Assembly: GCA_023259175.1 (NCBI GenBank)
Contig: JAHFQV010000002.1
Coordinates: 1 to 64,000 of the forward strand
Source of the DNA: Oxalobacteraceae bacterium
GTDB taxonomy: Bacteria; Pseudomonadota; Gammaproteobacteria; Burkholderiales; Burkholderiaceae_D
DNA length: 64,000 bases
Direction: 5' to 3'
The position numbers and the translations under genes were made by a program. Below, piece after piece: positions 1 through 64,000 of the stretch. The notes beneath the pieces were generated by a model, which worked only from the letters and a program-made list of their open reading frames with translations, ran no database searches and was not told the origin of the DNA. Numbering within the stretch: position 1 is the first letter of the stretch; each line of letters starts with the position of its first letter.

Positions 1-175
1 GTCGGTGTCGGTGTTGGTGTCGGTGTCGGTGTTGGTGTTGGTGTTGGTGTCGGTGTCGGTGTTGGTGTTGGTGTCGGTGTCGGCGTTGGTGTTGGCGTTG
101 GTGTTGGTGTTGGTGTTGGTGTTGGTGTGGGTGTGGGTGTGGGTGTGGGTGTTGGCGTTGGTGTTGGTGTTGGCG
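1..175. repeat. Hexanucleotide tandem repeat encoding a Thr-Pro linker
   Basis: About 29 copies of a 6-bp unit (GGTGTC/GGTGTT/GGTGTG variants on the plus strand) encode alternating Thr and Pro on the minus strand. Because the unit is a multiple of three, gain or loss of copies changes linker length without shifting frame. Variants differ mostly at Pro and Thr third positions, which suggests selection on the peptide. Confidence 0.85.
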
Positions 176-479
176 TACCGCAACTACCGTTATTTGTCCA
201 AGGTTGACCACTACCCGCAGCACCACTATTGGTCGCAGGATTTTGATTTTGCGTCCACCAATTTGCGGTGTAATTGGTGCCGTTGTAACTCGCTGTTCCA
301 CCACCGTTATAGGCTTTGGCGGCATCCCACACAGCATAACAAACAGTTGATGTTGCCATCAAGCTCGAACGTGTTTCGGTTTTTGGAACATCACTACCAC
401 CGCATGCTGCTAATAAACTGCCACTTGAAATGCACAACATCGCATTTCTCATCATTTTATGCAAAATAAGATTGTTCAC
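1..479 (-). CDS. Chitin-binding (CBM5/12-like) lipoprotein, 3' part beyond left edge
   Basis: Read on the minus strand this is a secreted lipoprotein. It starts at GTG 479 behind AGGAGA with a 5-nt spacer; an internal ATG at 455 is the alternative. A hydrophobic signal ends in the lipobox LLAAC. It is followed by a compact Trp- and Asn-rich module with the signature of chitin-binding domain family 5/12: VWDAAKAYNGGG near the start, NYTANWWTQNQNP in the middle, GQPWTNNGSC at the end. From about residue 101 the protein is an uninterrupted Thr-Pro repeat that runs off the window. Such linkers usually connect a CBM to a glycoside hydrolase or lytic enzyme, so a chitinase domain may follow outside; that part is inference. 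The plus-strand reading of the same bases is a Val/Leu repeat and is a shadow. Confidence 0.8.
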   Translation of the reverse strand, partial: MNNLILHKMMRNAMLCISSGSLLAACGGSDVPKTETRSSLMATSTVCYAVWDAAKAYNGGGTASYNGTNYTANWWTQNQNPATNSGAAGSGQPWTNNGSCGTPTPTPTPTPTPTPTPTPTPTPTPTPTPTPTPTPTPTPTPTPTPTPTPTPTPTPTPTP

Positions 480-1022
480 ACTTGTCTCCTAGAATATTTT
501 TTTTAAGGCTGGACAGCCTCCCAATTACGCCATCACTGATTTACTACAAACTGACAAACCTAATTCGGACGCAATTCCGGCACATTTCAAGCGAAATAGA
601 ATGCGCGCGAAACACGTACAGAATCGAGCATGTGAGCAGACTTATTTTCCGTCAACTGGTTTTTGCGAAAAATAACCAATCAAATACCAGTATAAAAATT
701 CAGTGCCAAAGCAAAAAAATGAGCGCACGCTCAAGAAAATCACATTTAGAAAAATGCCGCTTTTTCTCTATGCAAAACGAGGGAATTTGAATGTATTTTA
801 ATAGGCTTTTCCACATCGCCACCAACATATGGTTTTCCCTTTAAATTATCGTAAGGAGAGAGACCAAAGTGTTTATTTCAACCAACTGGTATCATCCACA
901 AAAAAGCAGAAAATCCAGTTCAATTTTCAGCGAAAATATTTCCAGAATTTATGCCTGCGCGTTCCATATACTTTGCTAGAATGCGAACATTAATCAACCG
1001 GAAATTTCGATTAGGCTCAGTC
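480..1022. other. Intergenic region between divergent lipoprotein genes
   Basis: About 540 bases of AT-rich sequence between two divergent lipoprotein genes, which should hold both promoters. A Shine-Dalgarno-like AAGGAGA at about 854 precedes a possible GTG-started 36-codon frame (869-979), but it has no recognisable features. I see no convincing RNA gene or repeat here. Confidence 0.4.
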
Positions 1023-1958
1023 ATGAATTATTTTTCGCGTCTTCATTGGACACTGTTGAGTGTCATGATCAGCCTACTTTTAAGCGCCTGCGGTGGTGGC
1101 GCAGTCGATACCAAACCAGCGGACAACACTCCAAGCACTGAAACCGGTGCGCCACTTGCAAGCGGTGACTATGCTAGCGATGGTTTTAATTGGTTCAATT
1201 TTCGTCGCAAGCAAATGGGCCTACCGCTCTTGATGCGTAGCAAAGTCATCGACGCGGCCGCACAAAATCATTCGCTCTATCAAAAACTCAATAATGGCAT
1301 TTCACATGACGAATTCAATGGCAAACCCGGCTACACGGGAACGGGGCTTTTTAATCGTTTGAATTATGTGGGTTACAGTTTTTCTATGCAGGACGCGTAT
1401 GCTTACGGCGAGGTCATTGCAGCGAGCACACGTTCAAGTGGGTTTAGTGCGGGCGAAGAATTGATTGCAGCGATTTTTCACCGCTTTCTAATTTTTGAAC
1501 CTAGCTATAAAGAAGCGGGCGCAGGCGCTGCAAGTTCCGGTGCCTATACGTATTTCACGACTGATTTTGCGGCCAATAATGGTTTGGGAAATGGTATAGG
1601 AAAAGGAAAACTGGCGAGCTACCCTTTCGCCAATCAGACCCAAGTGCCAACTATTTTTTATAGCGACGAGGAGATTCCCGATCCAGTGCCGAATCAAAAC
1701 GCGGTCGGCTATCCCATTAGTGTGCATGCCGACACGACATCCACCGTTCTGGTACGCACATTTTCCGTGCAAGTACGCGGTGGATTGCCCTTAGCTGTGA
1801 AGGTATTTAGCAGTATCAATAGCTCGGAAACCCCGCATTCGGCAGCGGCAATTATTCCACTTACGACGCTCACGCCGAACACCCTCTACGATGTGCAATT
1901 CGATGGCAGTGTTGACGGCGTTCCATTAGTGCTTAATTGGAGCTTCACCACCAAGTAA
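1023..1958 (+). CDS. CAP-domain (SCP/PR1-like) lipoprotein
   Basis: A 311-residue predicted outer-envelope lipoprotein. The chosen start, ATG 1023, places a basic N-terminus and hydrophobic stretch directly before the lipobox LLSAC; an in-frame ATG at 951 would add 24 residues before the signal. After a short Pro/Thr linker, residues about 55-200 resemble the CAP superfamily: a FNWFNFRRKQMGL helix, an AAAQNHSLY helix carrying the His, an ISHDEFNG segment, and an F...YKEAGAG segment near the domain end. The C-terminal 90 residues look like a beta-sandwich (ALTPNTLYDVQF-type Fn3/Ig-like ending in WSFTT). Bacterial CAP proteins are extracellular and mostly uncharacterised. It converges with the TRAP protein gene 29 bases away. 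Confidence 0.7.
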   Translation: MNYFSRLHWTLLSVMISLLLSACGGGAVDTKPADNTPSTETGAPLASGDYASDGFNWFNFRRKQMGLPLLMRSKVIDAAAQNHSLYQKLNNGISHDEFNGKPGYTGTGLFNRLNYVGYSFSMQDAYAYGEVIAASTRSSGFSAGEELIAAIFHRFLIFEPSYKEAGAGAASSGAYTYFTTDFAANNGLGNGIGKGKLASYPFANQTQVPTIFYSDEEIPDPVPNQNAVGYPISVHADTTSTVLVRTFSVQVRGGLPLAVKVFSSINSSETPHSAAAIIPLTTLTPNTLYDVQFDGSVDGVPLVLNWSFTTK

Positions 1959-1987
1959 GTACGAAAGTAAACACACAAAATGCGGCT

Positions 1988-3082
1988 TTATTTCAATTTT
2001 CGCCCCATGCTAAAACGTGCGAAGCTCTGTTCCGCCACATTAAACCATTGGCCTTGATTATTTCTAAACGCAACCCAGTCATCATAAATCTTTTTGAATT
2101 TTGGATTCTTGGCGGCTTCTTCAGTAAAAGTTTCTTGAGCCGCTTTAAAACAGGCTTCCAAGACGGGGGTCGGAAACGGTTTGAGTTCAATTTTTTCGGC
2201 CATCAGACGAGCCAATGCGGAAGGATTTTTTGCGTCGTATTTCGCCTGCATTTGAATATGGGCTTCCATGCTTGCAGCCTCTACCGCAGCTTGATAAGCC
2301 TTGGGCAATTTCGCCCATTCTTTTTTCCCGATATAAAACGAAAGTTGCGCGCCACCTTCCCACCAGCCTGGGTAGTGATAGACTTTTGCGACGCGATGAA
2401 AGCCTAATTTCTCATCGTCATAAGGCCCCACCCATTCGGCCGCATCAATCGTTCCTTTTTCAAGCGAGGTATAAATTTCACCGCCAGCCACTTGCACCGG
2501 GATGGTACCTAAACGCGACAACACTTTACCTGCAAAGCCACCGACACGAAATTTCAAACCTTTTAAGTCGTCTACGGTTTTGATTTCTTTACGAAACCAA
2601 CCGCCCATTTGCGTCCCGGTATTCCCACCAATGAAATTGACGATGTTATAGTCGGCGTAAAATTCACGCATCAGCTTCATGCCATTACCTTGCAACATCC
2701 AAGCCGCCTGTTGCCGCGACGTCATTCCAAACGGTACCGCGCAATCAAACGCAAAACTAGCGTCCTTGCCGTAGTAGTAGTAAGCCGCTGTGTGGCCGAC
2801 TTCAACAGTGCCGTCTTTCACTGCATCCAAAATAGCATTAAAAGGAACGATCTCGTTGGCAGCATAAGGGCGAATATTAAATTTTCCGTTGGTGAGTTCT
2901 TTCACGCGATTGCAAAAGGTCTCTGCGCCGCCATAAATGGTATCGAGATTTTTAGGGAAACTCGATGCGAGACGCCAATTCAGGGTAGGCAAAGCCTCCG
3001 CTGAACCAGCCTCAGCGGACAAACTTGCAGCACCCAATGCGCTACCTGCAGCAGCTTTTTTTAAAAACGAACGACGTTCCAT
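1988..3082 (-). CDS. TRAP transporter solute-binding protein, DctP family, Tat-exported
   Basis: A 364-residue periplasmic binding protein of the tripartite ATP-independent transporter family. It captures an organic acid and passes it to a DctQM membrane pair. Start ATG 3082 is preferred over ATG 3094 because GGGAG lies five bases before it. The N-terminus has a twin-arginine signal (RRSFLKKAAAG), so it is probably exported folded. The body shows the family hallmarks KTVDDLKGLKFRVGG, the ligand-contact arginine region, GTIDAAEWVGPYDD and the GWWEGGAQ motif seen in 2-oxo acid/lactate-type binders such as TakP. No dctQ or dctM gene is in the window, so this is an orphan or a scattered system. 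The substrate cannot be fixed from sequence alone. Confidence 0.87.
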   Translation of the reverse strand: MERRSFLKKAAAGSALGAASLSAEAGSAEALPTLNWRLASSFPKNLDTIYGGAETFCNRVKELTNGKFNIRPYAANEIVPFNAILDAVKDGTVEVGHTAAYYYYGKDASFAFDCAVPFGMTSRQQAAWMLQGNGMKLMREFYADYNIVNFIGGNTGTQMGGWFRKEIKTVDDLKGLKFRVGGFAGKVLSRLGTIPVQVAGGEIYTSLEKGTIDAAEWVGPYDDEKLGFHRVAKVYHYPGWWEGGAQLSFYIGKKEWAKLPKAYQAAVEAASMEAHIQMQAKYDAKNPSALARLMAEKIELKPFPTPVLEACFKAAQETFTEEAAKNPKFKKIYDDWVAFRNNQGQWFNVAEQSFARFSMGRKLK

Positions 3083-3139
3083 ACCTTCTCCCATTTTTTT
3101 GTTTTTTTAAATCTCATTGCGCGGCCAATCGCTAAGCAA

Positions 3140-4492
3140 TCAACTACCGGCAATCGTCATATTCTCTATCAAAATCGAACCCGTCGTTTTGGTTCCACGG
3201 GCGAGTGTGTCTGCGCCTATGGCGACAATTTGTTGAAACATTTCGCGCATATTGCCGGCAATCGTGATCTCTTCAACGGGGAACTGAATCACGCCATTTT
3301 CAACCCAATAGCCACTTGCACCACGCGAGTAATCGCCCGTCACATAATTAACACCTTGCCCCATCAATTCTGTAACTAACAAGCCGGTACCCATTTTTTT
3401 CAACATCTGCACAAAATGATCACCTCGCTTACAGAGGCTTGATGTCATGCTCAAATTATGTGAGCCACCCGCATTTCCTGTGGTTTGCATACCGAGTTTA
3501 CGCGCTGAATAGCTCGAGAGGAAATAGCCATTCAACACGCCATCGCTCACCACCTCACGTTGTTGCGTGCGTACACCTTCATCATCAAAAGGTGAAGAAC
3601 CGACCCCGCCTATCACATGCGGGTCTTCGGTAATTTGTATGTGCTTGGGGAAAATTTGCTGGCCTAAGCTGTCGAGCAAAAAGCTAGAACGGCGGTACAA
3701 GGCTCCGCCCGACACGGCTTGCACAAATGCGCCCAATAAGCCTGCGGCCAAAGGCGCTTCGAACAGCACTGGGCATTTACGGGTATCAATCGGTCTGGCA
3801 TTGAGTCGAGCCAAGGCGCGCTCTGCGGCGTAGTGCCCTACCGATTCGGGTGTGGCTAATTTTTTCGGGTCGCGCTGCGAACTATACCAATCGTCACGCT
3901 GCATACGCGCACCTTTACCGGCAATCGGCGCGACTGAAATAGTATGACGAGAAAATGGATAGCCCCCTAAAAATCCGCGCGAATTAGCACTCATGAAATG
4001 CGACTGCTGCACATACACTCCCGCACCTTCACAATTGCTGATGCGTTTATCCACCGCATACGCGGCTGCTTCTGTGCGCTGCGCCAGCGCGATGGCTTCT
4101 TCGGCACTAATCAGCCAAGGATGAAATAGTTTCAAATCGCGCGGCGCAGTTTCCAGCATATCGGCATCGGGCAATCCCGCGCAATCATCTTCAGCGGTGA
4201 AACGTGCAATGTTATAAGCGGCATCGACCGTATCTTGCAAAGATTTCTGAGAGAAATCCGAAGTACTTGCGTTACCGCGCCGGCTACCAATATAGACCGT
4301 AACCCCGACCCCTTTATCGCGATTTTGTTCTATGGTTTCGACTTTGCCTTTACGTACCCCGATTGATAGGCCGCCTCCTTCGCTCACCTCGACTGCGGCA
4401 TCACTTGCGCCACGCGTCTTCGCAAATCGCAGCATATCTTGTGTTATTTGCTTTAACTGATCCTCAGAATAGGTAAAAACTGGCTTGCTCAT
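3140..4492 (-). CDS. pmbA: Metalloprotease subunit PmbA/TldE
   Basis: A 450-residue member of the TldD/PmbA family. With TldD it forms a cytoplasmic heterodimeric protease that degrades unfolded peptides and matures microcin B17 in Escherichia coli. The TldE subunit lacks the zinc HExxxH motif carried by TldD, and none is visible here. Start ATG 4492 (MSKPVF) matches the usual N-terminus; the 21 codons upstream in frame look like non-coding sequence. Family features include the RKGKVETIEQNRDKG segment early and the TTGNAGG...NYVTGDYSRGASGYWVENG block near the C-terminus. It is divergent from darP, a common arrangement in betaproteobacteria, with 91 bases between the starts. Confidence 0.95.
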   Translation of the reverse strand: MSKPVFTYSEDQLKQITQDMLRFAKTRGASDAAVEVSEGGGLSIGVRKGKVETIEQNRDKGVGVTVYIGSRRGNASTSDFSQKSLQDTVDAAYNIARFTAEDDCAGLPDADMLETAPRDLKLFHPWLISAEEAIALAQRTEAAAYAVDKRISNCEGAGVYVQQSHFMSANSRGFLGGYPFSRHTISVAPIAGKGARMQRDDWYSSQRDPKKLATPESVGHYAAERALARLNARPIDTRKCPVLFEAPLAAGLLGAFVQAVSGGALYRRSSFLLDSLGQQIFPKHIQITEDPHVIGGVGSSPFDDEGVRTQQREVVSDGVLNGYFLSSYSARKLGMQTTGNAGGSHNLSMTSSLCKRGDHFVQMLKKMGTGLLVTELMGQGVNYVTGDYSRGASGYWVENGVIQFPVEEITIAGNMREMFQQIVAIGADTLARGTKTTGSILIENMTIAGS

Positions 4493-4583
4493 AGGCTGTA
4501 TTTTCGGTTTAAGGAGGAAAGCGAGTATCATAGCAGCTAACCACACAAATTCCATATAGATTTTATATTAAAGCGATTAATCC

Positions 4584-5219
4584 ATGCCAAACCCCAATCG
4601 TGGCTCTTGCGGCTATCAGTCCAACGAGTTTGAACAAGAATACGAACGTCCCTCCAAATCCGAATTAAAACGTCAAATGACCGCCCTACAAAAAATGGGG
4701 CAAGAATTAGTCGATGCGCCGCGCGACCGTGTTAAACGCGTCCCTATGCCGGAAGATGTACTTGAGGCGATACTGGTATGCCAGCAAATCACTAATCACG
4801 AAGGCCGTCGTCGACAAATGCAATTTGTCGGCAAAAAAATGCGCAGCTTAGACGAAGAAGAAGTCGCGCTAATCCAAAAAACCATAGACAGCTGGAAAGG
4901 CGCGTCTAAGGCTGAGACTGCCGCCATGCATTCACTCGAACGCAAGCGCGAAAAGTTGCTAGCTCATGACACTGCGCTGACCGAATTAATGGCGGAAAAT
5001 CCCGAGCTGGATGTACAGCATTTGCGCGCCTTGATTCGCAATGCACGCAAAGAACAAGCCGAGAATAAACCGCCCAAAGCCTATCGCGAAATCTTCCAAA
5101 TTTTGAAGGAAATCCAAGTCAAGAAAAAGGCTGCTAGTGCTGCCAATTCCGCTGCCAATGCTGCCGACCATGATGCGCAAGAAATTGACGAGAATGACGA
5201 AGAAGATGGCGACTATTGA
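4584..5219 (+). CDS. darP: Ribosome-associated protein DarP (YjgA, DUF615)
   Basis: A 211-residue protein of the YjgA family, which associates with late 50S ribosomal subunit precursors and promotes assembly. The core (PSKSELKRQMTALQKMG, then VPMPEDVLEAILVCQQI, then GRRRQMQFVGKKMR) is highly typical. The C-terminus is longer than in E. coli and ends in an acidic, Ala-rich tail (DAQEIDENDEEDGDY) that may be disordered. Its stop overlaps the start of mogA by 14 bases, so the two are probably translationally coupled. Confidence 0.95.
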   Translation: MPNPNRGSCGYQSNEFEQEYERPSKSELKRQMTALQKMGQELVDAPRDRVKRVPMPEDVLEAILVCQQITNHEGRRRQMQFVGKKMRSLDEEEVALIQKTIDSWKGASKAETAAMHSLERKREKLLAHDTALTELMAENPELDVQHLRALIRNARKEQAENKPPKAYREIFQILKEIQVKKKAASAANSAANAADHDAQEIDENDEEDGDY

Positions 5220-5847
5220 GCAAGAAAATAATGTGTCCCGCCCTTTACGTATCGGCTTTGTCTCGGTATCAGATCGAGCCTCAAGCGGTGTCTATCAAGA
5301 TCAAGGGCTGCCCGCACTACAGGAATGGTTCACAGCGACACTGAGCTCCGCTTGGCAGCTCGAAACTCGCTTAATTCCCGACGAACAGCATGCGATTGAG
5401 CAAAGCCTAATCGAATTAGTCGATCAGGCGCATTGCGATTTGGTGATTACAACAGGTGGAACTGGTCCTGCAAGACGCGATGTCACACCGGAAGCCACAT
5501 TGGCAGTGGCGACCAAAGAAATGCCCGGCTTCGGTGAACAAATGCGGCAAATTAGTTTGCACTTTGTACCGACCGCTATTTTGTCGCGCCAAGTCGCAGT
5601 CATCCGCGAGACCGATGAGCATGCGGCCTTAATACTCAATTTACCTGGCCAACCCAAGTCGATACGGGAAACATTAGAAGGTCTCAAAGACAGTGAAGGC
5701 AAACAAATTGTCCCAGGCATTTTCGCAGCGATCCCTTATTGCATAGACTTAATCGGTGGCCCCTACATCGAGACCGATGCAAGCCTGTGCCAAGTCTTTC
5801 GACCTAAATCCGCGATTCGAAAATCCAACACCGATTCGCCAAAATAA
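5206..5847 (+). CDS. mogA: Molybdopterin adenylyltransferase MogA
   Basis: A 213-residue cytoplasmic enzyme that adenylates molybdopterin before molybdenum insertion in molybdenum cofactor synthesis. Start ATG 5206 overlaps the end of darP and has GAAGAAG just before it; longer in-frame starts lie inside darP and give an unlikely leader. The MoCF fold is clear: GFVSVSDRAS near the start, the TTGGTGPARRDVTPEAT substrate-binding loop, GFGEQMRQISLHFVPTAILSRQ, and LNLPGQPKSIRETL. The first about 15 residues are a variable extension. Confidence 0.95.
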   Translation: MATIEQENNVSRPLRIGFVSVSDRASSGVYQDQGLPALQEWFTATLSSAWQLETRLIPDEQHAIEQSLIELVDQAHCDLVITTGGTGPARRDVTPEATLAVATKEMPGFGEQMRQISLHFVPTAILSRQVAVIRETDEHAALILNLPGQPKSIRETLEGLKDSEGKQIVPGIFAAIPYCIDLIGGPYIETDASLCQVFRPKSAIRKSNTDSPK

Positions 5848-5860
5848 GTGAGCTAGACTC

Positions 5861-6394
5861 GTGACTACCCTCATCACGCACGCACTGATACCGCTCACCA
5901 TGGGATTAGTCACACCTCGTCAACTATTGCCCTGGCGGCTAATTTTCATCGGCATGCTGTGTGCGATGCTACCTGACTTGGATGTCGCGGCGTTTCACTT
6001 TCAAATTCCCTATGCCTCACCTTTTGGACATCGCGGCTGGACCCATTCCATTATGTTCGCACTGTTCATGGCGGGTCTTGTCGGCATCCTAGAAAAATAC
6101 AGGACACAAGCCAATCCGCTACGCATCGCTATCCTCTTCGTCTTTATAGCGACACTCTCACATGGCGTTCTCGACGCGCTCACCAATGGCGGCTTAGGGA
6201 TCGCTTTTTTCTGGCCCTTCACGCAGGAACGCTACTTTTTCCCGGTACAGATGATACAAGTTTCACCGATAGGTCTCAAAAACTTCCTGAGCGAAAGAGG
6301 ACTGCGTGTGCTCATATCCGAGTTTCAGTTCATCTGGCTACCCTGTTTTTTCATCCTTATTTTCTCTTATTTTTCCCGTCCAAAATCAACATGA
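5861..6394 (+). CDS. YdjM-family inner-membrane metal-dependent hydrolase-like protein
   Basis: A 177-residue membrane protein starting at GTG 5861. It matches the YdjM/YbcI (DUF457) family: an early THALIPLTMG segment, a CAMLPDLDV motif after the first membrane helices, HRGWTHSIMFALF, and an SHGVLDALTNGG motif. These His/Asp clusters are why the family is called metal-dependent hydrolase; a biochemical activity is not established. About four hydrophobic segments are visible. Its stop overlaps the next gene's start (ATGA), indicating cotranscription with the esterase. Confidence 0.82.
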   Translation: MTTLITHALIPLTMGLVTPRQLLPWRLIFIGMLCAMLPDLDVAAFHFQIPYASPFGHRGWTHSIMFALFMAGLVGILEKYRTQANPLRIAILFVFIATLSHGVLDALTNGGLGIAFFWPFTQERYFFPVQMIQVSPIGLKNFLSERGLRVLISEFQFIWLPCFFILIFSYFSRPKST

Positions 6395-7065
6395 AACCCC
6401 ACCTCGACACGATAGAAATTGAAAGTGCAGAAAATCCCACGGCAGCGATTATTTGGATGCACGGCTTAGGTGCCGATGCCAATGATTTTGTATCGATGGT
6501 CGATGAACTGAATCTAAAAAACTGCCCCGCGATCCGATTTATTTTCCCCAACGCTCCCCAGATTCCGGTAACCCTCAATGGCGGCTACGTAATGCGCGCT
6601 TGGTATGACATCGCCGCGGCAGGCACCGACATACTCTTACGCGAAGATGAAAATGGGCTGCGTCAATCGCAACAAGACATCGCCGCATTGATCGCAAGAG
6701 AGAACGCACGCGGCATCCCCTGCGAAAAAATTATCCTCGCTGGATTTTCTCAGGGCTGTGCGATGAGTCTGCAAACGGGTCTGCGTCACCCGCAAAAATT
6801 AGCCGGCATTATGGGCTTGTCTGGCTATGTTCCGCTGGCACAAAAACTGGCCGAAGAGCGCCACCCGGCAAATCAAGCCACTTCCATTTTTCTGGTGCAT
6901 GGAACGGCTGATCCTGTCATTCCATTTCAAAGAGCCGAACAATCACGCGACCTACTTCGTGGCTTAAATTATTCGGTCGAATGGCACGACTATTGGATGC
7001 AGCATTCCCTCTGCGCACAAGAAATACTCGACATCGGAAAGTGGCTGGAAAAAGTTTTAGCTTAA
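6391..7065 (+). CDS. Alpha/beta-hydrolase carboxylesterase (phospholipase/carboxylesterase family)
   Basis: A 224-residue cytoplasmic serine esterase. Features in order: the oxyanion-side IIWMHGLGADANDF, FIFPNAP, the nucleophile elbow GFSQGCAMS with the catalytic Ser, HGTADPVIP with the catalytic Asp, and a C-terminal HSLCAQE with the catalytic His. This is the arrangement of acyl-protein thioesterase-like carboxylesterases such as Pseudomonas EstB. Natural substrates of the bacterial members are mostly unknown. The gene overlaps the YdjM-like gene by 4 bases and is followed by a hairpin that may end the transcript. Confidence 0.9.
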   Translation: MKPHLDTIEIESAENPTAAIIWMHGLGADANDFVSMVDELNLKNCPAIRFIFPNAPQIPVTLNGGYVMRAWYDIAAAGTDILLREDENGLRQSQQDIAALIARENARGIPCEKIILAGFSQGCAMSLQTGLRHPQKLAGIMGLSGYVPLAQKLAEERHPANQATSIFLVHGTADPVIPFQRAEQSRDLLRGLNYSVEWHDYWMQHSLCAQEILDIGKWLEKVLA

Positions 7066-7091
7066 AACAATTTTCAATACCCGCATTCTCG

Positions 7092-7130
7092 CTCTGGAAA
7101 AACCAATGAATATGGACTTTTCCAGAGTTT
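7092..7130 (+). terminator. Candidate terminator between esterase and DUF418 genes
   Basis: Perfect 10-bp inverted repeat (CTCTGGAAAA at 7092-7101 with TTTTCCAGAG at 7118-7127), a 16-nt loop and only a short TTT after the stem. It lies between two convergent genes and may serve both. The long loop and short U tract lower confidence. Confidence 0.5.
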
Positions 7131-7162
7131 CAAAGCAGGCTAAGAGACGACTTTAGCGGCCC

Positions 7163-8938
7163 TTATATTTTCATTGGCGGCAGCTTCCAATAAGTAATCG
7201 CGCGCCACAACCATTCCATCGGTCCATAGCGAAATTGCGACAACCAGAGATGACTGAAAATAATTTGGAGAATGATGACAGTCACTGCAAACGCTAATTG
7301 CTGCGCACGTCCAAGACCAAAATGGCCTAAGCCCCAACCATAGAACACATAGCCTTGTATCAAAGACTGGGACAAATAATTGGTCAAAGCCATCCGACCA
7401 TAAGGCGCAAAAACACTGACCTTAGAAAAAATCGTTTTGCTGTGCAACATCAAAATCAAGATACTTACATAGGCTAAGCAAGTCGGTAAATTGGCCAGTT
7501 CAAGTAAATTAAACGCCAGTCCAAAATGATCACCCTCAACGCCCGAAATATGCGAACTGGCGATTTGACTCGATAACAGGCTCAAGCCCCAACCGAGTGG
7601 CAATCCAAACAAAGCGAGCCGGCGAAATAAATCTAAATGCCCCTCGATGTTGGTGATGATGCCCGCACGCACAAACCAAACACCCAACAAGAACAAAGCG
7701 ATCCCCAAAAATGCCAATCCGGCTGGGTTAAAAGGACCCTCTATGAGTTCGATAAACCGATGTTTAAGATAAACCGCGTAAACAGTTTGTTGACTTGCCT
7801 TGTTATCTTCGGCCGTCAACTTTTCCCGCTCCTTAATGCGATTAATGCGATCTGCATCCTTTTCGATCCGTTTCTTTGCCTCGCTCATATTCTTTTTATC
7901 AGCATCTTTTTTTGCGTCCTTCTCTATCACTAAGCCGGCAGCTTCACGCTTTTCTTGTTCTATGCGTTTCACGTCTTTTTCCTTCGCCAATTGCACCGCT
8001 TCGGGCGAGTCAAACACATTGCGCACAGGCTTGCCCCAGTCGCTCAAGCTAACGCCCGTGCCAATAACGAAAGGGAGAATATAAATCGCCAAAGCTGCGC
8101 GCCAGAGACGCGAGGATTCCGGCTGATGAAAACGGGCGGAAAGAAAAGCGATTAAAAAGCTAGCAAAAGCGCCGGCCATGAAACTGAAAAGCGCATCACT
8201 ATCTTTTCTCATTGCAATACCGCCACCTACCAACACCAATCCCAGAATAAAAAATACCACAGAAAATAAGGGGCGCGATTTACCGCCTATGCTCACCATA
8301 CTTTTTCCACGGATAAACCAAGCGATGACGAGCATATAGGATGTCACGCCAGCCAACACAAAAAACGACTCAAAAAAATCATGTATGGTTTCTCCTTTGC
8401 TCAGTGCCTTAATTTGTGGCAGCTCAGAAATCACGCCTAACACTGTAAACAGAATGGCGCAGTCGACAATTAAGCGCCACGGCGCAAACAACACGAGAAG
8501 CAAAGCCGCTGCCGTAAACGCATAGCTATACAAGATATCGCCCGGCCAAATAAATACGGTATGAATGATGCCAAAAATGGCGAGCGCGATAATGCGCCGA
8601 ATATAGGGCTTAAAGAAGGCCCGGCCGGCCGCTTCGGAACGTTGCAACATCACAGCAAATCCCATGCCAAACAAGAGAGAGAAAATCGTCCAAAATTTAC
8701 CGGCAACAAAATAATTCACAAAAAAACTGGCCCACCAATCCCAAGCTTGCGCGGTACTTGGTATGCCATTTCCCATGTCATGATACGAACGATTAAACCA
8801 CTCGATATTCATAAAAAAAATACCGATCAGTGCAAAACCACGCACCACGTCCATCGCTTCAATTCGTTCACTCGTCTGCACAGGTTGAAGCTGCGGCGTT
8901 GCGCCGTGTTCGTGGGGAGTCTTATTCGTTTCTTCCAT
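7163..8938 (-). CDS. DUF418 (YeiB-like) multi-pass membrane protein with charged insert
   Basis: A 591-residue inner-membrane protein. The N-terminal half begins with the family hallmark RIEAMDVVRGFALIGIFFMN, followed by GKFWTIFSLLFGMGF and several membrane helices. The C-terminal DUF418 part carries PYGRMALTNYLSQSLIQ and ends FRYGPMEWLWRAITYWK. Between them, about residues 320-395, lies a highly charged Lys/Glu/Asp-rich segment likely to be a cytoplasmic coiled coil, which most DUF418 proteins lack or have much shorter. The family is related to acyltransferase-3-like proteins; its function is unknown. It is transcribed alone, with a convergent neighbour downstream. Confidence 0.85.
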   Translation of the reverse strand: MEETNKTPHEHGATPQLQPVQTSERIEAMDVVRGFALIGIFFMNIEWFNRSYHDMGNGIPSTAQAWDWWASFFVNYFVAGKFWTIFSLLFGMGFAVMLQRSEAAGRAFFKPYIRRIIALAIFGIIHTVFIWPGDILYSYAFTAAALLLVLFAPWRLIVDCAILFTVLGVISELPQIKALSKGETIHDFFESFFVLAGVTSYMLVIAWFIRGKSMVSIGGKSRPLFSVVFFILGLVLVGGGIAMRKDSDALFSFMAGAFASFLIAFLSARFHQPESSRLWRAALAIYILPFVIGTGVSLSDWGKPVRNVFDSPEAVQLAKEKDVKRIEQEKREAAGLVIEKDAKKDADKKNMSEAKKRIEKDADRINRIKEREKLTAEDNKASQQTVYAVYLKHRFIELIEGPFNPAGLAFLGIALFLLGVWFVRAGIITNIEGHLDLFRRLALFGLPLGWGLSLLSSQIASSHISGVEGDHFGLAFNLLELANLPTCLAYVSILILMLHSKTIFSKVSVFAPYGRMALTNYLSQSLIQGYVFYGWGLGHFGLGRAQQLAFAVTVIILQIIFSHLWLSQFRYGPMEWLWRAITYWKLPPMKI

Positions 8939-9253
8939 ATTATTCTCATTTTCTTAGTGTGGATGGAAAGCCTGCCATCAGCGTTAGCGCCCGTATGCTG
9001 TGCGCAGCAAGCGCGCGGACCAACGATGAACTACAAACCCGTGTTCGACTCAATCTGGACTCTGGGAATTATGGCCAGCACCCTCGCGAGCGTAGCTGGC
9101 AAATCTTCGGCCAAACCAGCGCCGAACAACACAAACTCCATTTTAGTGAACATGGAAATACTACGCTTCGACACAAAATTCGCAAACAAGTTGCGATGAA
9201 ATGCGCTAAATGTGGATCGAAGTGCTGTTTATGATGCTTGCGTAGCGGCACGC
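8939..9253. other. Intergenic region, no supported gene
   Basis: About 315 bases between the end of the large diguanylate cyclase gene and the start of the DUF418 gene, both on the minus strand. Plus-strand open frames cross it but have no recognisable features and mostly extend antisense into the DUF418 gene. I see no strong hairpin or RNA gene. It should contain the DUF418 promoter. Confidence 0.4.
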
Positions 9254-12200
9254 TCAAGATAATAAACGACCATGCGACCAATCCAATTTGGTTTCACCGG
9301 GCAAAGAAGTTTTCACCCGGATATTGCCCAAGGTAATCTGCTGCTCCACATCAAATGCGCCACCATCAAGTTGCGCCTCCATCTCTGCATGCTCGGCCAA
9401 GCTCAGCCCTATCCACGCATTGCGTCCGCCTCGTTTGGCCGCATACAGGCATTGATCCGCAATATCAACCACCTGTTCCCATGCGTATAGTTCGATTTTC
9501 TGTCTTACAAATGGATAGGCAGCCAAACCCAGTGAGCAAGTTCTATGCACTGTTTGACCCGTGCCAATATCGAACAAATGTTCCTCAATTCTTTTGCGTA
9601 TGCGTTCAGCAATCACGCCCGCCTTGACCCGATTCGCCTTGCGCGCGATCACCAAAAATTCCTCGCCACCCCAACGCACCACGGTATCGGTATCGCGCGT
9701 GGCTGATTTAATTAAAACGCTGGCTTGTTCCAAAACCCGATCACCTGCCGCATGTCCATATTGATCATTCACAGACTTAAAATAATCCAAATCAACCATA
9801 ATAAAAACCATGTCGCAATTGGTGAGCTTTTGCTCAACCTCGCCAAATCCCATCCCGCGATAGCTACGATTTACTTGCGCAATATCTTCGTCAATACTGA
9901 TACTCAAGTAACGCCGATTTCGCAATCCAGTGAGTGGATCAGTTAAGCTTTGCTCTTCTAATTTTTTCTTAGACTGTTCCAAATCTAGGGTGCGTTTCTC
10001 AAGCTCGCGCGTTTGCAACTCGAGCGCGCAAGTGCGTTCCACGACCAAGGATTCCAATACCCGATTTTGTTCCTTCAATGCCCAAAGTCGCCAACGTATC
10101 AACATAAATAGCACTCCTAAAGTTAGCAAAGCATAGACAACATAGGCCCACCATGTTTGATACCATGCGGGAATGACGTGGATGGGAAATACGAATTCTT
10201 TTTCAGTCCAAGTTCCATTCCGGTTCGAACCGCGTAATCGCAATTGATAATTTCCCGGGGATAAATTGGTATACGCTGCTAGGCGTCGGGTGGCATCGGT
10301 TTCTATCCAAGCTTTGTCATAACCGTCCAAACGGTATGCGTAGCGATTCTTTTCTGGCGCTGAAAAATCGAGCGCGGAAAATTCAACGGCTAGGCTATTT
10401 GCCTCGGGAAAAATGTCTAATTTTTTTTGCATCCCTGCCTGTGAATTCATCACGATGGCGGGTATTTTTCTCCCTCCTAGCTGGAGACCCGTCACCACCA
10501 CCGGCGCATGATAATCCCATTTTTTATACAGTGCTGGTTGAATCACGACGATCCCTGAGACCCCGCCAAACATTAAATCGCCGTGTGCGGTCTTCGCACC
10601 TGAGTTACTCCAAAACCCAGCGTTGATCACGCCTTCTGAGCGCTGCAAGCGATCAACCGCTTTGGTTTTATAGTCTATCCTCGCAATGCCCTCATCGGTA
10701 CTGACCCACACATTGCCAAAATTATCCTCTAGAATTTTATCCACAACGTCGTTGGGAAGACCTTGAGCTTGGGTAATTCGCTCAAACTGATACACAGTTT
10801 GTTCACGGGTATTTTTAAGTAGAGCGATCCCACCACCTTGGGTGCCGACCCAAAGCCAACCACGTGAATCCAACAAAAAATTAGACACATCATTGTGCGG
10901 CAAAGCTGTTATATCCAAAGAATTGGCCGTCAAATGTACCAGAGCGTGCGTCTTTTGATCATACCGATACAAGCCATCATGAAAGCTTCCTATCCAAATA
11001 TGGCCTTCATTGTCGGCCACGATTTCGTTCACATACACTTTTTTGAGCGCGTCCAACCCAGGTGGGCGAAATGCGGGTTCAGCTGTCTTCAAACTTTTTA
11101 CCCAGAGTCCATCTTCGCCACTAATCCACAAATCATCATCAATCAGCGCCAATGAACTCACTCGCGTGCCAAGTCGCGGAAAAACATTGACTTCTTCCAT
11201 CTTGCGCGCATCTAAATCACTGCGAAAGACACCATTATTGGTACCAAAATAGACCTGCTTTCCTCGTACCACACAACATCTAAAAACCTTGGTTGCTGGG
11301 CGATCTGGACTTTGCGGCAGCTCTTTCAACTGCGCAGTAATGGGATCTAAGACTTGAATATTTTTATGTAAGGCACCGAACCAAATAGAACCGTCTGGCA
11401 AACTCGCCATAGACATGAAATCGGTATCGATAAAGCTATCGGGGCGCGAAGGGCCACCAAGCAAAGTATGCACTGCAAGATTATTCGGATCATGGCGATC
11501 CAGGCCATTCTGGGTTCCGACCCAAACAAGTCCAGACTGATCGCGCAAAATAGACAAGACCGTCTCATCACTCAAACTACTCGGCAAAGCGATATCGTGT
11601 CGTATCATTTTTTGCTGCAGACTCGTGATATCGACACTTACAATGCCCATTTCGTAGGTACTAATCCACATTTTACCGGGGACAGCCTCACGCATTTCAT
11701 TGATGACGACCGCTGCAGTTTTCGTTTCAGCTCGATTCAGCAAATTAGCTAAAGGCAGCGCGACTAGCTTTTCTCGCTTTGCGTCGAATACAAAAACACC
11801 ATGGGCATTGGTGCCTATCCAAAGTTTACCGTCGCTACTTTCGGTCAAACTGGAAATAATCACATCGCCCGCTTTCGCGAGTGGCAAAGTAAGGATTTTA
11901 AATTGCGTGCTCGTTTTATCTCTAAAAACCAAACCCTTGTTGGTACCTATCCATAGACGACCCAAGCGGTCTTCCAGTAAGCTCAAAATCCGATCACTTG
12001 GTAAGCTATTTGGATCGTCGTTCTCATGGCGGAAGTGCTGAACGGTTTTTCCATCCGCTAAAAAACAATCCAGACCACCACGCGTACCGACCCAGAGATT
12101 ACCTTGAGTGTCATCCAAAATCGCGCGCACATTGACATGACTCGTGCCACTCGCACTGACCGCGACACGAAGAAATTGATCCTTGCTGCGATCGAATAAT

Positions 12201-12673
12201 GCCAGTCCACCCGCGTTAGTACCGATCCAAAGGCGACCTTGTTTATCTTGCCGAATGACGGTTACCCAGGGGTCAGGTAAGCCTTTTGGATCGGCCAAGT
12301 TGGCGGTGTAATGTTCGAAATGATAGCCATCCCAACGCGCTAAGCCACCTTGGGTGCCGACCCAAATAAACCCATCCTTGTCCTGCGCTAATGCGGTGAC
12401 GAAGGCGTTTGGCAATCCTTGCTCGACCGATAAATGATGAAATAGGGTATCGCCCATTTCCGACCAGCGGAGATCGATTCTAGGGGAGGCAGGCATTTGT
12501 GGGGAAAGACCGGAATCGGAAGCAAGGGAAGTCAAGGCCAAGACGATGGACGACAGCCATAGGGAATAGGAGAGTGACTTAAAGCCTTTGTTACAAGCGA
12601 TTCGCCCTAGGCATTTTTTGAACAATGCCCACCTGCAGCGGAAGACTCGCAACATCAGAAAATAAAATCGCAT
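9254..12673 (-). CDS. Two-component-propeller sensor diguanylate cyclase
   Basis: A 1139-residue membrane signalling protein. Start ATG 12673 follows AGGTG with a 4-base spacer. A signal anchor lies near residues 35-52. Residues about 60-740 hold repeated Reg_prop blades with the recurring G.IWVGT..GL/G motif, forming periplasmic sensor propellers. A Y_Y_Y beta-sandwich follows (YAYRLDGYDKAW, YTNLSPGNYQLRLRG), then a membrane helix (WWAYVVYALLTLGVLFML), a coiled coil, and a GGDEF domain with active-site GGEEF at about residue 1002. An RxxD inhibitory site (RDTD, about 993) sits five residues before it, so the enzyme should make cyclic di-GMP with product feedback. The about 50-residue tail after the GGDEF domain is unrecognised. 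The ligand is unknown. Confidence 0.92.
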   Translation of the reverse strand: MRFYFLMLRVFRCRWALFKKCLGRIACNKGFKSLSYSLWLSSIVLALTSLASDSGLSPQMPASPRIDLRWSEMGDTLFHHLSVEQGLPNAFVTALAQDKDGFIWVGTQGGLARWDGYHFEHYTANLADPKGLPDPWVTVIRQDKQGRLWIGTNAGGLALFDRSKDQFLRVAVSASGTSHVNVRAILDDTQGNLWVGTRGGLDCFLADGKTVQHFRHENDDPNSLPSDRILSLLEDRLGRLWIGTNKGLVFRDKTSTQFKILTLPLAKAGDVIISSLTESSDGKLWIGTNAHGVFVFDAKREKLVALPLANLLNRAETKTAAVVINEMREAVPGKMWISTYEMGIVSVDITSLQQKMIRHDIALPSSLSDETVLSILRDQSGLVWVGTQNGLDRHDPNNLAVHTLLGGPSRPDSFIDTDFMSMASLPDGSIWFGALHKNIQVLDPITAQLKELPQSPDRPATKVFRCCVVRGKQVYFGTNNGVFRSDLDARKMEEVNVFPRLGTRVSSLALIDDDLWISGEDGLWVKSLKTAEPAFRPPGLDALKKVYVNEIVADNEGHIWIGSFHDGLYRYDQKTHALVHLTANSLDITALPHNDVSNFLLDSRGWLWVGTQGGGIALLKNTREQTVYQFERITQAQGLPNDVVDKILEDNFGNVWVSTDEGIARIDYKTKAVDRLQRSEGVINAGFWSNSGAKTAHGDLMFGGVSGIVVIQPALYKKWDYHAPVVVTGLQLGGRKIPAIVMNSQAGMQKKLDIFPEANSLAVEFSALDFSAPEKNRYAYRLDGYDKAWIETDATRRLAAYTNLSPGNYQLRLRGSNRNGTWTEKEFVFPIHVIPAWYQTWWAYVVYALLTLGVLFMLIRWRLWALKEQNRVLESLVVERTCALELQTRELEKRTLDLEQSKKKLEEQSLTDPLTGLRNRRYLSISIDEDIAQVNRSYRGMGFGEVEQKLTNCDMVFIMVDLDYFKSVNDQYGHAAGDRVLEQASVLIKSATRDTDTVVRWGGEEFLVIARKANRVKAGVIAERIRKRIEEHLFDIGTGQTVHRTCSLGLAAYPFVRQKIELYAWEQVVDIADQCLYAAKRGGRNAWIGLSLAEHAEMEAQLDGGAFDVEQQITLGNIRVKTSLPGETKLDWSHGRLLS

Positions 12674-12815
12674 ACATCACCTAATCCCGCGTGAATTCGA
12701 TTTTAAAATTAGTTTTAATCAATAATGTTGGCGCTTGCAGATAAATTTGAGCGCCTTAGTCACAATTTAGCGTACTTCCCTGCCGCTTGCGAGAATTTTA
12801 AAATATATCGTGACG

Positions 12816-13361
12816 CTACAGCAAATCGGCTTTAAAAACTTCCAAATCAATTTGCAAACTCTGCTCACCTGCCGACATCCAGATTTGTCCGTCTTGGATA
12901 CTGCACTGTAGTTGCATATTGCGCTGTGCGAGTGTTGCCAAAGCTTGGCTGGTTTCCGCTGGAACGTTTTTAACCACCAAATTTTTCGCGCGATCTAAAC
13001 GGTTATTCATTTGCTTCCACCAAATGTGACTGGCGTGAGCATAGCTATACACGATCACTTGTTCGGCGCGGCCACAGGCTTTGAGCAAACGTCTATCATC
13101 GGGCTGCCCAACTTCACCCCAGAGTAAAATCGCATCCGTAAAATCCTTTTCCCAGATGTCCGGCTCCTCGGTATCAGAAATACCTTTACCAAAACAAAGG
13201 CGTTCGCTAGCGTGAATGGCGAAGGCTAAAATGCGCACCATCATACGTTCATCCGTTTCCGATGGATGTCTTGCGATGGTTAGACTATGATCGGCGTAAT
13301 AGCCTCTGTCCATATCGGAAATATTGAGATCTGCTTTGTAGATTGTCGATTTCAGTGCCAT
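12816..13361 (-). CDS. yaeQ: YaeQ family protein
   Basis: A 181-residue protein closely resembling E. coli YaeQ in length and sequence (MALKSTIYKA, LTIARHPSETDERMMVR, QIWWK-type motif, SIQDGQIWMS). The MALK start at 13361 reproduces the E. coli N-terminus, so the in-frame ATG at 13376 is not used here. YaeQ has a PD-(D/E)XK nuclease-like fold and was reported as a suppressor of RfaH loss, but its biochemical role is unsettled. It is a single gene, divergent from the oxidoreductase gene. Confidence 0.93.
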   Translation of the reverse strand: MALKSTIYKADLNISDMDRGYYADHSLTIARHPSETDERMMVRILAFAIHASERLCFGKGISDTEEPDIWEKDFTDAILLWGEVGQPDDRRLLKACGRAEQVIVYSYAHASHIWWKQMNNRLDRAKNLVVKNVPAETSQALATLAQRNMQLQCSIQDGQIWMSAGEQSLQIDLEVFKADLL

Positions 13362-13522
13362 CTTTTTGAGTTTCATTACTTACGATTGAGGACGCGCATT
13401 GTCTCATGATCAGCCCTTACGGCAAAGCTGGGCATAAAACATAAAAACACAATCGTAACAGTTGCGGTATAGTCACCGCTGCGGTAATGGCTAATTAGCA
13501 AATTGACTTAATGGAGTTGGAC

Positions 13523-14557
13523 ATGCAAACCCTGATCAATCATCAAATTCGCCTAGCAGCGCGTCCCGTTGGTTTTCCCAAAAAGAGTGATTGGATCACC
13601 AGTCAATCAGACCTGCCCAAAAATTCGGAATTGCTTGAGGGTGAAATTCTGGTCAAAACAATCTATCTCTCTATCGACCCAGCGATGCGTGGCTGGATGA
13701 ATGGTGGCAAGTCTTATATCAAACCCGTTGAAATTGGCGAGGTAATGCGGGCCATCGGCATTGGCCGTGTCATCGCGAGTCAGTCACCACGCTTTAAAGT
13801 GGGTGATATTGTCTCCGGTAGCTTGGGGGTGCAGGCCTATTGTCTAGGGGATGCCAATAATCCTCACACAAATTTTGTACTTGTTGATCCGACGTTGGCT
13901 CCCTTACCCCAATTCTTAAATGCGCTAGGCATGCCGGGAATGACAGCCTATTTTGGTTTGCTCGATGTCGCGCAAGCCAAGGCGGGCGAAACGGTCGTAG
14001 TCTCGGGTGCGGCGGGTGCTGTTGGGCAAACCGTAGGCCAAATTGCCAAACAGTTAGGTTGTCGTGTGGTGGGGATTGCGGGTGGCGAAGCCAAATGCGA
14101 TTTCGTCGTAAATCAATTGGGCTTTGACGCCTGTATCGATTATAAAAATACGCTACTGAAAGACGAACTCAAAACGACTTGTCCACAAGGGGTCGACGTT
14201 TATTTCGATAATGTCGGCGGTACGATACTTGACACGGTACTGACTCGTATCAATAAGAAAGCGCGTATCGTCATCTGTGGCGCGATCTCGCAATACAATG
14301 CGACCACAGCCGTCGAAGGACCAAGCAACTATTTAGCACTCTTGGTTAACCGAGCGCGAATGGAAGGATTTGTCGTGTTTGACTACGTCGAACGCTATCC
14401 CCAGGCGATGCAAGAGATTGCAGGATGGATGAGGGCAGGTCAGTTCCGTAGCCGCGAAGATATCCTACAAGGTTTGGACAATTTCCCGGATGCTTTAATG
14501 ATGCTATTTGAGGGAAATAATTTTGGGAAATTAATTCTACAGGTGAGCCCCGAATGA
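13523..14557 (+). CDS. NADP-dependent medium-chain oxidoreductase, CurA/leukotriene B4 dehydrogenase-like
   Basis: A 344-residue zinc-independent MDR-superfamily enzyme that probably reduces C=C bonds of alpha,beta-unsaturated carbonyls with NADPH. Start ATG 13523 has GGAG six bases upstream and is preferred over ATG 13511. The N-terminal catalytic domain includes LSIDPAMRGWM (typical of this subfamily), then GMPGMTAYFGLLD and the Rossmann motif VSGAAGAVGQ; later YFDNVGG and FGKLILQV close the protein. Curcumin/quinone reductases and prostaglandin reductases share this pattern, so the substrate cannot be assigned. Downstream lies the nested inverted-repeat element. Confidence 0.9.
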   Translation: MQTLINHQIRLAARPVGFPKKSDWITSQSDLPKNSELLEGEILVKTIYLSIDPAMRGWMNGGKSYIKPVEIGEVMRAIGIGRVIASQSPRFKVGDIVSGSLGVQAYCLGDANNPHTNFVLVDPTLAPLPQFLNALGMPGMTAYFGLLDVAQAKAGETVVVSGAAGAVGQTVGQIAKQLGCRVVGIAGGEAKCDFVVNQLGFDACIDYKNTLLKDELKTTCPQGVDVYFDNVGGTILDTVLTRINKKARIVICGAISQYNATTAVEGPSNYLALLVNRARMEGFVVFDYVERYPQAMQEIAGWMRAGQFRSREDILQGLDNFPDALMMLFEGNNFGKLILQVSPE

Positions 14558-14568
14558 GTTTTTGCATC

Positions 14569-14806
14569 ATCCTAGAAACGGCAATTGACCGCTCAATATC
14601 GTTTATAAGTGTTTGATTTTACATGGGCTTTGGAGGTAAATTCTGTTCACCATTTAAGTGAGTACGCTACGAACATGATTGCACACTTTTTCGGCTCTCT
14701 GGCGTTGTTACTCCTCCTAGCAACGTGGAGGTTACGTCGTCGTCGTGCCTAGCCAGAAAGCCGAAAAAATGCACACTCATGTCCGTCCAATCGCCGTTTC
14801 TAGGAT
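14569..14806 (-). repeat. Nested inverted-repeat element, possible structured RNA or MITE
   Basis: Outer arms at 14569-14588 and 14785-14806 share ATCCTAGAAACGGC exactly and continue with two transitions. Inner arms at 14673-14703 and 14752-14782 match at 26 of 31 positions around CATGA, TTTTTCGGCT and TCTGGC. Four of the five inner mismatches and both outer ones are transitions that read as G.U pairs in the minus-strand RNA and as A.C on the plus strand, so I mark the minus strand as more likely functional. The loop has further CCTCC/GGAGG pairing. No transposase or clear target duplication is seen. It may be a mobile miniature element, an untranslated regulatory RNA or a leader region. Confidence 0.6.
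14675..14752 (+). CDS. Possible Leu/Arg-rich leader peptide inside the inverted repeat
   Basis: A 25-codon frame starting ATG 14675. It has five consecutive Leu codons (five different sets: TTG TTA CTC CTC CTA), a Trp, then four consecutive CGT Arg codons, and stops exactly where the inner right arm begins. This layout is like attenuator leader peptides, but there is no good Shine-Dalgarno at the right distance (GGAGG is about 40 bases upstream), no U-tract terminator after it, and the next gene is not an amino-acid biosynthesis gene. It may be coincidental with the palindrome. Confidence 0.25.
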   Translation: MIAHFFGSLALLLLLATWRLRRRRA

Positions 14807-14939
14807 AATAACTCCACCCTGACAATAGGTATCATCGAATGGCCCCTATCGGCGCACCTACCGCCCCCCTGAAGCAGTACATGTGTTTTGCTATCCTAAA
14901 TGCTTACTCTGCTATTTTCATCCACTAAAGACTTCAGGT

Positions 14940-15605
14940 ATGCGCGTGTTTGTTGAGCTATTTATTGACGAAGTTAAGCCGCCAGTTTCGCCTAAGCTGA
15001 TGCCGCGAAATCGCGCCCATCAGGCGAGTGCATGGCTACTCTCGGCCGCATTGACGCTAGGCTTATTGATACAATTTCAAATCAGCATTTCCAAACATAC
15101 GCAAGCGGATGGCAAAACAAATCTACGACCTGCACTCTTGCTAACTTGGTTGACGCCCACCATCGCTCCCCCAATTCAGCCGCCCAAACTCATCGCCAAA
15201 GCGCCCACCGCGATGCCACGCCTTACTCCGCACAACCCGCAGCCCAAGGAAAAAACGGCCGCCATCAGTGCGCCCCAAGCCATTAGCGTCACATCCAATC
15301 CAAGCTTAGAACCAACGCCGAGCTTGGACAGCGCGACAACTAATCCGATCACAAGCAGCACCGCACCGAGTAATCTTCGTTTTGATCGACAAAGTATTGC
15401 CAAAGCTTATCAGGACAGCAAAACACCCATAGAAAAAATGGCTGAGAAAAGCCATCAAAGCTTGAAAGCAGAAACACCCAGCCAATATGACAAATTTCAA
15501 GTCGCGGCCAATCGCGCTGCAAAACAGGATTGTTTGCGTGCTGGAGGCAGCCTGCTCTCACTCTTAGTCGTCGCCTATGAGGCGGCAACAGATCACTGCA
15601 AATAA
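14940..15605 (+). CDS. Proline-rich single-pass protein, TonB-like architecture, unknown function
   Basis: A 221-residue protein (start ATG 14940; ATG 14883 and 15000 are alternatives). One hydrophobic helix (SAWLLSAALTLGLLIQFQI) follows a short cytoplasmic N-terminus, then about 75 Pro/Thr/Ala-rich residues (PTIAPPIQPPKLIAKAPTA) that would span the periplasm. The C-terminal part (LRFDRQSIAKAYQDSKTPI, then a Cys-x-large-x-Cys pair in KQDCLRAGG and DHCK) is not a recognisable TonB fold. The two Cys could form a disulfide. It stands alone between the repeat element and the porin; I do not assign a function. Confidence 0.6.
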   Translation: MRVFVELFIDEVKPPVSPKLMPRNRAHQASAWLLSAALTLGLLIQFQISISKHTQADGKTNLRPALLLTWLTPTIAPPIQPPKLIAKAPTAMPRLTPHNPQPKEKTAAISAPQAISVTSNPSLEPTPSLDSATTNPITSSTAPSNLRFDRQSIAKAYQDSKTPIEKMAEKSHQSLKAETPSQYDKFQVAANRAAKQDCLRAGGSLLSLLVVAYEAATDHCK

Positions 15606-15786
15606 GCCAGTTCGAAGCAGCCGCATTCCCCCCGAAAAACCACAATTTCGCACACTAGATTTGCGCCCTCCATTTCCACTGTATAGGATGAAGAACCAGC
15701 CGAGCGATTTTTATAGCGCCCGTGTACCTAAAGCAAAGCTCGGCTCTAACTCGACTCTAGCTCAGCTCTAAGCTCTTGGAATAGGC

Positions 15787-17088
15787 GTGAAGATCATGAT
15801 TAGTCTCGGCTCCAAGCTCAAAGCTACGACACCTTCCATCGACATAACATCCGTCAAATGGATATTGGTATGCCTAGCCCTCGTCACTCATTTTTGTACG
15901 TTTGCAAATGACGATACCAGTAGCGTCAAAGTGAGCGGTTTCGGCACGCTGGGCTTTGTCTATAACCCCAGCGGACAATTCGATTATCTACGCGATTTAC
16001 AACAAGAAAATGGTGCTGGTGCGACACGCAAATTCGATTTTGGGGTGGACAGCCTTTTCGGCCTACAACTGAGCGCAAAACCGACCGAGAACCTCGACAC
16101 CACGATTCAGATCGTGAGTCGCCGTGCGCAAGAGGGTTTCCGCCCCCAATTGACTTGGGCTTTTGCCAGCTACACCCCTAGCGAGAATTGGACCTTTCGT
16201 GGCGGCCGCTTAGGCGTGGACATGTATCTACAAACGGATTCGCGCAATGTCGCATTTTCCTATCCTTGGGTCAGGCCGCCCGTTGATTTTTTTGGTAGCA
16301 TCATTTTTTCGAGCATGGATGGCGCCGACTTTGTCTACCGTCACCCTTTAGGCTCGAGTCAATTTAAACTCAAATTTTCCTCCGGCCTCACCAATGAACA
16401 AGTCCCCACCAACCAAGCGGGACTCCATTTCGACTTGTCTAATTCACGCCTCGTTGGCATCTATACCGAGCTACAATCGCCCCATTGGCTCACACGGCTT
16501 AGCTATGCTACGTTCGAATTTAATAAAGAATTTCCGCAATTTGGAGAATTGTCCGCTCAGCTGCAATCCCCACAGTTAACCGCGATTAGTCCTTTCATCG
16601 GTCAAATAGGGCGTGATTTTACGTTTAAGGATAAAAAAGTGCACTACGTTTCGGCGGGGGTCGCTTATGACGACGGGCCTTTGCAAGCGCAAGCCATGCT
16701 CAGCCGCATTAACTCCGGCACCTTGGGTTTTGCGAGTAACACCGCTGCTTATTTAACCCTCACCTACCGCATACGATCATGGACTCCCTATGCCACGATC
16801 AGTTTTACGCGTCCGCACGACTTTAAAGAACCACAGACAGGATTGCCCCAAGGGCTCAGCCCACAGCTCGATTACATCAACAATTTAGTGAGCTATACGG
16901 CGCATTCGACCTTAAGTAAGCAAAACACCTTAACACTTGGGGTACGCTATAGCATTAACGACACCAGCGACATCAAACTACAATGGGATCACATTAACAA
17001 TACCTACCCACTTTTATTAAGAAAAGTGGATCCCAGATGGAACGGCAGCGGCAATATCTTCAGTTGTGCGATCAATTTCATCTTTTAA
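15787..17088 (+). CDS. Outer-membrane porin-like beta-barrel protein
   Basis: A 433-residue exported protein. The GTG at 15787 is the likely start, with ATG 15796 as alternative. A signal peptide with h-region WILVCLALVTHF ends near TFA, then KVSGFGTLGFVY starts the barrel. The sequence alternates polar and aromatic residues throughout and ends in a terminal Phe (SCAINFIF), the BAM recognition signature of outer-membrane beta-barrels. The next gene begins 3 bases after its stop and encodes a PstS-like periplasmic protein, followed by a diguanylate cyclase, so the three probably form one operon. A role in solute uptake or sensing is inferred from this context. Confidence 0.75.
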   Translation: MKIMISLGSKLKATTPSIDITSVKWILVCLALVTHFCTFANDDTSSVKVSGFGTLGFVYNPSGQFDYLRDLQQENGAGATRKFDFGVDSLFGLQLSAKPTENLDTTIQIVSRRAQEGFRPQLTWAFASYTPSENWTFRGGRLGVDMYLQTDSRNVAFSYPWVRPPVDFFGSIIFSSMDGADFVYRHPLGSSQFKLKFSSGLTNEQVPTNQAGLHFDLSNSRLVGIYTELQSPHWLTRLSYATFEFNKEFPQFGELSAQLQSPQLTAISPFIGQIGRDFTFKDKKVHYVSAGVAYDDGPLQAQAMLSRINSGTLGFASNTAAYLTLTYRIRSWTPYATISFTRPHDFKEPQTGLPQGLSPQLDYINNLVSYTAHSTLSKQNTLTLGVRYSINDTSDIKLQWDHINNTYPLLLRKVDPRWNGSGNIFSCAINFIF

Positions 17089-17090
17089 GA

Positions 17091-17549
17091 ATGCGTATGC
17101 GCCCTCTCCGCTCCTTATTAATCGCCGCACTTACACTATCGCTGATCGGGTTTCCGAAAGCTTGGGCTGCCGGTGATTTAGTGGTCATTGCCAATCCCAA
17201 TTGCGGCGTTGAAAAATTGAGCAAGGATGAAGTCATCAATATTTACATGGGTCGAAATCGCAAGCTCAGTTCTGGCATCACCGCGTCCCCGATTGATCTG
17301 GCCAACCCAGTTGCAGAGAAATCGGCTTTTTACAGCATGCTAGTCAACAAAGAACTCGCGGAAATCAATTCCTACTGGGCGCGCTTGATGTTTTCTGGTC
17401 AAGGCGCGCCACCGCGTCAAGCCGAGAGTGCCGAGGAAGTTTTAAGCTTAGTGACCAGCAACCTAGGTGCCATCGCCTATTTAGAACGCAGAAATGTTGA
17501 TAAGCGCGTTAAAATCATATTTGACCCGCAAATCAAAGATACTAAATAA
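17091..17549 (+). CDS. Small PstS-like periplasmic substrate-binding protein
   Basis: A 152-residue exported protein starting ATG 17091, right after the porin stop; the signal is RSLLIAALTLSLIGFPKAWA. The mature part has the PBP-like pattern of short phosphate-binding-protein relatives: LVVIANPN at the start, LSKDEVINIYMGRNRKL, AEINSYWARLMFSGQG, and GAIAYLERRNVDKRVKII at the end. It is about half the length of true PstS and there is no pst transporter nearby. Families like this occur beside membrane diguanylate cyclases, where they may act as periplasmic sensor partners; that role is inference here. Confidence 0.75.
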   Translation: MRMRPLRSLLIAALTLSLIGFPKAWAAGDLVVIANPNCGVEKLSKDEVINIYMGRNRKLSSGITASPIDLANPVAEKSAFYSMLVNKELAEINSYWARLMFSGQGAPPRQAESAEEVLSLVTSNLGAIAYLERRNVDKRVKIIFDPQIKDTK

Positions 17550-17561
17550 AAACCAGACAAG

Positions 17562-19181
17562 ATGTTAAACCGCCTGCGTACCAGTATTGTGCTACGAAGC
17601 AGCTGCCTCGTGCTGGGCATTGCGATACTTGTTGGCTGTTTGTTCGCGGTCTTTAGCCATCAATGGGAAACCACCAGCGAACGTGGGCATGCCAAGCAGA
17701 GAATGGAAGACCTGCTCAGCACGGTCGAAAACACGGTCAGTATCGCCTGCTATTTATCGGATAAGCATCTCGCTACTGAGGTCGCACAAGGCCTCTTAAA
17801 AAATCAAGATGTCGCAGGAATCACCATCAACATTAACCACAGCAATACCCGGCTGGTGGATCTCAAGCGTATCAAAGACAGTTCAGAGACCGAATCCTTC
17901 GATCCACAAAACCCAAATGCACTCCTGATTGTACGAAAAATCGCTTCACCCTTTAATGCGAACGAAACAGTCTGTGAAATACAGCTACTGCCGAATCTGA
18001 GTTTTATACAAGCGCAAATCAATCAGAAAGCCGGTTTCTCAACCATGCTCTTAATTTTGCAAACACTTGCAATGGCAAGTGTGGTGGTTCTAGTTGTGCT
18101 GTATATGATCACCCGCCCGATTAAATTAATATCGGATCGCCTGCACCGCCTTAACCCTAACGAGGGGGCGAGTTTGCCGCTACCTGCGGGAAATGAAAAA
18201 GACGAAATTGGGCAATTGGTGCGCGATGTCAACACCCTGTTTTCCAAATTTATTCACCTACTCAAAATGGAGCGCGAGCTACGTCTCAATCACGAAATCG
18301 GCGAAAAAAAATTCCGCGCCATTTTTGAAAACGCAGAAACCGGCATCTTCCTGCTCAAGCCAAATGGAGAGATCATTTCCACCAATCCTGCCTATTTACG
18401 GATACTGGGTATCGCGACAAACCCAGAGGCCAGCATGATCTCCAATAGCCTAGTCTACCATCTTAAAGAATATGCCCTGCGCCTACACAATATGCTTGAG
18501 GCGGCCAGCACCACGGAGGCGATAGCTTCAGAAGATTTCTGCGTAGAGGTGGGCAACCCAGCACAAAAAAAATGGCTCAATCTGGTTCTAAGCAAGGTCG
18601 AAGACGAGATCTTACAAGGCTTGCTAAATGACATTACCGAACGCAAACTCGCCGAAGAAAATGCAAATCAACTCGCTGCAACCGATCACTTAACCGGGAT
18701 AGCAAACCGCTTCGGCTTTAATCGGGCCATTGACATTTTAAAAGAAGAAATGCGTAGCGGCATCGTGAAAGAATTTTATTTCTTAATGATAGATCTCGAT
18801 AAATTTAAAGGTGTCAACGATCAATTCGGACATGAAGTGGGCGATCAAGTCCTGTGTCGCATGACTGAGATACTCTGTCAAAATATTCGCAAATCCGATT
18901 TCATTGCCCGTATCGGCGGCGACGAATTTATTGTCATCCTCAAAAACATACATGAAATGGCGATGGTCAATGCCATTGCCGACAAAATAGTGCGGCAGAC
19001 CGCAGCGCCCATACAAATCGCCCACGACATCCAAATCCGGATTGGCGCCAGCACCGGCATTAGCTATGTTAATCAGATCGATTTCGATGCGGTACTCGTT
19101 CTCAAACAAGCCGACAAAGCCATGTATCAGGCTAAGCGTTTAGGTAAAAATCAATGGTCCCTATACCAAAATGACCTTTAG
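17562..19181 (+). CDS. Membrane HAMP-PAS diguanylate cyclase
   Basis: A 539-residue inner-membrane protein. A first helix at about 10-30, a periplasmic region of about 130 residues, a second helix (LQTLAMASVVVLVVLYMI), HAMP (TRPIKLISDRLHRL...DEIGQLV), a PAS domain (FRAIFENAETGIFLLKPNGEI) and a GGDEF domain. The active site is an intact GGDEF at about residue 452 and the RxxD inhibitory site (RKSD) is at about 443. It should synthesise cyclic di-GMP in response to a periplasmic signal, plausibly relayed by the PstS-like protein encoded 12 bases upstream. No EAL domain is present. Confidence 0.92.
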   Translation: MLNRLRTSIVLRSSCLVLGIAILVGCLFAVFSHQWETTSERGHAKQRMEDLLSTVENTVSIACYLSDKHLATEVAQGLLKNQDVAGITININHSNTRLVDLKRIKDSSETESFDPQNPNALLIVRKIASPFNANETVCEIQLLPNLSFIQAQINQKAGFSTMLLILQTLAMASVVVLVVLYMITRPIKLISDRLHRLNPNEGASLPLPAGNEKDEIGQLVRDVNTLFSKFIHLLKMERELRLNHEIGEKKFRAIFENAETGIFLLKPNGEIISTNPAYLRILGIATNPEASMISNSLVYHLKEYALRLHNMLEAASTTEAIASEDFCVEVGNPAQKKWLNLVLSKVEDEILQGLLNDITERKLAEENANQLAATDHLTGIANRFGFNRAIDILKEEMRSGIVKEFYFLMIDLDKFKGVNDQFGHEVGDQVLCRMTEILCQNIRKSDFIARIGGDEFIVILKNIHEMAMVNAIADKIVRQTAAPIQIAHDIQIRIGASTGISYVNQIDFDAVLVLKQADKAMYQAKRLGKNQWSLYQNDL

Positions 19182-19322
19182 ACGGAACCAATTGCGCCTA
19201 GCACGATCAAAACACGCTCTACAGATTTTCTGATCGAATACACTCAATCCAAATTTTTCATTACGATGCGCGTAAAAAATAGCGCAAATGAAAAAACCAA
19301 ACTCAAAAAGGCCACAAATTCA

Positions 19323-21731
19323 ATGAAGCGATTTCTTATTTCGAGTTTCTGTCTCGCGCTGTCGGGTGTCGCGCTGGCACAAGAAAATTTACAGTACCAA
19401 ACACCACCCGAACCTATCCTCTCACTCGCATTGGCCCAGCGCGCGCCCAGCGTCATGATGGATTCAAAAAAGAAAAACCTGCTGCTCAGCTATCGCAACG
19501 CTTACAAAAGTTTAGCCGAGCTAAATCAAACCGAGATACGACTCGCGGGCTTACGGATCAATCCTGTGACCAACATCAGTAGCTCGACCAATTATCTGAA
19601 CAATCTCAAATTAAAACGAGTCGGGCAAGATCAAGAAATCCAGGTAGCAGGACTACCGGCATCCCCTTTAATCACGCATCTTTTATGGTCGCCTGACGAA
19701 AAGAAAATCGCATTTACGCAAACCACAAGCACAGGCTTAGAAGCCTGGGTCATTGATGTCGCCACGGCGAAAGCAAAACGTATCAGCGAACTGAAACTGA
19801 ACGCCAATTTGGGTACGCCGTATAGTTGGTTCAAGGACAGCGCCAGCCTGTTGGTACGTGCGCTTCCCAAAGTGCGAGCACCGCTGTTAGATGCCAGCAA
19901 GGACCTGCCGAACGGCCCGATTATTTCCAATACTAACGGCCAAGTCTCGCAAAATAGAACCTTGCCTGACCTACTTAAAAATCGGAACGATGAGCGCAAT
20001 TTTGAAACACTGGCCACCTCAGAATTGCTCAAATTAAACCTTGATGGCAAACAAAGTATCTTTAAAAAAGCAGAGATGTTTTCCTCTTCCAGCTTTTCGC
20101 CAGACGGCAAATTTTTGCTGCTCTCAAGCATAGAAAAACCGTTTTCTTACGTGGTCGGACTTGATCGATTTCCGAGCAAATCAATCGTCACGGATGTAAC
20201 AGGAAAATTGGTAAAAGCGGTCGATACGGAGGGGCTCATAGAAACCATGCCCAAAGGATTTAACGCAGTGACTCAAGGCAAAAGGCATTTGCAATGGCGC
20301 GCAGATCTAGCCGCTAGCTTGAGTTACGTGCTTGCACTCGATCAGGGTGACCCTGCCAAAAAAGTCGATTTTCGCGACGAAATTTTTGTTTGGTCTGCAC
20401 CTTTCGATAGCCCAGCAATTTCCATCTTCAAGACCCGCCAACGCTTTTCCAGTGTCATTTGGGGCAATGAACACACCGCGATCGTGAGTGATAATTGGTA
20501 CGACACCCGCAACACAAAAACCTATCTCATTGATCCAGCCCAACCCGAAAAAACAGCGCGAATTTTAGTCGACCGCAATGCCCAAGATATCTACCAAGAC
20601 CCAGGCCGCTTTGAAACACAACGCAACCAATATGACAAACGTGTTTTGGCAATCGACCACAATCAGGTTTTTTTAATCGGCGCAGGTCACAGCAAGCAAG
20701 GGCAATTCCCCTTCATCGACACGCTAGACCTCACCACACTCGAGAAAAAGCGCCTCTATCAATCGACTTATACCGATAAAATTGAGACGCTAATTTCCAT
20801 CGAAGATTTTACGCAAGGACAGGTTCTCGTGCAGTTGCAATCACAAAGCGACTATCCCAACTACTTTTTCCGCAACATCAAAAACAATACCCTAGAAGCC
20901 ATTACCCAATTTGCAAATCCCTTCGAAGCGCTCAAAGGCATACACAAGGAAGTCATCAAATATCAGCGTAGTGACGGCGTGAATTTATCCGGCAATCTCT
21001 ATTTGCCGGCTCATTACGACAAAGAAAAAGATGGGAAATTGCCGCTATTAATTTGGGCTTATCCTGCCGAATACAAAGACAAAAATTCAGCGGGACAAAG
21101 TACGCACAATCCGAATGCGTTTACGCTCCCGAACTACGGCTCCTTTATTTATTGGGTGACACGTGGTTATGCGGTATTAGATGACGCTGCATTTCCCATC
21201 ATCGGTGAAGGCAAAACCGAGCCCAATGATAATTTCATTGCGCAACTCGTCGATAACGCCGATGCCGCCATCAAAGCGGTGGATCAATTAGGCTACATCG
21301 ACAAAACACGGGTCGCCGTTGGTGGGCATTCCTACGGTGCGTTCATGACCGCCAATTTGCTGACGCACTCCAAATTATTCGCCTGCGGTATCGCTCGTAG
21401 CGGCGCATATAATCGCACGCTAACCCCTTTTGGTTTCCAGAGTGAGCAGCGCAATTATTGGGAAAGCCCCGAAGTCTATACCCAAATGTCGCCCTTCATG
21501 AATGCCGACAAAATGAAAACACCGCTACTCTTGGTACACGGCGAAGCCGACAATAATCCGGGCACGTTTACTCTACAAACAGAACGCTATTTTCAAGCAC
21601 TCAAAGGCTTAGGTGCCCCGGCTAGGATGGTGATACTGCCTAAGGAAAGTCACGGCTATGCCGCGAAAGAAAACATCCTACATTTACTGTGGGAGCAAGA
21701 TCAATTTTTGGCGAAGTGCCTGCAGAAATAA
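19323..21731 (+). CDS. Secreted prolyl-oligopeptidase-family (S9) peptidase
   Basis: An 802-residue periplasmic or secreted serine peptidase. Start ATG 19323 gives a clean signal peptide (KRFLISSFCLALSGVALAQ); the in-frame ATG 19266 would precede it with 19 polar residues. The N-terminal 550 residues form a WD/TolB-like propeller (SPDEKKIAFTQ, SPDGKFLLLSS). The C-terminal alpha/beta hydrolase has the nucleophile motif GGHSYGAFM (Ser about 669), HGEADNNPG (Asp about 742) and KESHGY (His about 776), so the triad is complete. The pattern resembles S9 members of the glutamyl-endopeptidase/acylaminoacyl-peptidase group. It is followed by a strong bidirectional terminator. Confidence 0.9.
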   Translation: MKRFLISSFCLALSGVALAQENLQYQTPPEPILSLALAQRAPSVMMDSKKKNLLLSYRNAYKSLAELNQTEIRLAGLRINPVTNISSSTNYLNNLKLKRVGQDQEIQVAGLPASPLITHLLWSPDEKKIAFTQTTSTGLEAWVIDVATAKAKRISELKLNANLGTPYSWFKDSASLLVRALPKVRAPLLDASKDLPNGPIISNTNGQVSQNRTLPDLLKNRNDERNFETLATSELLKLNLDGKQSIFKKAEMFSSSSFSPDGKFLLLSSIEKPFSYVVGLDRFPSKSIVTDVTGKLVKAVDTEGLIETMPKGFNAVTQGKRHLQWRADLAASLSYVLALDQGDPAKKVDFRDEIFVWSAPFDSPAISIFKTRQRFSSVIWGNEHTAIVSDNWYDTRNTKTYLIDPAQPEKTARILVDRNAQDIYQDPGRFETQRNQYDKRVLAIDHNQVFLIGAGHSKQGQFPFIDTLDLTTLEKKRLYQSTYTDKIETLISIEDFTQGQVLVQLQSQSDYPNYFFRNIKNNTLEAITQFANPFEALKGIHKEVIKYQRSDGVNLSGNLYLPAHYDKEKDGKLPLLIWAYPAEYKDKNSAGQSTHNPNAFTLPNYGSFIYWVTRGYAVLDDAAFPIIGEGKTEPNDNFIAQLVDNADAAIKAVDQLGYIDKTRVAVGGHSYGAFMTANLLTHSKLFACGIARSGAYNRTLTPFGFQSEQRNYWESPEVYTQMSPFMNADKMKTPLLLVHGEADNNPGTFTLQTERYFQALKGLGAPARMVILPKESHGYAAKENILHLLWEQDQFLAKCLQK

Positions 21732-21742
21732 ACTGAAACTCT

Positions 21743-21778
21743 CCCTCGACATCGGATTCCGGTGTCGAGGGGCATTTT
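21743..21778. terminator. Bidirectional rho-independent terminator
   Basis: A 13-bp stem (21743-21755 with 21759-21771; CCCTCGACA pairs with TGTCGAGGG and CGG with CCG, one T-G step) closed by an ATT loop and followed by CATTTTC. It lies between the convergent S9 peptidase and amidohydrolase genes, so it can stop both transcripts. Confidence 0.8.
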
Positions 21779-21795
21779 CGAACTTATTTTCCAAT

Positions 21796-23169
21796 TTATT
21801 TAGTTGCGGACTTTTGCAAATATTTTTGCCGATATTTATCCGTCAGCCGTGACTGCTTAGTCGTGGTGTCGATTAAGCGACCTTGAATGTAAACTTGCTC
21901 CAACTTAGTGGTCGTTTCTAAGGGATCACCATTCGTCACAAGTAGGTTTGCAAACTTACCGACATCTAAGGAGCCTAAGCGATCCTCAACCCCTAAAATT
22001 TTTGCGGGGTACAAGGTAATCGCTTTCAGTGCTTCATCATGGTCAAGCCCAAATGCTGTGGCCACCGCGGCTTCGTATGGAAGATTGCGCTCGTTCGGCG
22101 CATCATCCTCAGAGCCGCCACGTGCGATACAAAATTGAACCCCCGCCTGGGCTAATTTTGCGGCCAAGGTATACACCGAGTCGTAATCCGCACCGCGGCG
22201 CACGGGGAGTTTATGCACACCCGCGATAATCACAGGAACACCACGATCTTTCAATACATTGGCCATCAATGCGGCATCCGCACCGCCCACCAAAATCATC
22301 TTCAATTGAAAGCGTTGCGCCAGTTGCAAAGCATAGCGTATTTGCGCCACGTCTTGCGCATGCATAAATACGGCGCGTTTGCCCGCCAACACAGGCAACA
22401 TGGCTTCCCACCGCACGTCTATCGGCAAAGCTGCATTGTTGGTCCGCGCATCGCGATAGGCTATCGCCATTTCAAAGGCTTCTTCTAAAGTCTTTAAGCG
22501 TTGCGCAGTCGATTTTTTTAATTCTTCCAAACGTGCTTCCATCGGTGCTGGAAACAACTCAGGATTAAAACGCATAAACGGCAAATAAATATGTAAGCCG
22601 ACCTCAGCTTGCACTGCCATATCTTCCCAAGTCCAGCCGTCCATTTGCACTAGCGCCGAAGTGCCAGCAATGATGCCGACCTGGCCTGCAGCAGGTACGC
22701 TAAGCGCAACGAGCACGCCGTTACTGCGTGCGGTCGTGATGAGCTCACTGTCGGGATTGATCGCAACAATGGCGCGCGCATTCGGGTTGATTGCACCGGC
22801 CTCTGCCACATCGAGAGTGGCGCGAACCGATTGCACTTCCGATAAACCCAAGACAGTATTGGCGGCGATAAACCCTGGGTAAATATGTTTTCCCGCAAGT
22901 TCGATCACTTGCACATTTTCTGGCACAGGCGCATCTGAACCTATGCTGACGATACGTCCTTTATCAATCAAAAGCGAGGTATTTACAAGCGTTTGATGAC
23001 TCACCGTATGCAGAGTTGCGCCTTTAAATAAAATCGGCCGCTGCTGCGCTGGACTTGGCACGTTTTCGGAGGCTATGACCGCCATGCTTGAGCAGCAAAG
23101 CGCAATTCCTAAGGCAAGATTTAAGGACTTGAGTGCGGTTTTGAACTGTCTATTTTTATGGGTTTTCAT
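21796..23169 (-). CDS. Exported amidohydrolase-fold protein lacking metal ligands
   Basis: A 457-residue exported protein. Start ATG 23169 overlaps the upstream gene's stop by one base and has GGAGG seven bases before it. The signal (LNLALGIALCCSSMAVIAS) precedes an amidohydrolase fold: GATLHTVSH, IDKGRIVSIGSDAP, IYPGFIAANTVLGL, then the C-terminal LGSLDVGKFANLLVTNGDPL. The position where active enzymes have PGxxDxHxH reads PGFIAANTV, and the later His and Asp ligands are also not evident (FCIARGGSEDDAPN where an Asp metal ligand is expected). It is probably a non-catalytic partner of the upstream enzyme; the overlap implies coupled translation and perhaps a complex. Confidence 0.8.
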   Translation of the reverse strand: MKTHKNRQFKTALKSLNLALGIALCCSSMAVIASENVPSPAQQRPILFKGATLHTVSHQTLVNTSLLIDKGRIVSIGSDAPVPENVQVIELAGKHIYPGFIAANTVLGLSEVQSVRATLDVAEAGAINPNARAIVAINPDSELITTARSNGVLVALSVPAAGQVGIIAGTSALVQMDGWTWEDMAVQAEVGLHIYLPFMRFNPELFPAPMEARLEELKKSTAQRLKTLEEAFEMAIAYRDARTNNAALPIDVRWEAMLPVLAGKRAVFMHAQDVAQIRYALQLAQRFQLKMILVGGADAALMANVLKDRGVPVIIAGVHKLPVRRGADYDSVYTLAAKLAQAGVQFCIARGGSEDDAPNERNLPYEAAVATAFGLDHDEALKAITLYPAKILGVEDRLGSLDVGKFANLLVTNGDPLETTTKLEQVYIQGRLIDTTTKQSRLTDKYRQKYLQKSATK

Positions 23170-26100
23170 TATTGATCCTCCGTACATTCATGGGCTTCCT
23201 CGCCCACCCAATAGCCCGTATGGTAGCGACTCATTTGATGCAACCAATGTTGCAATTCAAGATGCTGCTGATTCATTTCCAAGCTATCGAATTTAGGTTT
23301 TACCGCATTATTTTTATCCACTACGGTTTCGCCGGTTTTGCTGGGATTATTCGAAGCACCTGCGGTTTTTGCAGCAATTATTTTCTCCGTTAAACGACGC
23401 TTTTCATCCTGTGCTTCGTTACGTAATTGCGCATCCAGCGCTAAATCAAAATAGCGCTTTCCTTCTATCCAAGTTTGTTCCGCACGGCTAAAAGTCGATA
23501 AGGGACTCGCGCTCCAAATCACGAAGTCCGCATCTTTACCGACTTCCAATGAACCCGTGCGCTGGTCGATTTGCAATTGTTTGGCCGGATTGATGGTCAC
23601 AAACTTGAAGGCTTCGGTTTCAGACAAGCCACCATATTTCACTGCCTTCGCCGCTTCGGTATTTAAATGCCGCGCCAATTCGTCACTGTCAGAATTAAAA
23701 CTCGTGACCACGCCAGCTTGATGCATCAAAGCGCCATTGTAGGGAATCGCATCAGCCACCTCCATTTTATAACCCCACCAATCGGAAAAAGTCGAGCCAC
23801 CGGCACCTAAACCGGCGATCACGTCGGCCACTTTATAGCCTTCCATGACGTGCTGAAAAGTCGCCACTTTTAAGTTAAATTCTTGCGCAATACGAGCGAA
23901 CATTAAAATCTCATCCTGCCGATAAGAGTGAATGTGAATGACACGCTTACGCTCTAATAATTCAACCAAGGTATCGAGCTGCAAATCGCGCCTAGGCTCA
24001 GTCATTTTTCCATTCGATTTTCGATACGCGTCATACTCTGCGCGATAAGCTTGTGCCGCTAAAAAAGCGCTGCGCAGGATTTGCTCGACACCCATCCGTG
24101 TTTGTGGATAACGTCCTGTTGAATCATTGCCCCAATTCGATTGTTTAACGTTTTCGCCAAGCGCAAATTTAATGCCCGGTGTCGCGTTTTCTAGCTTGAG
24201 TCCTTCTGCGTCAGCACCCCAACGCAATTTAATAATTTGATTTTGCCCGCCGATGGTGTTCGCTGAGCCGTGCAAGAGATTAGCGCTAGTCAAGCCGCCA
24301 GCCAATTCGCGATAAATATTGATATTACTAGCATCGATCACGTCAGCAATTCTGACTTCAGCGGTAATCGAAGAAGTCCCTTCATTAATCCCCTGCATAA
24401 TCGCTGTATGGGAATGTGCATCGACCAAACCGGGGCTTAGGTGTTTTCCAGTCGCGTCGATCACCAGACTTTGTTCAGGCGCTTTCAAATTTTTACCAAT
24501 GGCGCGGATTTTTCCGTCCACCACGAGCATGTCGCTCGCTTCCAAATTACCGGCGGCAGCACTGGTCCAAATCGTTGCGTTTTTCAGCAAAATCGCTTTC
24601 GGTGCAAGTGGCATACGCATCGCAAAAGGACCTGCTGGATAAGCGTCTAATTTCGCAGTAGGTACTATTTCGACGATCGGTTTGACGGTATCAGCGGAAG
24701 CCATTGCCGTGCGGTTCGCCGTCCAAGATTGTGCAGCGGCTTGCGCTTCTTGCAGACTACCTGCCAATTGATCACCATTTGCTTCCGCCACAATTGTTGT
24801 ATTGCCGTAGTGGGCTAAGAGCTGTCCTTCGCGCACAGTCAATTCGACACTAACACCGTCTAAACTCAAACTTGGCTTGGCTGCAGTGCCCGCTATCGTC
24901 CAAGTGCTGGAACGTCCCTGTGTTTGCACTGTCCAAGTACCACGCAGATCAAAACGATTGTAGTTGTCGGTGGTATAGGCTTTACCCTCAACAAAGCTGA
25001 TTTCTATCATCGCTTTATCGTCATTGAACAAGTCGCCATGACTCACGACAAAATTCGCCGCTTGACCGACTTCAATTCGCCCAAGATTTTTCGATTCGCC
25101 CAGCATTTGTGCTGGCACCATCGTCAATGCGGCTAAGGCTTTATCAGCACTCAAACCACGACGTACCGCTTGACGTACACGCGGCCAAAATTCTTTTTTC
25201 GGGTCTTTCAAGCCCGTCGCTGAAATGGCAAATGTGATGCCCGCTTGATCGAGCTCTTTTAAATTCGATGGTGCCATTTCCCAATGCTGCATCGCTTCTA
25301 ATGATGTATCTAAGGCCAGATCGGGATGTTCGACCTCGGGCGCATTTGGAAAATTAAGCGGCACGATGATAGGCGCAGCGGCTTGTTGCAAATGTTGCAG
25401 GCGACGATACTCGTAGCCATTACCCTGAAAAATCAAATGGAATTTAAACTCATCTCTAAGCTTCGCTATCCTTTGATAAGCTTGCTCGTTATCGGTCGCG
25501 TAGATCACCGTTTCTTTGCCCAGCAATACGGGCTGCAAAGCTTCCAGAGACGCATTGAGCTGTGGGCGTTCGACCATCTTTTTGGCGAGCAAGGCCTTTT
25601 GATACCACTGCGCGTCGTAAAATGTTTGCCGCACTTGCGCAATCACACCCATCAAGGACGAGGGATAAATACTCCTCGCCGCGGGATCGAGTTCATTGGC
25701 TAAATGTTGGGCGAGCTTGGCATTAAGTACCAAGGCTTTGGGATTGTCGCTATTTTTCAAACTCAGCAGAGCGCTCTCTCCCCGAAAAATGCCCGCGGCA
25801 GGAACCGCCAACACCTGGGTGAATCCCAGTTCACGCGCCGCCTTCACCTCATCGGCTTTTATTTCCAACTGTTGTGCGACATTTTGTTCTGGGTGGATGC
25901 GGGCATTGTCGGCACTCAGCGAACGTCCGATCAAATTGCGCGTATTGAGTGCGCGACTGGTCGTTGAAGCGGCTAAGGCATTCGAAACACCCAGCGCGCT
26001 CGCCATATCAATCATGCCGGGATAAATCGTGCGTCCACTCAGCTTCCAGACTTTCGCCCCCGCCGGCAAGGGCACATCAGCCGCAGGGCCAAGCGCGGCA

Positions 26101-26315
26101 ACCACGCCATCGCGTATCACGATGCTGCCATTGTCGATCACTTTGCCGGGAGCGAGAACTAAACGTGCACCCACCAAGACATGCCAATTCGGATTATTTT
26201 CATGCAAACCTTCAATCCGCGTCGTCGCGACTTGAGCATGAGAGGTAGAAAGAGTTGACGTGGCGATCATCGTCAACACGATAATCCGCTGATTAATCAG
26301 CCTATTTAAGCGCAT
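23169..26315 (-). CDS. Exported tandem amidohydrolase: degenerate domain fused to active domain
   Basis: A 1048-residue exported protein starting ATG 26315 with AAGGAG five bases upstream. The signal region is QRIIVLTMIATSTLSTSHAQ. Residues about 30-450 are an amidohydrolase fold in which the metal motif is lost (IYPGMIDMASALGV, no HxH). A middle beta-rich stretch (FDLRGTWTVQTQGRSSTWT) follows. Residues about 570-1010 are a second, apparently complete amidohydrolase: PGLVDAHSHTAI (HxH), ALGENVKQ, HIHSYRQ, ATFQHV and FNSDSDELARH. Imidazolonepropionase/dipeptidase-like enzymes share this layout. The substrate is unknown; export and the neighbouring S9 peptidase suggest peptide or amino-acid derivative scavenging, which is inference. 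Confidence 0.85.
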   Translation of the reverse strand: MRLNRLINQRIIVLTMIATSTLSTSHAQVATTRIEGLHENNPNWHVLVGARLVLAPGKVIDNGSIVIRDGVVAALGPAADVPLPAGAKVWKLSGRTIYPGMIDMASALGVSNALAASTTSRALNTRNLIGRSLSADNARIHPEQNVAQQLEIKADEVKAARELGFTQVLAVPAAGIFRGESALLSLKNSDNPKALVLNAKLAQHLANELDPAARSIYPSSLMGVIAQVRQTFYDAQWYQKALLAKKMVERPQLNASLEALQPVLLGKETVIYATDNEQAYQRIAKLRDEFKFHLIFQGNGYEYRRLQHLQQAAAPIIVPLNFPNAPEVEHPDLALDTSLEAMQHWEMAPSNLKELDQAGITFAISATGLKDPKKEFWPRVRQAVRRGLSADKALAALTMVPAQMLGESKNLGRIEVGQAANFVVSHGDLFNDDKAMIEISFVEGKAYTTDNYNRFDLRGTWTVQTQGRSSTWTIAGTAAKPSLSLDGVSVELTVREGQLLAHYGNTTIVAEANGDQLAGSLQEAQAAAQSWTANRTAMASADTVKPIVEIVPTAKLDAYPAGPFAMRMPLAPKAILLKNATIWTSAAAGNLEASDMLVVDGKIRAIGKNLKAPEQSLVIDATGKHLSPGLVDAHSHTAIMQGINEGTSSITAEVRIADVIDASNINIYRELAGGLTSANLLHGSANTIGGQNQIIKLRWGADAEGLKLENATPGIKFALGENVKQSNWGNDSTGRYPQTRMGVEQILRSAFLAAQAYRAEYDAYRKSNGKMTEPRRDLQLDTLVELLERKRVIHIHSYRQDEILMFARIAQEFNLKVATFQHVMEGYKVADVIAGLGAGGSTFSDWWGYKMEVADAIPYNGALMHQAGVVTSFNSDSDELARHLNTEAAKAVKYGGLSETEAFKFVTINPAKQLQIDQRTGSLEVGKDADFVIWSASPLSTFSRAEQTWIEGKRYFDLALDAQLRNEAQDEKRRLTEKIIAAKTAGASNNPSKTGETVVDKNNAVKPKFDSLEMNQQHLELQHWLHQMSRYHTGYWVGEEAHECTEDQ

Positions 26316-26462
26316 GGGGTCTCCTTGTGGGGATGTTGTAACGAGGATTATTGATTTTTGTCGAACTTGGACAGAGAATCGAATAAATAATTCCCTGCCA
26401 CAAGAAAAAAGGATTTGGCTCATAAATCCTAGGCTCAGCCGCTTGACCCGAGCAGCCAGGTT

Positions 26463-27224
26463 TTATTCGAGATTTTTGGGCTTGATTGCTTCGCGATAGT
26501 CGCTGGGGGTCATGCCCACGGTCGCTTTGAACATGCGCGTAAAAGCACTGTGATCGTGATAACCGCAAGCCATCGCAACGTCGGTAATACTGCGCTCTCG
26601 ATCACTTAACATATTGGTTGCCGCTTCTAATCTCACCTTGGTCATGTATTGACGCGGCGAAAGCGAAAATATCTTTTGAAAATAGCGTTCGATTTGCGCT
26701 ACCGAGAGCTGCGTAATGTGCTCAAGATCTTGCATCTGCACATTCTCAGCAAAATTACTGTGAATATGACGTACCGCGGCAGCAATTCGATGATAGACGG
26801 GATGGCGCTGATCGGGCATGCCCAGGTCACGCGAGGTGCCGGACAAACCGACTATTTTCCCCGCCCTGTCATAGAGCGGTATTTTATTCGTCAAACACCA
26901 ACCTGGATCACGATTTGGATAAAGGTGCAATTCGAGTTGATCCCGTATCTCCTGCCCTTCCGAAAGCACCAAATAATCCTGTTCAAAATAGGAATTAGCC
27001 AGTGCGGCGGGAAACACATCGGGAACCGCCTGCCCGATTAAGTCACGTTTATCTTTAAGTCCACATCGACTGACCAAGGTCTGATTCACCACAACATAGC
27101 AGCCGTGAACGTCTTTTACAAAAAAAACAATATCCGACATCGCATCAAAAAGTGTCTCAACAAAAAAGACATTTGCAATTTGCTGCGCCAAATCTAACTT
27201 ACTCGAATTCAATTCCGTCGCCAC
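26463..27224 (-). CDS. PAS-domain AraC family transcriptional regulator
   Basis: A 253-residue cytoplasmic regulator starting at GTG 27224 with a GGGGG-rich Shine-Dalgarno just upstream. The N-terminal half is a PAS_4-type sensor (LFDAMSDIVFFVKDVHGCYVVVNQTL, then DVFPAALANSYFEQD, then GLSGTSRDLG), which could bind a small ligand. The C-terminal half carries two helix-turn-helix units of AraC/XylS proteins (VAQIERYFQKIFSLSPRQY; TDVAMACGYHDHSAFTRMFK; GMTPSDYRE). It is divergent from the DapA-family gene, and the shared 312-bp region has a good promoter for that gene, so it probably activates the catabolic genes in response to their substrate. Confidence 0.9.
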   Translation of the reverse strand: MATELNSSKLDLAQQIANVFFVETLFDAMSDIVFFVKDVHGCYVVVNQTLVSRCGLKDKRDLIGQAVPDVFPAALANSYFEQDYLVLSEGQEIRDQLELHLYPNRDPGWCLTNKIPLYDRAGKIVGLSGTSRDLGMPDQRHPVYHRIAAAVRHIHSNFAENVQMQDLEHITQLSVAQIERYFQKIFSLSPRQYMTKVRLEAATNMLSDRERSITDVAMACGYHDHSAFTRMFKATVGMTPSDYREAIKPKNLE

Positions 27225-27363
27225 ACGGCCCCCTTATGTTCTACATGGCTTTTGTTTGCCACATTTAATTAAAAATTTTGTAATCATATTAGCGTATATT
27301 GGGCGATTTGGATAGACTAAGAAATCAAAAAAAAACAATCCGCAAAAAAACTCGTCGAATATA

Positions 27364-27392
27364 TTGTAAATATATTTTAGCTGAGCTATGAT
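27364..27392 (+). promoter_or_regulatory. Sigma-70-type promoter for the DapA-family catabolic gene
   Basis: TTGTAA (27364-27369), a 17-base spacer and TATGAT (27387-27392), located about 145 bases before the start at 27537. The rest of the 312-bp divergent region is AT-rich. A short CCTG-TAA-CAGG palindrome lies at about 27446-27456 in the predicted 5' leader. An operator for the divergent AraC regulator should lie near here, but I cannot define it. Confidence 0.55.
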
Positions 27393-27536
27393 AAACCAAG
27401 CGGCGAAAAAAATCTGGCCTAACACAAATAATTTGCACCTCCTACCTGTAACAGGGGGTAAAAATCTAAATTATTGAACCGCCAAAACGCTACTTGGCAT
27501 CACACCCATTTTTACTTGGTTTTTTAAGGACAGCAT

Positions 27537-28448
27537 ATGACACTCCCAAAATGGCGCGGTATTTTTCCCGCAGTAACAACAAAATTTAAAGAAAACGAAG
27601 ACCTTGACCCAGCTGCGATGGAAAAGCATTTTGCTTTTCAAATCGAAAGCGGTGTTCATGGTATGGTCACCGTGGGTTCTCTGGGTGAAGCAAGCACACT
27701 CTCTTTCGAAGAAAAACTAGAAGTCACGCGTATCGCTTTAAATGTTGCGGATCGCCGTATTCCCGTTTTGGCAAATGTATCTGAAACGCGGACACAAAAC
27801 GCAATTCGCTTTGTTGAGCAAGCGGCCAAGCTGGGTGTTCAGGGTTTCATGGTCATGCCTTCCGTGCTGTACGCAGCAGATTCGCGCGAAGCGAAAGATA
27901 ATGTACGCGCCATCGCCAAAGCGGCTCAACTACCGATCATGGTGTACAACAATCCTGTCACTTACAAAGTAGATTTAACACCGGAAGACTTTCAAGACTT
28001 AGCCGATTGCGAATGGATTACCGCCATCAAAGAATCGACCGACAATATCCGTCGCGTGACCGATTTACGCAATGCGGTGGGTAATCGCTACCAGATTTTC
28101 ATGGGTGTCGACGATTTGTCTTATGAAGGTTTAGCCGTGGGCGCAGATGGCTTATTAGCGGGTCTGGTCGTCGCCTTCCCTAAAGAAACCGTCGCTCTTT
28201 ACAATCTAATGCAAGCGAAGCGCTACGATGAAGCCTTAGCGCTCTATCGCTGGTTTATGCCGCTGATGCACTTGGATGTCTCGACTAAGTTGGTGCAAAA
28301 CTTAAAACTCGTGGAAGCGATGGTCGGTGTCGGCAACGAACTCGTGCGTCGTCCACGTCAGCCCTTAGTTGGCGCAGAGCGTGAACGGGTCGCCGCAGTG
28401 GTGCGCAAAGCCTTGGAAACACGCCCTGATGTAAGCGCATATCTGTAA
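27537..28448 (+). CDS. DapA-family lyase/deaminase, probably for hydroxyproline or sugar-acid catabolism
   Basis: A 303-residue TIM-barrel class I aldolase-type enzyme. AGGA six bases upstream supports ATG 27537. Family residues: GSLGEASTLS (substrate loop), YNNPVTY with the catalytic Tyr, and AIKESTDNIRR with the Schiff-base Lys. The next gene is an aldehyde dehydrogenase and a regulator pair flanks both. In bacteria this combination converts 1-pyrroline-4-hydroxy-2-carboxylate (from 4-hydroxyproline) or 2-keto-3-deoxy sugar acids to 2-oxoglutarate semialdehyde. The C-terminal LDVSTKLVQNLKL...NELVRRPRQPL segment resembles the hydroxyproline-pathway deaminase as I remember it. True lysine biosynthesis DapA is less likely. 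No epimerase or dehydrogenase for hydroxyproline is in view. Confidence 0.8.
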   Translation: MTLPKWRGIFPAVTTKFKENEDLDPAAMEKHFAFQIESGVHGMVTVGSLGEASTLSFEEKLEVTRIALNVADRRIPVLANVSETRTQNAIRFVEQAAKLGVQGFMVMPSVLYAADSREAKDNVRAIAKAAQLPIMVYNNPVTYKVDLTPEDFQDLADCEWITAIKESTDNIRRVTDLRNAVGNRYQIFMGVDDLSYEGLAVGADGLLAGLVVAFPKETVALYNLMQAKRYDEALALYRWFMPLMHLDVSTKLVQNLKLVEAMVGVGNELVRRPRQPLVGAERERVAAVVRKALETRPDVSAYL

Positions 28449-28462
28449 TTGATGTGCATTGC

Positions 28463-28515
28463 CTCGAGTCGCATAGGTGCACTTAAATGCGACTCGAGCT
28501 GTCATTTTGTCTTTT
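28463..28515 (+). terminator. Rho-independent terminator or attenuator after DapA-family gene
   Basis: A perfect 12-bp stem (CTCGAGTCGCAT at 28463-28474 with ATGCGACTCGAG at 28487-28498), a 12-nt loop and a U-rich tail (TCATTTTGTCTTTT). It sits between the DapA-family and aldehyde dehydrogenase genes, so the second gene may be expressed at a lower level or from its own promoter. Confidence 0.75.
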
Positions 28516-28596
28516 CTGGGTGAGCGGGTAAAATCGAACTTAGTCGCAGGACGATGACCCGTCCGCGCATCTTCGACCACCAGTAAAGGATTTTCC

Positions 28597-30021
28597 GTGT
28601 CTGATTTTCAAAATTTCATTCAAGGGGAATGGGTCGCCAGCGCGTCCACTCGCCCGAATCTCAACCCTTCCAATCCTAGCGAAAGCTTAGGCAACTATGC
28701 ACAAGCCGATGCCAAGGATGTTGCCCACGCTGTTTCAGCAGCCAAAGAAGCCAGCCACGCCTGGAGTCGTTCCACACCACAGCAACGCTTTGATGTACTC
28801 GATTTTATCGGCGCTGAAATCCTCGCTCGCAAACAAGAACTCGGCATGCTTTTGGCGCGAGAAGAAGGAAAAATTCTGCCCGAAGCCATAGGCGAAGTCG
28901 GTCGCGCAGGCTACATCTTTAAATTTTTTGCAGGCGAAGCCTTGCGCCTTGGCGGCCAAGCCCTGGCCTCGGTTCGTCCTAATATGGAAGTGCTGACCAC
29001 GCGCGAAGCCGTGGGTGTCGTCGGCCTAATCACGCCTTGGAATTTCCCCATCGCCATCCCAGCGTGGAAAGCCGCTCCTGCGCTAGCCTGTGGTAATGCT
29101 GTAGTGCTGAAACCTTCAGAATTAACGCCGGCGTGCGCCTGGGCTTTAGCGGAAATCGTTTCCCGCTCAGGCTTGCCCAAAGGTGCATTTAACTTAGTCA
29201 TGGGCGATGGCCTTGCAGGCAAAACTTTGGTTGAACATCCCGATGTCGATGCCATATCATTTACGGGATCCTCCAATACCGGCAAATTAATTGCACAGCA
29301 CTGCGCTTTGCATCTGAAAAAATTTCAGCTCGAAATGGGCGGCAAAAATCCACTCCTAATTTTGGATGATGCGGACTTGAACGTGGCCGTTGAATGCACC
29401 GTCAACGGCGCATTTTTCTCAACCGGTCAGCGTTGCACCGCATCGAGTCGCACCATTGTCACTGAACAAATTTATGATCGATTTACCGAAGCGGTGATCG
29501 CACGTATGCAAGGCCTCAAAGTCGGCGCAGCCATCGAAGCGAGCACCCATATCGGTCCGGTTGTAAATGACACACAGCTGGCTAAGAATTTGGACTATCT
29601 CAAAATCGCCAAGGACGAAGGTGGAAACATTCTCTGCGGTGGCGAACGTTTAGACGGTAGCGGCTATTTTTTCAGCCCAGCGCTGATTGCAAACAATAAT
29701 CCTCAGGCACGCCTGAATCAAGAGGAAGTCTTCGGCCCGGTAACGACTTTAGTTAAAGTGAAAAATTTCGAAGAAGGCCTGGCCGTTGCGAATGCGACTC
29801 CCTATGGACTCTCAGGCGGCATCTGTACGACCTCGCTCAAATATGCCACCCAATTCAGGCGTGAAATGCAAGCCGGCATGGTAATGGTCAACGCCCCCAC
29901 TGCAGGAGTCGACTATCATGTTCCCTTTGGTGGCAGCAAAGCCTCCAGTTTTGGCCCGCGCGAACAAGGTCCTATGGCCGTCGAGTTTTACACCAAAGTC
30001 AAAACACATTACCTCGCTTAA
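28597..30021 (+). CDS. NAD(P)-dependent aldehyde dehydrogenase, probably 2-oxoglutarate semialdehyde dehydrogenase
   Basis: A 474-residue aldehyde dehydrogenase starting at GTG 28597 with AAAGGA six bases upstream. Motifs: TPWNFPIAIPAWK (cofactor-side Asn), LKPSELTP, FTGSSNTGK, LEMGGKNPLL with the general-base Glu (about 246) and STGQRCTASSR with the nucleophilic Cys (about 280), then EEVFGPVTTL. The next-gene context (DapA-family deaminase or dehydratase, GntR regulator) points to oxidation of 2-oxoglutarate semialdehyde to 2-oxoglutarate. Succinate semialdehyde dehydrogenase is the main alternative because sequence alone does not separate them. Confidence 0.85.
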   Translation: MSDFQNFIQGEWVASASTRPNLNPSNPSESLGNYAQADAKDVAHAVSAAKEASHAWSRSTPQQRFDVLDFIGAEILARKQELGMLLAREEGKILPEAIGEVGRAGYIFKFFAGEALRLGGQALASVRPNMEVLTTREAVGVVGLITPWNFPIAIPAWKAAPALACGNAVVLKPSELTPACAWALAEIVSRSGLPKGAFNLVMGDGLAGKTLVEHPDVDAISFTGSSNTGKLIAQHCALHLKKFQLEMGGKNPLLILDDADLNVAVECTVNGAFFSTGQRCTASSRTIVTEQIYDRFTEAVIARMQGLKVGAAIEASTHIGPVVNDTQLAKNLDYLKIAKDEGGNILCGGERLDGSGYFFSPALIANNNPQARLNQEEVFGPVTTLVKVKNFEEGLAVANATPYGLSGGICTTSLKYATQFRREMQAGMVMVNAPTAGVDYHVPFGGSKASSFGPREQGPMAVEFYTKVKTHYLA

Positions 30022-30116
30022 GACGCAGTCGGCAGTCAAGAAATTTGAGTTTTGTGGAGCACCAGACACACTCTGTCGCTTTTTACATGTAAATTTAACG
30101 AATCTCCAAAAGAGAA

Positions 30117-30146
30117 TTGAGAAAATTCGATGTAATCACCTATAAT
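30117..30146 (+). promoter_or_regulatory. Promoter with overlapping dyad before the GntR gene
   Basis: TTGAGA (30117-30122), an 18-base spacer and a consensus TATAAT (30141-30146). The -10 is enclosed by ATCAC (30135-30139) and GTGAT (30150-30154), an inverted repeat with a 10-base centre. A dyad over the -10 of a GntR-family gene suggests autorepression. Confidence 0.55.
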
Positions 30147-30175
30147 TACGTGATATTTTTCACAATGATGCCCGT

Positions 30176-30850
30176 ATGCCACCTACCAAAGCACCAAGCG
30201 CAGCACCCGCCGTCAGCAAATTACGCGCCGCTGATGTTGCCTATGATGCGATCGAAAGCATGATCGTAACGCTCCAGCTCAAACCTGGAGCACCTATCGT
30301 CGAAGCAGATTTAATCGAGATTACGGGCTTGGGTCGCACCCCATTGCGCGAAGCCTTGATGCGCATGTCCTCGAACGGATTGATCGTACAAATGCCGAGG
30401 CGAGGCTTAATCGTCAAAGACATTGAAGCGGCCGAACATATGACCTTGATTGAAACCCGCCGTGTCATCGAACGATTAATTGCCACTAGCGCCGCGCGCC
30501 GCGCTTCACCACAGCTACGCAAAGATATTTACGCCTGCGGCGAACAAATGGTCGCTGCAGCTGAAAAAGCCGATATCGGCGTTTTTATGGCGGCGGATCA
30601 AGCACTGGATCATGTCGTGCATGAAGCTTGCCGCAATCCTTCCGCTGTGGCCGCAGTCATTCCGCTGATTATTAAATGCCGCCGCTTTTGGTACGCGTAT
30701 CAGCACGAGGGCGATATGCACGAAGCGGCGCGCTGCCATATGGTGTTGGCGAAAGGTATTGCTGATGGCAATGAAGTCGAAGCCGCTATGGGGGCCGAGC
30801 ACTTAATGGACTATCTTGAGTCCTATACCCGCAAGGTCATTAATGGCTGA
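30176..30850 (+). CDS. GntR family regulator, FadR/FCD subfamily
   Basis: A 224-residue DNA-binding repressor. The N-terminal winged helix reads AYDAIESMIVTLQLKPG, LIEITGLGRTPLREALMRM, then GLIVQMPRRGLIVK, standard for GntR proteins. The C-terminal all-helical FCD ligand-binding domain includes ETRRVIERLIATSAARR, DQALDHVVHEACRNP (Asp and His of the usual metal site) and HMVLAKGIADGNE. It follows the aldehyde dehydrogenase gene on the same strand and likely controls the island together with the AraC regulator; such proteins commonly bind small organic acids. The dyad over its own promoter supports self-control. Confidence 0.92.
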   Translation: MPPTKAPSAAPAVSKLRAADVAYDAIESMIVTLQLKPGAPIVEADLIEITGLGRTPLREALMRMSSNGLIVQMPRRGLIVKDIEAAEHMTLIETRRVIERLIATSAARRASPQLRKDIYACGEQMVAAAEKADIGVFMAADQALDHVVHEACRNPSAVAAVIPLIIKCRRFWYAYQHEGDMHEAARCHMVLAKGIADGNEVEAAMGAEHLMDYLESYTRKVING

Positions 30851-30984
30851 GGTAGGTTGAGGACGACTGAGGTGTATCCAATGCAAAGCCATGACTGAAA
30901 CTTGAGCGCCAACTTCCAAACTGGCTTCATGCAAAAGTTTTAGTCACCGGCTCCTGTCCGAATCGGCCACTGCTCTCAAGCAAA

Positions 30985-31677
30985 TTAACTACCGACCTTT
31001 GCCCCGATACGTTCCAAGCGCGGCAAATAATAATTGTCGTAATCGAGAGAAAACATCAAATGTTTTACTCGGCCAGTGATCGCTTCGCGCTTGATGAAAC
31101 CAATGAAGCGCGAGTCATTGCTATTGTCGCGATTGTCGCCGAACATCATGTAATGACCGGGTGGGATGGTGTAGGGTCCAAAATTGCGCACGGCCTGACG
31201 GTCTGGCGTGATAATAATATTGTGCTGGAAGCTACCGAAACGCTCCGTGAGTACAATTTGTTCTTGGGTGTATTCTCGCTGCGGAATCAGCATGGCAGTG
31301 TCTGGATTTTTTACTCTATCGTACTCCGCTTTCACCCCATTGATAATCAGCTGTTCATCCACCATTTCCAGCACATCGCCGGGCAATCCCATGACGCGCT
31401 TGACCAGACGTTTGCCATCTTCTGGCGAAATAAAAGTCACGATATCACCGCGCTGAGGGTCGGCCACCTGTTTAAGAATGATGTCGGTAAATGGCACTCG
31501 AATATCGTAAGCGATCCGGTTCGCAATCACACGATCACCTTCCATCAAATGCGGATACATGGAGCCAGAAGGCACCACATACCAATCAGCCAAAGCGCTG
31601 CGCATCAAAATCATGGCAGCGACAAAAAACAAGAAGCCCTTGTTTTCAGAAAAAATTTGACGTGGATTAAATTTCAC
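30985..31677 (-). CDS. lepB: Signal peptidase I
   Basis: A 230-residue inner-membrane serine protease that cleaves Sec and Tat signal peptides. One N-terminal membrane helix (NKGFLFFVAAMILMRSALA) is followed by VPSGSMYPHLMEGD with the catalytic Ser, KRLVKRVMGLPGD with the catalytic Lys, and GDNRDNSNDSRFIG near the C-terminus. It has one membrane helix instead of the two of E. coli LepB and is shorter. It is not beside lepA or rnc, so the genome may have another copy; I cannot tell from this window. Confidence 0.93.
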   Translation of the reverse strand: MKFNPRQIFSENKGFLFFVAAMILMRSALADWYVVPSGSMYPHLMEGDRVIANRIAYDIRVPFTDIILKQVADPQRGDIVTFISPEDGKRLVKRVMGLPGDVLEMVDEQLIINGVKAEYDRVKNPDTAMLIPQREYTQEQIVLTERFGSFQHNIIITPDRQAVRNFGPYTIPPGHYMMFGDNRDNSNDSRFIGFIKREAITGRVKHLMFSLDYDNYYLPRLERIGAKVGS

Positions 31678-31788
31678 GGCGATCTCCTAGATGGTAGGTG
31701 GACGTATTGAGACTTGAAGCTAAAGGCTTGGACTCGATACTCAGAGAAAAAGTTCGCATAATCCACCAGAAAACCTATATTGAGAAGA

Positions 31789-31814
31789 TCGTCATGCTTA
31801 AGGCGACATGACGA
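31789..31814 (-). terminator. Hairpin after gap, possible terminator
   Basis: TCGTCATG (31789-31796) pairs with CATGACGA (31807-31814) around a 10-nt loop, just beyond the minus-strand stop of gap. The sequence after the stem in the transcript is UC-rich but has no clean U tract, so the terminator call is tentative. Confidence 0.4.
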
Positions 31815-31830
31815 CCCAAACAAGCATTTT

Positions 31831-32844
31831 TTACTTAGCGTGCATCAAGGCTACCGTCGTGTCCAGCATACGATTGGAGAAGCCCCATTCGTTGTCGTAC
31901 CAGCTCGACACCTTGACCAAGCGTCCGGAAACCTTGGTTAAAGTTTCGTCGTAAGTCGAGGACGCTGGATTGTGATTGAAGTCAACCGAAACCAAAGGCG
32001 CTTTGTTGTAATCCAAAATGCCTTTTAACGCGCCCTCAGAGGCCGTCTTCAAGACTTGATTGATTTCTTCTACGCTAGTTTCGCGCGAGGCGACGAAAGT
32101 CAAATCGACCACGGAAACGTTGATGGTCGGAACCCGCATCGCATAGCCATCTAGTTTGCCATTAAGTTCTGGCAGCACTAAACCCACTGCAGCTGCAGCA
32201 CCCGTTTTAGTTGGAATCATGCTCATCGTCGCGGAACGCGCGCGACGTAAATCTTCGTGCATAACGTCGGTCAACACTTGATCATTGGTGTAAGCATGGA
32301 TCGTGGTCATCAAGCCATTTTCAATTCCAATCGCGTCATTCAAAGGTTTGGCCAAAGGCGCTAAACAATTGGTAGTACATGAAGCATTGGAGATGACGGT
32401 ATCGGTGGCCTTCAACACGCCATGATTCACGCCGTACACGATTGTTGCATCCACGTCTTTACCGCCTGGCGCGGAGATAATGACTTTTTTTGCGCCGCCT
32501 GCCAAATGGGCAGATGCTTTTTCTTTGGTGGTAAAAAAACCGGTGCATTCCAAAACTACATCCACGTTCAAATCGCCCCAAGGCAAATTGGCAGGATTAC
32601 GTTCCGCGAATACTTTAATTTTATCGCCATTGACGATCATGGAATCGCCCTCAACACTGACGGTGCCAGGAAATTTACCATGCGCTGTATCGTAACGTGT
32701 CAGGTGCGCATTCGATTCTGCGTTACCGAGATCATTGATCGCAACGATCACGATTTCATCTTTAAATTTACCACCTTCGTAGTGAGCACGAAGGATATTA
32801 CGACCAATACGGCCATAGCCGTTAATTGCAACGCGAATCGTCAT
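31831..32844 (-). CDS. gap: Glyceraldehyde-3-phosphate dehydrogenase, type I
   Basis: A 337-residue glycolytic enzyme that oxidises and phosphorylates glyceraldehyde 3-phosphate with NAD. Start ATG 32844 has GGAG eight bases upstream. Signatures are the nucleotide-binding NGYGRIGRN, the active-site [13 protein letters not shown] with the catalytic Cys, and [14 protein letters not shown] at the end. It lies downstream of tkt and a GNAT on the same strand, so the three may be cotranscribed; coupling of tkt and gap fits pentose-phosphate/Calvin-type sugar metabolism. Confidence 0.97.
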
Positions 32845-32900
32845 GATTCAATCTCCAAAAAGACAAACAGCAATAAAAAAATAAAATCTCAAACCCGTTC

Positions 32901-33485
32901 CTACTGCATTGACGGCGGAAATGGCAGTGCATCTGCCGAAGCCATCAATACGTTTAATTCTCGCCAACCGTAGGCCACTTCGGTCAGGTCTAAGCCATCC
33001 CATGAAAAGTCTTGTTCGATGAGAATTTCACCGCCCAGTTCTTCGTAAAAATTACGTGCCTGAGAATTACCATCAATCACCCAGATCACGCAACGCTGGC
33101 AGCCCATCGCTTGTAGCGACCGTGCGGCTTTGTGCATCATGCGTTTGCCGATGCCGCTACGCTGCCATTGTGGCCGTATGTAGATCGCATTGATCTCACC
33201 GTCCATGTCCAACTTCGCTTCCGGCAATTTCACCGCCGACACAAAACCAATAATTTGATCCTCACTCACGGCGACATACACGCATAGCGTATCTTCTTTC
33301 GTCGCCATCGCTTGCAAAATGGTGCGCCAGTGTAAAACGTTTTCTGGCGCGTTCATATTATCCAAATAGCTGTCGGGGATCATGCCGCGATAAGTCGTGC
33401 GCCAGCCTTCGATGCGAATTGCCGCAATGGCTTCGGCATCGGCTACTGTAGCACGACGCAAATGGATTTCTTTGATCTGACTCAT
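32901..33485 (-). CDS. GNAT family N-acetyltransferase
   Basis: A 194-residue acetyl-CoA-dependent acetyltransferase of unknown substrate. The fold is visible: LRRATVADAEAIAAIRIEGWRTTYRG at the start, IIGFVSA, IYIRPQWQRSGIGKRMM (pyrophosphate-binding loop QRSGIG) and GNSQARNFYEELGG. The early part resembles the many small cytoplasmic acetyltransferases acting on amines. It is inserted between tkt (24 bases upstream) and gap (56 bases downstream), all on the minus strand. Confidence 0.88.
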   Translation of the reverse strand: MSQIKEIHLRRATVADAEAIAAIRIEGWRTTYRGMIPDSYLDNMNAPENVLHWRTILQAMATKEDTLCVYVAVSEDQIIGFVSAVKLPEAKLDMDGEINAIYIRPQWQRSGIGKRMMHKAARSLQAMGCQRCVIWVIDGNSQARNFYEELGGEILIEQDFSWDGLDLTEVAYGWRELNVLMASADALPFPPSMQ

Positions 33486-33509
33486 AGCTTAGGCGCTTAC
33501 TTTGACGAT

Positions 33510-35543
33510 TTAAGCTAAAACTGACTTTACTTTGGCCACCACGTTTTCTACCGTGAAACCAAAATATTTAAACAGCACACTGGCTGGTGCTGATTCGCCA
33601 AAGCTATCGATCCCGACCACCGCGCCCTCTAAACCTACGTACTTGTACCAGATAGATGTCACCCCAGCTTCGATCGCGACGCGCGGCAATCCTTGTCCTA
33701 ACACGCTCGCCTTGTAGCTCGCATCTTGGCGATCAAATACATCGGTCGATGGCATGGAGACGACGCGTACTGCAATCCCCTGCTGCGCCAATTCTTGGGC
33801 GGATTTCACAGCCAATTCAATTTCAGAACCGGTGGCAATTAACACTGCTTTCGCATCGGGCGCGTCTTGCAAAATGTAGCCCCCGCGTGCGATGTCAGCT
33901 ATTTGCTGTTCTGTGCGCTCTTGGTAAGGCAGGTTTTGACGCGAAAAAATCAAGGTCGAAGGGCCATCTGCGCGCTTAATCGCTTCGGCCCACGCTACGG
34001 TGGATTCCACCGTATCGCAAGGACGCCAGTTATCCAAATTTGGAATCAAGCGCATGCTAGAAATATGTTCGACAGATTGATGAGTAGGACCGTCTTCACC
34101 CAAACCAATCGAGTCGTGTGTGAACACAAAGAGCGTGCGCAATTTCATCAAAGCGGCCATCCGAATCGCATTGCGACTGTAGTCCGAAAAAGTCAAGAAA
34201 GTCGCGCCGAAAGCTAAGTAGCCACCATGCAAAGCGATACCGTTCATGATCGCACTCATGCCAAATTCACGCACGCCATAATTGATGTGGTTGCCCGCCT
34301 GATTGGCGCGCACGGCGACGCATTCTTTCCAGTTGGTGAGATTAGAACCGGTCAAATCAGCCGATCCACCTAAAAATTCGGGCAAGCTTGGCGCAAACGC
34401 GCCTATCGCGTTTTGACTGGCTTTGCGAGTCGCGATATTTTCTTTTTTCTCGACACAAGTTGCCAGCGCTGCCTTGACGACCTCATCGAAATGCGCGGGC
34501 AATTGACTGTTCATGCGACGCGTCAATTCCGCAGCTTTAGCGGGATGAACAACACTCCATGCGGCAAATTGGGCATTCCATTCTGCCTCGGCTTTACCGC
34601 CTTCTACTTTGGCATCCCATGCACTATAAACGTCGGCGGGCACTTCAAAAGCGGGGTAATTCCAATCGATATTGGCGCGCACTGCCGCCACTTCTTTATC
34701 GCCTAAAGCAGCACCATGCACATTGTGTGTGCCTTGCATATTGGGCGAGCCTTTACCAATCACGGTACGGCAGCATATCAGTGTCGGTTTATCCGAAGAT
34801 TTCGCTTGCACAATGGCTTGATTAACCGCACTCACATCATGCCCATCGACGGCGCGTATCACATTCCAACCGTAAGCTTCAAAGCGTTTCGGCGTATCGT
34901 CGGTAAACCAGCCTTCGACATGTCCGTCTATCGAAATTCCATTGTCGTCCCAGAAGGCGATGAGCTTACTTAAGCCTAAAGTACCCGCTAAAGAACAAGC
35001 TTCATGCGAGATGCCCTCCATCAAACAGCCATCCCCCATAAAGACATAGGTGTGATGATCGACGATATTTGCACCATCGGCATTGAACTCAGCAGCCAAT
35101 AATTTCTCAGCCAAAGCCATACCCACCGCATTCGTGATGCCTTGCCCCAAAGGGCCGGTTGTAGTTTCTACGCCGGGGGTAATATGCACTTCAGGGTGAC
35201 CCGCTGTTTTGGAATGCAATTGACGGAAATTGCGAATTTCATCCATAGGCAAGTCATAGCCGGTCAAATGTAGCAAAGAATAATGCAACATCGACCCGTG
35301 ACCGTTGGACAAAACAAAACGATCACGATTAATCCATTTTGGATTGGCAGGGTTATGACGATAATGTCCCGCCCACAAAGCGACCGCGATTTCCGCCATC
35401 CCCATCGGAGCGCCCGGATGTCCAGAGTTAGCTTTTTGCACGGCATCCATCGACAAGGCACGAATGGCGTTCGCCATTTTTGTCGTCACGGGCGCGTCTT
35501 GCATTTGAGCTTGCATTTGAATATTTGAAGTCATGATGGTCAT
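33510..35543 (-). CDS. tkt: Transketolase
   Basis: A 677-residue thiamine diphosphate enzyme transferring two-carbon ketol units in the pentose phosphate pathway. Start is ATG 35543 or 35534; neither has a strong Shine-Dalgarno. Motifs: [31 protein letters not shown], the ThDP-binding [13 protein letters not shown]...[19 protein letters not shown] (GEDGPTHQP-like) and a C-terminal transketolase domain ([16 protein letters not shown]). Length and motifs match standard bacterial transketolases. Confidence 0.97.
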
Positions 35544-35729
35544 CGATAAAATAAAAAGAGCACTAAGGCAAACGGATCAGCCCGCAAGATGGGCATAATG
35601 TTCGCCGTAAAACCCAGTATTTTACCAGAGCTGCCCTTCCCAGAATACAATTACAGTCGCGAATACAGATTCATTATCATTTTACAAGATCGCATCACCC
35701 GAGAAACTATTCTTCACCCACACCACTCC

Positions 35730-36473
35730 ATGCCGCGTTTTTACTATCCATTTCCCCTTTCAATCGCTAGCCTCATTGAGCTGCCAAGCGCCATCGCGCA
35801 CCACATCAGCGTTTTACGTTTGCAAACGGGCGACAAGCTAGAACTCTTCAATGGCGAAGGCGGTGTATTCGTCGCGCGCTTGACGAGTATTAACAAGAAA
35901 AACGCCCAAGCAGAAGTCGTCCTTTTCCAAGAATCCGATTGCGAACTGCCCTTTGGCCTAACACTCGCCCAAGCCCTACCGGAAGCGTCAAAAATGGATT
36001 GGATTATTGAAAAAGCGGTTGAATTAGGGGTGATGACAGTCCAACCTTTGGCCGCACAAAGAAGCGTCGTCAAACTTCAAGCCGAACGTGCCGAAAAAAA
36101 ACTCGCTCACTGGCGTGGCATCGTCGCTGCCGCGACCGAGCAATGTGGACGTACCCGGATAGCACAGGTGAGTGAAATTCTCGACGTACAAAAGTGGTTA
36201 CGCCAAACCGATTTGCACAAACGAATATTACTCTCCCCACGCGCCGAACTTTCCCTAGCAAGCTGGGCGCAACATCAGCCTGCGCAAGCCGTCACGCTCA
36301 TGATAGGGCCTGAAGGTGGTTTTTCCGAACAGGAAGAAAGCCTCGCACTCCAACAAGGTGTGATCGCCCTTTCGATGGGCCCACGGGTTCTACGCACAGA
36401 AACGGCAGGCTTAGCCGCCATCAGCGTACTCAGTGCAGCCTGGGGTGGCATGAATCCGAGGTCAACAAGCTAG
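35730..36473 (+). CDS. rsmE: 16S rRNA (uracil-1498-N3)-methyltransferase RsmE
   Basis: A 247-residue SPOUT-class methyltransferase using S-adenosylmethionine to modify U1498 of 16S rRNA. The MPRFYYPF start at 35730 matches the family; the 47 in-frame codons upstream do not. An N-terminal PUA-like domain (LQTGDKLELFNGEGGVF) precedes the knotted catalytic domain: ALPEASKMDWIIEKAVELGV, TEQCGRTRI, LMIGPEGGFSEQEE and MGPRVLRTETAGLAA. Divergent from tkt. Confidence 0.93.
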   Translation: MPRFYYPFPLSIASLIELPSAIAHHISVLRLQTGDKLELFNGEGGVFVARLTSINKKNAQAEVVLFQESDCELPFGLTLAQALPEASKMDWIIEKAVELGVMTVQPLAAQRSVVKLQAERAEKKLAHWRGIVAAATEQCGRTRIAQVSEILDVQKWLRQTDLHKRILLSPRAELSLASWAQHQPAQAVTLMIGPEGGFSEQEESLALQQGVIALSMGPRVLRTETAGLAAISVLSAAWGGMNPRSTS

Positions 36474-36624
36474 TTCGACAACGCCAAAACAACGAAAACA
36501 CAAACTGTTACATTTTCAAGGCACTTGAAGGATGGTTTGCGCCTAAAAATCACGTAAAATCCAAGTTCTTTATTTTTTGCAAACTCTTCAATCTGCAAAC
36601 TTTTTAATTTTTCTCCCGATCATT

Positions 36625-38043
36625 ATGAAATTCCTTTCAACGACAACTTCTCGCCTGCGCATGCTAGGCCGCGCACTAATTGCAGGCTTAGCGCTCTCCT
36701 TATTAGCCGCCTGTGGCGGAACCCATGACAGCGGCAATACCCCAGCCGCGCAACAATATGCCAGTCCGCCGATGGTCGTAAGTACAGTCAATACGACCGC
36801 GAGCACAACGCAAAATTTCGACGCGCCGCGCAACACATACACCATCAAACGAACCAGCAATAGCTACACCATTACCGACAAAGGATTCGTACCTCGCGTG
36901 GTCGCTTTGAGCACTGCACAAACCCGGGTGCAATTTGCCGATCTCACCGTCAACCTAGTGGTTGGTGACAAATCCAAAACCATCCCCGCTGACCGACTCA
37001 AATCACTGATAGAACTCTACATCGCCTTTTTCAATCGGGTTCCCGATGCCGACGGCATGAGCTATTGGATGGATCAAATCAAAGCGGGAATGACCAACGA
37101 AACTTTGGCCAATCATTTCTACAATGCGGCGATCATTTACGCGGATATCACGGGCTATTCGGCGACGATGAGCAATTCCGATTTCGTTAAAATTATCTAC
37201 AAAAATGTCCTGGGTAGAAGCGGTGCCACCGCACCACCGGATGCAGACGTAAAATACTGGTCGGACGAATTAAGCTCGGGCAAATCGAGCAGAGGTAAAC
37301 TCATCGAGAACATGCTCTTTTCTGCGCACGGCTTTGCCGGTGATCCGGTCTTCGGTTGGGTACCGCAACTGCTGGACAATAAAATCAGTGTCGGCACGTA
37401 TTTCTCGGTTGCGCAAGGTCTCAATTTCAACACGGAACAAGACAATATCACTCAGGGTATGGCAATCGCGGCACTCATCACGCCCACCGATACCAAGGCG
37501 GCGATGGACAAAATTGGCATCAGCGACAAGGCATTTGATTTGACCATTGCAGCGCCCGCCCCCAAAGTCACCATCGACACTTCCTTAGGCAGCTTCGTAG
37601 TTGAACTCTATCCGAGCAAAGCGCCTATCACCGTAAACAATTTTATGCGTTACGTGGACGCCGGTTTTTACAGCAATAAAATAATTCATCGCGTGATCTA
37701 CAATTTCGTGATTCAAGGTGGGGGTTTTACTCAGAATTTAGTCCAAGCACCCACCTACGACCCTATCGAGTTAGAAGTCAATCGTGGCGTGAGTAATCTC
37801 CGTGGCAGTATCGCGATGGCACGCACTGACGTACTCAATTCAGCCACATCGCAGTTTTTTATTAACGTCGCCGACAACACTTCACTCGACACAGCCTACG
37901 GCGGTTATGCGGCCTTCGGCGATGTCATCAGCGGCATGGAAGTAGTCGATAAAATTCGCGCTGTACCCACTTTCACTTATGGCGGCTTTTCGGACCTTCC
38001 TCAGACCCCCGTCATTATCAATAGCGTTAGCCGCGCAAACTAA
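36625..38043 (+). CDS. Lipoprotein with DUF4214 domain fused to cyclophilin-type peptidyl-prolyl isomerase
   Basis: A 472-residue predicted lipoprotein. Start ATG 36625 gives a signal ending in lipobox LLAAC; the ATG at 36577 would add 16 hydrophobic residues. Residues about 105-290 are a DUF4214 repeat region (LYIAFFNRVPDADGMSYW, IYKNVLGR, LIENMLFSA), a module usually found in S-layer, allergen and repeats-in-toxin extracellular proteins. Residues about 310-470 are cyclophilin: FVVELYPSKAPITVNNF, FYSNKIIHRVI, FVIQGGGF, SQFFINVADN and GYAAFGDVISGMEVVDK. The core hRVi..FviQgG pattern is present, so isomerase activity is plausible in the periplasm or at the cell surface. Confidence 0.85.
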   Translation: MKFLSTTTSRLRMLGRALIAGLALSLLAACGGTHDSGNTPAAQQYASPPMVVSTVNTTASTTQNFDAPRNTYTIKRTSNSYTITDKGFVPRVVALSTAQTRVQFADLTVNLVVGDKSKTIPADRLKSLIELYIAFFNRVPDADGMSYWMDQIKAGMTNETLANHFYNAAIIYADITGYSATMSNSDFVKIIYKNVLGRSGATAPPDADVKYWSDELSSGKSSRGKLIENMLFSAHGFAGDPVFGWVPQLLDNKISVGTYFSVAQGLNFNTEQDNITQGMAIAALITPTDTKAAMDKIGISDKAFDLTIAAPAPKVTIDTSLGSFVVELYPSKAPITVNNFMRYVDAGFYSNKIIHRVIYNFVIQGGGFTQNLVQAPTYDPIELEVNRGVSNLRGSIAMARTDVLNSATSQFFINVADNTSLDTAYGGYAAFGDVISGMEVVDKIRAVPTFTYGGFSDLPQTPVIINSVSRAN

Positions 38044-38465
38044 ACTTGACTCTGGGTCATACACAGCATGACCCTATCGCGCGAGCCGTCGGAATGTCTC
38101 TACACACCGACGGCAGCGCTAGCCTGAACATTACGAAAAAATCCGTCAAAAAAAATCCGAACACAAATCACGTTTTAAAAATGAAAACAAGGTGAAAGCC
38201 ATAACAAGATCAAAAAACAACAAACCTTTTTACACGTAAACTTCAAAAAAATCGGCGCAATTCAAACCACCCCATCCCACATAAGCCAAGCCCCGCTTAC
38301 GAAAACCCCTCGACAATTTACATGTCAAAATTCGCAAATTTATTTTTCCACTGACGCGAATAAAAAAATATTTATTAGCATCCAAATTTAAATTTACTTG
38401 CTGCTAGAATGGCCATCCGCTCGACACTTTTAGCGACCTTATTTGACTCATTTTCGGATAGCTCA
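38044..38465. other. Intergenic region with two hairpins before the sigma-54 activator gene
   Basis: About 420 bases, very AT-rich after 38150. Two stems follow the isomerase gene: GGGTCAT (38054-38060) with ATGACCC (38068-38074), and GCCGTCGG (38085-38092) with CCGACGGC (38107-38114). Neither has a U tract, so they are weak terminator candidates. I could not define a promoter for the activator gene. Confidence 0.4.
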
Positions 38466-39455
38466 ATGCAAGACTTACACCGCTTTAATTTGCTCGGAAA
38501 TTCTGAACGTTTTCAGCACACCTGCAAGCAAATACACAAGCTAGCTTCTGTGGATGCTAGCGTACTCATCCATGGCGAAACCGGCACAGGCAAGGAAATG
38601 GCGGCGCGTGCGATTCATTATCTTGGCAAACGAGCGGGCAAGCCTTTTATTCCCATCAACTGCGGTGCGCTTGCCGAAACCTTGATCGAAAGCGAATTAT
38701 TTGGACACGAGCGTGGCGCTTTCACGGACGCGAAGTTAGCCAGTGCCGGTTTAATCAGCGATGCCGATGGCGGCACCCTATTTCTCGACGAAGTCGATTC
38801 ATTAAGTTTAAAAGCACAGACTGCGCTACTGCGTTTTTTGCAGGACAAAACTTATCGCCGCGTCGGCAGCAGCAGCAATCGTCAAGCTGACGTGCGCATC
38901 TTAGTTGCGACCAATGCTAAGCTTGAACATTTGGTCGAACAAAAACACTTTCGCCGCGATTTATTGTATCGCCTCAATGTGCTGGTCCTGACCATGCCCC
39001 CATTACGTGATCGTGGCAACGATGCCGTACTCTTGACCGAAAGCTTCTTGGCGCGCTTTAGTCGGGAATATCAAAAGCCACTCAAAACACTGCATCCAGA
39101 TAGCATTTCCTATCTCCAAAGCCATGCGTGGCCAGGCAATATCCGTGAGTTGGAAAACAGCGTATTGCGAGAGTTTCTCATGTCCGACAGCGCGGCCTTA
39201 CATCTCAACCCGAACGCTGAAGCCATTACACTCAACGACAAAATGGAGAGTCCACTGAGTTTCAAAGATGCCAAAGCCCGTGCTATCGCCGAATTTGAAC
39301 GTAGCTTCGTCGCCGAACAACTCAAACGCACCAATGGCAATATTTCTCGTGCAGCGAGTTTTTCTGGGCAAGACCGTAGCGCATTTGGGAAACTGGCAAA
39401 AAAATATGGCCTCAATTCCTGTGCATACCTACACACCAGCGAAGCCAGCGACTAA
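38466..39455 (+). CDS. Sigma-54-dependent transcriptional activator (PspF-like, no receiver domain)
   Basis: A 329-residue AAA+ enhancer-binding protein. Start ATG 38466 is assumed; an in-frame ATG at 38409 would add 19 residues. Walker A is GETGTGKE (about 37), the sigma-54 contact loop is GAFTDA (about 84) instead of canonical GAFTGA, and Walker B is LFLDEVDS (about 102). The arginine-finger region FRRDLLYRLNV and a Fis-like C-terminal helix-turn-helix (NGNISRAASFSGQDRSAF) follow. There is no GAF, PAS or receiver domain, so control may be by expression or by partner proteins. It lies about 1 kb before a T6SS operon that has a sigma-54-like promoter, so I infer it drives that operon, as VasH does in Vibrio. 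Confidence 0.88.
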   Translation: MQDLHRFNLLGNSERFQHTCKQIHKLASVDASVLIHGETGTGKEMAARAIHYLGKRAGKPFIPINCGALAETLIESELFGHERGAFTDAKLASAGLISDADGGTLFLDEVDSLSLKAQTALLRFLQDKTYRRVGSSSNRQADVRILVATNAKLEHLVEQKHFRRDLLYRLNVLVLTMPPLRDRGNDAVLLTESFLARFSREYQKPLKTLHPDSISYLQSHAWPGNIRELENSVLREFLMSDSAALHLNPNAEAITLNDKMESPLSFKDAKARAIAEFERSFVAEQLKRTNGNISRAASFSGQDRSAFGKLAKKYGLNSCAYLHTSEASD

Positions 39456-39535
39456 AATGCATAGAAATTAAAAACCGAATAAAAGCCGAATTCGCAAAAC
39501 ATCCATGCAAATTTTTGCATGCAAACAAGCTCGCT

Positions 39536-39757
39536 ATGGATGAACACTTAATTCAATCGACGCTAGACCAATTACGCAACTACCTCGCAAACCATCCCGA
39601 TTGCGCCGATACGCTTGACGGTGTTTATCTCGTTTGGTTATCCACACCCCACTCCAAAGCCATCACACAAATTGCGCTAGAACGCCTCGCTGAAAATCAG
39701 GAAATCGAAGCGGTCAAGTATGGTCGTGCGCAGATTTTGTGGCGCAATCGACCTTAA
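39536..39757 (+). CDS. Small conserved-looking hypothetical protein
   Basis: A 73-residue protein from ATG 39536 (an in-frame ATG at 39515 is possible). The sequence DQLRNYLANHPDCADTLDGVYLVWLS followed by a helix-rich half and AVKYGRAQILWRN reads like a small winged-helix-like domain. It reminds me of short proteins described by HPxxADTLxGIxxWWL patterns in other proteobacteria. It sits between the sigma-54 activator and the T6SS operon on the same strand and could be a cofactor or regulator, but I do not assign a function. Confidence 0.5.
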   Translation: MDEHLIQSTLDQLRNYLANHPDCADTLDGVYLVWLSTPHSKAITQIALERLAENQEIEAVKYGRAQILWRNRP

Positions 39758-39998
39758 ATCTATCCTCACCAAAAAAGAGCAGGTGATCGTTTCGCTCGCC
39801 TTGGGTCAGTGCGCGCAAAAAAAATCAACGCAACACAACACAACACATAAGGCTGAGTCACCCGCCAAGCGCGCAGCTTTCCTCACTGCGGAGATTTTGA
39901 CCCAGCCTGCGTTAAAAAATACCCACAAATTTCAAAGGGAATCTAAGTGCCTGAATTCACTCAAAATCAGGCCCGCAGTGTTCGAATAGAGCACGCAA

Positions 39999-40029
39999 AA
40001 CCCAAGCACATCTTCAATAAAATTGGGTT
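39999..40029. promoter_or_regulatory. Candidate upstream activator dyad
   Basis: AACCCAA (39999-40005) and TTGGGTT (40023-40029) form a perfect 7-bp inverted repeat with a 17-base centre, about 95 bases upstream of the -24 element. That is a typical distance for an enhancer bound by a sigma-54 activator such as the one encoded at 38466. A single dyad of this size can arise by chance. Confidence 0.3.
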
Positions 40030-40106
40030 AAAAATCACCCACCGCCACGCCCACAAAAAATCAAATTTACCGATAAAAATCAATAACTTACGCATAAACA
40101 CAAAAC

Positions 40107-40123
40107 CTGGCACAGAACTTGTA
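40107..40123 (+). promoter_or_regulatory. Sigma-54 (-24/-12) promoter upstream of the T6SS operon
   Basis: CTGGCACAGAACTTGTA fits the consensus YTGGCAC-N5-TTGCW except that the -12 GC is GT. The invariant GG is at 40109-40110 and the GT pair at 40121-40122, with the required 10-base spacing. Transcription would start near 40134, about 345 bases before the tssBC start codon. A sigma-54 activator gene lies 650 bases upstream. Confidence 0.6.
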
Positions 40124-40477
40124 TAGCAATAGGCATACGATTCTGGGTGGCTAACAACGCAGCACGTCCGGCAACACAGAAGGCTTTAGGGCGACCTGAA
40201 GGGGAACAGTTCGAGTTACATTTTTTTGACTGTCGCCCCCCTTCGAGAACGTATGTTGAATCCAAAGATTTTCTGGATTTGGTTTCACTGAAAAATTTGA
40301 CTAGCTAAGGCCAATAACACAGCGAGTTTTGCGCGTTCCCAGCCTAGGTCAGCTTTTCAGTTTAGAAAATTGGTTGAGTCAAACATATCTTCAAAGGATG
40401 TGAGGCCTGATGTTTAGGTAAGCGTAGATGGCAGCAGCCATCCACAATTTTTAATTTGTTTGGAGCGAGGCAAGGAA

Positions 40478-43354
40478 ATGAGTGAAAGCATTCAAAAAAA
40501 TCTGTTACGGGTGAGACCACCTCGGGTAAAAATTACCTATGACGTTGAAACCGGCGACGCGATTGTAAAACGCGAACTGCCGTTCATCGTTGGCATTTTC
40601 GCCGATCTAGGGGGCGATGTCGCGGAAGACAAAGTAACGGCCTTTAAAGACAGGCGCATCAAAAATATTGATCGCGATAATTTTAACGACATCATGCGCT
40701 CAATAGGACCGCGTGCTAACTTGGGGCCGATACTCAAAGACCCGAGTTTGCTGGAGCTACGCGCCAGTGGCGATAGCGATGATACTCAACTCATTTTTAA
40801 TTCTTTAGACGATTTTGATCCTCTGCGCGTGGTGCTTGCCTTGCCAACTTTGGCGGCAAAATATCGTGCCCGAAGTCAGATTCGTGGCTTACAGTCGAAA
40901 GCGGAATGCAGCGACGCGCTCACCCACTATTTAGATACTTGGGTCGGTGCAGTACCCAGCAAAGATGTAGATGCACTGCAAACTGAATTACGCAAATCAC
41001 TCAGCGGTGATTTTGCTGCCGGGGTCAAAAAAGAAGATTTGCGTTACGGCTTATTTGCCCTTAAAGACAAAATCTCAGGCTACAGCACGGCCAAGTCCAA
41101 TGTCTTAAGCCCCGATGATTTAGCACTGGCCATTAAAAACTCAAAAGCCAATAGCGATGCATTGAGCAAGGTCGCCAAAACGGCGCAAGATGCAGCCGCT
41201 GCGGCACCAACCGACACCGCCTTGGCGACTAGGGCGGCCGATGCCAAAAAAGCGGCCGATGATGCCGCCGCCAATCCGCCCACAGACGGGAAATCGGCAC
41301 TCAATACTGCAACCACCATGCTGGTTACAGAAATGAAAAAATGGATGCTGCTTGCCAAGAGTAATTACGACCCAACTTTGCCCGCAGACATCGCAGAAAT
41401 CGAAGCTGGAATACCTTACGCCGAGCTACTCGCGGGGGCCTTATCCGACACGGATACCCAGGAAAATCGTGGCCGTGTGAATGCGGTTATCGCAGCCTTG
41501 AGCGATCAAAGCACGAAATCAGATACCTCTTCACCAGAAGACATCAAGCGCTACGCATTGCGTGATCGTTGCCAAGTGCAGCTAGGCAAAAGCAACGCTG
41601 TCAACATGCTCACTGCGCTCGGAACACTGGACCTCAATGCTGATTATGACGACGCTAGTTGGGATCGCGCGATGTTATTACTGGGCTTGACCGAGCTTGA
41701 CGACACACAAGCGCTCGACAAATCCAGCTATGCTGACCCGAAAGACTACCAAGCGGCCTACACCTTAACCGATGCCCGCAGCCATGTTTTGTCGTATGCG
41801 GCTTATCTCCATGACACTAGCAATGCGGCGCGTAGTTCAGTGGTCGATAATGTTTTTCCTGTGCTCGAATTGGCTCGTACTGGAACGACCGGCACCGCCA
41901 CAGGTGTCGCACTACAAAGACTATCCTCTTTAGCCGAACAAGTATTGGCCAATTTGCAGGCCAAGGACAAACACTTATTGCGCGCCATGAGCAAAGGTGC
42001 GATGGCGATCATTGATGAACAAGTAGCGCTGATCGACCAATATCTCAGCCAGGCACTTTCAAGCATCATGCATTCAAGCAGCTTTAAAACGGCTGAGCAA
42101 ACATGGCGTGGCTTAGCTTATCTGGTGATGAATACCGAAACCAATGAGCTTTTGAAATTGCGCGTGTTAAACGTCAGCAAAGACGAGCTACGCAAGGACA
42201 TGGAAAAGGCCATCGAGTTTGATCAAAGCACGCTGTTCAAAATGATTTACGAAGCGGAATACGACACACTGGGCGGCAATCCCTACAGCCTTTTAGTCGG
42301 TGCCTACGAAATCGGTGCGAAGAACGATGATATCCAATTCCTAAAGAAAATCTCCACCGTCGCCGCTGCTGCGCACGCCCCTTTCATTGCTGCGGCATCG
42401 AGTGAAATGTTTGGCTTACCAAGTTATTCGACCTTAGACAAACCGCGCGACTTGGCCAAAATTTTTGAGGCCGAAGAACTCGAAGGCTGGCGCGAATTCC
42501 GCGATATGGAAGACGCACGTTATGTCTCACTGGTCCTGCCTCGCGCACTCATGCGTTTGCCTTACGGTGACCCCGTTAAACGCAATACACAACAATGTGA
42601 AGGTCTCAATTTCGAAGAACAATTAAGTTCAAGTAACCCGCAGATACGTTACAACGCCAATGGTGATGCAATTAGCTACTCAGCACCGGACACCAGTAAT
42701 TTCGTCTTCGGAAACGCGGCATTCTTGCTGGCACAAAGAATCACGCATGCATTCTCGCTCTATAGCTGGACCGCTGCGATTCGCGGTGTCGAAGGCGGCG
42801 GTTTAGTCGAAGGCTTGCCGATCTACACCTACGTTTCTGATTCCGGCACGACAGAAATTCTTTGCCCGACCGAAGTGGCCATCACTGACCGTCGCGAAAA
42901 AGAACTGAACGACTTGGGCTTTATCTCTTTGTGTCATCACAAAGGCAGTGGCAAGGCGGTATTTTTTGGTGGTCAAACGACCAATCAACCGAAAAAATAT
43001 TTCTCCGATTCCGCCAATGCCAATGCACGCATTTCAGCAATGCTGCCTTACATGCTCGCGGCATCCCGCTTTGCGCACTACATCAAAGTGATTATGCGCG
43101 ACAAAATCGGCAGCTTCCAAACCCGTGCCAACATCGAAAATTTCTTGAACTCATGGATCGCCAATTACGTACTGTTGGACGACAACGCTTCACAAGAAAT
43201 CAAGGCCGCTTATCCACTACGTGCCGCCTCCGTCGTCGTTACCGAAGTTCCGGGGCAACCTGGTGTATTCCGCGCTACGGCTTTCTTAAAACCACACTTC
43301 CAATTGGAAGAATTGACGACTTCGATTCGTCTGGTTGCAGAATTACCGAGCTAA
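40478..43354 (+). CDS. tssBC: Fused T6SS sheath protein TssB-TssC with large central insert
   Basis: A 958-residue protein carrying both sheath subunits in one frame. Start ATG 40478 follows GAGG with a 7-base spacer. Residues about 1-160 match TssB/VipA: VRPPRVKITYDVETG, ELPFIVGIFADLGG, FKDRRIKNIDRDNFNDIM, FNSLDDFDP. Residues about 510-958 match TssC/VipB: DQYLSQALSSIMHSSSF, TWRGLAYLVMNT, YSLLVGAYEIG, RDMEDARYVSLVLPR, FGNAAFLLAQRI, YLRAASV-like C-terminus. Between them lie about 345 residues that I do not recognise, including an Ala/Lys/Asp-rich low-complexity stretch (about 230-270). Sheath subunits are normally separate genes that assemble around Hcp and contract. Hcp is encoded 46 bases downstream. 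Confidence 0.88.
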   Translation: MSESIQKNLLRVRPPRVKITYDVETGDAIVKRELPFIVGIFADLGGDVAEDKVTAFKDRRIKNIDRDNFNDIMRSIGPRANLGPILKDPSLLELRASGDSDDTQLIFNSLDDFDPLRVVLALPTLAAKYRARSQIRGLQSKAECSDALTHYLDTWVGAVPSKDVDALQTELRKSLSGDFAAGVKKEDLRYGLFALKDKISGYSTAKSNVLSPDDLALAIKNSKANSDALSKVAKTAQDAAAAAPTDTALATRAADAKKAADDAAANPPTDGKSALNTATTMLVTEMKKWMLLAKSNYDPTLPADIAEIEAGIPYAELLAGALSDTDTQENRGRVNAVIAALSDQSTKSDTSSPEDIKRYALRDRCQVQLGKSNAVNMLTALGTLDLNADYDDASWDRAMLLLGLTELDDTQALDKSSYADPKDYQAAYTLTDARSHVLSYAAYLHDTSNAARSSVVDNVFPVLELARTGTTGTATGVALQRLSSLAEQVLANLQAKDKHLLRAMSKGAMAIIDEQVALIDQYLSQALSSIMHSSSFKTAEQTWRGLAYLVMNTETNELLKLRVLNVSKDELRKDMEKAIEFDQSTLFKMIYEAEYDTLGGNPYSLLVGAYEIGAKNDDIQFLKKISTVAAAAHAPFIAAASSEMFGLPSYSTLDKPRDLAKIFEAEELEGWREFRDMEDARYVSLVLPRALMRLPYGDPVKRNTQQCEGLNFEEQLSSSNPQIRYNANGDAISYSAPDTSNFVFGNAAFLLAQRITHAFSLYSWTAAIRGVEGGGLVEGLPIYTYVSDSGTTEILCPTEVAITDRREKELNDLGFISLCHHKGSGKAVFFGGQTTNQPKKYFSDSANANARISAMLPYMLAASRFAHYIKVIMRDKIGSFQTRANIENFLNSWIANYVLLDDNASQEIKAAYPLRAASVVVTEVPGQPGVFRATAFLKPHFQLEELTTSIRLVAELPS

Positions 43355-43400
43355 TTTAAGCCCAATACACTAGAAAACTTTTTTAAATTTTGGAGTCAAC

Positions 43401-44009
43401 ATGGATCTCATACTTTTACAACCCGGCAATCCCGAAGTCTTCGGTGGAAAGAATGGCTGGAAAGACGGCGGCAGTTTGATTGACGGCCTAGCTTGGACGT
43501 CGGACGGAAAAGCCACCAAGGCGCAAGATGGCAGCAAAGGCGGCGATGTCTCTTTCGGCCAATGTCTAGAGCTCGTCTCTATGCATCAGGGTATGAAACA
43601 ACAAATCACCACCGATGTCAGTAATTCTGCTCGCACCTCCGGTCGGCCTGTCATCACTGAATTTACTTGCGTCAAATACGTCGATAAGACCTCGGTCAAA
43701 TTTTATGAATATTGCCTACGTGCCGAACCCCTAGGTACCGGCAAGGACCATCCGACCAAGATTTTCATCGCACGTAACTCGGGTGATAAAACAGCGAACA
43801 TCATCACCATCGAATTACGCGATGCGATTATCAGCGAGATTCAATTTCAATCGCATCCAGATGATATGCCGACCGAACAATTTAAGCTCAATTTTACCGA
43901 GATTTTGTGGACCTATTCAGTGCAGCGTGCTGATACTGGTAGCGCGGGTAATCTCTCTGCGGGTTGGAGTATTGCGCGCAATCGCCCTATCGGTAAATTT
44001 ACTGATTGA
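43401..44009 (+). CDS. hcp: T6SS inner-tube protein Hcp (TssD)
   Basis: A 202-residue tube protein whose hexamers stack inside the sheath and are ejected on contraction. ATG 43401 has GGAG five bases upstream. Typical Hcp elements: LELVSMHQGMKQQ, SGRPVITEFTCVKYVDKTSVKFYEYCL, IFIARNSGDKTANIITIELRDAIISE, FKLNFTEILWTYSVQ. It is some 30-40 residues longer than common Hcp, with the extra sequence near the N-terminus (GKNGWKDGGSLIDGL) and C-terminus. The gene follows the sheath fusion closely and precedes tssE. Confidence 0.93.
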   Translation: MDLILLQPGNPEVFGGKNGWKDGGSLIDGLAWTSDGKATKAQDGSKGGDVSFGQCLELVSMHQGMKQQITTDVSNSARTSGRPVITEFTCVKYVDKTSVKFYEYCLRAEPLGTGKDHPTKIFIARNSGDKTANIITIELRDAIISEIQFQSHPDDMPTEQFKLNFTEILWTYSVQRADTGSAGNLSAGWSIARNRPIGKFTD

Positions 44010-44063
44010 TTACGAAAAAAATCGTGTTGCGCAAATTTTAGCCAGATCGGATGAAAACAGTCT

Positions 44064-44453
44064 ATGCAATTCTTTTTTGAACGACTGGCCGAACGCCACA
44101 CGAATTCTTTCGGATTGGAGAAACCGTTTCAAATCGAATCAGCAGTGCGTGCGCAAATCCAACGCATTGTCAGCTGTCGCCCGATTGATCCGACTTCCCT
44201 GCAATTTGATTTATTGGGGTTTGGCATGCCCAGCATCGTCGAAATCGCACAAGGAAATAAGGAGCAATTAAACCAATATGCGACGCGTTTGAAAGTACTC
44301 ATCGGTTTATATGAGCCGCGTCTCAAAAACGTACAAGTGGAATTAGCGCAAACAACCAATCAAATCAGCCCCTATGACCTACAAGTCATAGGTGTCTTGA
44401 TACATGACGGTGAGCCGCGCCCATTCCATTTTCAACTTGATTCCTCACACTAA
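44064..44453 (+). CDS. tssE: T6SS baseplate protein TssE
   Basis: A 129-residue gp25-like baseplate component. The conserved early FFERL segment, the mid-protein PIDPTSLQFDLLGFGMPSI block, and the EPRLKNVQVEL segment fit the TssE/gp25 family. It caps the sheath end at the baseplate. It lies between hcp and tssF in the usual order for this type of cluster; the sequence is divergent from the best-known TssE proteins, so position adds to the call. Confidence 0.87.
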   Translation: MQFFFERLAERHTNSFGLEKPFQIESAVRAQIQRIVSCRPIDPTSLQFDLLGFGMPSIVEIAQGNKEQLNQYATRLKVLIGLYEPRLKNVQVELAQTTNQISPYDLQVIGVLIHDGEPRPFHFQLDSSH

Positions 44454-44483
44454 TTTTCTAAATCATTTTCTTAAGGCGATCAA

Positions 44484-46304
44484 ATGCAGTCCGATGGCAA
44501 TCAACTGAAAGATCATTTCCGATCCGAACTTTCCGCATTACGCGGCGAGGCGGCGGAGTTTTCTGCCAGCCATCCCAATCTCGCACACGCCTTGGGACTC
44601 AATTCGCAACAAGCAACCGATCCGCAAGCGGAAATTCTTTTACAATCGTTTGCCTATCTAACGGGTCGCCTGCGTTACCAGCAAACGCTAGATCAAGCCG
44701 GTTTAGCCAATGCACTCATCGCATTTTTATATCCGCATCTTGAAGCACCGATTCCGTCCATGTTTATCGCGGAAATTACGCCCAAATCGGATAGCGCCGC
44801 CTTTACCAAAGAACAGGTTTTAGCCCGCGGACGCTATGTCAGTGCGATGGCCAACAACGATCAAGGCAATCAAGTCGAATGCCGCTTCCGCACCTGTTTT
44901 GAAACGCCCTTGCTTCCCTTAAACATCGATGCCATCGAACTCGTTCCGGCGATGGATTACGCGGCATTTCCTGAAGCGGAAAGCAAGCAATCGATCTTGC
45001 GCGTCAAAATTAAAACAGCGCATATGGGGCGCTTACAAACTAAGGGAAAACAAAGGCTGCGCTTCTACATCAACAGCAATGAAGAATACGCATTTCGAAT
45101 TTACGACTGCCTTTCCAATTTTTTGTGCGGTATCGCCATTCATGTCCCGGGATCAGGCAATCTCATCATGAGCGAACTCAATCAATTTCGCTGGTTAGGC
45201 TTTTCCGATGACGAGGCCATGCTCGACCTCAATCCCCACACCCATCCAGGCTACCGGGTCTTGCAAGAGTATTTTTCGTTTCGCGACAAATTTTTATTTT
45301 TTGAAGTCAGCGGCTTGGATTTTTCCACGGTACAGACCGAATTCGATTTACTGTTTTTCCTAAATATGCCCTACGACAGTACATTAGGACTGTCTGTCAA
45401 TAGCCTCAAACTCAATTGTGTGCCTATGATCAATTTGTTCGCACGCCGTCTGGAACCGATTGCCTTAGATCAGACCGAGTACGAATACCGCCTGCAAGGT
45501 GATATTGAAAACCATCGCTATTGCGAAATTCATTCTGTCTTATCGCTAGAATCGATAAAACCTGATGGCGGTCCACGTCCGATCACACCGTACTTTGACC
45601 TCGATCAAATTAGCGCCTTGGAAGATCAAGACTATTTTTTTGTGACGCGCCGCGAACCAAGTCAATCAAGTAACATCCCCGGCTCAGAATTATTTGTCTC
45701 ACTCCTCGACAGTCAATTTGATACGACCCAATTATTAGATGAGGTCATCGGCGGTAAGGCGCTCTGCACTAACCGTAGACTGGCCGAGCAACTTCGGCCC
45801 GATAGCAAGCTCTACCTCGAAGGCAGCGGGCCCATCGATAAGATCACGGCACTCAATAAGCCGACCTTGCATTTCCTTCCCGACTTGGTTGGCGCACGCC
45901 CCTGGGCGCTGGTATCCCAGCTTGCGCTCAACCACCTTTCACTGGCGGAAGGTCCGCACGCATTACGCGCGCTCAAGGAAATTTTACGCCTGCATGTGGG
46001 TGGAAGCCGGGTTCAAGGTCTACGTGAAATCGATGGAATCAATGCCCTACATTGCCGTCAAGTGACGCGGCGCATGGGGCAAGAAAATTGGCGTGGCTTT
46101 GTACGCGGCATGCATATCACCTTAGAAATGGACCCACGCAAATTTGAACGCGGCAGTGCAACTTTGTTCTGTTCCGTATTAAGACATTTTTTCTGCCTCT
46201 ATGCGACGGTCAATAGTTTGATCGAAGTGAGTATGGCGAACCAAAATAACAATGGAAGTGAAAAGCAATGGCAAGCTATGGTTGGCGCACAAAAGTTTCT
46301 GTGA
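44484..46304 (+). CDS. tssF: T6SS baseplate protein TssF
   Basis: A 606-residue baseplate wedge protein (VasA/ImpG). Typical N-terminus: HFRSELSALRGEAAEFSASHPNLAHALGL, then EILLQSFAYLTGRLRYQ and ALIAFLYPHLEAPIPSM. Later regions: FRWLGFSDDEAM, RDKFLFFEVSGLDFS and FSLAEGPHALRALKEILRL-like repeats ending with the VTRRMGQENWRGFVRG block. The gene end overlaps tssG by 37 bases, so the two are translated together, consistent with their joint wedge complex. Confidence 0.95.
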   Translation: MQSDGNQLKDHFRSELSALRGEAAEFSASHPNLAHALGLNSQQATDPQAEILLQSFAYLTGRLRYQQTLDQAGLANALIAFLYPHLEAPIPSMFIAEITPKSDSAAFTKEQVLARGRYVSAMANNDQGNQVECRFRTCFETPLLPLNIDAIELVPAMDYAAFPEAESKQSILRVKIKTAHMGRLQTKGKQRLRFYINSNEEYAFRIYDCLSNFLCGIAIHVPGSGNLIMSELNQFRWLGFSDDEAMLDLNPHTHPGYRVLQEYFSFRDKFLFFEVSGLDFSTVQTEFDLLFFLNMPYDSTLGLSVNSLKLNCVPMINLFARRLEPIALDQTEYEYRLQGDIENHRYCEIHSVLSLESIKPDGGPRPITPYFDLDQISALEDQDYFFVTRREPSQSSNIPGSELFVSLLDSQFDTTQLLDEVIGGKALCTNRRLAEQLRPDSKLYLEGSGPIDKITALNKPTLHFLPDLVGARPWALVSQLALNHLSLAEGPHALRALKEILRLHVGGSRVQGLREIDGINALHCRQVTRRMGQENWRGFVRGMHITLEMDPRKFERGSATLFCSVLRHFFCLYATVNSLIEVSMANQNNNGSEKQWQAMVGAQKFL

Positions 46305-47479
46305 CCCGCGAGCTAGCGACGCAATACAGTCAGTTCAATCCATTTCAATTGATACGACTCTTGCAGCGCAAGCCTAAGGATGCACACACAGGTGAGACCC
46401 TCGCGGTTTGGCCTATGGATCAGCGCTTTCGCTTTAAGGCCAATCTCTCTTCCGCGTTTGCGGGCAATGAAATTTTTCGACTCCAACCAGAACAAGATGT
46501 CCCGTGTGCGAATGACACCCAAGCCAAACGTCGAGTCCATGCGACGCACAAAGCACCGCGCTTAGTCATCCATGCCAATGATTACTGCATTGCAGGTAGC
46601 TTAGGTCCCTTACCAAGCACCTATACCGAATGGATACGATCGCAAGAAAAAATGCGCGAGAAGTCGATGTCGCATTTTCTGGATATGTTCAATCAACGTC
46701 TGCAAGTGCTGCGCTACGAACAGAAATTAAGCCAAGTCATCGCCCTGAACAATCGTGCACCACAAGACACGCACCACGCGACCTGTTTGGCTTCCTTAAT
46801 GGGTGTCAATCAGGTCAATATCGAGAATCAGATTCCACTCAACAAGCGCAATATCCTGGCCCTAGCAGGCATGCTGAGTAATCAAAGACGCAGCCTGCCG
46901 GTACTTAAACAAATTTTGACGCTCTGTCTGGGTTCACCGATCACCCTGCATGAATTAGCCGGCGCATGGATACAGTTAGAAACCGAAGACCTGACGGTAT
47001 TGGGCAAACGCAATCACCAGCTTGGCATGGGCGCGAGCCTAGGTTCCCGCGTCTGGGATCAACAAGCGCGCATCGTGATTGATATCGGCGAATTGACTTA
47101 CGCTCAATATTGCCGCCTACTGCCTTTTAATACCGAAGTTATCACCCAACATGATCATAGCTATTTTGATTTATTTGTATCGATACTGCGACTACTCACC
47201 GATCGCGTATGCGACAACGTCATTCGCCTAGCGATTAAAACCACGCAGATTCCGCTAGCCTACTTAATTGGTACAACCAAGCCGAGTGGCACGCTGAATG
47301 GAGGGGCCAGCCCAACAGCAACACAACATATAGGCATGCGCTTAGGGCAAACGGCATGGCTCAAGTCCGATCAAACCGATAGCAAGGTCATCCCCTTCAA
47401 AAATCACGCCAATCGCAGCACGCAGATCGGTGCCTGCTATGTCATTCCCGCTTACAGTGACAGGATAGTGCCACTATGA
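46268..47479 (+). CDS. tssG: T6SS baseplate protein TssG
   Basis: A 403-residue baseplate protein (VasB/ImpH). The N-terminus (YSQFNPFQLIRLLQRKP) and FLDMFNQRLQVLRYE segment are typical, as are NQRRSLPVLKQILTLCLG, QLGMGASLGSRVWDQQARIVIDIG and the TYAQYCRLLPF block. The C-terminal about 70 residues (after IPLAYLIGTT) are less conserved and end with a possible extension. It starts inside tssF and its stop overlaps the vgrG start (ATGA). Confidence 0.93.
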   Translation: MASYGWRTKVSVTRELATQYSQFNPFQLIRLLQRKPKDAHTGETLAVWPMDQRFRFKANLSSAFAGNEIFRLQPEQDVPCANDTQAKRRVHATHKAPRLVIHANDYCIAGSLGPLPSTYTEWIRSQEKMREKSMSHFLDMFNQRLQVLRYEQKLSQVIALNNRAPQDTHHATCLASLMGVNQVNIENQIPLNKRNILALAGMLSNQRRSLPVLKQILTLCLGSPITLHELAGAWIQLETEDLTVLGKRNHQLGMGASLGSRVWDQQARIVIDIGELTYAQYCRLLPFNTEVITQHDHSYFDLFVSILRLLTDRVCDNVIRLAIKTTQIPLAYLIGTTKPSGTLNGGASPTATQHIGMRLGQTAWLKSDQTDSKVIPFKNHANRSTQIGACYVIPAYSDRIVPL

Positions 47480-50409
47480 ATGACATGAGCAAATCAAATT
47501 ATTTTTCGGCCAAGAGCATAGGCCTAGCGAATATTCAAACAATCACTGACCCCACGCCCAGCCTCTATTTGCATTGCGCGATTTTTGCGATGGGAAAGGC
47601 GGTCATCAATCACCACGTCACTGTAGTCAGCCGACTATTGAGTGACGAGACGTTTCGACTCACCCAACTTGAAGGCCAAGAGAGTGTCTCGGAACTATTT
47701 GAGTTTGAACTCAATTTGCACGGCAACACCAGCAGCAATCAAAGTGGTGAAGCCTTGACGTTTGAAGATGTCATCGGCAGGCCCATTACGGTGGGCATAC
47801 AATTTCCATCGGAATACAATAACGATCAATTATCTGCGCGCTTCCAATCGGCATTAAAAGGCAATCCTGTTGGCCCTGAACTGGCCCTATTCAATGGCAT
47901 CGTCGCCTCATTTACGATGGAAGTTCCCGGTGTCTACCGTATCGGCATGAAGCCCGCACTATGGAAATTAAGCCTGACCAATGCCTATGTCATTCACAAG
48001 CAAAAATCAGTCAAACAAGCCATCTCAGACATTCTTGATCAGCACCGCATTGCCTACAATATGGATGCCGTCAGTGGTAACGATAACCTAGCCGTAGCGC
48101 GGGTACAAGATTGGCTGCAGGCAGGTGAAACCGATCTTGATTTTATACGTCGTTTGATGAGCAAAGCGCATTTGTATTATTTCTTCAAACATAGTGGCAA
48201 CAGCCATCAAATCATTTTCGTCAATCGCCCAGCCTACAGTTACCCCTATGTTTTTGAGGATAAGCGAAATCTACGTTACACCGACACCGCCATCGATGAA
48301 TTAGGCATGGCGCAGTACGACATCATCGCCAGCTATAGTTACCAACGTTCGCTCACATCAAGCAGCGTTGAAGGCGTATTTACGCGTCAGGAAGCGGCAT
48401 GGGAGGACGATGCCGTTGCACGTTTTCAATCGTATCGTGCGCAACGTCAAATTGACAAAGGTGATCTGCCTTTTCATCAATACAAAATCTACCAATACGG
48501 TTGCAGTAAGGCCGAGATTACCCACTTTAATGATGCCACCAGTTGTGCCGTCAAAAACGCAGGTAGTGCATTTAGCGGCAGCAGCTTTTGCGCTCACTTT
48601 AGAGTCGGACACCAATTTCGTGTCATCGAAGATGTCACCAAAAAAACTACGCCCAAGCCGGTACAAGCGAGTTTGAATGGGAAAAAATTTGTACTTACAA
48701 TGGTCAAGCACCAGGCCAGTGCCGACGGCACTTACCAGAATCAATTTCAATCGAGTGATTACAATAGTTTCATCAGCCCGTTCTCAATGCAAGAGACCCA
48801 GCAGGGGGCAGTGTTAGCGCAAGTTGTCGAACCCTCGGGCAATGTCAGCACCCAAGATTGGCGGCACTACACCAAAGACTTTTTTGCGCCAGGCACCCAA
48901 ATCATTAGCGACAGCGAAGCTGCCAATCCAAATTTAAGTGCCATCGGTGTCTATGTCCGATTTTCAACCGACCCCGAAGGTAGTCCGGGGGTATGGGTCA
49001 AACTAGCACCTTCAATGCAAACGGTACCGGAAATTGGTGTCACGGTTTTAGTCACCAAAGCCCAGGATGAATCGGAACTCCCCGAAATTCAAAGTATTAT
49101 CCAAGCCAATGGCAGTCTCGTGATTATGCCGTCCACTTGGACAGCCAATACGCATGTGGGGAGCAGCTATTCCACCAATTATGGCGATGGAAAAAGTATC
49201 CGCTTCGGCAAAAATTCTGCTGCTGATTTATCGCATGCGGTCAGCATTACCGATAGCGCTTACGACACCGGATTTTATCGTGACACCTCGTATTCGCAAG
49301 GCGCGAGTTATAGCTTTGCCTGTTCGGAATCGAACGCAACCCAGTCGCCCAATAGTGGCGAACTGTACGGCCCTTACGCGGGTGCTAGCGATATTTTAGG
49401 TGCCTCTGAATCTTTCGGTTCCAACTATAGTCGGCAATATGCCCAAGTGATGTCTAGCTTTTCTAATCTAGGTGTGACGTATAGTAAATCAACGATAGGT
49501 AAGTCAGAAAGCTACACCACCACTACGGGAACCACTTACTCAGAAAATACCCACGGTGGAGACATTACTTCGATCACCACCATCAACGCCAATACAATAT
49601 CAACCTCGACCCAGGTTGGTAACGTCACCAACACAACAACACAGACCGGCAACACCACCAACACCTCAACCCAAACCGGCAATGTAACAAGTACCAGCCT
49701 CACCACGGGCAATGTCACAAGCAGCAATACGACGATAGGTGTTACCGTTGCCACCACTGTCAATACCGGCAACGTGACTTCGCACAACACCACCACAGGC
49801 GATACAACATCGGTCACGGTCTACACCGGAAACATGAAAAGCACCAACACCAATACTGGTAACGTGGTTTCGGTTTCTAGCGTCACAGGCACCTCGGACA
49901 ACACCGCCACTTACGACAAAAAAGTGACATCGACCACGACCCATAATGGCCCTGTGTCCTCGACCACCGATCATCACGGCGATGTCGATTCGACGACCAC
50001 CCATTACGATAACGTCGATTCCACCTCGACCATCAAAGGTGATAGCACGAATCATTCGACCGTGAATGGCACCAATACCTCCTACAACACCCAAAATATC
50101 GTTCACAATTTTTCGACGACCGTAGCGCAAAGTAGTTCCAGCGCGACAGCGGCATCCAATAGCAACGATGTACTCGGTGTCAATAATAAAAATTCGGCGG
50201 TGGGTGCAAGTTTGGATATCAATGCCGTCGGCGTGAGTATCAACGTCAACGCAATCGGTAGTAGCACCAATGTCAGCCTGATCGGCAATAACAATACGGT
50301 AGAAATGATAGGCCCCGGTTTTGCGTTTTCAAATAAAGCGGTTCAGCCCAAAATCGAGATTATCGACCTGCGCTTAACCATGATCGACATTATGCAAATA
50401 TACCTCTAG
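47476..50409 (+). CDS. vgrG: T6SS spike protein VgrG (TssI) with decapeptide-repeat tail
   Basis: A 977-residue spike protein. Start ATG 47476 overlaps the tssG stop. An unusual about 45-residue N-terminal leader precedes the standard VgrG start (VVSRLLSDETFRLTQLEGQESVSELFEF). The gp27-like part includes FNGIVASFTMEVPG, YVIHKQKSVKQAISDIL, QAGETDLDFIRRLMSKA; the gp5 OB-fold part includes GVYVRFSTDPEGSPGVWVKLAP. Residues 694-883 are 19 copies of a 10-residue T/S/N/G unit likely to extend the beta-helical needle. The last about 95 residues (Asn/Val/Ile-rich) have no recognised effector domain. DUF2169 and DUF4150 genes follow. Confidence 0.9.
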   Translation: MNDMSKSNYFSAKSIGLANIQTITDPTPSLYLHCAIFAMGKAVINHHVTVVSRLLSDETFRLTQLEGQESVSELFEFELNLHGNTSSNQSGEALTFEDVIGRPITVGIQFPSEYNNDQLSARFQSALKGNPVGPELALFNGIVASFTMEVPGVYRIGMKPALWKLSLTNAYVIHKQKSVKQAISDILDQHRIAYNMDAVSGNDNLAVARVQDWLQAGETDLDFIRRLMSKAHLYYFFKHSGNSHQIIFVNRPAYSYPYVFEDKRNLRYTDTAIDELGMAQYDIIASYSYQRSLTSSSVEGVFTRQEAAWEDDAVARFQSYRAQRQIDKGDLPFHQYKIYQYGCSKAEITHFNDATSCAVKNAGSAFSGSSFCAHFRVGHQFRVIEDVTKKTTPKPVQASLNGKKFVLTMVKHQASADGTYQNQFQSSDYNSFISPFSMQETQQGAVLAQVVEPSGNVSTQDWRHYTKDFFAPGTQIISDSEAANPNLSAIGVYVRFSTDPEGSPGVWVKLAPSMQTVPEIGVTVLVTKAQDESELPEIQSIIQANGSLVIMPSTWTANTHVGSSYSTNYGDGKSIRFGKNSAADLSHAVSITDSAYDTGFYRDTSYSQGASYSFACSESNATQSPNSGELYGPYAGASDILGASESFGSNYSRQYAQVMSSFSNLGVTYSKSTIGKSESYTTTTGTTYSENTHGGDITSITTINANTISTSTQVGNVTNTTTQTGNTTNTSTQTGNVTSTSLTTGNVTSSNTTIGVTVATTVNTGNVTSHNTTTGDTTSVTVYTGNMKSTNTNTGNVVSVSSVTGTSDNTATYDKKVTSTTTHNGPVSSTTDHHGDVDSTTTHYDNVDSTSTIKGDSTNHSTVNGTNTSYNTQNIVHNFSTTVAQSSSSATAASNSNDVLGVNNKNSAVGASLDINAVGVSINVNAIGSSTNVSLIGNNNTVEMIGPGFAFSNKAVQPKIEIIDLRLTMIDIMQIYL
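49555..50124 (+). repeat. 30-bp/10-residue repeat in the VgrG tail
   Basis: Nineteen consecutive 30-base units encode a 10-residue consensus close to TGNVTSTTTx (for example VGNVTNTTTQ, TGNTTNTSTQ, TGNVTSTSLT, NGPVSSTTDH). The protein period is cleaner than the DNA period, so selection is on the peptide. Regular G-N/D with alternating Thr/Val suggests stacked beta-strands in a trimeric needle. The unit number is exactly in frame, with no interruption. Confidence 0.85.
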
Positions 50410-50415
50410 CACAAC

Positions 50416-53061
50416 ATGAAGATCATCAAACCACTTACGCTAGGATTGCTACATAAACCTTATCAATATCAAGGTAAATCCTTCATTGCGATTACGGCTA
50501 TGGGTTTCTTTAAACTGGGTCAGGGCAATGCGCGCTTTTTATTAGAAAGTGCGCAATGGCCGAAAATTGTTCCTCGTCTACCACAAGGTGTGGCGCTAGA
50601 CGAAGTCATGCCCAAACCACAGGGCGAAGTCTTATTGCTGGCCAATGCCTACGCGCCAAAGGGTGCGCCCAGCACAGAAATGGAAATCCGGGTACGCCTA
50701 GCCAATGTCGATAAGCGCTTGCGTATCTACGGCGATCGTGAATGGAAACGCGGCGTGTATTTATGGAGTTCTGTCAGCAAAACGGCGGCCATCACAGTAC
50801 AGAAAATAGATTACGCCTATGCTTTTGGCGGCGCGAAATATGCGCAAAATCCTGTGGGACGCGGCTACACGGGCAAGCTTAGCCAAAACCACGGACAACT
50901 CCCCAACATCAGTTACCCGACGCAAAACACGCAAGCGCGTTGGCTTAGCGCGCAACCGGCAGGTTATAGCCCCATCCCCATCAGCCATCCGCTCCGTAGT
51001 AGCAAGCTCGGAAGCTATGGCCGACGCTGGCGCAAATACGAAGCCCCCGGATTTGCATCCAACCTCAATTGGGAAGCCTTCATGCAAGCGCCTATCGACC
51101 AATGGATCACTGGCTATTTTCAAGGCGGCGAGGACTATTGTTTGGAAGGGATGCACCCCACACAGAGCTGCCTCAAAGGGCGCATTCCCGCATTAAAAGC
51201 ACGCGCCTTTATTCTCAGTAAAAACCAAAAGCCCGAGGACGCGCGCGAATTACACATGCGCTTTGACACCGTTTATTTCCTACCCGATCAAGAACTCGGC
51301 GTCGCCCTCTTCCACGGTCATGTAGAAATCAAAGACAGTGATGGCCTCGACGTACAAGCCATCATGCTCGCTTATGAAAATAATGCGGAAGATAAAAGCA
51401 AAGCGCATTACCTCGAGGTGTTGAACCTGCGCTTAGACCCGAAAACCGCAGCGCTGCACGCCTTTAACGAATCACAACTTGCCGCCACCCTTTCTCCCGA
51501 AGCCCAAGCTGAAAAGCAAATGCTAAGCGCCGAAAATAGTGCGAAAGAACAAAAAAAACGACAAGCCGCGATCAATGAACTCCATGAAGATTTCTGGCAA
51601 AGTCAAGGCAGTGCTATCACGCGCCCCAAAGCTGATGTGCCACCCACAGCCACGACGCCCCCCTTTGCCAGCCTTAATAGCCAAAGCATCGTGGACGGCG
51701 ATTTTGATCTTTCCAAAATCATCGCAGAAGCCACCCAAATCGCGGAGCAGGCAGAACGCGCGGGACAGGCCAAAATCGCACAGCTAGCAATGGAATTGGG
51801 CGCAGCGCCCAGCGCAGATCAAGACAGGCTCTATCAGGAAGCCATCGAACGCGCCATCGTCCCTGCTTATGACTTATTTCCAGAGAACGAAACGGGTGTC
51901 GATCCACAGCAGGCGGAAATGCTATTAGCACTTGAAACCGCGTATCAAAATGGGCAAGGCGACCCACACCTGAGTCTAGCCGAAGCGCAAACCCACCTCA
52001 AAAAACTGCCCGCATTAAAACGGCAAGCACGTCGCGCTGCGATCACCGCGACCCAGAATCAAGCCAGTTTATCGCCGGAGAAAGCACAAAAATTTGGACA
52101 AGTCGTGATGCAATGGCTGCGTAGCGGATTAAGCCTAGCGGGGCGCGATTTAAGCGGTGTCGATTTGCGCGGCTGCGATCTATCTGGCGCAGATTTACGC
52201 GAAGTCATGCTTGAAAATGCCCTGCTCGATGGTGCCAATTTTAGCGATGCCAATCTGCAGGGCGCAGTGCTACTCCAAGCACACATGCAAGCGGCCAACT
52301 TTAGTCGTGCGCTGCTCACCGACGCGAATCTTTGCCAAAGCCTAGCACTGCACGCCAACTTCTACGCAGCCCAACTCAAGGGTGCGCGTGCAATTGAAGC
52401 AAAATGGGATGGCGCTCAATTAGATCAAGCATGTCTCGACGATTTTATTGGCATTAAGATTCAATTAAACCAAGCCAGTTTGCGCGAGGTACAAGCCAAA
52501 AATGCGATCTTCTTGCAAGCCGAAGCGGTCGCAAGTCGTTGGCATGGTGCGCAGCTTGAAAAAATGGTGGCCTTACGCGCCGATTTATCCCATTGCGAAA
52601 TGGTCGATGTGCGCATGAACAAAACCGTATTAATCGAAGCCAATTTAAGTTCCAGTCGGTGGCTACGCGCTAGCTTAAACGGCGTACAAGCGACCAGCAA
52701 AGCCAACTGGCGCGACGCAGAATTTGAACAGGTGTCGGCTGAAAATTGCGGCTTTCATGGCATCGACTTCCAAGAAGTACGCATGCATCAATCACGCTTC
52801 ATCCGTTGTGATTTCGGTGAATGTAATATGGAAGCGGCCCACATCACAGAAAGTAATTTTGCGTATTCCACCTTCATGCAAACACGCTTGAATTCTGCGT
52901 CGATCACGAACGTGGATTTTTACCAAGCCAATTGCCGCAAGGCGGACTTCCGCGACGGTCGTATTTCGAAAAGCCCGTTCTTTCAAACCGAATTAACGCA
53001 AGCGCAATTCGGCCCCGACTTAAGCAAAAAACACAGTAGAGACTCAAGGAGAGCGGCATGA
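50416..53061 (+). CDS. DUF2169 and pentapeptide-repeat T6SS accessory protein
   Basis: An 881-residue cytoplasmic protein. Residues about 1-330 match DUF2169 (KPLTLGLLHKPYQYQGKSF, VRLANVDKRLRIYGDREWK, IDYAYAFGGAKYAQNPVGRG, MHMRFDTVYFLPD). DUF2169 proteins act as adaptors loading effectors on VgrG in Agrobacterium (Tde2 system). A helical, Ala/Gln-rich linker follows (about 380-575). Residues about 578-870 are pentapeptide repeats (SGVDLRGCDLSGADLREVML), forming a right-handed quadrilateral beta-helix. It lies directly after vgrG, overlaps the next pentapeptide gene by 4 bases, and belongs to the module with DUF3540 and DUF4150. Role as a spike-loading adaptor is inferred from family and position. 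Confidence 0.85.
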   Translation: MKIIKPLTLGLLHKPYQYQGKSFIAITAMGFFKLGQGNARFLLESAQWPKIVPRLPQGVALDEVMPKPQGEVLLLANAYAPKGAPSTEMEIRVRLANVDKRLRIYGDREWKRGVYLWSSVSKTAAITVQKIDYAYAFGGAKYAQNPVGRGYTGKLSQNHGQLPNISYPTQNTQARWLSAQPAGYSPIPISHPLRSSKLGSYGRRWRKYEAPGFASNLNWEAFMQAPIDQWITGYFQGGEDYCLEGMHPTQSCLKGRIPALKARAFILSKNQKPEDARELHMRFDTVYFLPDQELGVALFHGHVEIKDSDGLDVQAIMLAYENNAEDKSKAHYLEVLNLRLDPKTAALHAFNESQLAATLSPEAQAEKQMLSAENSAKEQKKRQAAINELHEDFWQSQGSAITRPKADVPPTATTPPFASLNSQSIVDGDFDLSKIIAEATQIAEQAERAGQAKIAQLAMELGAAPSADQDRLYQEAIERAIVPAYDLFPENETGVDPQQAEMLLALETAYQNGQGDPHLSLAEAQTHLKKLPALKRQARRAAITATQNQASLSPEKAQKFGQVVMQWLRSGLSLAGRDLSGVDLRGCDLSGADLREVMLENALLDGANFSDANLQGAVLLQAHMQAANFSRALLTDANLCQSLALHANFYAAQLKGARAIEAKWDGAQLDQACLDDFIGIKIQLNQASLREVQAKNAIFLQAEAVASRWHGAQLEKMVALRADLSHCEMVDVRMNKTVLIEANLSSSRWLRASLNGVQATSKANWRDAEFEQVSAENCGFHGIDFQEVRMHQSRFIRCDFGECNMEAAHITESNFAYSTFMQTRLNSASITNVDFYQANCRKADFRDGRISKSPFFQTELTQAQFGPDLSKKHSRDSRRAA

Positions 53062-54137
53062 TGCAAAATAAAACCGCACTCGACAAACTCGATCACATCA
53101 AAAAATGCATACGCTTAAGTAAACCTATTCAAGGCCTACACCTAGAGAACAGCGATTTTCGTGGGCTCGATTTGAGTGAGGCTATTTTTAACGAATGCTA
53201 TTTAAGTGGCAGCAATTTTTCTGCTTGCAATTTAAGCCAGGTCAAATTCATTTCTTGCGACCTCAATCAAAGCCAATTCATCCAGAGTCAACTGGCGCAA
53301 TCTGCTTTCATTCAGTGCAAAATGCGCTCCTGCGATTTTCGTGAAATTTCCTTGAAACTAGACTGCTGGACCGAGTGTGATTTAAGTGAATCGAATTGGG
53401 AAAACGTACAGCTCAATCGCAATTCCTTCATACACTGCCAAATCCATCATGCAAACTTTGCTAGCAGCCAGCTAACGCGCTGTGTGCTACTGGCCTGTAC
53501 AGTCGAAGAATCCGATTTCACAGACGCACATTTTAATCAGTCCGTCATCAACAAGATCGACCTCTCCCACGTTAAACTTGCGGGACTCACTGCCTGCGAA
53601 ACTGTACTCATCAATGCCGATTTACACGGTCAAAATCTAGATCATTTGCATTTCGAAAAATGTAGCTTGCAGGGCGCAAATTTAAGCGATGCCCAACTAC
53701 GCAATGCCACCATGACAGCCTGCAATTTCATCGGTGCGCAATTCATCCGCACGCAAATGCAAGGTATCTCGGCTGAAAATAGTCATTTCATGTCGGCCAA
53801 ATTCGACTCCGCCATACTGGACGACAGCGCGCTGAAACACAGCTTGTTTCAAGAAGCCATCGTCTGCAATAGCAGCTTCAAAAATGCCGATCTCAGCATG
53901 AGTGTTTGGAATAAAAGCTGCCTCGCCGATGTCGATTTTTCCTCGGCAAAAATGCAGCATAGTCATTTTGAACACGCCCAAGGGGTGCGGATAGATTTTA
54001 GTAAAACCAAACTCGACTTTGGGAAATTTCACGGTGCATCCTTAGTCACAGCCAGCGAACGCGGCGCATCAAAACGCCACATCAGCAAAACCGATAAGAA
54101 ACAACTCGCAGCGCAAATACGCGCGCAGCAAATCTGA
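53058..54137 (+). CDS. Pentapeptide-repeat protein of the T6SS module
   Basis: A 359-residue protein made almost wholly of pentapeptide repeats (A/S-N/D-L/F-x-x pattern, e.g. SDFRGLDLSEAIFN, GANLSDAQLRNATMT), ending in a Lys/Arg-rich tail (GASKRHISKTDKKQLAAQ). Start ATG 53058 has GGAG six bases before it and overlaps the upstream stop. Such proteins fold as long beta-helices; those with DNA-gyrase activity mimic DNA, but T6SS-linked ones are mostly uncharacterised. Candidate roles are a spike/effector-loading scaffold, or a secreted cargo. No signal peptide or transmembrane segment is visible. Confidence 0.82.
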   Translation: MMQNKTALDKLDHIKKCIRLSKPIQGLHLENSDFRGLDLSEAIFNECYLSGSNFSACNLSQVKFISCDLNQSQFIQSQLAQSAFIQCKMRSCDFREISLKLDCWTECDLSESNWENVQLNRNSFIHCQIHHANFASSQLTRCVLLACTVEESDFTDAHFNQSVINKIDLSHVKLAGLTACETVLINADLHGQNLDHLHFEKCSLQGANLSDAQLRNATMTACNFIGAQFIRTQMQGISAENSHFMSAKFDSAILDDSALKHSLFQEAIVCNSSFKNADLSMSVWNKSCLADVDFSSAKMQHSHFEHAQGVRIDFSKTKLDFGKFHGASLVTASERGASKRHISKTDKKQLAAQIRAQQI

Positions 54138-54157
54138 TTGCCCCACCAGGAGAATTT

Positions 54158-54712
54158 ATGCATAGCACGCTGCACAATCAAAAGAATACTACCCCTCTGC
54201 TACCGGTCTGGGATGAAGCGCTCATCGCGGTTACATTGGGCGACCATAGCTTTTTACTGCACGATGGTCGCCTAGCGCGCCAAGCCGCATCCTGTTTAGT
54301 GGTACCTGAAACGGGGGACCGCGCCATCGTACTTGCTAGCCAAAATGGCGACTACTTTATTGTTCACATCTTATTGCGCAATCGCGCTGAGAGTGCAGAA
54401 TTATCGATTCCTTATAGCGAAGAAATCTTGATCAAGCAAGCCCGCATAGGCTTACAGGCTAGCGACAAAATAGAATTACGCGCGCTGCACGATCTTGAAA
54501 TTACGGCGGCTACCGGCAGTCTTTCTTTCAATGCGCGAAATCTATTTTCGACCATACAGGATAACCTCGTCCAAAGCACACGAAATGTCGTCAGTAAAAC
54601 AGAACACTGCTTAATGGAAGTCAAGCAGCTATTTAAAATCAACAGCAAACAAGCACTGATCACAGCGGAAGATGATGTGAAAATTGATGCTGAGCGTATT
54701 AGTATCGGATGA
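54158..54712 (+). CDS. DUF3540 T6SS-linked protein
   Basis: A 184-residue protein with a perfect AGGAG five bases before ATG 54158. It matches the DUF3540 pattern: a short beta-rich N-terminal (WDEALIAVTLGDHSFLLHDGRLA), VPETGDRAIVLASQNGDYFI, then NARNLFSTIQDNLVQS and a DVKIDAERISIG ending. DUF3540 proteins occur in T6SS clusters next to DUF2169 and DUF4150 genes; no biochemical function is established. It probably forms part of a spike-tip or adaptor complex. No membrane helix or signal. Confidence 0.75.
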   Translation: MHSTLHNQKNTTPLLPVWDEALIAVTLGDHSFLLHDGRLARQAASCLVVPETGDRAIVLASQNGDYFIVHILLRNRAESAELSIPYSEEILIKQARIGLQASDKIELRALHDLEITAATGSLSFNARNLFSTIQDNLVQSTRNVVSKTEHCLMEVKQLFKINSKQALITAEDDVKIDAERISIG

Positions 54713-54807
54713 GATCTAGCAAGGGGAGCCGCCATTTGGAATTATTTTTACTCAGTCCTATGCGCTTAAAGCGATGTCAGTGTGATTGATTTTTGAAGGA
54801 AAACAAA

Positions 54808-55206
54808 ATGTTCGCCAATAATAGTATCGGTGTCATGAATTTATTTACCGCACCCGACGTGTGTTTAACACCGCTCTTGGTACCCACACCTGTGCCCTAT
54901 CCTAACATCACGTTTTCCTTCTTCCACATTCCATCGGTTTTTAATGTGATGTTTGGGGTCGGCTTGGCGGAAAATCTCAATACACAAGGCACCATTAGTT
55001 TAGGTGACCAACCGGGTGTTTTAGGCGGCATCATCTCCCATGTTTTCATGGGACCTGATCGCTATATTTTGGGCAGCTTACGGGTACTTGTGGGCGGCAT
55101 TTTTGCGATGCGTTTAACCTCACTGGTCGGCATGAATGGCATGCCATTTAATACCGTAGGCATGTCGGTGACCCCCGCACAATTTCGCGTTTTGTTATTG
55201 AGCTAA
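54808..55206 (+). CDS. DUF4150 PAAR-like spike-tip protein
   Basis: A 132-residue protein starting ATG 54808 with AAGGA seven bases upstream (an earlier TTG in frame at 54793 is not needed). It fits the PAAR-like DUF4150 family: MFANNSIGVMNLFTAPDVC at the start, LLVPTPVPYPNIT, GDQPGVLGGIISHVFMGPDR, and a hydrophobic closing TSLVGMNGMPFNTVGMSVTPAQ. PAAR proteins sharpen the VgrG trimer and may carry effectors. This one has no C-terminal toxin extension, so effectors would have to be loaded non-covalently. Confidence 0.8.
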   Translation: MFANNSIGVMNLFTAPDVCLTPLLVPTPVPYPNITFSFFHIPSVFNVMFGVGLAENLNTQGTISLGDQPGVLGGIISHVFMGPDRYILGSLRVLVGGIFAMRLTSLVGMNGMPFNTVGMSVTPAQFRVLLLS

Positions 55207-55233
55207 ATTTACAAATAGAGTGATTAGAAAAAA

Positions 55234-55692
55234 ATGAAACGCCCCGCCCCCTACATCCACACCCGCACCACCCTGCTCGCATTGGCATGGCTAGCCCTGA
55301 GCGCCTGCACCAGCGTGCCGACCACGCAACTGGCGGGTGTTCGCGTGGTTGCGGAGGTGGGCGCTAATCAAAATACCGGCACTGCGCTCGACATCGTTTT
55401 TGTGTACGACACCGACGCAAATAAAAAGATGCCCCAAACAGGTCCCGAATGGTTTGCACAAAAGAACGCCATTAAAAATGGTGCAGGCAACAAAATCGAC
55501 ATTATCAGCCTTGAGCCTACTCCGCATAACATCGTCGATGTGGTACTCCCATCGCGCGCAAGCAAAGCCATCGGTGTTTACAGCTACGCCAATTACATTA
55601 ACCCAAACGGGCAAAGCTTGGGCAACCTAACACCGTTTAAAACAATGACGATCTGGCTCACACCGACGACCATCGTCTATGTTGGCAATTAA
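55234..55692 (+). CDS. tssJ: T6SS outer-membrane lipoprotein TssJ
   Basis: A 152-residue lipoprotein with a signal (TTLLALAWLALSAC, lipobox LSAC) and a periplasmic beta-sandwich. Short length, beta pattern (ALDIVFVYD, FAQKNAIKNG, MTIWLTPTTIVYVGN) and place before tssK-tssL-tssM match TssJ/SciN, which anchors the TssLM complex to the outer membrane by binding TssM. Sequence similarity to characterised TssJ is weak, so position is part of the evidence. Confidence 0.83.
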   Translation: MKRPAPYIHTRTTLLALAWLALSACTSVPTTQLAGVRVVAEVGANQNTGTALDIVFVYDTDANKKMPQTGPEWFAQKNAIKNGAGNKIDIISLEPTPHNIVDVVLPSRASKAIGVYSYANYINPNGQSLGNLTPFKTMTIWLTPTTIVYVGN

Positions 55693-55709
55693 AAAATACA
55701 GAGGAAAAA

Positions 55710-57200
55710 ATGGACCCATTAAGCCAACTCCCCGACAGCATATTATGGTCAGAAGGCATGCTGCTTTCACCCCAGCACTTCCAGCAAAATGATTTGGTAT
55801 GGCAGGATCATTTGCGGCATCGCCTATCGTGTATCACTCCCCATTTTTGGGGCATCAAACATCTTAAAATCGATACCACGAATCTTTTTAGCGGCATGGT
55901 CAGCATCATTGAACTCGAATGTATTTTGCCCGATGGTCTTGCCATCGTTTTCCCGTCATCAAGCCAACATCTCAGTATCGACGTACCGGTGGGTGATCTC
56001 GCCAAGGTGGATGGTCGCCCGATTCGGGTTTGGGTCAAGGCCAATCCACGCAGCCCTCATTCCGCAAAATTTGATAGCGCAGAACGGCGCTACGACAATA
56101 CTGAAGCGCTGAAGACTGCAGATGAAACCACCGGCATTGGTGAAATCGAAGTGGGTCGCCTGCGCCCCCATTTTAGTTTGCATATCGACGATGCCAGCAA
56201 GCCCGCACCCGCTGGTCGTAGCGCTTGCCCCTTGTTCGATGTCATGCGTGATGCCCAAGGACATCTGTGCATGAGTGATTATCATCCACCGATGATCAAT
56301 CTCGGTGCTTCTGAGTTTTTAGGTGATACCGGTTTAGCCCTTCAACTGCAACAGACCTTGGTGAAAATCTGGTCAAAAATTGAGGAATTGGCGACCTCGG
56401 TAAGCGACGATAAATCCGACGCAGACAGTACCATCGGCACTTTGATTAGCTCGGCGCGGATACTTGCCTGTGCTTTACCACAAATGGAAATTTGCATCCA
56501 CGACCCTAGCAGTAGTTTGGTCGATGCCTACCGCGCGGTCTCTTTGATGGTCGGTCAGATTGCACAAATTGGCCCGCAACCCACGCCATTAAAGATGAAG
56601 CCCTATGTGCATCACGATTGCATGCCGCAGTTTAAGGCGGCCATACAATTTATCGAGGCACGTTTACGATTAGTCAGTACCGAATATAAGAGCGTTCAAT
56701 TTGTCGCCGCTGACGTTGAGGGTATCGGTGCAGTGCGATTTACACGCTGGCTGCCTGCCGATATTGAAAACGAATTGATCGTTGAATTGCGTCTTAAAGA
56801 AGGACAAACACTGGCCGATGTTCAGGCCTGGTTGAATGATACACGCATCGTATCATCGAACTTAATGAAGGTCGTTCAACAGACCCGGGTGCCGGGTGCG
56901 CGCATACGTTTGCTCACTTCCAAGGAAATCAAAGACCGCAAACTCAAACAAGACGCGGCGCTCTTTATGATTGAAAATCAGGCCGTCAATATTGCTGGCA
57001 AGGGCCTACAAAACGCCTTCCGTCCTGATACCCACCTCTTGGTACATGGCCCGGAAGACGCACGTATGCCAGCCGCAATCTTCCTGTATCGCCGCAAAGA
57101 TTCGGGCAAAACAAAAGCACCCAACAAATCCACCAAATCCACAGACAGCCAATCGGATGCGCCACTGCGTTCTCATCCACATGAGGGACCTCATGTCTGA
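55710..57200 (+). CDS. tssK: T6SS baseplate protein TssK
   Basis: A 496-residue protein linking baseplate and membrane complexes. Typical start: ILWSEGMLLSPQHFQQNDLVWQDHLRHRL, matching the family hallmark (W.eGm.l.pqHFQ...). AGAGG precedes the start. Later regions include FDVMRDAQGHL and RFTRWLPADIENELIVELRL. The last about 35 residues are Lys/Ser/Thr-rich and the end overlaps tssL by 8 bases. Confidence 0.95.
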   Translation: MDPLSQLPDSILWSEGMLLSPQHFQQNDLVWQDHLRHRLSCITPHFWGIKHLKIDTTNLFSGMVSIIELECILPDGLAIVFPSSSQHLSIDVPVGDLAKVDGRPIRVWVKANPRSPHSAKFDSAERRYDNTEALKTADETTGIGEIEVGRLRPHFSLHIDDASKPAPAGRSACPLFDVMRDAQGHLCMSDYHPPMINLGASEFLGDTGLALQLQQTLVKIWSKIEELATSVSDDKSDADSTIGTLISSARILACALPQMEICIHDPSSSLVDAYRAVSLMVGQIAQIGPQPTPLKMKPYVHHDCMPQFKAAIQFIEARLRLVSTEYKSVQFVAADVEGIGAVRFTRWLPADIENELIVELRLKEGQTLADVQAWLNDTRIVSSNLMKVVQQTRVPGARIRLLTSKEIKDRKLKQDAALFMIENQAVNIAGKGLQNAFRPDTHLLVHGPEDARMPAAIFLYRRKDSGKTKAPNKSTKSTDSQSDAPLRSHPHEGPHV

Positions 57201-57948
57201 ATCCGAACAAAGCTATTATCTGCTGAGTGATTTCGCCGCCTTCTATCAAGAGGTGGCGAGCATCAAATTAGCCGTGAGCGAAGGACGGCTTTCGTCCTAT
57301 TTAACGGTAGGGAACGAAACACCACCGAGCACTGGCCAAGCCTACGCAGCGCGAGTCAGTGCCAAGCTCAATAATTTACTCAACGAACAAGCGAATCATC
57401 TACGCCGCACCGGCACGGCAGGTGAGTTGAAGATGCACAATCTAGCCCGCTATGTGATGGCGGCACTGGCCGACGAACTTTTTATTCTCGATGAAGAATG
57501 GTCGGGCGCTGCGTATTGGCTAGAGCATCTAATCGAGTACAAGCAATTTAAGTCACGCAATGCGGGTGTTCGTTTTTTTGAATTATTAGAACAAGTGCTG
57601 CGCGCGCCCGAACGTACTAGCCTGCATATTGAATTAGCCTCGGTACTATTACTGGCACTGCAATTGGGATTTCGTGGAATTTATCGCGGTGAACAAGGTG
57701 AGCCCAATCTCTACGCTTACCGCCGTCGCCTACATCAATTCACCCACGGCCACCATATGAAAACCGAAGATGAATTGAGTTTCCCACAAACGGCCATGCA
57801 TCTACAACAAGGCGATATTGATCAACGCATGGCACCGCTGTCGCGTTGGATGGTGGCGGGACAGATTGGGGTCGCCGCCTACTTGCTTTTATCGACTTCG
57901 GTCTGGGTATTTTCTTTATTGCCGTTTGAACGTGCCTTCGGTGGCTAA
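57193..57948 (+). CDS. tssL: T6SS inner-membrane protein TssL (DotU/IcmH-like)
   Basis: A 251-residue tail-anchored membrane protein. Start ATG 57193 has GAGG six bases upstream; longer frames reach into tssK. Cytoplasmic helical domain (MSESEQSYYLLSDFAAFYQEV, YVMAALADELFILDEEW, FFELLEQVLRAPERTSLHIE, LGFRGIYRG) and one C-terminal helix (AGQIGVAAYLLLSTSVWVFSLL). No OmpA-like peptidoglycan-binding extension, so wall anchoring would need another protein. Forms the TssJLM complex with its neighbours. Confidence 0.92.
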   Translation: MSESEQSYYLLSDFAAFYQEVASIKLAVSEGRLSSYLTVGNETPPSTGQAYAARVSAKLNNLLNEQANHLRRTGTAGELKMHNLARYVMAALADELFILDEEWSGAAYWLEHLIEYKQFKSRNAGVRFFELLEQVLRAPERTSLHIELASVLLLALQLGFRGIYRGEQGEPNLYAYRRRLHQFTHGHHMKTEDELSFPQTAMHLQQGDIDQRMAPLSRWMVAGQIGVAAYLLLSTSVWVFSLLPFERAFGG

Positions 57949-57993
57949 TTATATTTGGCGGCTAGTTTTACCTTGTAGTTATTTTTATTTTGA

Positions 57994-60900
57994 GTGAGCA
58001 AAACCTTGGAACTTGACAGCGACATCACCCTCGTCATTATCACCCTAGCGGTGATCGCGACCATCGCCAGCTTCGTGCTGTGGCGGGTGTATGCGCGTCA
58101 AAAAATAGCAAAAGCGCCCTGCTCTGACGACAAACTTGAAGCGAACAGCTTGATTGCGCCGACATTGCTGGATCGCTTCAATACCCTACTCGACAAAATC
58201 GATTATTTGCGCACACGTCGAGAATGGCGTTACCAGACCCCGTGGATTTTGATGATAGGCGAAGCACAGGCAGGCAAAAGCAGCTTTCTCGCCTCCATTC
58301 CCGCAAAACACAATAGTCAGCCCGATTCACGTTCGCAACAATTAAAGGCCACTGCTTGTGAATGGAAAATTTTGGAAACCGGTGTTTTCATCGACCCCGA
58401 AGGAAAATTCTGCACTGCTAAGGCCGATACTGAAGAACAAAAAACCTGGCTCAAAATCCTGCAAGAATTAGATGATCTCAGGCCAGAACGTCCGATTGAT
58501 GGTCTGGTCATCACGCTTTCAGCCAAAACACTGCTGAGCGGTACTGTGGAGCAAAGACGTGAAATCGCCAACAACATTAATCAACAATTAGCGCAAATTC
58601 AGGATCAGTTTGAATTTCAATTCCCAGTCTACGTCAACGTCAGTCAGGTTGACAGAATTCTGGGTTTTGGCGCTTTTTGGGCGACCCAAGCGAGCTATCA
58701 ACTCAATCAAATGTTCGGCTGGTCTGCACCTGCCAACACCATGAGCCAGTCTCCAAAAGAATGGGTATCAACCGCATTTTGCAATGTGCTTTCCCGTTTA
58801 AATTTTCTGCAAATTGATGCCGCTGCGGCGCACGCGCACATCCACGATGCCGATAATTTTTTCCTCTTCCCAAGACATTTTCAGGTACTAGAAGCGCCAC
58901 TCGCCGAAACACTAGAACTCATTTTTAAAGCATCGCCTTGGCGTGACGGCTGCAATTTCCGTGGTCTGTATTTCACCGGCAACGTGAAAGCAGGGGGCGA
59001 TCAAAAATCAGGTGTATGCGAAGAAGTAAATTTTATCGAAGACCTAAGCTGCAATAAGATACTCAAAGAAATTCACTTAGCGCGCCCCACAAAGCAAGGC
59101 ATTTGGTCACGCAATGCTTTAATTCGCAACATCCAGAAACTAGGTATCGCCACATTTGCAAGCATGATGATTTTACTGGCCATCGCCTCGGTACAACTCA
59201 ATCGTCAGGTCGGTGTCCTAGTCACGTCTATCAATCTGCTGCAGGAAATCAAAACCACGCCCGAAACTGGCGAGGTCTGCACCAGCAAAGTACAAGTCAA
59301 CGAGTTATTGGAACAAGTCGCCCAGATCAACACCAATTCATATTACTTCGCCATTCCGATTTCCTGGTTTGACAGGCATACCGCGAAGCGTAGTGCGAAA
59401 ACCCTCGCCGAATCTTCCTTGCAAAGAGTCGTAATGCCCGCAATGAGTTGTCAACTCGAGCTCAAAGCACGTGCGCTGAATATGCAAAAAGCAGTGGTGA
59501 TCGACAAGGATGCCTTGATTTCGGAATCCTTTAGCGCAACCAAAAAAGGCTTATACGACTATATCGACGAGGTTGATGCTTTAGAGGCCAATATAGCGCG
59601 CTATCGTTATCTGATTTCAGATCAAACCATCAATCAAGTCGCGCGCACCTTTAAAGAGTTTTCTGCGTTTTACGAATACGTCTACGAAACCCCACTTCCC
59701 GAATCGATACAAGCGGATCGCGGCGCATTACGTGTCGCTTTATCGGAAGTCGTCCTCAAAGACAACTTACAATTGCCGACGGGAATGCGGCCACGCTTCA
59801 TCACCCAAATTGAACAAAACACGCAAAAGCTGCGCCAACAGTTCGCGCTAGAAGTCGATGCTGGGACCAGCCTATTAAACGCGCTCAATGCAGAACAGGA
59901 GCCTATACTCGACAACACACGTCACTTTACTTGGTGGCTCAATTGGGTACAAACCTCATGGTTAGGTTCGACGGTCAAAAATAATCCCTGTGACGACATT
60001 CGCCAACAACTGAGCGAAAAAACCCATCCCTTGGTTCTGAAACATCAGTACCCGCAAAGCCTGCGTCATGTCACACAAAGTTTCGATACCGAGACCTGTT
60101 ATCGGCCTTCAATGAATACCCTGATGGCGATGAAATTAGCGCCCTATAATTTACTATTCACCGAACAAAAAGCGGGATTGCAAATGAATCCCGACTTGCT
60201 GCCAGAAATCACGGGTCTGACCGATCTGGCAACGCAAACCTACATGAAGCGCAACAACACCCGCGCATTTGCTTGTGCGCCAGTGATACACCGTTGGCAG
60301 GACAACGAGGTAGCGCTTGCGCTATCCTATGCCAACGAATATCAAAAATTCGCTGACAAACACACGATCAAAGCCAATCAAATTTCGGCGAACAATATCA
60401 CGCCACTCTATACCCGACTCGCGCGCACACAACTGCAAGCGGCCATGAATGATGCCATGCGTGAAGCGCAAACCGAGTTAGGAAGCGAAGGAAGTGGAAG
60501 GACTGCAGTCCAGCTCGCGGCAAGCTCTTTAGCCGATCAAGAATTAGCGAACCGTAGCAAGGAATTTAAGGCTATCGTCCCTAATGTCAGTGCTGTCATT
60601 GAGCGCTATCAGCAATTAAGTTTTAAATCGACGACCGAAGTCAATGAATGCGTGCGTCGCTTCGCCACCGATCAACTTGGGCAAATCAATTCACTCAGTT
60701 ACCTGAGCCGCTTATACGAGCCTGCGCTCAGCACGCAATCAGGAAAAATGTATGTCTTTGGTAGCGAAGCCAATACCAAGGACTACCTCAAACGTCAGCT
60801 CGATAGAACCAAAATACTGACCGACTACGCCCAGCCTTTCGTCGATATTTTGCAAAAAACCAGCGCAACTAACGATGCCCAATTACCGACCGAACAAACG

Positions 60901-61917
60901 GCAGCGTATTGGAACAACACCATCAACGAGGTCAACCGCTACCAGCAATTTCATGAAACCAATGGACAAGTGGCGATTTTGGAAAACCTCTTCCTCAGTC
61001 AACTCATGTCGCTCTCGCTGGATAACTGTAAGCAAAATTTAGCCGCCAAACCAGAAGAATACAGTCATGAATTTTTCTCGATACGGCGTAAGCAAATCGA
61101 CGAAGACAGTCGTCAAGCCTGTGACCAACAAAAAGGCCTGTTGGCGATGCAAAATTACCGCACATGGTCGAGCCGCTTTAACCGCGAACTGGCAGACCAC
61201 TTCCCTTTTGCTGACAGCAGCGCACCCGATGTAGCGCTGCCTGTCGTCAAAGCTTTTTTTGAAGACTATGAACAACAGCGTGTCGCACTGCGACTCTCAG
61301 TGCAAAACCTGAAAGGCACACACTGGAATGCGGTACGGAGTTTCCTAACCGATCTTGATCAAGCCAGTGCATTTTTTACGGCTAGCCTAGGCAACGGTAA
61401 CAGCAAACCTAGCCTACAAATAATCGCACAATTTAAAGCCCTGCCCGCGCGTTCAATCAAGGCTGAGGAAACGGTCAACTGGGCACTCAGTAGTGGCCTG
61501 AGTAATTCGAGTTTTCCGAATTTTGAAAAGACCTTAGACTGGCCGTTTGGGCAATCCGTTGGCCTACATATTACTTGGGCTAGCGGTTCAAAATGGTTGC
61601 CATATTCCAGCGCGCAAGCTCCTTCGGTACAAGTGGATAGACAAATCGCCAGCATCGTCAAAAGTGGGGACTGGGCATTACTCCATTTGATCGAAGATTT
61701 CCGTTATCGCGACCCAGCGCTCGTGGACAAACAAACCGCAAAAATTTTACTCGAACTACGTATTCCCATCGTCTTGCGTGACCGAGCAAGTGCGCCAAGC
61801 ACCACCGACACCGCGCAAATGTACCTAGGCCTGAGTCTGATGGCGCAAGACCCTGTCACTCACGCCCCTGTTAATTTATATTACCCCGCGCCCTTCCCGC
61901 GCGTCGCCCCGCTTTAG
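57994..61917 (+). CDS. tssM: T6SS inner-membrane protein TssM (IcmF-like)
   Basis: A 1307-residue membrane protein starting at GTG 57994 without a clear Shine-Dalgarno. Helix 1 at about 12-30, a cytoplasmic NTPase-like domain with Walker A GEAQAGKSS (about 88-97) and VDRILGFGAFWA, helix 2 at about 387-405 (ASMMILLAIASVQL), then a large periplasmic IcmF-related region and C-terminal beta-domain that contacts TssJ (ending YYPAPFPRVAPL). It lacks the third helix after the N-terminal pair that many TssM have; I see only two convincing ones. The intact P-loop suggests NTP binding. Followed by tssA 10 bases later. Confidence 0.93.
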   Translation: MSKTLELDSDITLVIITLAVIATIASFVLWRVYARQKIAKAPCSDDKLEANSLIAPTLLDRFNTLLDKIDYLRTRREWRYQTPWILMIGEAQAGKSSFLASIPAKHNSQPDSRSQQLKATACEWKILETGVFIDPEGKFCTAKADTEEQKTWLKILQELDDLRPERPIDGLVITLSAKTLLSGTVEQRREIANNINQQLAQIQDQFEFQFPVYVNVSQVDRILGFGAFWATQASYQLNQMFGWSAPANTMSQSPKEWVSTAFCNVLSRLNFLQIDAAAAHAHIHDADNFFLFPRHFQVLEAPLAETLELIFKASPWRDGCNFRGLYFTGNVKAGGDQKSGVCEEVNFIEDLSCNKILKEIHLARPTKQGIWSRNALIRNIQKLGIATFASMMILLAIASVQLNRQVGVLVTSINLLQEIKTTPETGEVCTSKVQVNELLEQVAQINTNSYYFAIPISWFDRHTAKRSAKTLAESSLQRVVMPAMSCQLELKARALNMQKAVVIDKDALISESFSATKKGLYDYIDEVDALEANIARYRYLISDQTINQVARTFKEFSAFYEYVYETPLPESIQADRGALRVALSEVVLKDNLQLPTGMRPRFITQIEQNTQKLRQQFALEVDAGTSLLNALNAEQEPILDNTRHFTWWLNWVQTSWLGSTVKNNPCDDIRQQLSEKTHPLVLKHQYPQSLRHVTQSFDTETCYRPSMNTLMAMKLAPYNLLFTEQKAGLQMNPDLLPEITGLTDLATQTYMKRNNTRAFACAPVIHRWQDNEVALALSYANEYQKFADKHTIKANQISANNITPLYTRLARTQLQAAMNDAMREAQTELGSEGSGRTAVQLAASSLADQELANRSKEFKAIVPNVSAVIERYQQLSFKSTTEVNECVRRFATDQLGQINSLSYLSRLYEPALSTQSGKMYVFGSEANTKDYLKRQLDRTKILTDYAQPFVDILQKTSATNDAQLPTEQTAAYWNNTINEVNRYQQFHETNGQVAILENLFLSQLMSLSLDNCKQNLAAKPEEYSHEFFSIRRKQIDEDSRQACDQQKGLLAMQNYRTWSSRFNRELADHFPFADSSAPDVALPVVKAFFEDYEQQRVALRLSVQNLKGTHWNAVRSFLTDLDQASAFFTASLGNGNSKPSLQIIAQFKALPARSIKAEETVNWALSSGLSNSSFPNFEKTLDWPFGQSVGLHITWASGSKWLPYSSAQAPSVQVDRQIASIVKSGDWALLHLIEDFRYRDPALVDKQTAKILLELRIPIVLRDRASAPSTTDTAQMYLGLSLMAQDPVTHAPVNLYYPAPFPRVAPL

Positions 61918-61927
61918 GAGAATCTGT

Positions 61928-63097
61928 ATGGATACCGCTGTTTCACCCATCACCTACTTTAATCAACGCAGCCATGCCTACTTCGTCGATGCCGTTGCGA
62001 CGCAGTTGGAATCACTGCTTGCGCCTATCGCACCGAATATGCCCAGCGGCGCTTCATTGCGAGGGACTGCAATTTATAATGCCATCGAAAAAGCGCGACG
62101 CAAAGATGATACAAGCGTCCCTTTCGGTGCTTGGGAATATGAATTTAAACGCGCAGACTGGGATAAAGTAAGCCAGATTTGCGTCGATGCGCTCTGTAAC
62201 AAGAGCAAAGACTTACAGCTCGTCGCCTGGCTACTTGAGGCACAAATCCACCTCAATGGTTTCGCTGCGGTCGCTCCTTGTCTGCACTTGATATTCTCTT
62301 TATGCGAACGCTATTGGGAGAGTGTGCATCCCGTACCTGAACAAGGCGATCTCGAATTTCGCGCCAACATCATTTCTTGGATCAATGAAAAACTACTCCC
62401 CGCACTGCGTCAGGTGCCGATTACCGCCTGCGAACGGGAACAAGAATATGCTTGGATCGATTGGGAAAGAAATCGTCGTAACGAACAAATACGCGCCAAC
62501 GTATCGCGCCGCGAATCGGCGGACTTAGAAGGTGCGAATCTAAACCAACTCAATGCCGCCTTAGGACATACTGAGACCGACTATTTCATTTGGCTAAGAG
62601 ATGCGCTGATCGATGCACTATTTAGCATGGAAATGCTGGAGTTAAAAATCGACGAGCTATTCGACAACAATGCGCCTAGTCTTGCCAAATTAGGTGAATT
62701 GCATGAACAAGTTTTAGAATTGGTCGATGCCGAACTGAAAAAGCGCGGCATCGAATTTCAAGTCGAACAGAACAATACCAACGCCCATGAAAATGAAGTC
62801 CATGCAGCATTAGATCAGGCACAAAATGCCCCAAACCGATCACAAGAAAATGGCCATGCCCCTGTGCAAGCAAGCATTAGTAGCCGCAATGAAGCTTACC
62901 AACGATTGGCAGAGGCGGCTGATTTTTTAATGCGCATTGAGCCGCACAGTCCAGCACCCTACCTAGTCCATCGCGCCATCGAATGGGGAAGAATGAATAC
63001 CGCTGATCTATATCAAGAATTATTTTTGAAACTGGGCGGTCAACTCAACATTTTTGAAATGCTGGGTCTAGAAGTCAATGACAAGCAATCCGAATAA
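61928..63097 (+). CDS. tssA: T6SS protein TssA
   Basis: A 389-residue baseplate/cap-forming protein with an ImpA N-terminal domain: a GTAIYNAIEKARRKDD segment, WEYEFKRADWDKVSQICVDAL, LVAWLLEAQIHLNGFAAVAPCLHLIFSL and the hallmark ERYWESVHPVPEQGDLEFR. GGAG is seven bases before ATG 61928. The C-terminal third (RNEAYQRLAEAADFLMRIEPHSPAPYLVHRAIEWG) is the typical VasJ-like ending. It primes sheath and tube polymerisation. The class cannot be set precisely; length fits short TssA proteins. Confidence 0.93.
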   Translation: MDTAVSPITYFNQRSHAYFVDAVATQLESLLAPIAPNMPSGASLRGTAIYNAIEKARRKDDTSVPFGAWEYEFKRADWDKVSQICVDALCNKSKDLQLVAWLLEAQIHLNGFAAVAPCLHLIFSLCERYWESVHPVPEQGDLEFRANIISWINEKLLPALRQVPITACEREQEYAWIDWERNRRNEQIRANVSRRESADLEGANLNQLNAALGHTETDYFIWLRDALIDALFSMEMLELKIDELFDNNAPSLAKLGELHEQVLELVDAELKKRGIEFQVEQNNTNAHENEVHAALDQAQNAPNRSQENGHAPVQASISSRNEAYQRLAEAADFLMRIEPHSPAPYLVHRAIEWGRMNTADLYQELFLKLGGQLNIFEMLGLEVNDKQSE

Positions 63098-63114
63098 TAT
63101 AATTTTAATTCGCC

Positions 63115-63684
63115 ATGTCGAATCGCCCCCGTAGCCTGAGTCTCTCCGCACTTGATTTAGCAGGAGACTCCGGCTCGCATGGCACAAGCTCAAGCGGCGC
63201 TAGTTCGTCAGGGCGACGGACGCAATCTGGCTTATCTGAAATGATGAGCGGCAGCCAATCACTGTTTAAACCGATCACCACGCCCACTCGCGCCCGCTCG
63301 GTCAGCGTCGGCGACTTGTCCCATAGTCGCGCTCCCACGCCTAGCCTTAGCCGCGCAGTCAATACCCAGGTAAAGAAAGCAATGTTTGATGTCCAAGTCA
63401 TGAGTCGCCACAGCCTAGACCCCCATGCCTTAGTCAGCGCTTTAGGTGGCAGTAAAGTGGGCAAGGCATTTGGCGATCCGAAAATGGGTAAGAAATTTGG
63501 AAAGCCGGGGGCTTTAGCCGACGAAATTTCAAGGCGTATGCAAGTCAATCAAGCCAAACAAGATGCGTTCATGAATAAGTATGCGAGCAAAGGTTTAAGC
63601 GGCCTACGCACAGGTCATATGGACTTAATGAAAGACGTCAATAAACAACTGAGCCAATTGCAACCCGTCAAAAAGAAAAAATAG
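63115..63684 (+). CDS. Small Ser-rich basic protein at the end of the T6SS operon, unknown
   Basis: A 189-residue protein, 17 bases after tssA. The first about 85 residues are Ser/Thr/Gly-rich and look disordered; the rest has basic helical segments, a GGSKVGKAFGDPKMGKKFGK repeat-like motif and a KKKK end. No signal peptide or membrane helix, no known toxin signature. Its place at the tail of the operon and high net charge make it a candidate secreted cargo or accessory factor. I do not assign a function. Confidence 0.6.
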   Translation: MSNRPRSLSLSALDLAGDSGSHGTSSSGASSSGRRTQSGLSEMMSGSQSLFKPITTPTRARSVSVGDLSHSRAPTPSLSRAVNTQVKKAMFDVQVMSRHSLDPHALVSALGGSKVGKAFGDPKMGKKFGKPGALADEISRRMQVNQAKQDAFMNKYASKGLSGLRTGHMDLMKDVNKQLSQLQPVKKKK

Positions 63685-63701
63685 AACTTCAAGAATAGAA
63701 T

Positions 63702-64000
63702 ATGAAAAAGCCATCCTCAAAAGAGAAAAAATCTCAAGCAAAAAAACGCCCGACGTCGACCGCAGATGCCCAACGCATGCCGCGCTCTACCTGCCTGGCT
63801 TGGGCTAAAACCGTGGTCCAGTTTTGGCAAATATGTCTGCAAAACGAAGGCGATCAAAAGCCGACTCGACTGGTCGTTCTCGATTTAAATCCCAGCGATA
63901 CAGAGAGCATGTGGATGCTGATGCAGGAAATCAAACGGCACTACGATCAAACAGGTTTACGCCTTCCTTGGACCTATGTGGTCTGCGAAAAAGATGAGGA
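63702..64000 (+). CDS. Unidentified protein, 3' part beyond right edge
   Basis: Open frame from ATG 63702 with no stop before the window end (99 full codons). A Lys-rich N-terminus (MKKPSSKEKKSQAKKRP) precedes a helical stretch (CLAWAKTVVQFWQICLQNE) and LVVLDLNPSDTES. It begins 17 bases after the Ser-rich gene on the same strand, so it is probably the last visible gene of the T6SS operon. No family recognised in the visible part. Confidence 0.55.
   Translation, partial: MKKPSSKEKKSQAKKRPTSTADAQRMPRSTCLAWAKTVVQFWQICLQNEGDQKPTRLVVLDLNPSDTESMWMLMQEIKRHYDQTGLRLPWTYVVCEKDE

What the first reader, a model, noticed from the sequence alone, without database searches (positions are those of the whole stretch)
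40478..43354. Natural TssB-TssC sheath fusion with a 345-residue insert
One 958-residue frame contains a TssB-like domain (about 1-160) and a TssC-like domain (about 510-958). The sheath subunits are normally separate genes, and engineered linkage or linker changes in Vibrio VipA/VipB can block contraction, so a natural covalent fusion implies an altered sheath mechanism or geometry. The about 345-residue insert would have to be exposed on every sheath subunit, giving a decorated sheath. It also moves the TssC N-terminus, where ClpV normally binds, into mid-chain; tssH is not visible here. Any prior database description of such fusions could not be checked.
Basis: partly seen in the sequence, partly recalled or inferred. 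Interest (0 to 1): 0.85.

Follow-up and report, generated by a model that had tools for sequence, protein, structure and literature searches.

The report
One-piece secretion sheath lacking its recycler
In this Undibacterium genome and in about fifty other species, the two proteins of the contractile sheath of the type VI secretion "crossbow" are made as one chain, and the ATPase that normally takes fired sheaths apart does not come with it, so this looks like a natural version of the weapon whose sheath is built and turned over differently.

Summary
Confirmed and extended. Window 40478-43354 encodes one 958-residue chain: a TssB domain (1-156), a 349-residue linker and a TssC domain (506-958). 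It is not an assembly error: 51 of 80 named loci fetched with the fused TssB carry the same fusion in one frame, both domains are under purifying selection, and the 53 fused TssCs form one side of a 99% branch. The big insert does not define the family: linkers run from 41 to 355 residues. The main new result is the missing recycler. ClpV passes its cut-off in 0 of 31 genomes whose only detected TssC is fused (in 5 of these, draft MAGs, not even ClpB was found) and in 20 of 22 that also hold an unfused TssC. The TssC N-terminal segment with the ClpV-docking helix is lost or degenerate. The VipA-type N-terminal linker, whose lengthening blocks contraction in Vibrio, has normal length in 51 of 51; VipB-D333 is acidic in 51 of 51. 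The fused models align along single-chain pyocin and phage sheaths. Best reading: a contractile T6SS with a one-chain protomer joined at the outer layer and not recycled by ClpV; what clears fired sheaths is untested. My paper searches found no description of such a fusion.

The parts
40478..43354 (+). fused tssB-tssC gene, 958 aa
   Evidence: single frame; PF05591 + PF05943 + PF18945; TIGR03355 590 bits, TIGR03358 92.5 bits
40478..40945 (+). TssB (VipA) domain, residues 1-156
   Evidence: PF05591 at 11-156; 45-58% identical to other fused TssBs in the genus and family
40514..40612 (+). residues 13-45, the VipA-type N-terminal inter-subunit linker, canonical length
   Evidence: gap-free against VipA 5ojq_a from residue 15 on; 33 residues in 51 of 51 fused proteins
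40946..41992 (+). linker, residues 157-505, predicted mostly helical at low confidence, no Pfam match
   Evidence: AlphaFold pLDDT mostly 35-70 in residues 171-470
41993..43351 (+). TssC (VipB) domain, residues 506-958
   Evidence: Azotobacter TssC 9n4v_A is the best PDB match
42887..42889 (+). codon of D804, equivalent of VipB D333
   Evidence: phmmer alignment to 3j9g_B; D in 49, E in 2 of 51
43401..44009 (+). hcp (tssD)
   Evidence: PF05638 70.2 bits; under the NCBIfam cut-off
44064..44453 (+). tssE
   Evidence: TIGR03357 51.4 bits, cut-off 53.2; PF04965 27.3, cut-off 27.2
44484..46304 (+). tssF
   Evidence: TIGR03359 484.6 bits
46268..47479 (+). tssG
   Evidence: TIGR03347 193.6 bits
47476..50409 (+). 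vgrG, in the place after tssG where tssH lies in 17 of 23 unfused loci
   Evidence: PF05954; order counts
50416..53061 (+). DUF2169 plus pentapeptide repeats
53058..54137 (+). pentapeptide-repeat protein
54158..54712 (+). DUF3540 protein
54793..55206 (+). PAAR-like protein
   Evidence: PF13665
55234..55692 (+). putative TssJ: small lipoprotein-like ORF (LSAC near the N-terminus) just before tssK
   Evidence: no family match; sequence; assignment inferred from position and lipobox
55710..57200 (+). tssK
   Evidence: TIGR03353 192.4 bits
56971..57948 (+). tssL (ORF as listed overlaps tssK; the true start is probably later)
   Evidence: PF09850 87.4 bits
57994..61917 (+). tssM
   Evidence: PF14331 152.2 bits; TIGR03348 184.9, under its cut-off
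61928..63097 (+). tssA
   Evidence: TIGR03363 271.8 bits
38409..39455 (+). sigma-54 activator upstream, possible regulator
   Evidence: PF00158; a homologue lies in 28 of 51 fused loci, several of which are cut by contig ends

Best explanation
A T6SS whose sheath protomer is one polypeptide. TssB's C-terminal side is joined to TssC's N-terminal side on the outer layer of the sheath wall; the two arms that interlace protomers (TssB N-terminus, TssC C-terminus) stay free, so the sheath assembles around Hcp and contracts as usual. The fusion arose once, together with or near the loss of ClpV and the erosion of the TssC N-terminal ClpV-docking helix. Fired sheaths are therefore not recycled by ClpV; they are used once or cleared slowly, by ClpB or proteolysis. 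Shown here: the fusion, its conservation, single branch, purifying selection, absence of ClpV, loss of the docking segment, retained linker length and D333. Inferred: assembly, contraction, position of the linker, mode of turnover.
For: Fusion in 51 of 80 named loci, one branch with 99% SH-aLRT support and 1 label change, 53 fused versus 51 unfused rows, quick tree. Purifying selection in 15 informative pairs (TssB w 0.03-0.22, TssC 0.014-0.215). ClpV over cut-off: 0 of 31 fused-only genomes, 20 of 22 fused plus unfused, 41 of 45 genomes taken as unfused. Docking segment: held-out unfused TssCs score at least 28.6 (27 tested) and at least 12.0 (24 tested), fused at most 17.0. 0 of 51 fused loci carry a ClpV or ClpB match nearby, and vgrG follows tssG in 41 of 43. 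Linker length 51 of 51 and D333 acidic 51 of 51. Short-linker model aligned to R-pyocin sheath 3j9q_A over 35..610 to 24..361, Z 14.6, rmsd 5.5, 299 aligned; window model 35..852 to 24..289, Z 13.1, rmsd 4.2, 231 aligned. TssB helix 117-133 and TssC helix 66-86 form domain 3 of one heterodimer at the outer layer (PMC5807055).
Against: No experiment. VipB K223, needed for assembly in Vibrio, is not conserved: K or R in 4 of 51; P. aeruginosa TssC1 has G there too. Window model confidence is moderate (pLDDT 68.6; short-linker model 74.2). The ClpV association stems from one clade, so it is one historical correlation, and in 5 of the 31 genomes not even ClpB was found at E 1e-200. Two fused plus unfused genomes lack ClpV (G221 Dyella monticola, G226 a MAG). 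Unfused ClpV-less relatives exist (Magnetospirillum L091, L100, L118 and Acidobacteriales MAG L113), so ClpV loss does not need fusion. U. crateris holds a broken clpV, 79.5% like the one beside the unfused T6SS of U. curvum. Three Undibacterium loci hold only the fused gene and hcp.
Confidence: 0.66

Rival explanations
1. ClpB-recycled dynamic sheath, as in Francisella: the general unfoldase ClpB takes ClpV's place and grips the linker or an adaptor, so the sheath cycles normally.
For: ClpB does this in Francisella (PMC5481754, passages). A ClpB-tier hit is present in 42 of 47 fused genomes at E 1e-200.
Against: ClpB is a general chaperone, so its presence says nothing; no ClpB-specific motif was tested in the linkers, which diverge fast (w up to 0.39).
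Confidence: 0.35
2. The chain is cut after translation: the linker is a spacer removed by a protease, giving ordinary TssB and TssC.
For: Linkers vary 41-355 aa and evolve faster than TssC in 14 of 15 informative pairs.
Against: Some linkers are shorter than the termini they replace, no protease site was sought, and cleavage would not explain the loss of the TssC docking segment.
Confidence: 0.12
3. TssC is also made from an internal start, so fused and free forms mix.
For: The window has 7 in-frame ATG between codon 150 and just past the TssC core start.
Against: 11 of 52 genes have no ATG there and 4 of 52 have an ATG with a 5-base ribosome-site match; true starts also score weakly, so the test is weak.
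Confidence: 0.07
4. Decaying or non-contractile sheath: the fused system is a relic.
For: U. seohonense and U. rugosum keep only the fused gene and hcp, with no TssF or TssK in genomes rated 99% complete; w is 0.21 in the curvum-rugosum pair, higher than in most pairs.
Against: The window and 44 of 51 loci keep tssF, the window keeps a cluster complete but for tssH, and selection is strongly purifying elsewhere.
Confidence: 0.08
5. Assembly or frameshift artefact.
For: Window genome is a draft of 233 contigs.
Against: Same architecture in 51 named loci of other species.
Confidence: 0.01

Closest known systems
Canonical T6SSi sheath TssB/TssC (VipA/VipB, V. cholerae; TssB1C1, P. aeruginosa; Azotobacter 9n4v)
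   Same: Both domains, order of genes, N-terminal linker length, D333 equivalent, fold of the TssC part
   Different: Two genes and a ClpV-docking TssC N-terminus there; one chain and no ClpV here
Single-chain sheaths of R-pyocins, contractile phages, PVC and AFP
   Same: One polypeptide; the fused models align along them in the same order; pyocin sheaths are not recycled (PMC5807055)
   Different: About 10% sequence identity; this one is tied to TssA/K/L/M genes and keeps T6SS domains
ClpV-less T6SS: T6SSii (Francisella), T6SSiv, P. putida group 1.2a
   Same: No clpV (PMC5813230, passages)
   Different: Francisella IglA and IglB are separate chains (3j9o); T6SSiv is described as lacking or having very divergent TssJLM, whereas TssL and TssM are recognisable here

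Membership tests
T6SS (T6SSi) | baseplate, tube, spike and membrane genes TssA, D, E, F, G, I, K, L, M in one cluster | tested here: met
   Pfam matches over cut-off for D, E, F, G, VgrG, K, L, M and A; several (D, E, L, M, VgrG) fall under NCBIfam cut-offs
T6SS (T6SSi) | TssJ lipoprotein | tested here: inconclusive
   55234-55692 has a lipobox-like LSAC and the right place but no family match
T6SS (T6SSi) | TssH/ClpV | tested here: not met
   no hit over TIGR03345 cut-off in the genome
TssC sheath large subunit (TIGR03355) | profile score over cut-off | tested here: met
   590 bits, cut-off 271.5
TssB sheath small subunit | profile score over cut-off | tested here: inconclusive
   PF05591 95 bits, cut-off 24; TIGR03358 92.5, cut-off 97.25
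Two-protein T6SS sheath | TssB and TssC on separate chains | tested here: not met
   one frame; processing not tested
ClpV-recycled sheath (LLDEII class) | TssC N-terminal docking helix | tested here: not met
   window scores 4.4 bits against a profile of the unfused segment; all fused at most 17.0
T6SSii (Francisella) | separate IglA and IglB | tested here: not met
   fused here
Contractile sheath (works like) | assembles and contracts | not testable with these tools
   only indirect: linker length and D333

The most novel reading that the evidence does not exclude
A lineage of T6SS went back to a phage-like, one-chain, single-shot sheath: fusion of TssB to TssC removed the handle for the recycling ATPase, ClpV was lost, and the freed outer-layer junction became a site where lineages repeatedly insert their own domains (up to 355 aa), giving decorated, non-recycled sheaths.
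Probability: 0.3. Interest if true: 0.85.

Novelty: new variant of a known kind. Interest (0 to 1): 0.72.

Why it matters
Unlike phage and pyocin sheaths, T6SS sheaths are recycled, and the split into two proteins with a ClpV handle has been linked to that (PMC5807055). A natural clade in which the split is undone and ClpV is gone is a ready-made test of that link. It also says that a covalent TssB-TssC bond is tolerated, and marks an outer-layer site that accepts large insertions.

Tried and rejected
Artefact: rejected. Insert as a known domain: no Pfam match in any of 51 linkers. Internal start: little support, weak test. Sigma-54 promoter (TGGC-N6-TTGCW): 2 matches in the window, 2.13 expected, neither near the gene. 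Plasmids: 436 records match, none with one place covering 80% of the query; a fused record with a long unmatched linker could fall below that bar. Foldseek alone showed mainly the TssC part.

Papers: searches of an open-access library. One search gave two papers: for PMC10781749 I saw the passage (a GFP-tagged TssB); for PMC5614524 only the listing. Boyer 2009 (PMC2660368): passages only, no TssB-TssC fusion in them. Most subscription papers and preprints are not held, and protein-domain databases could not be searched, so the architecture may be listed somewhere.

Limits of counts: one search kept the best 80 of 138 confirmed relatives, chosen by likeness to the fused TssB, so 51 of 80 is not a prevalence. 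In the even sample of the order 16 of 95 TssB-bearing genomes (399 searched) have the TssB match in a frame of at least 634 aa; I checked both domains for four of the new ones (G287, G559, G432, G490). L082 and L098 are cut by contig ends and count as not fused. L111 (566 aa, short MAG contig) was left out of alignment A3; it is in the tree. The 18 and 27 genomes were taken as unfused from the frames seen, not from a full TssC survey. L012 (G107), unfused, scores as low as fused ones on the docking segment. Fisher p values ignore kinship and are not used as evidence.

Full report
The frame is real. Window 40478-43354 reads as 958 residues without a stop, with VipA at 11-156, VipB at 513-835 and VipB_2 at 846-956. 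It heads a T6SS cluster: hcp, tssE, tssF, tssG, vgrG, DUF2169-pentapeptide, pentapeptide, DUF3540, PAAR-like, a putative tssJ, tssK, tssL, tssM, tssA. Only tssH is missing. Several members fall under NCBIfam cut-offs though over Pfam ones, so this is a divergent T6SS.

The organism is an Undibacterium: four "same genus" genomes have contigs of the same length as U. crateris, U. curvum, U. rugosum and U. seohonense contigs. Among 196 relatives, 56 match the protein, and five besides the window's own have TssB and TssC in one frame. They are 871, 676, 698, 680 and 680 aa long.

A scan of GTDB genomes with the fused TssB alignment gave 80 named loci, of which 51 are fused in frame, from Oxalobacteraceae, Burkholderiaceae, Chitinibacteraceae, Rhodocyclaceae, Comamonadaceae, Rhodanobacteraceae, Lysobacteraceae, Zooshikella, Algicola and others. 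In a tree of 104 TssC cores the 53 fused rows are one side of a 99% branch, one change (quick method, midpoint root, unfused rows chosen by likeness to the fused TssB). In 16 species pairs (15 informative) both domains are under purifying selection; the linker has the higher ratio than TssC in 14 of 15.

The linker is 41 to 355 aa, alanine-rich when long, without any Pfam match. Long linkers (150 aa or more; 18 of 51) need at least 8 changes on the tree. The window's 349 aa is an extreme. Parts of it resemble the linkers of U. crateris (25% over 159 aa) and Janthinobacterium (35% over 60 aa).

ClpV. TIGR03345 over cut-off marks ClpV; a tier near 790-855 bits, which also rings in control genomes, I read as ClpB (inference; the window's copy is 36-42% identical to five ClpVs). 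Genomes whose only detected TssC is fused: 0 of 31 (27, plus G000, G009, G011, G037). In 5 of the 27 (G208, G217, G220, G228, G240) no ClpB tier was found either, so those drafts say little. Genomes with fused and unfused TssC: 20 of 22 (18 of 20, plus G001 and G043). Genomes taken as unfused: 18 of 18 and 23 of 27. In the 47 genomes the number of ClpVs over cut-off never exceeds the number of unfused TssCs. In the loci, tssG is followed by vgrG in 41 of 43 fused cases and by a ClpV or ClpB-type match in 17 of 23 unfused ones; 0 of 51 fused loci show such a match, though many are cut short. Later finds agree: G403, G490 and G927 have no ClpV over cut-off and a single TssB match each, while G287, G559, G432 and G422 have ClpV and further, unfused TssBs.

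The docking helix. Unfused TssCs begin with a segment like LLDQIVEQSKVA, which matches the LLDEII motif bound by ClpV (PMC4239648, passages). Profiles trained on one half of the unfused set score the other half at 28.6 bits or more (27 tested) and 12.0 or more (24 tested, only L012 below 20); fused proteins reach at most 17.0. Deep members keep a degenerate copy after the junction: Algicola (L121), UBA3588 (L063), Zooshikella (L066, L069) and G927. The likely order is fusion with the whole TssC N-terminus, decay of the helix, then free drift and growth of the linker. That G927 is an early branch is my reading of its sequence; it is not in the tree.

Contraction. In Vibrio two extra residues in the VipA N-terminal linker abolish contraction, and D333A gives static sheaths (PMC5797969, passages). 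Here that linker is 33 residues in 51 of 51, and the D333 position is D in 49 and E in 2. K223, needed for assembly in Vibrio, is not conserved (K or R in 4 of 51). VipA carrying msfGFP still gave contracting sheaths in that paper, so bulk on VipA is tolerated.

Structure. The fused window model (pLDDT 68.6) and a short-linker model (L083, pLDDT 74.2) match VipB-type chains best. Below these come single-chain sheaths aligned in order over both domains, e.g. 3j9q_A Z 13.1, rmsd 4.2, 231 aligned, and Z 14.6, rmsd 5.5, 299 aligned. These are folds, not proof of function. The P. aeruginosa structure places TssB helix 117-133 and TssC helices 66-86 and 39-54 in the outer-layer domain 3 and notes that pyocins lack it and are not recycled (PMC5807055, passages). 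The fusion rebuilds exactly this spot.

Verdict: a real, conserved, single-origin variant of the T6SS sheath, most likely contractile and not recycled by ClpV. In the open-access library I found no report of it.

Noticed in passing
L041 (G009), L043 (G037), L045 (G001); also L050, L059, L057, L068: Orphan pairs of fused tssBC and hcp with no other T6SS gene detected in the fetched stretches. G009 and G037 (rated 99% complete) have no TssF or TssK over cut-off anywhere, as do the MAGs G213 and G240. The curvum-rugosum pair is still under purifying selection, w 0.21: a minimal sheath-tube set or a relic.
   Followed up: partly
L158 (G937:C10) and L164 (G791:C179): Two very divergent TssB-TssC single frames (575 aa, and 513 aa without the VipB_2 domain; TssC 31% and 27% identical to the window's), probably separate fusion events. 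G937 has a ClpV, on the contig that also holds an unfused TssB; G791 has none over cut-off.
   Followed up: partly
L091, L100, L118 (Magnetospirillum), L113 (Acidobacteriales MAG): Unfused T6SS genomes without ClpV over cut-off although three keep an LLDQIF or LIDQIF-type TssC N-terminus. In the genome of L091 no ClpB tier was found either.
   Followed up: no
G011:C34:14781-16670 (L145): U. crateris carries a broken clpV with two stops, 79.5% identical over 649 aa to the ClpV beside the unfused T6SS of U. curvum: a remnant of a second T6SS.
   Followed up: yes
e.g. L163 (G248): Thirteen ClpV matches over cut-off in Burkholderiaceae genomes are reported with one in-frame TGA, near the C-terminal end in most; may only be the gene's own stop read through.
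   Followed up: no
window 38409-39455: A sigma-54 activator without a recognised receiver domain lies upstream of the cluster, with homologues in 28 of 51 fused loci.
   Followed up: partly
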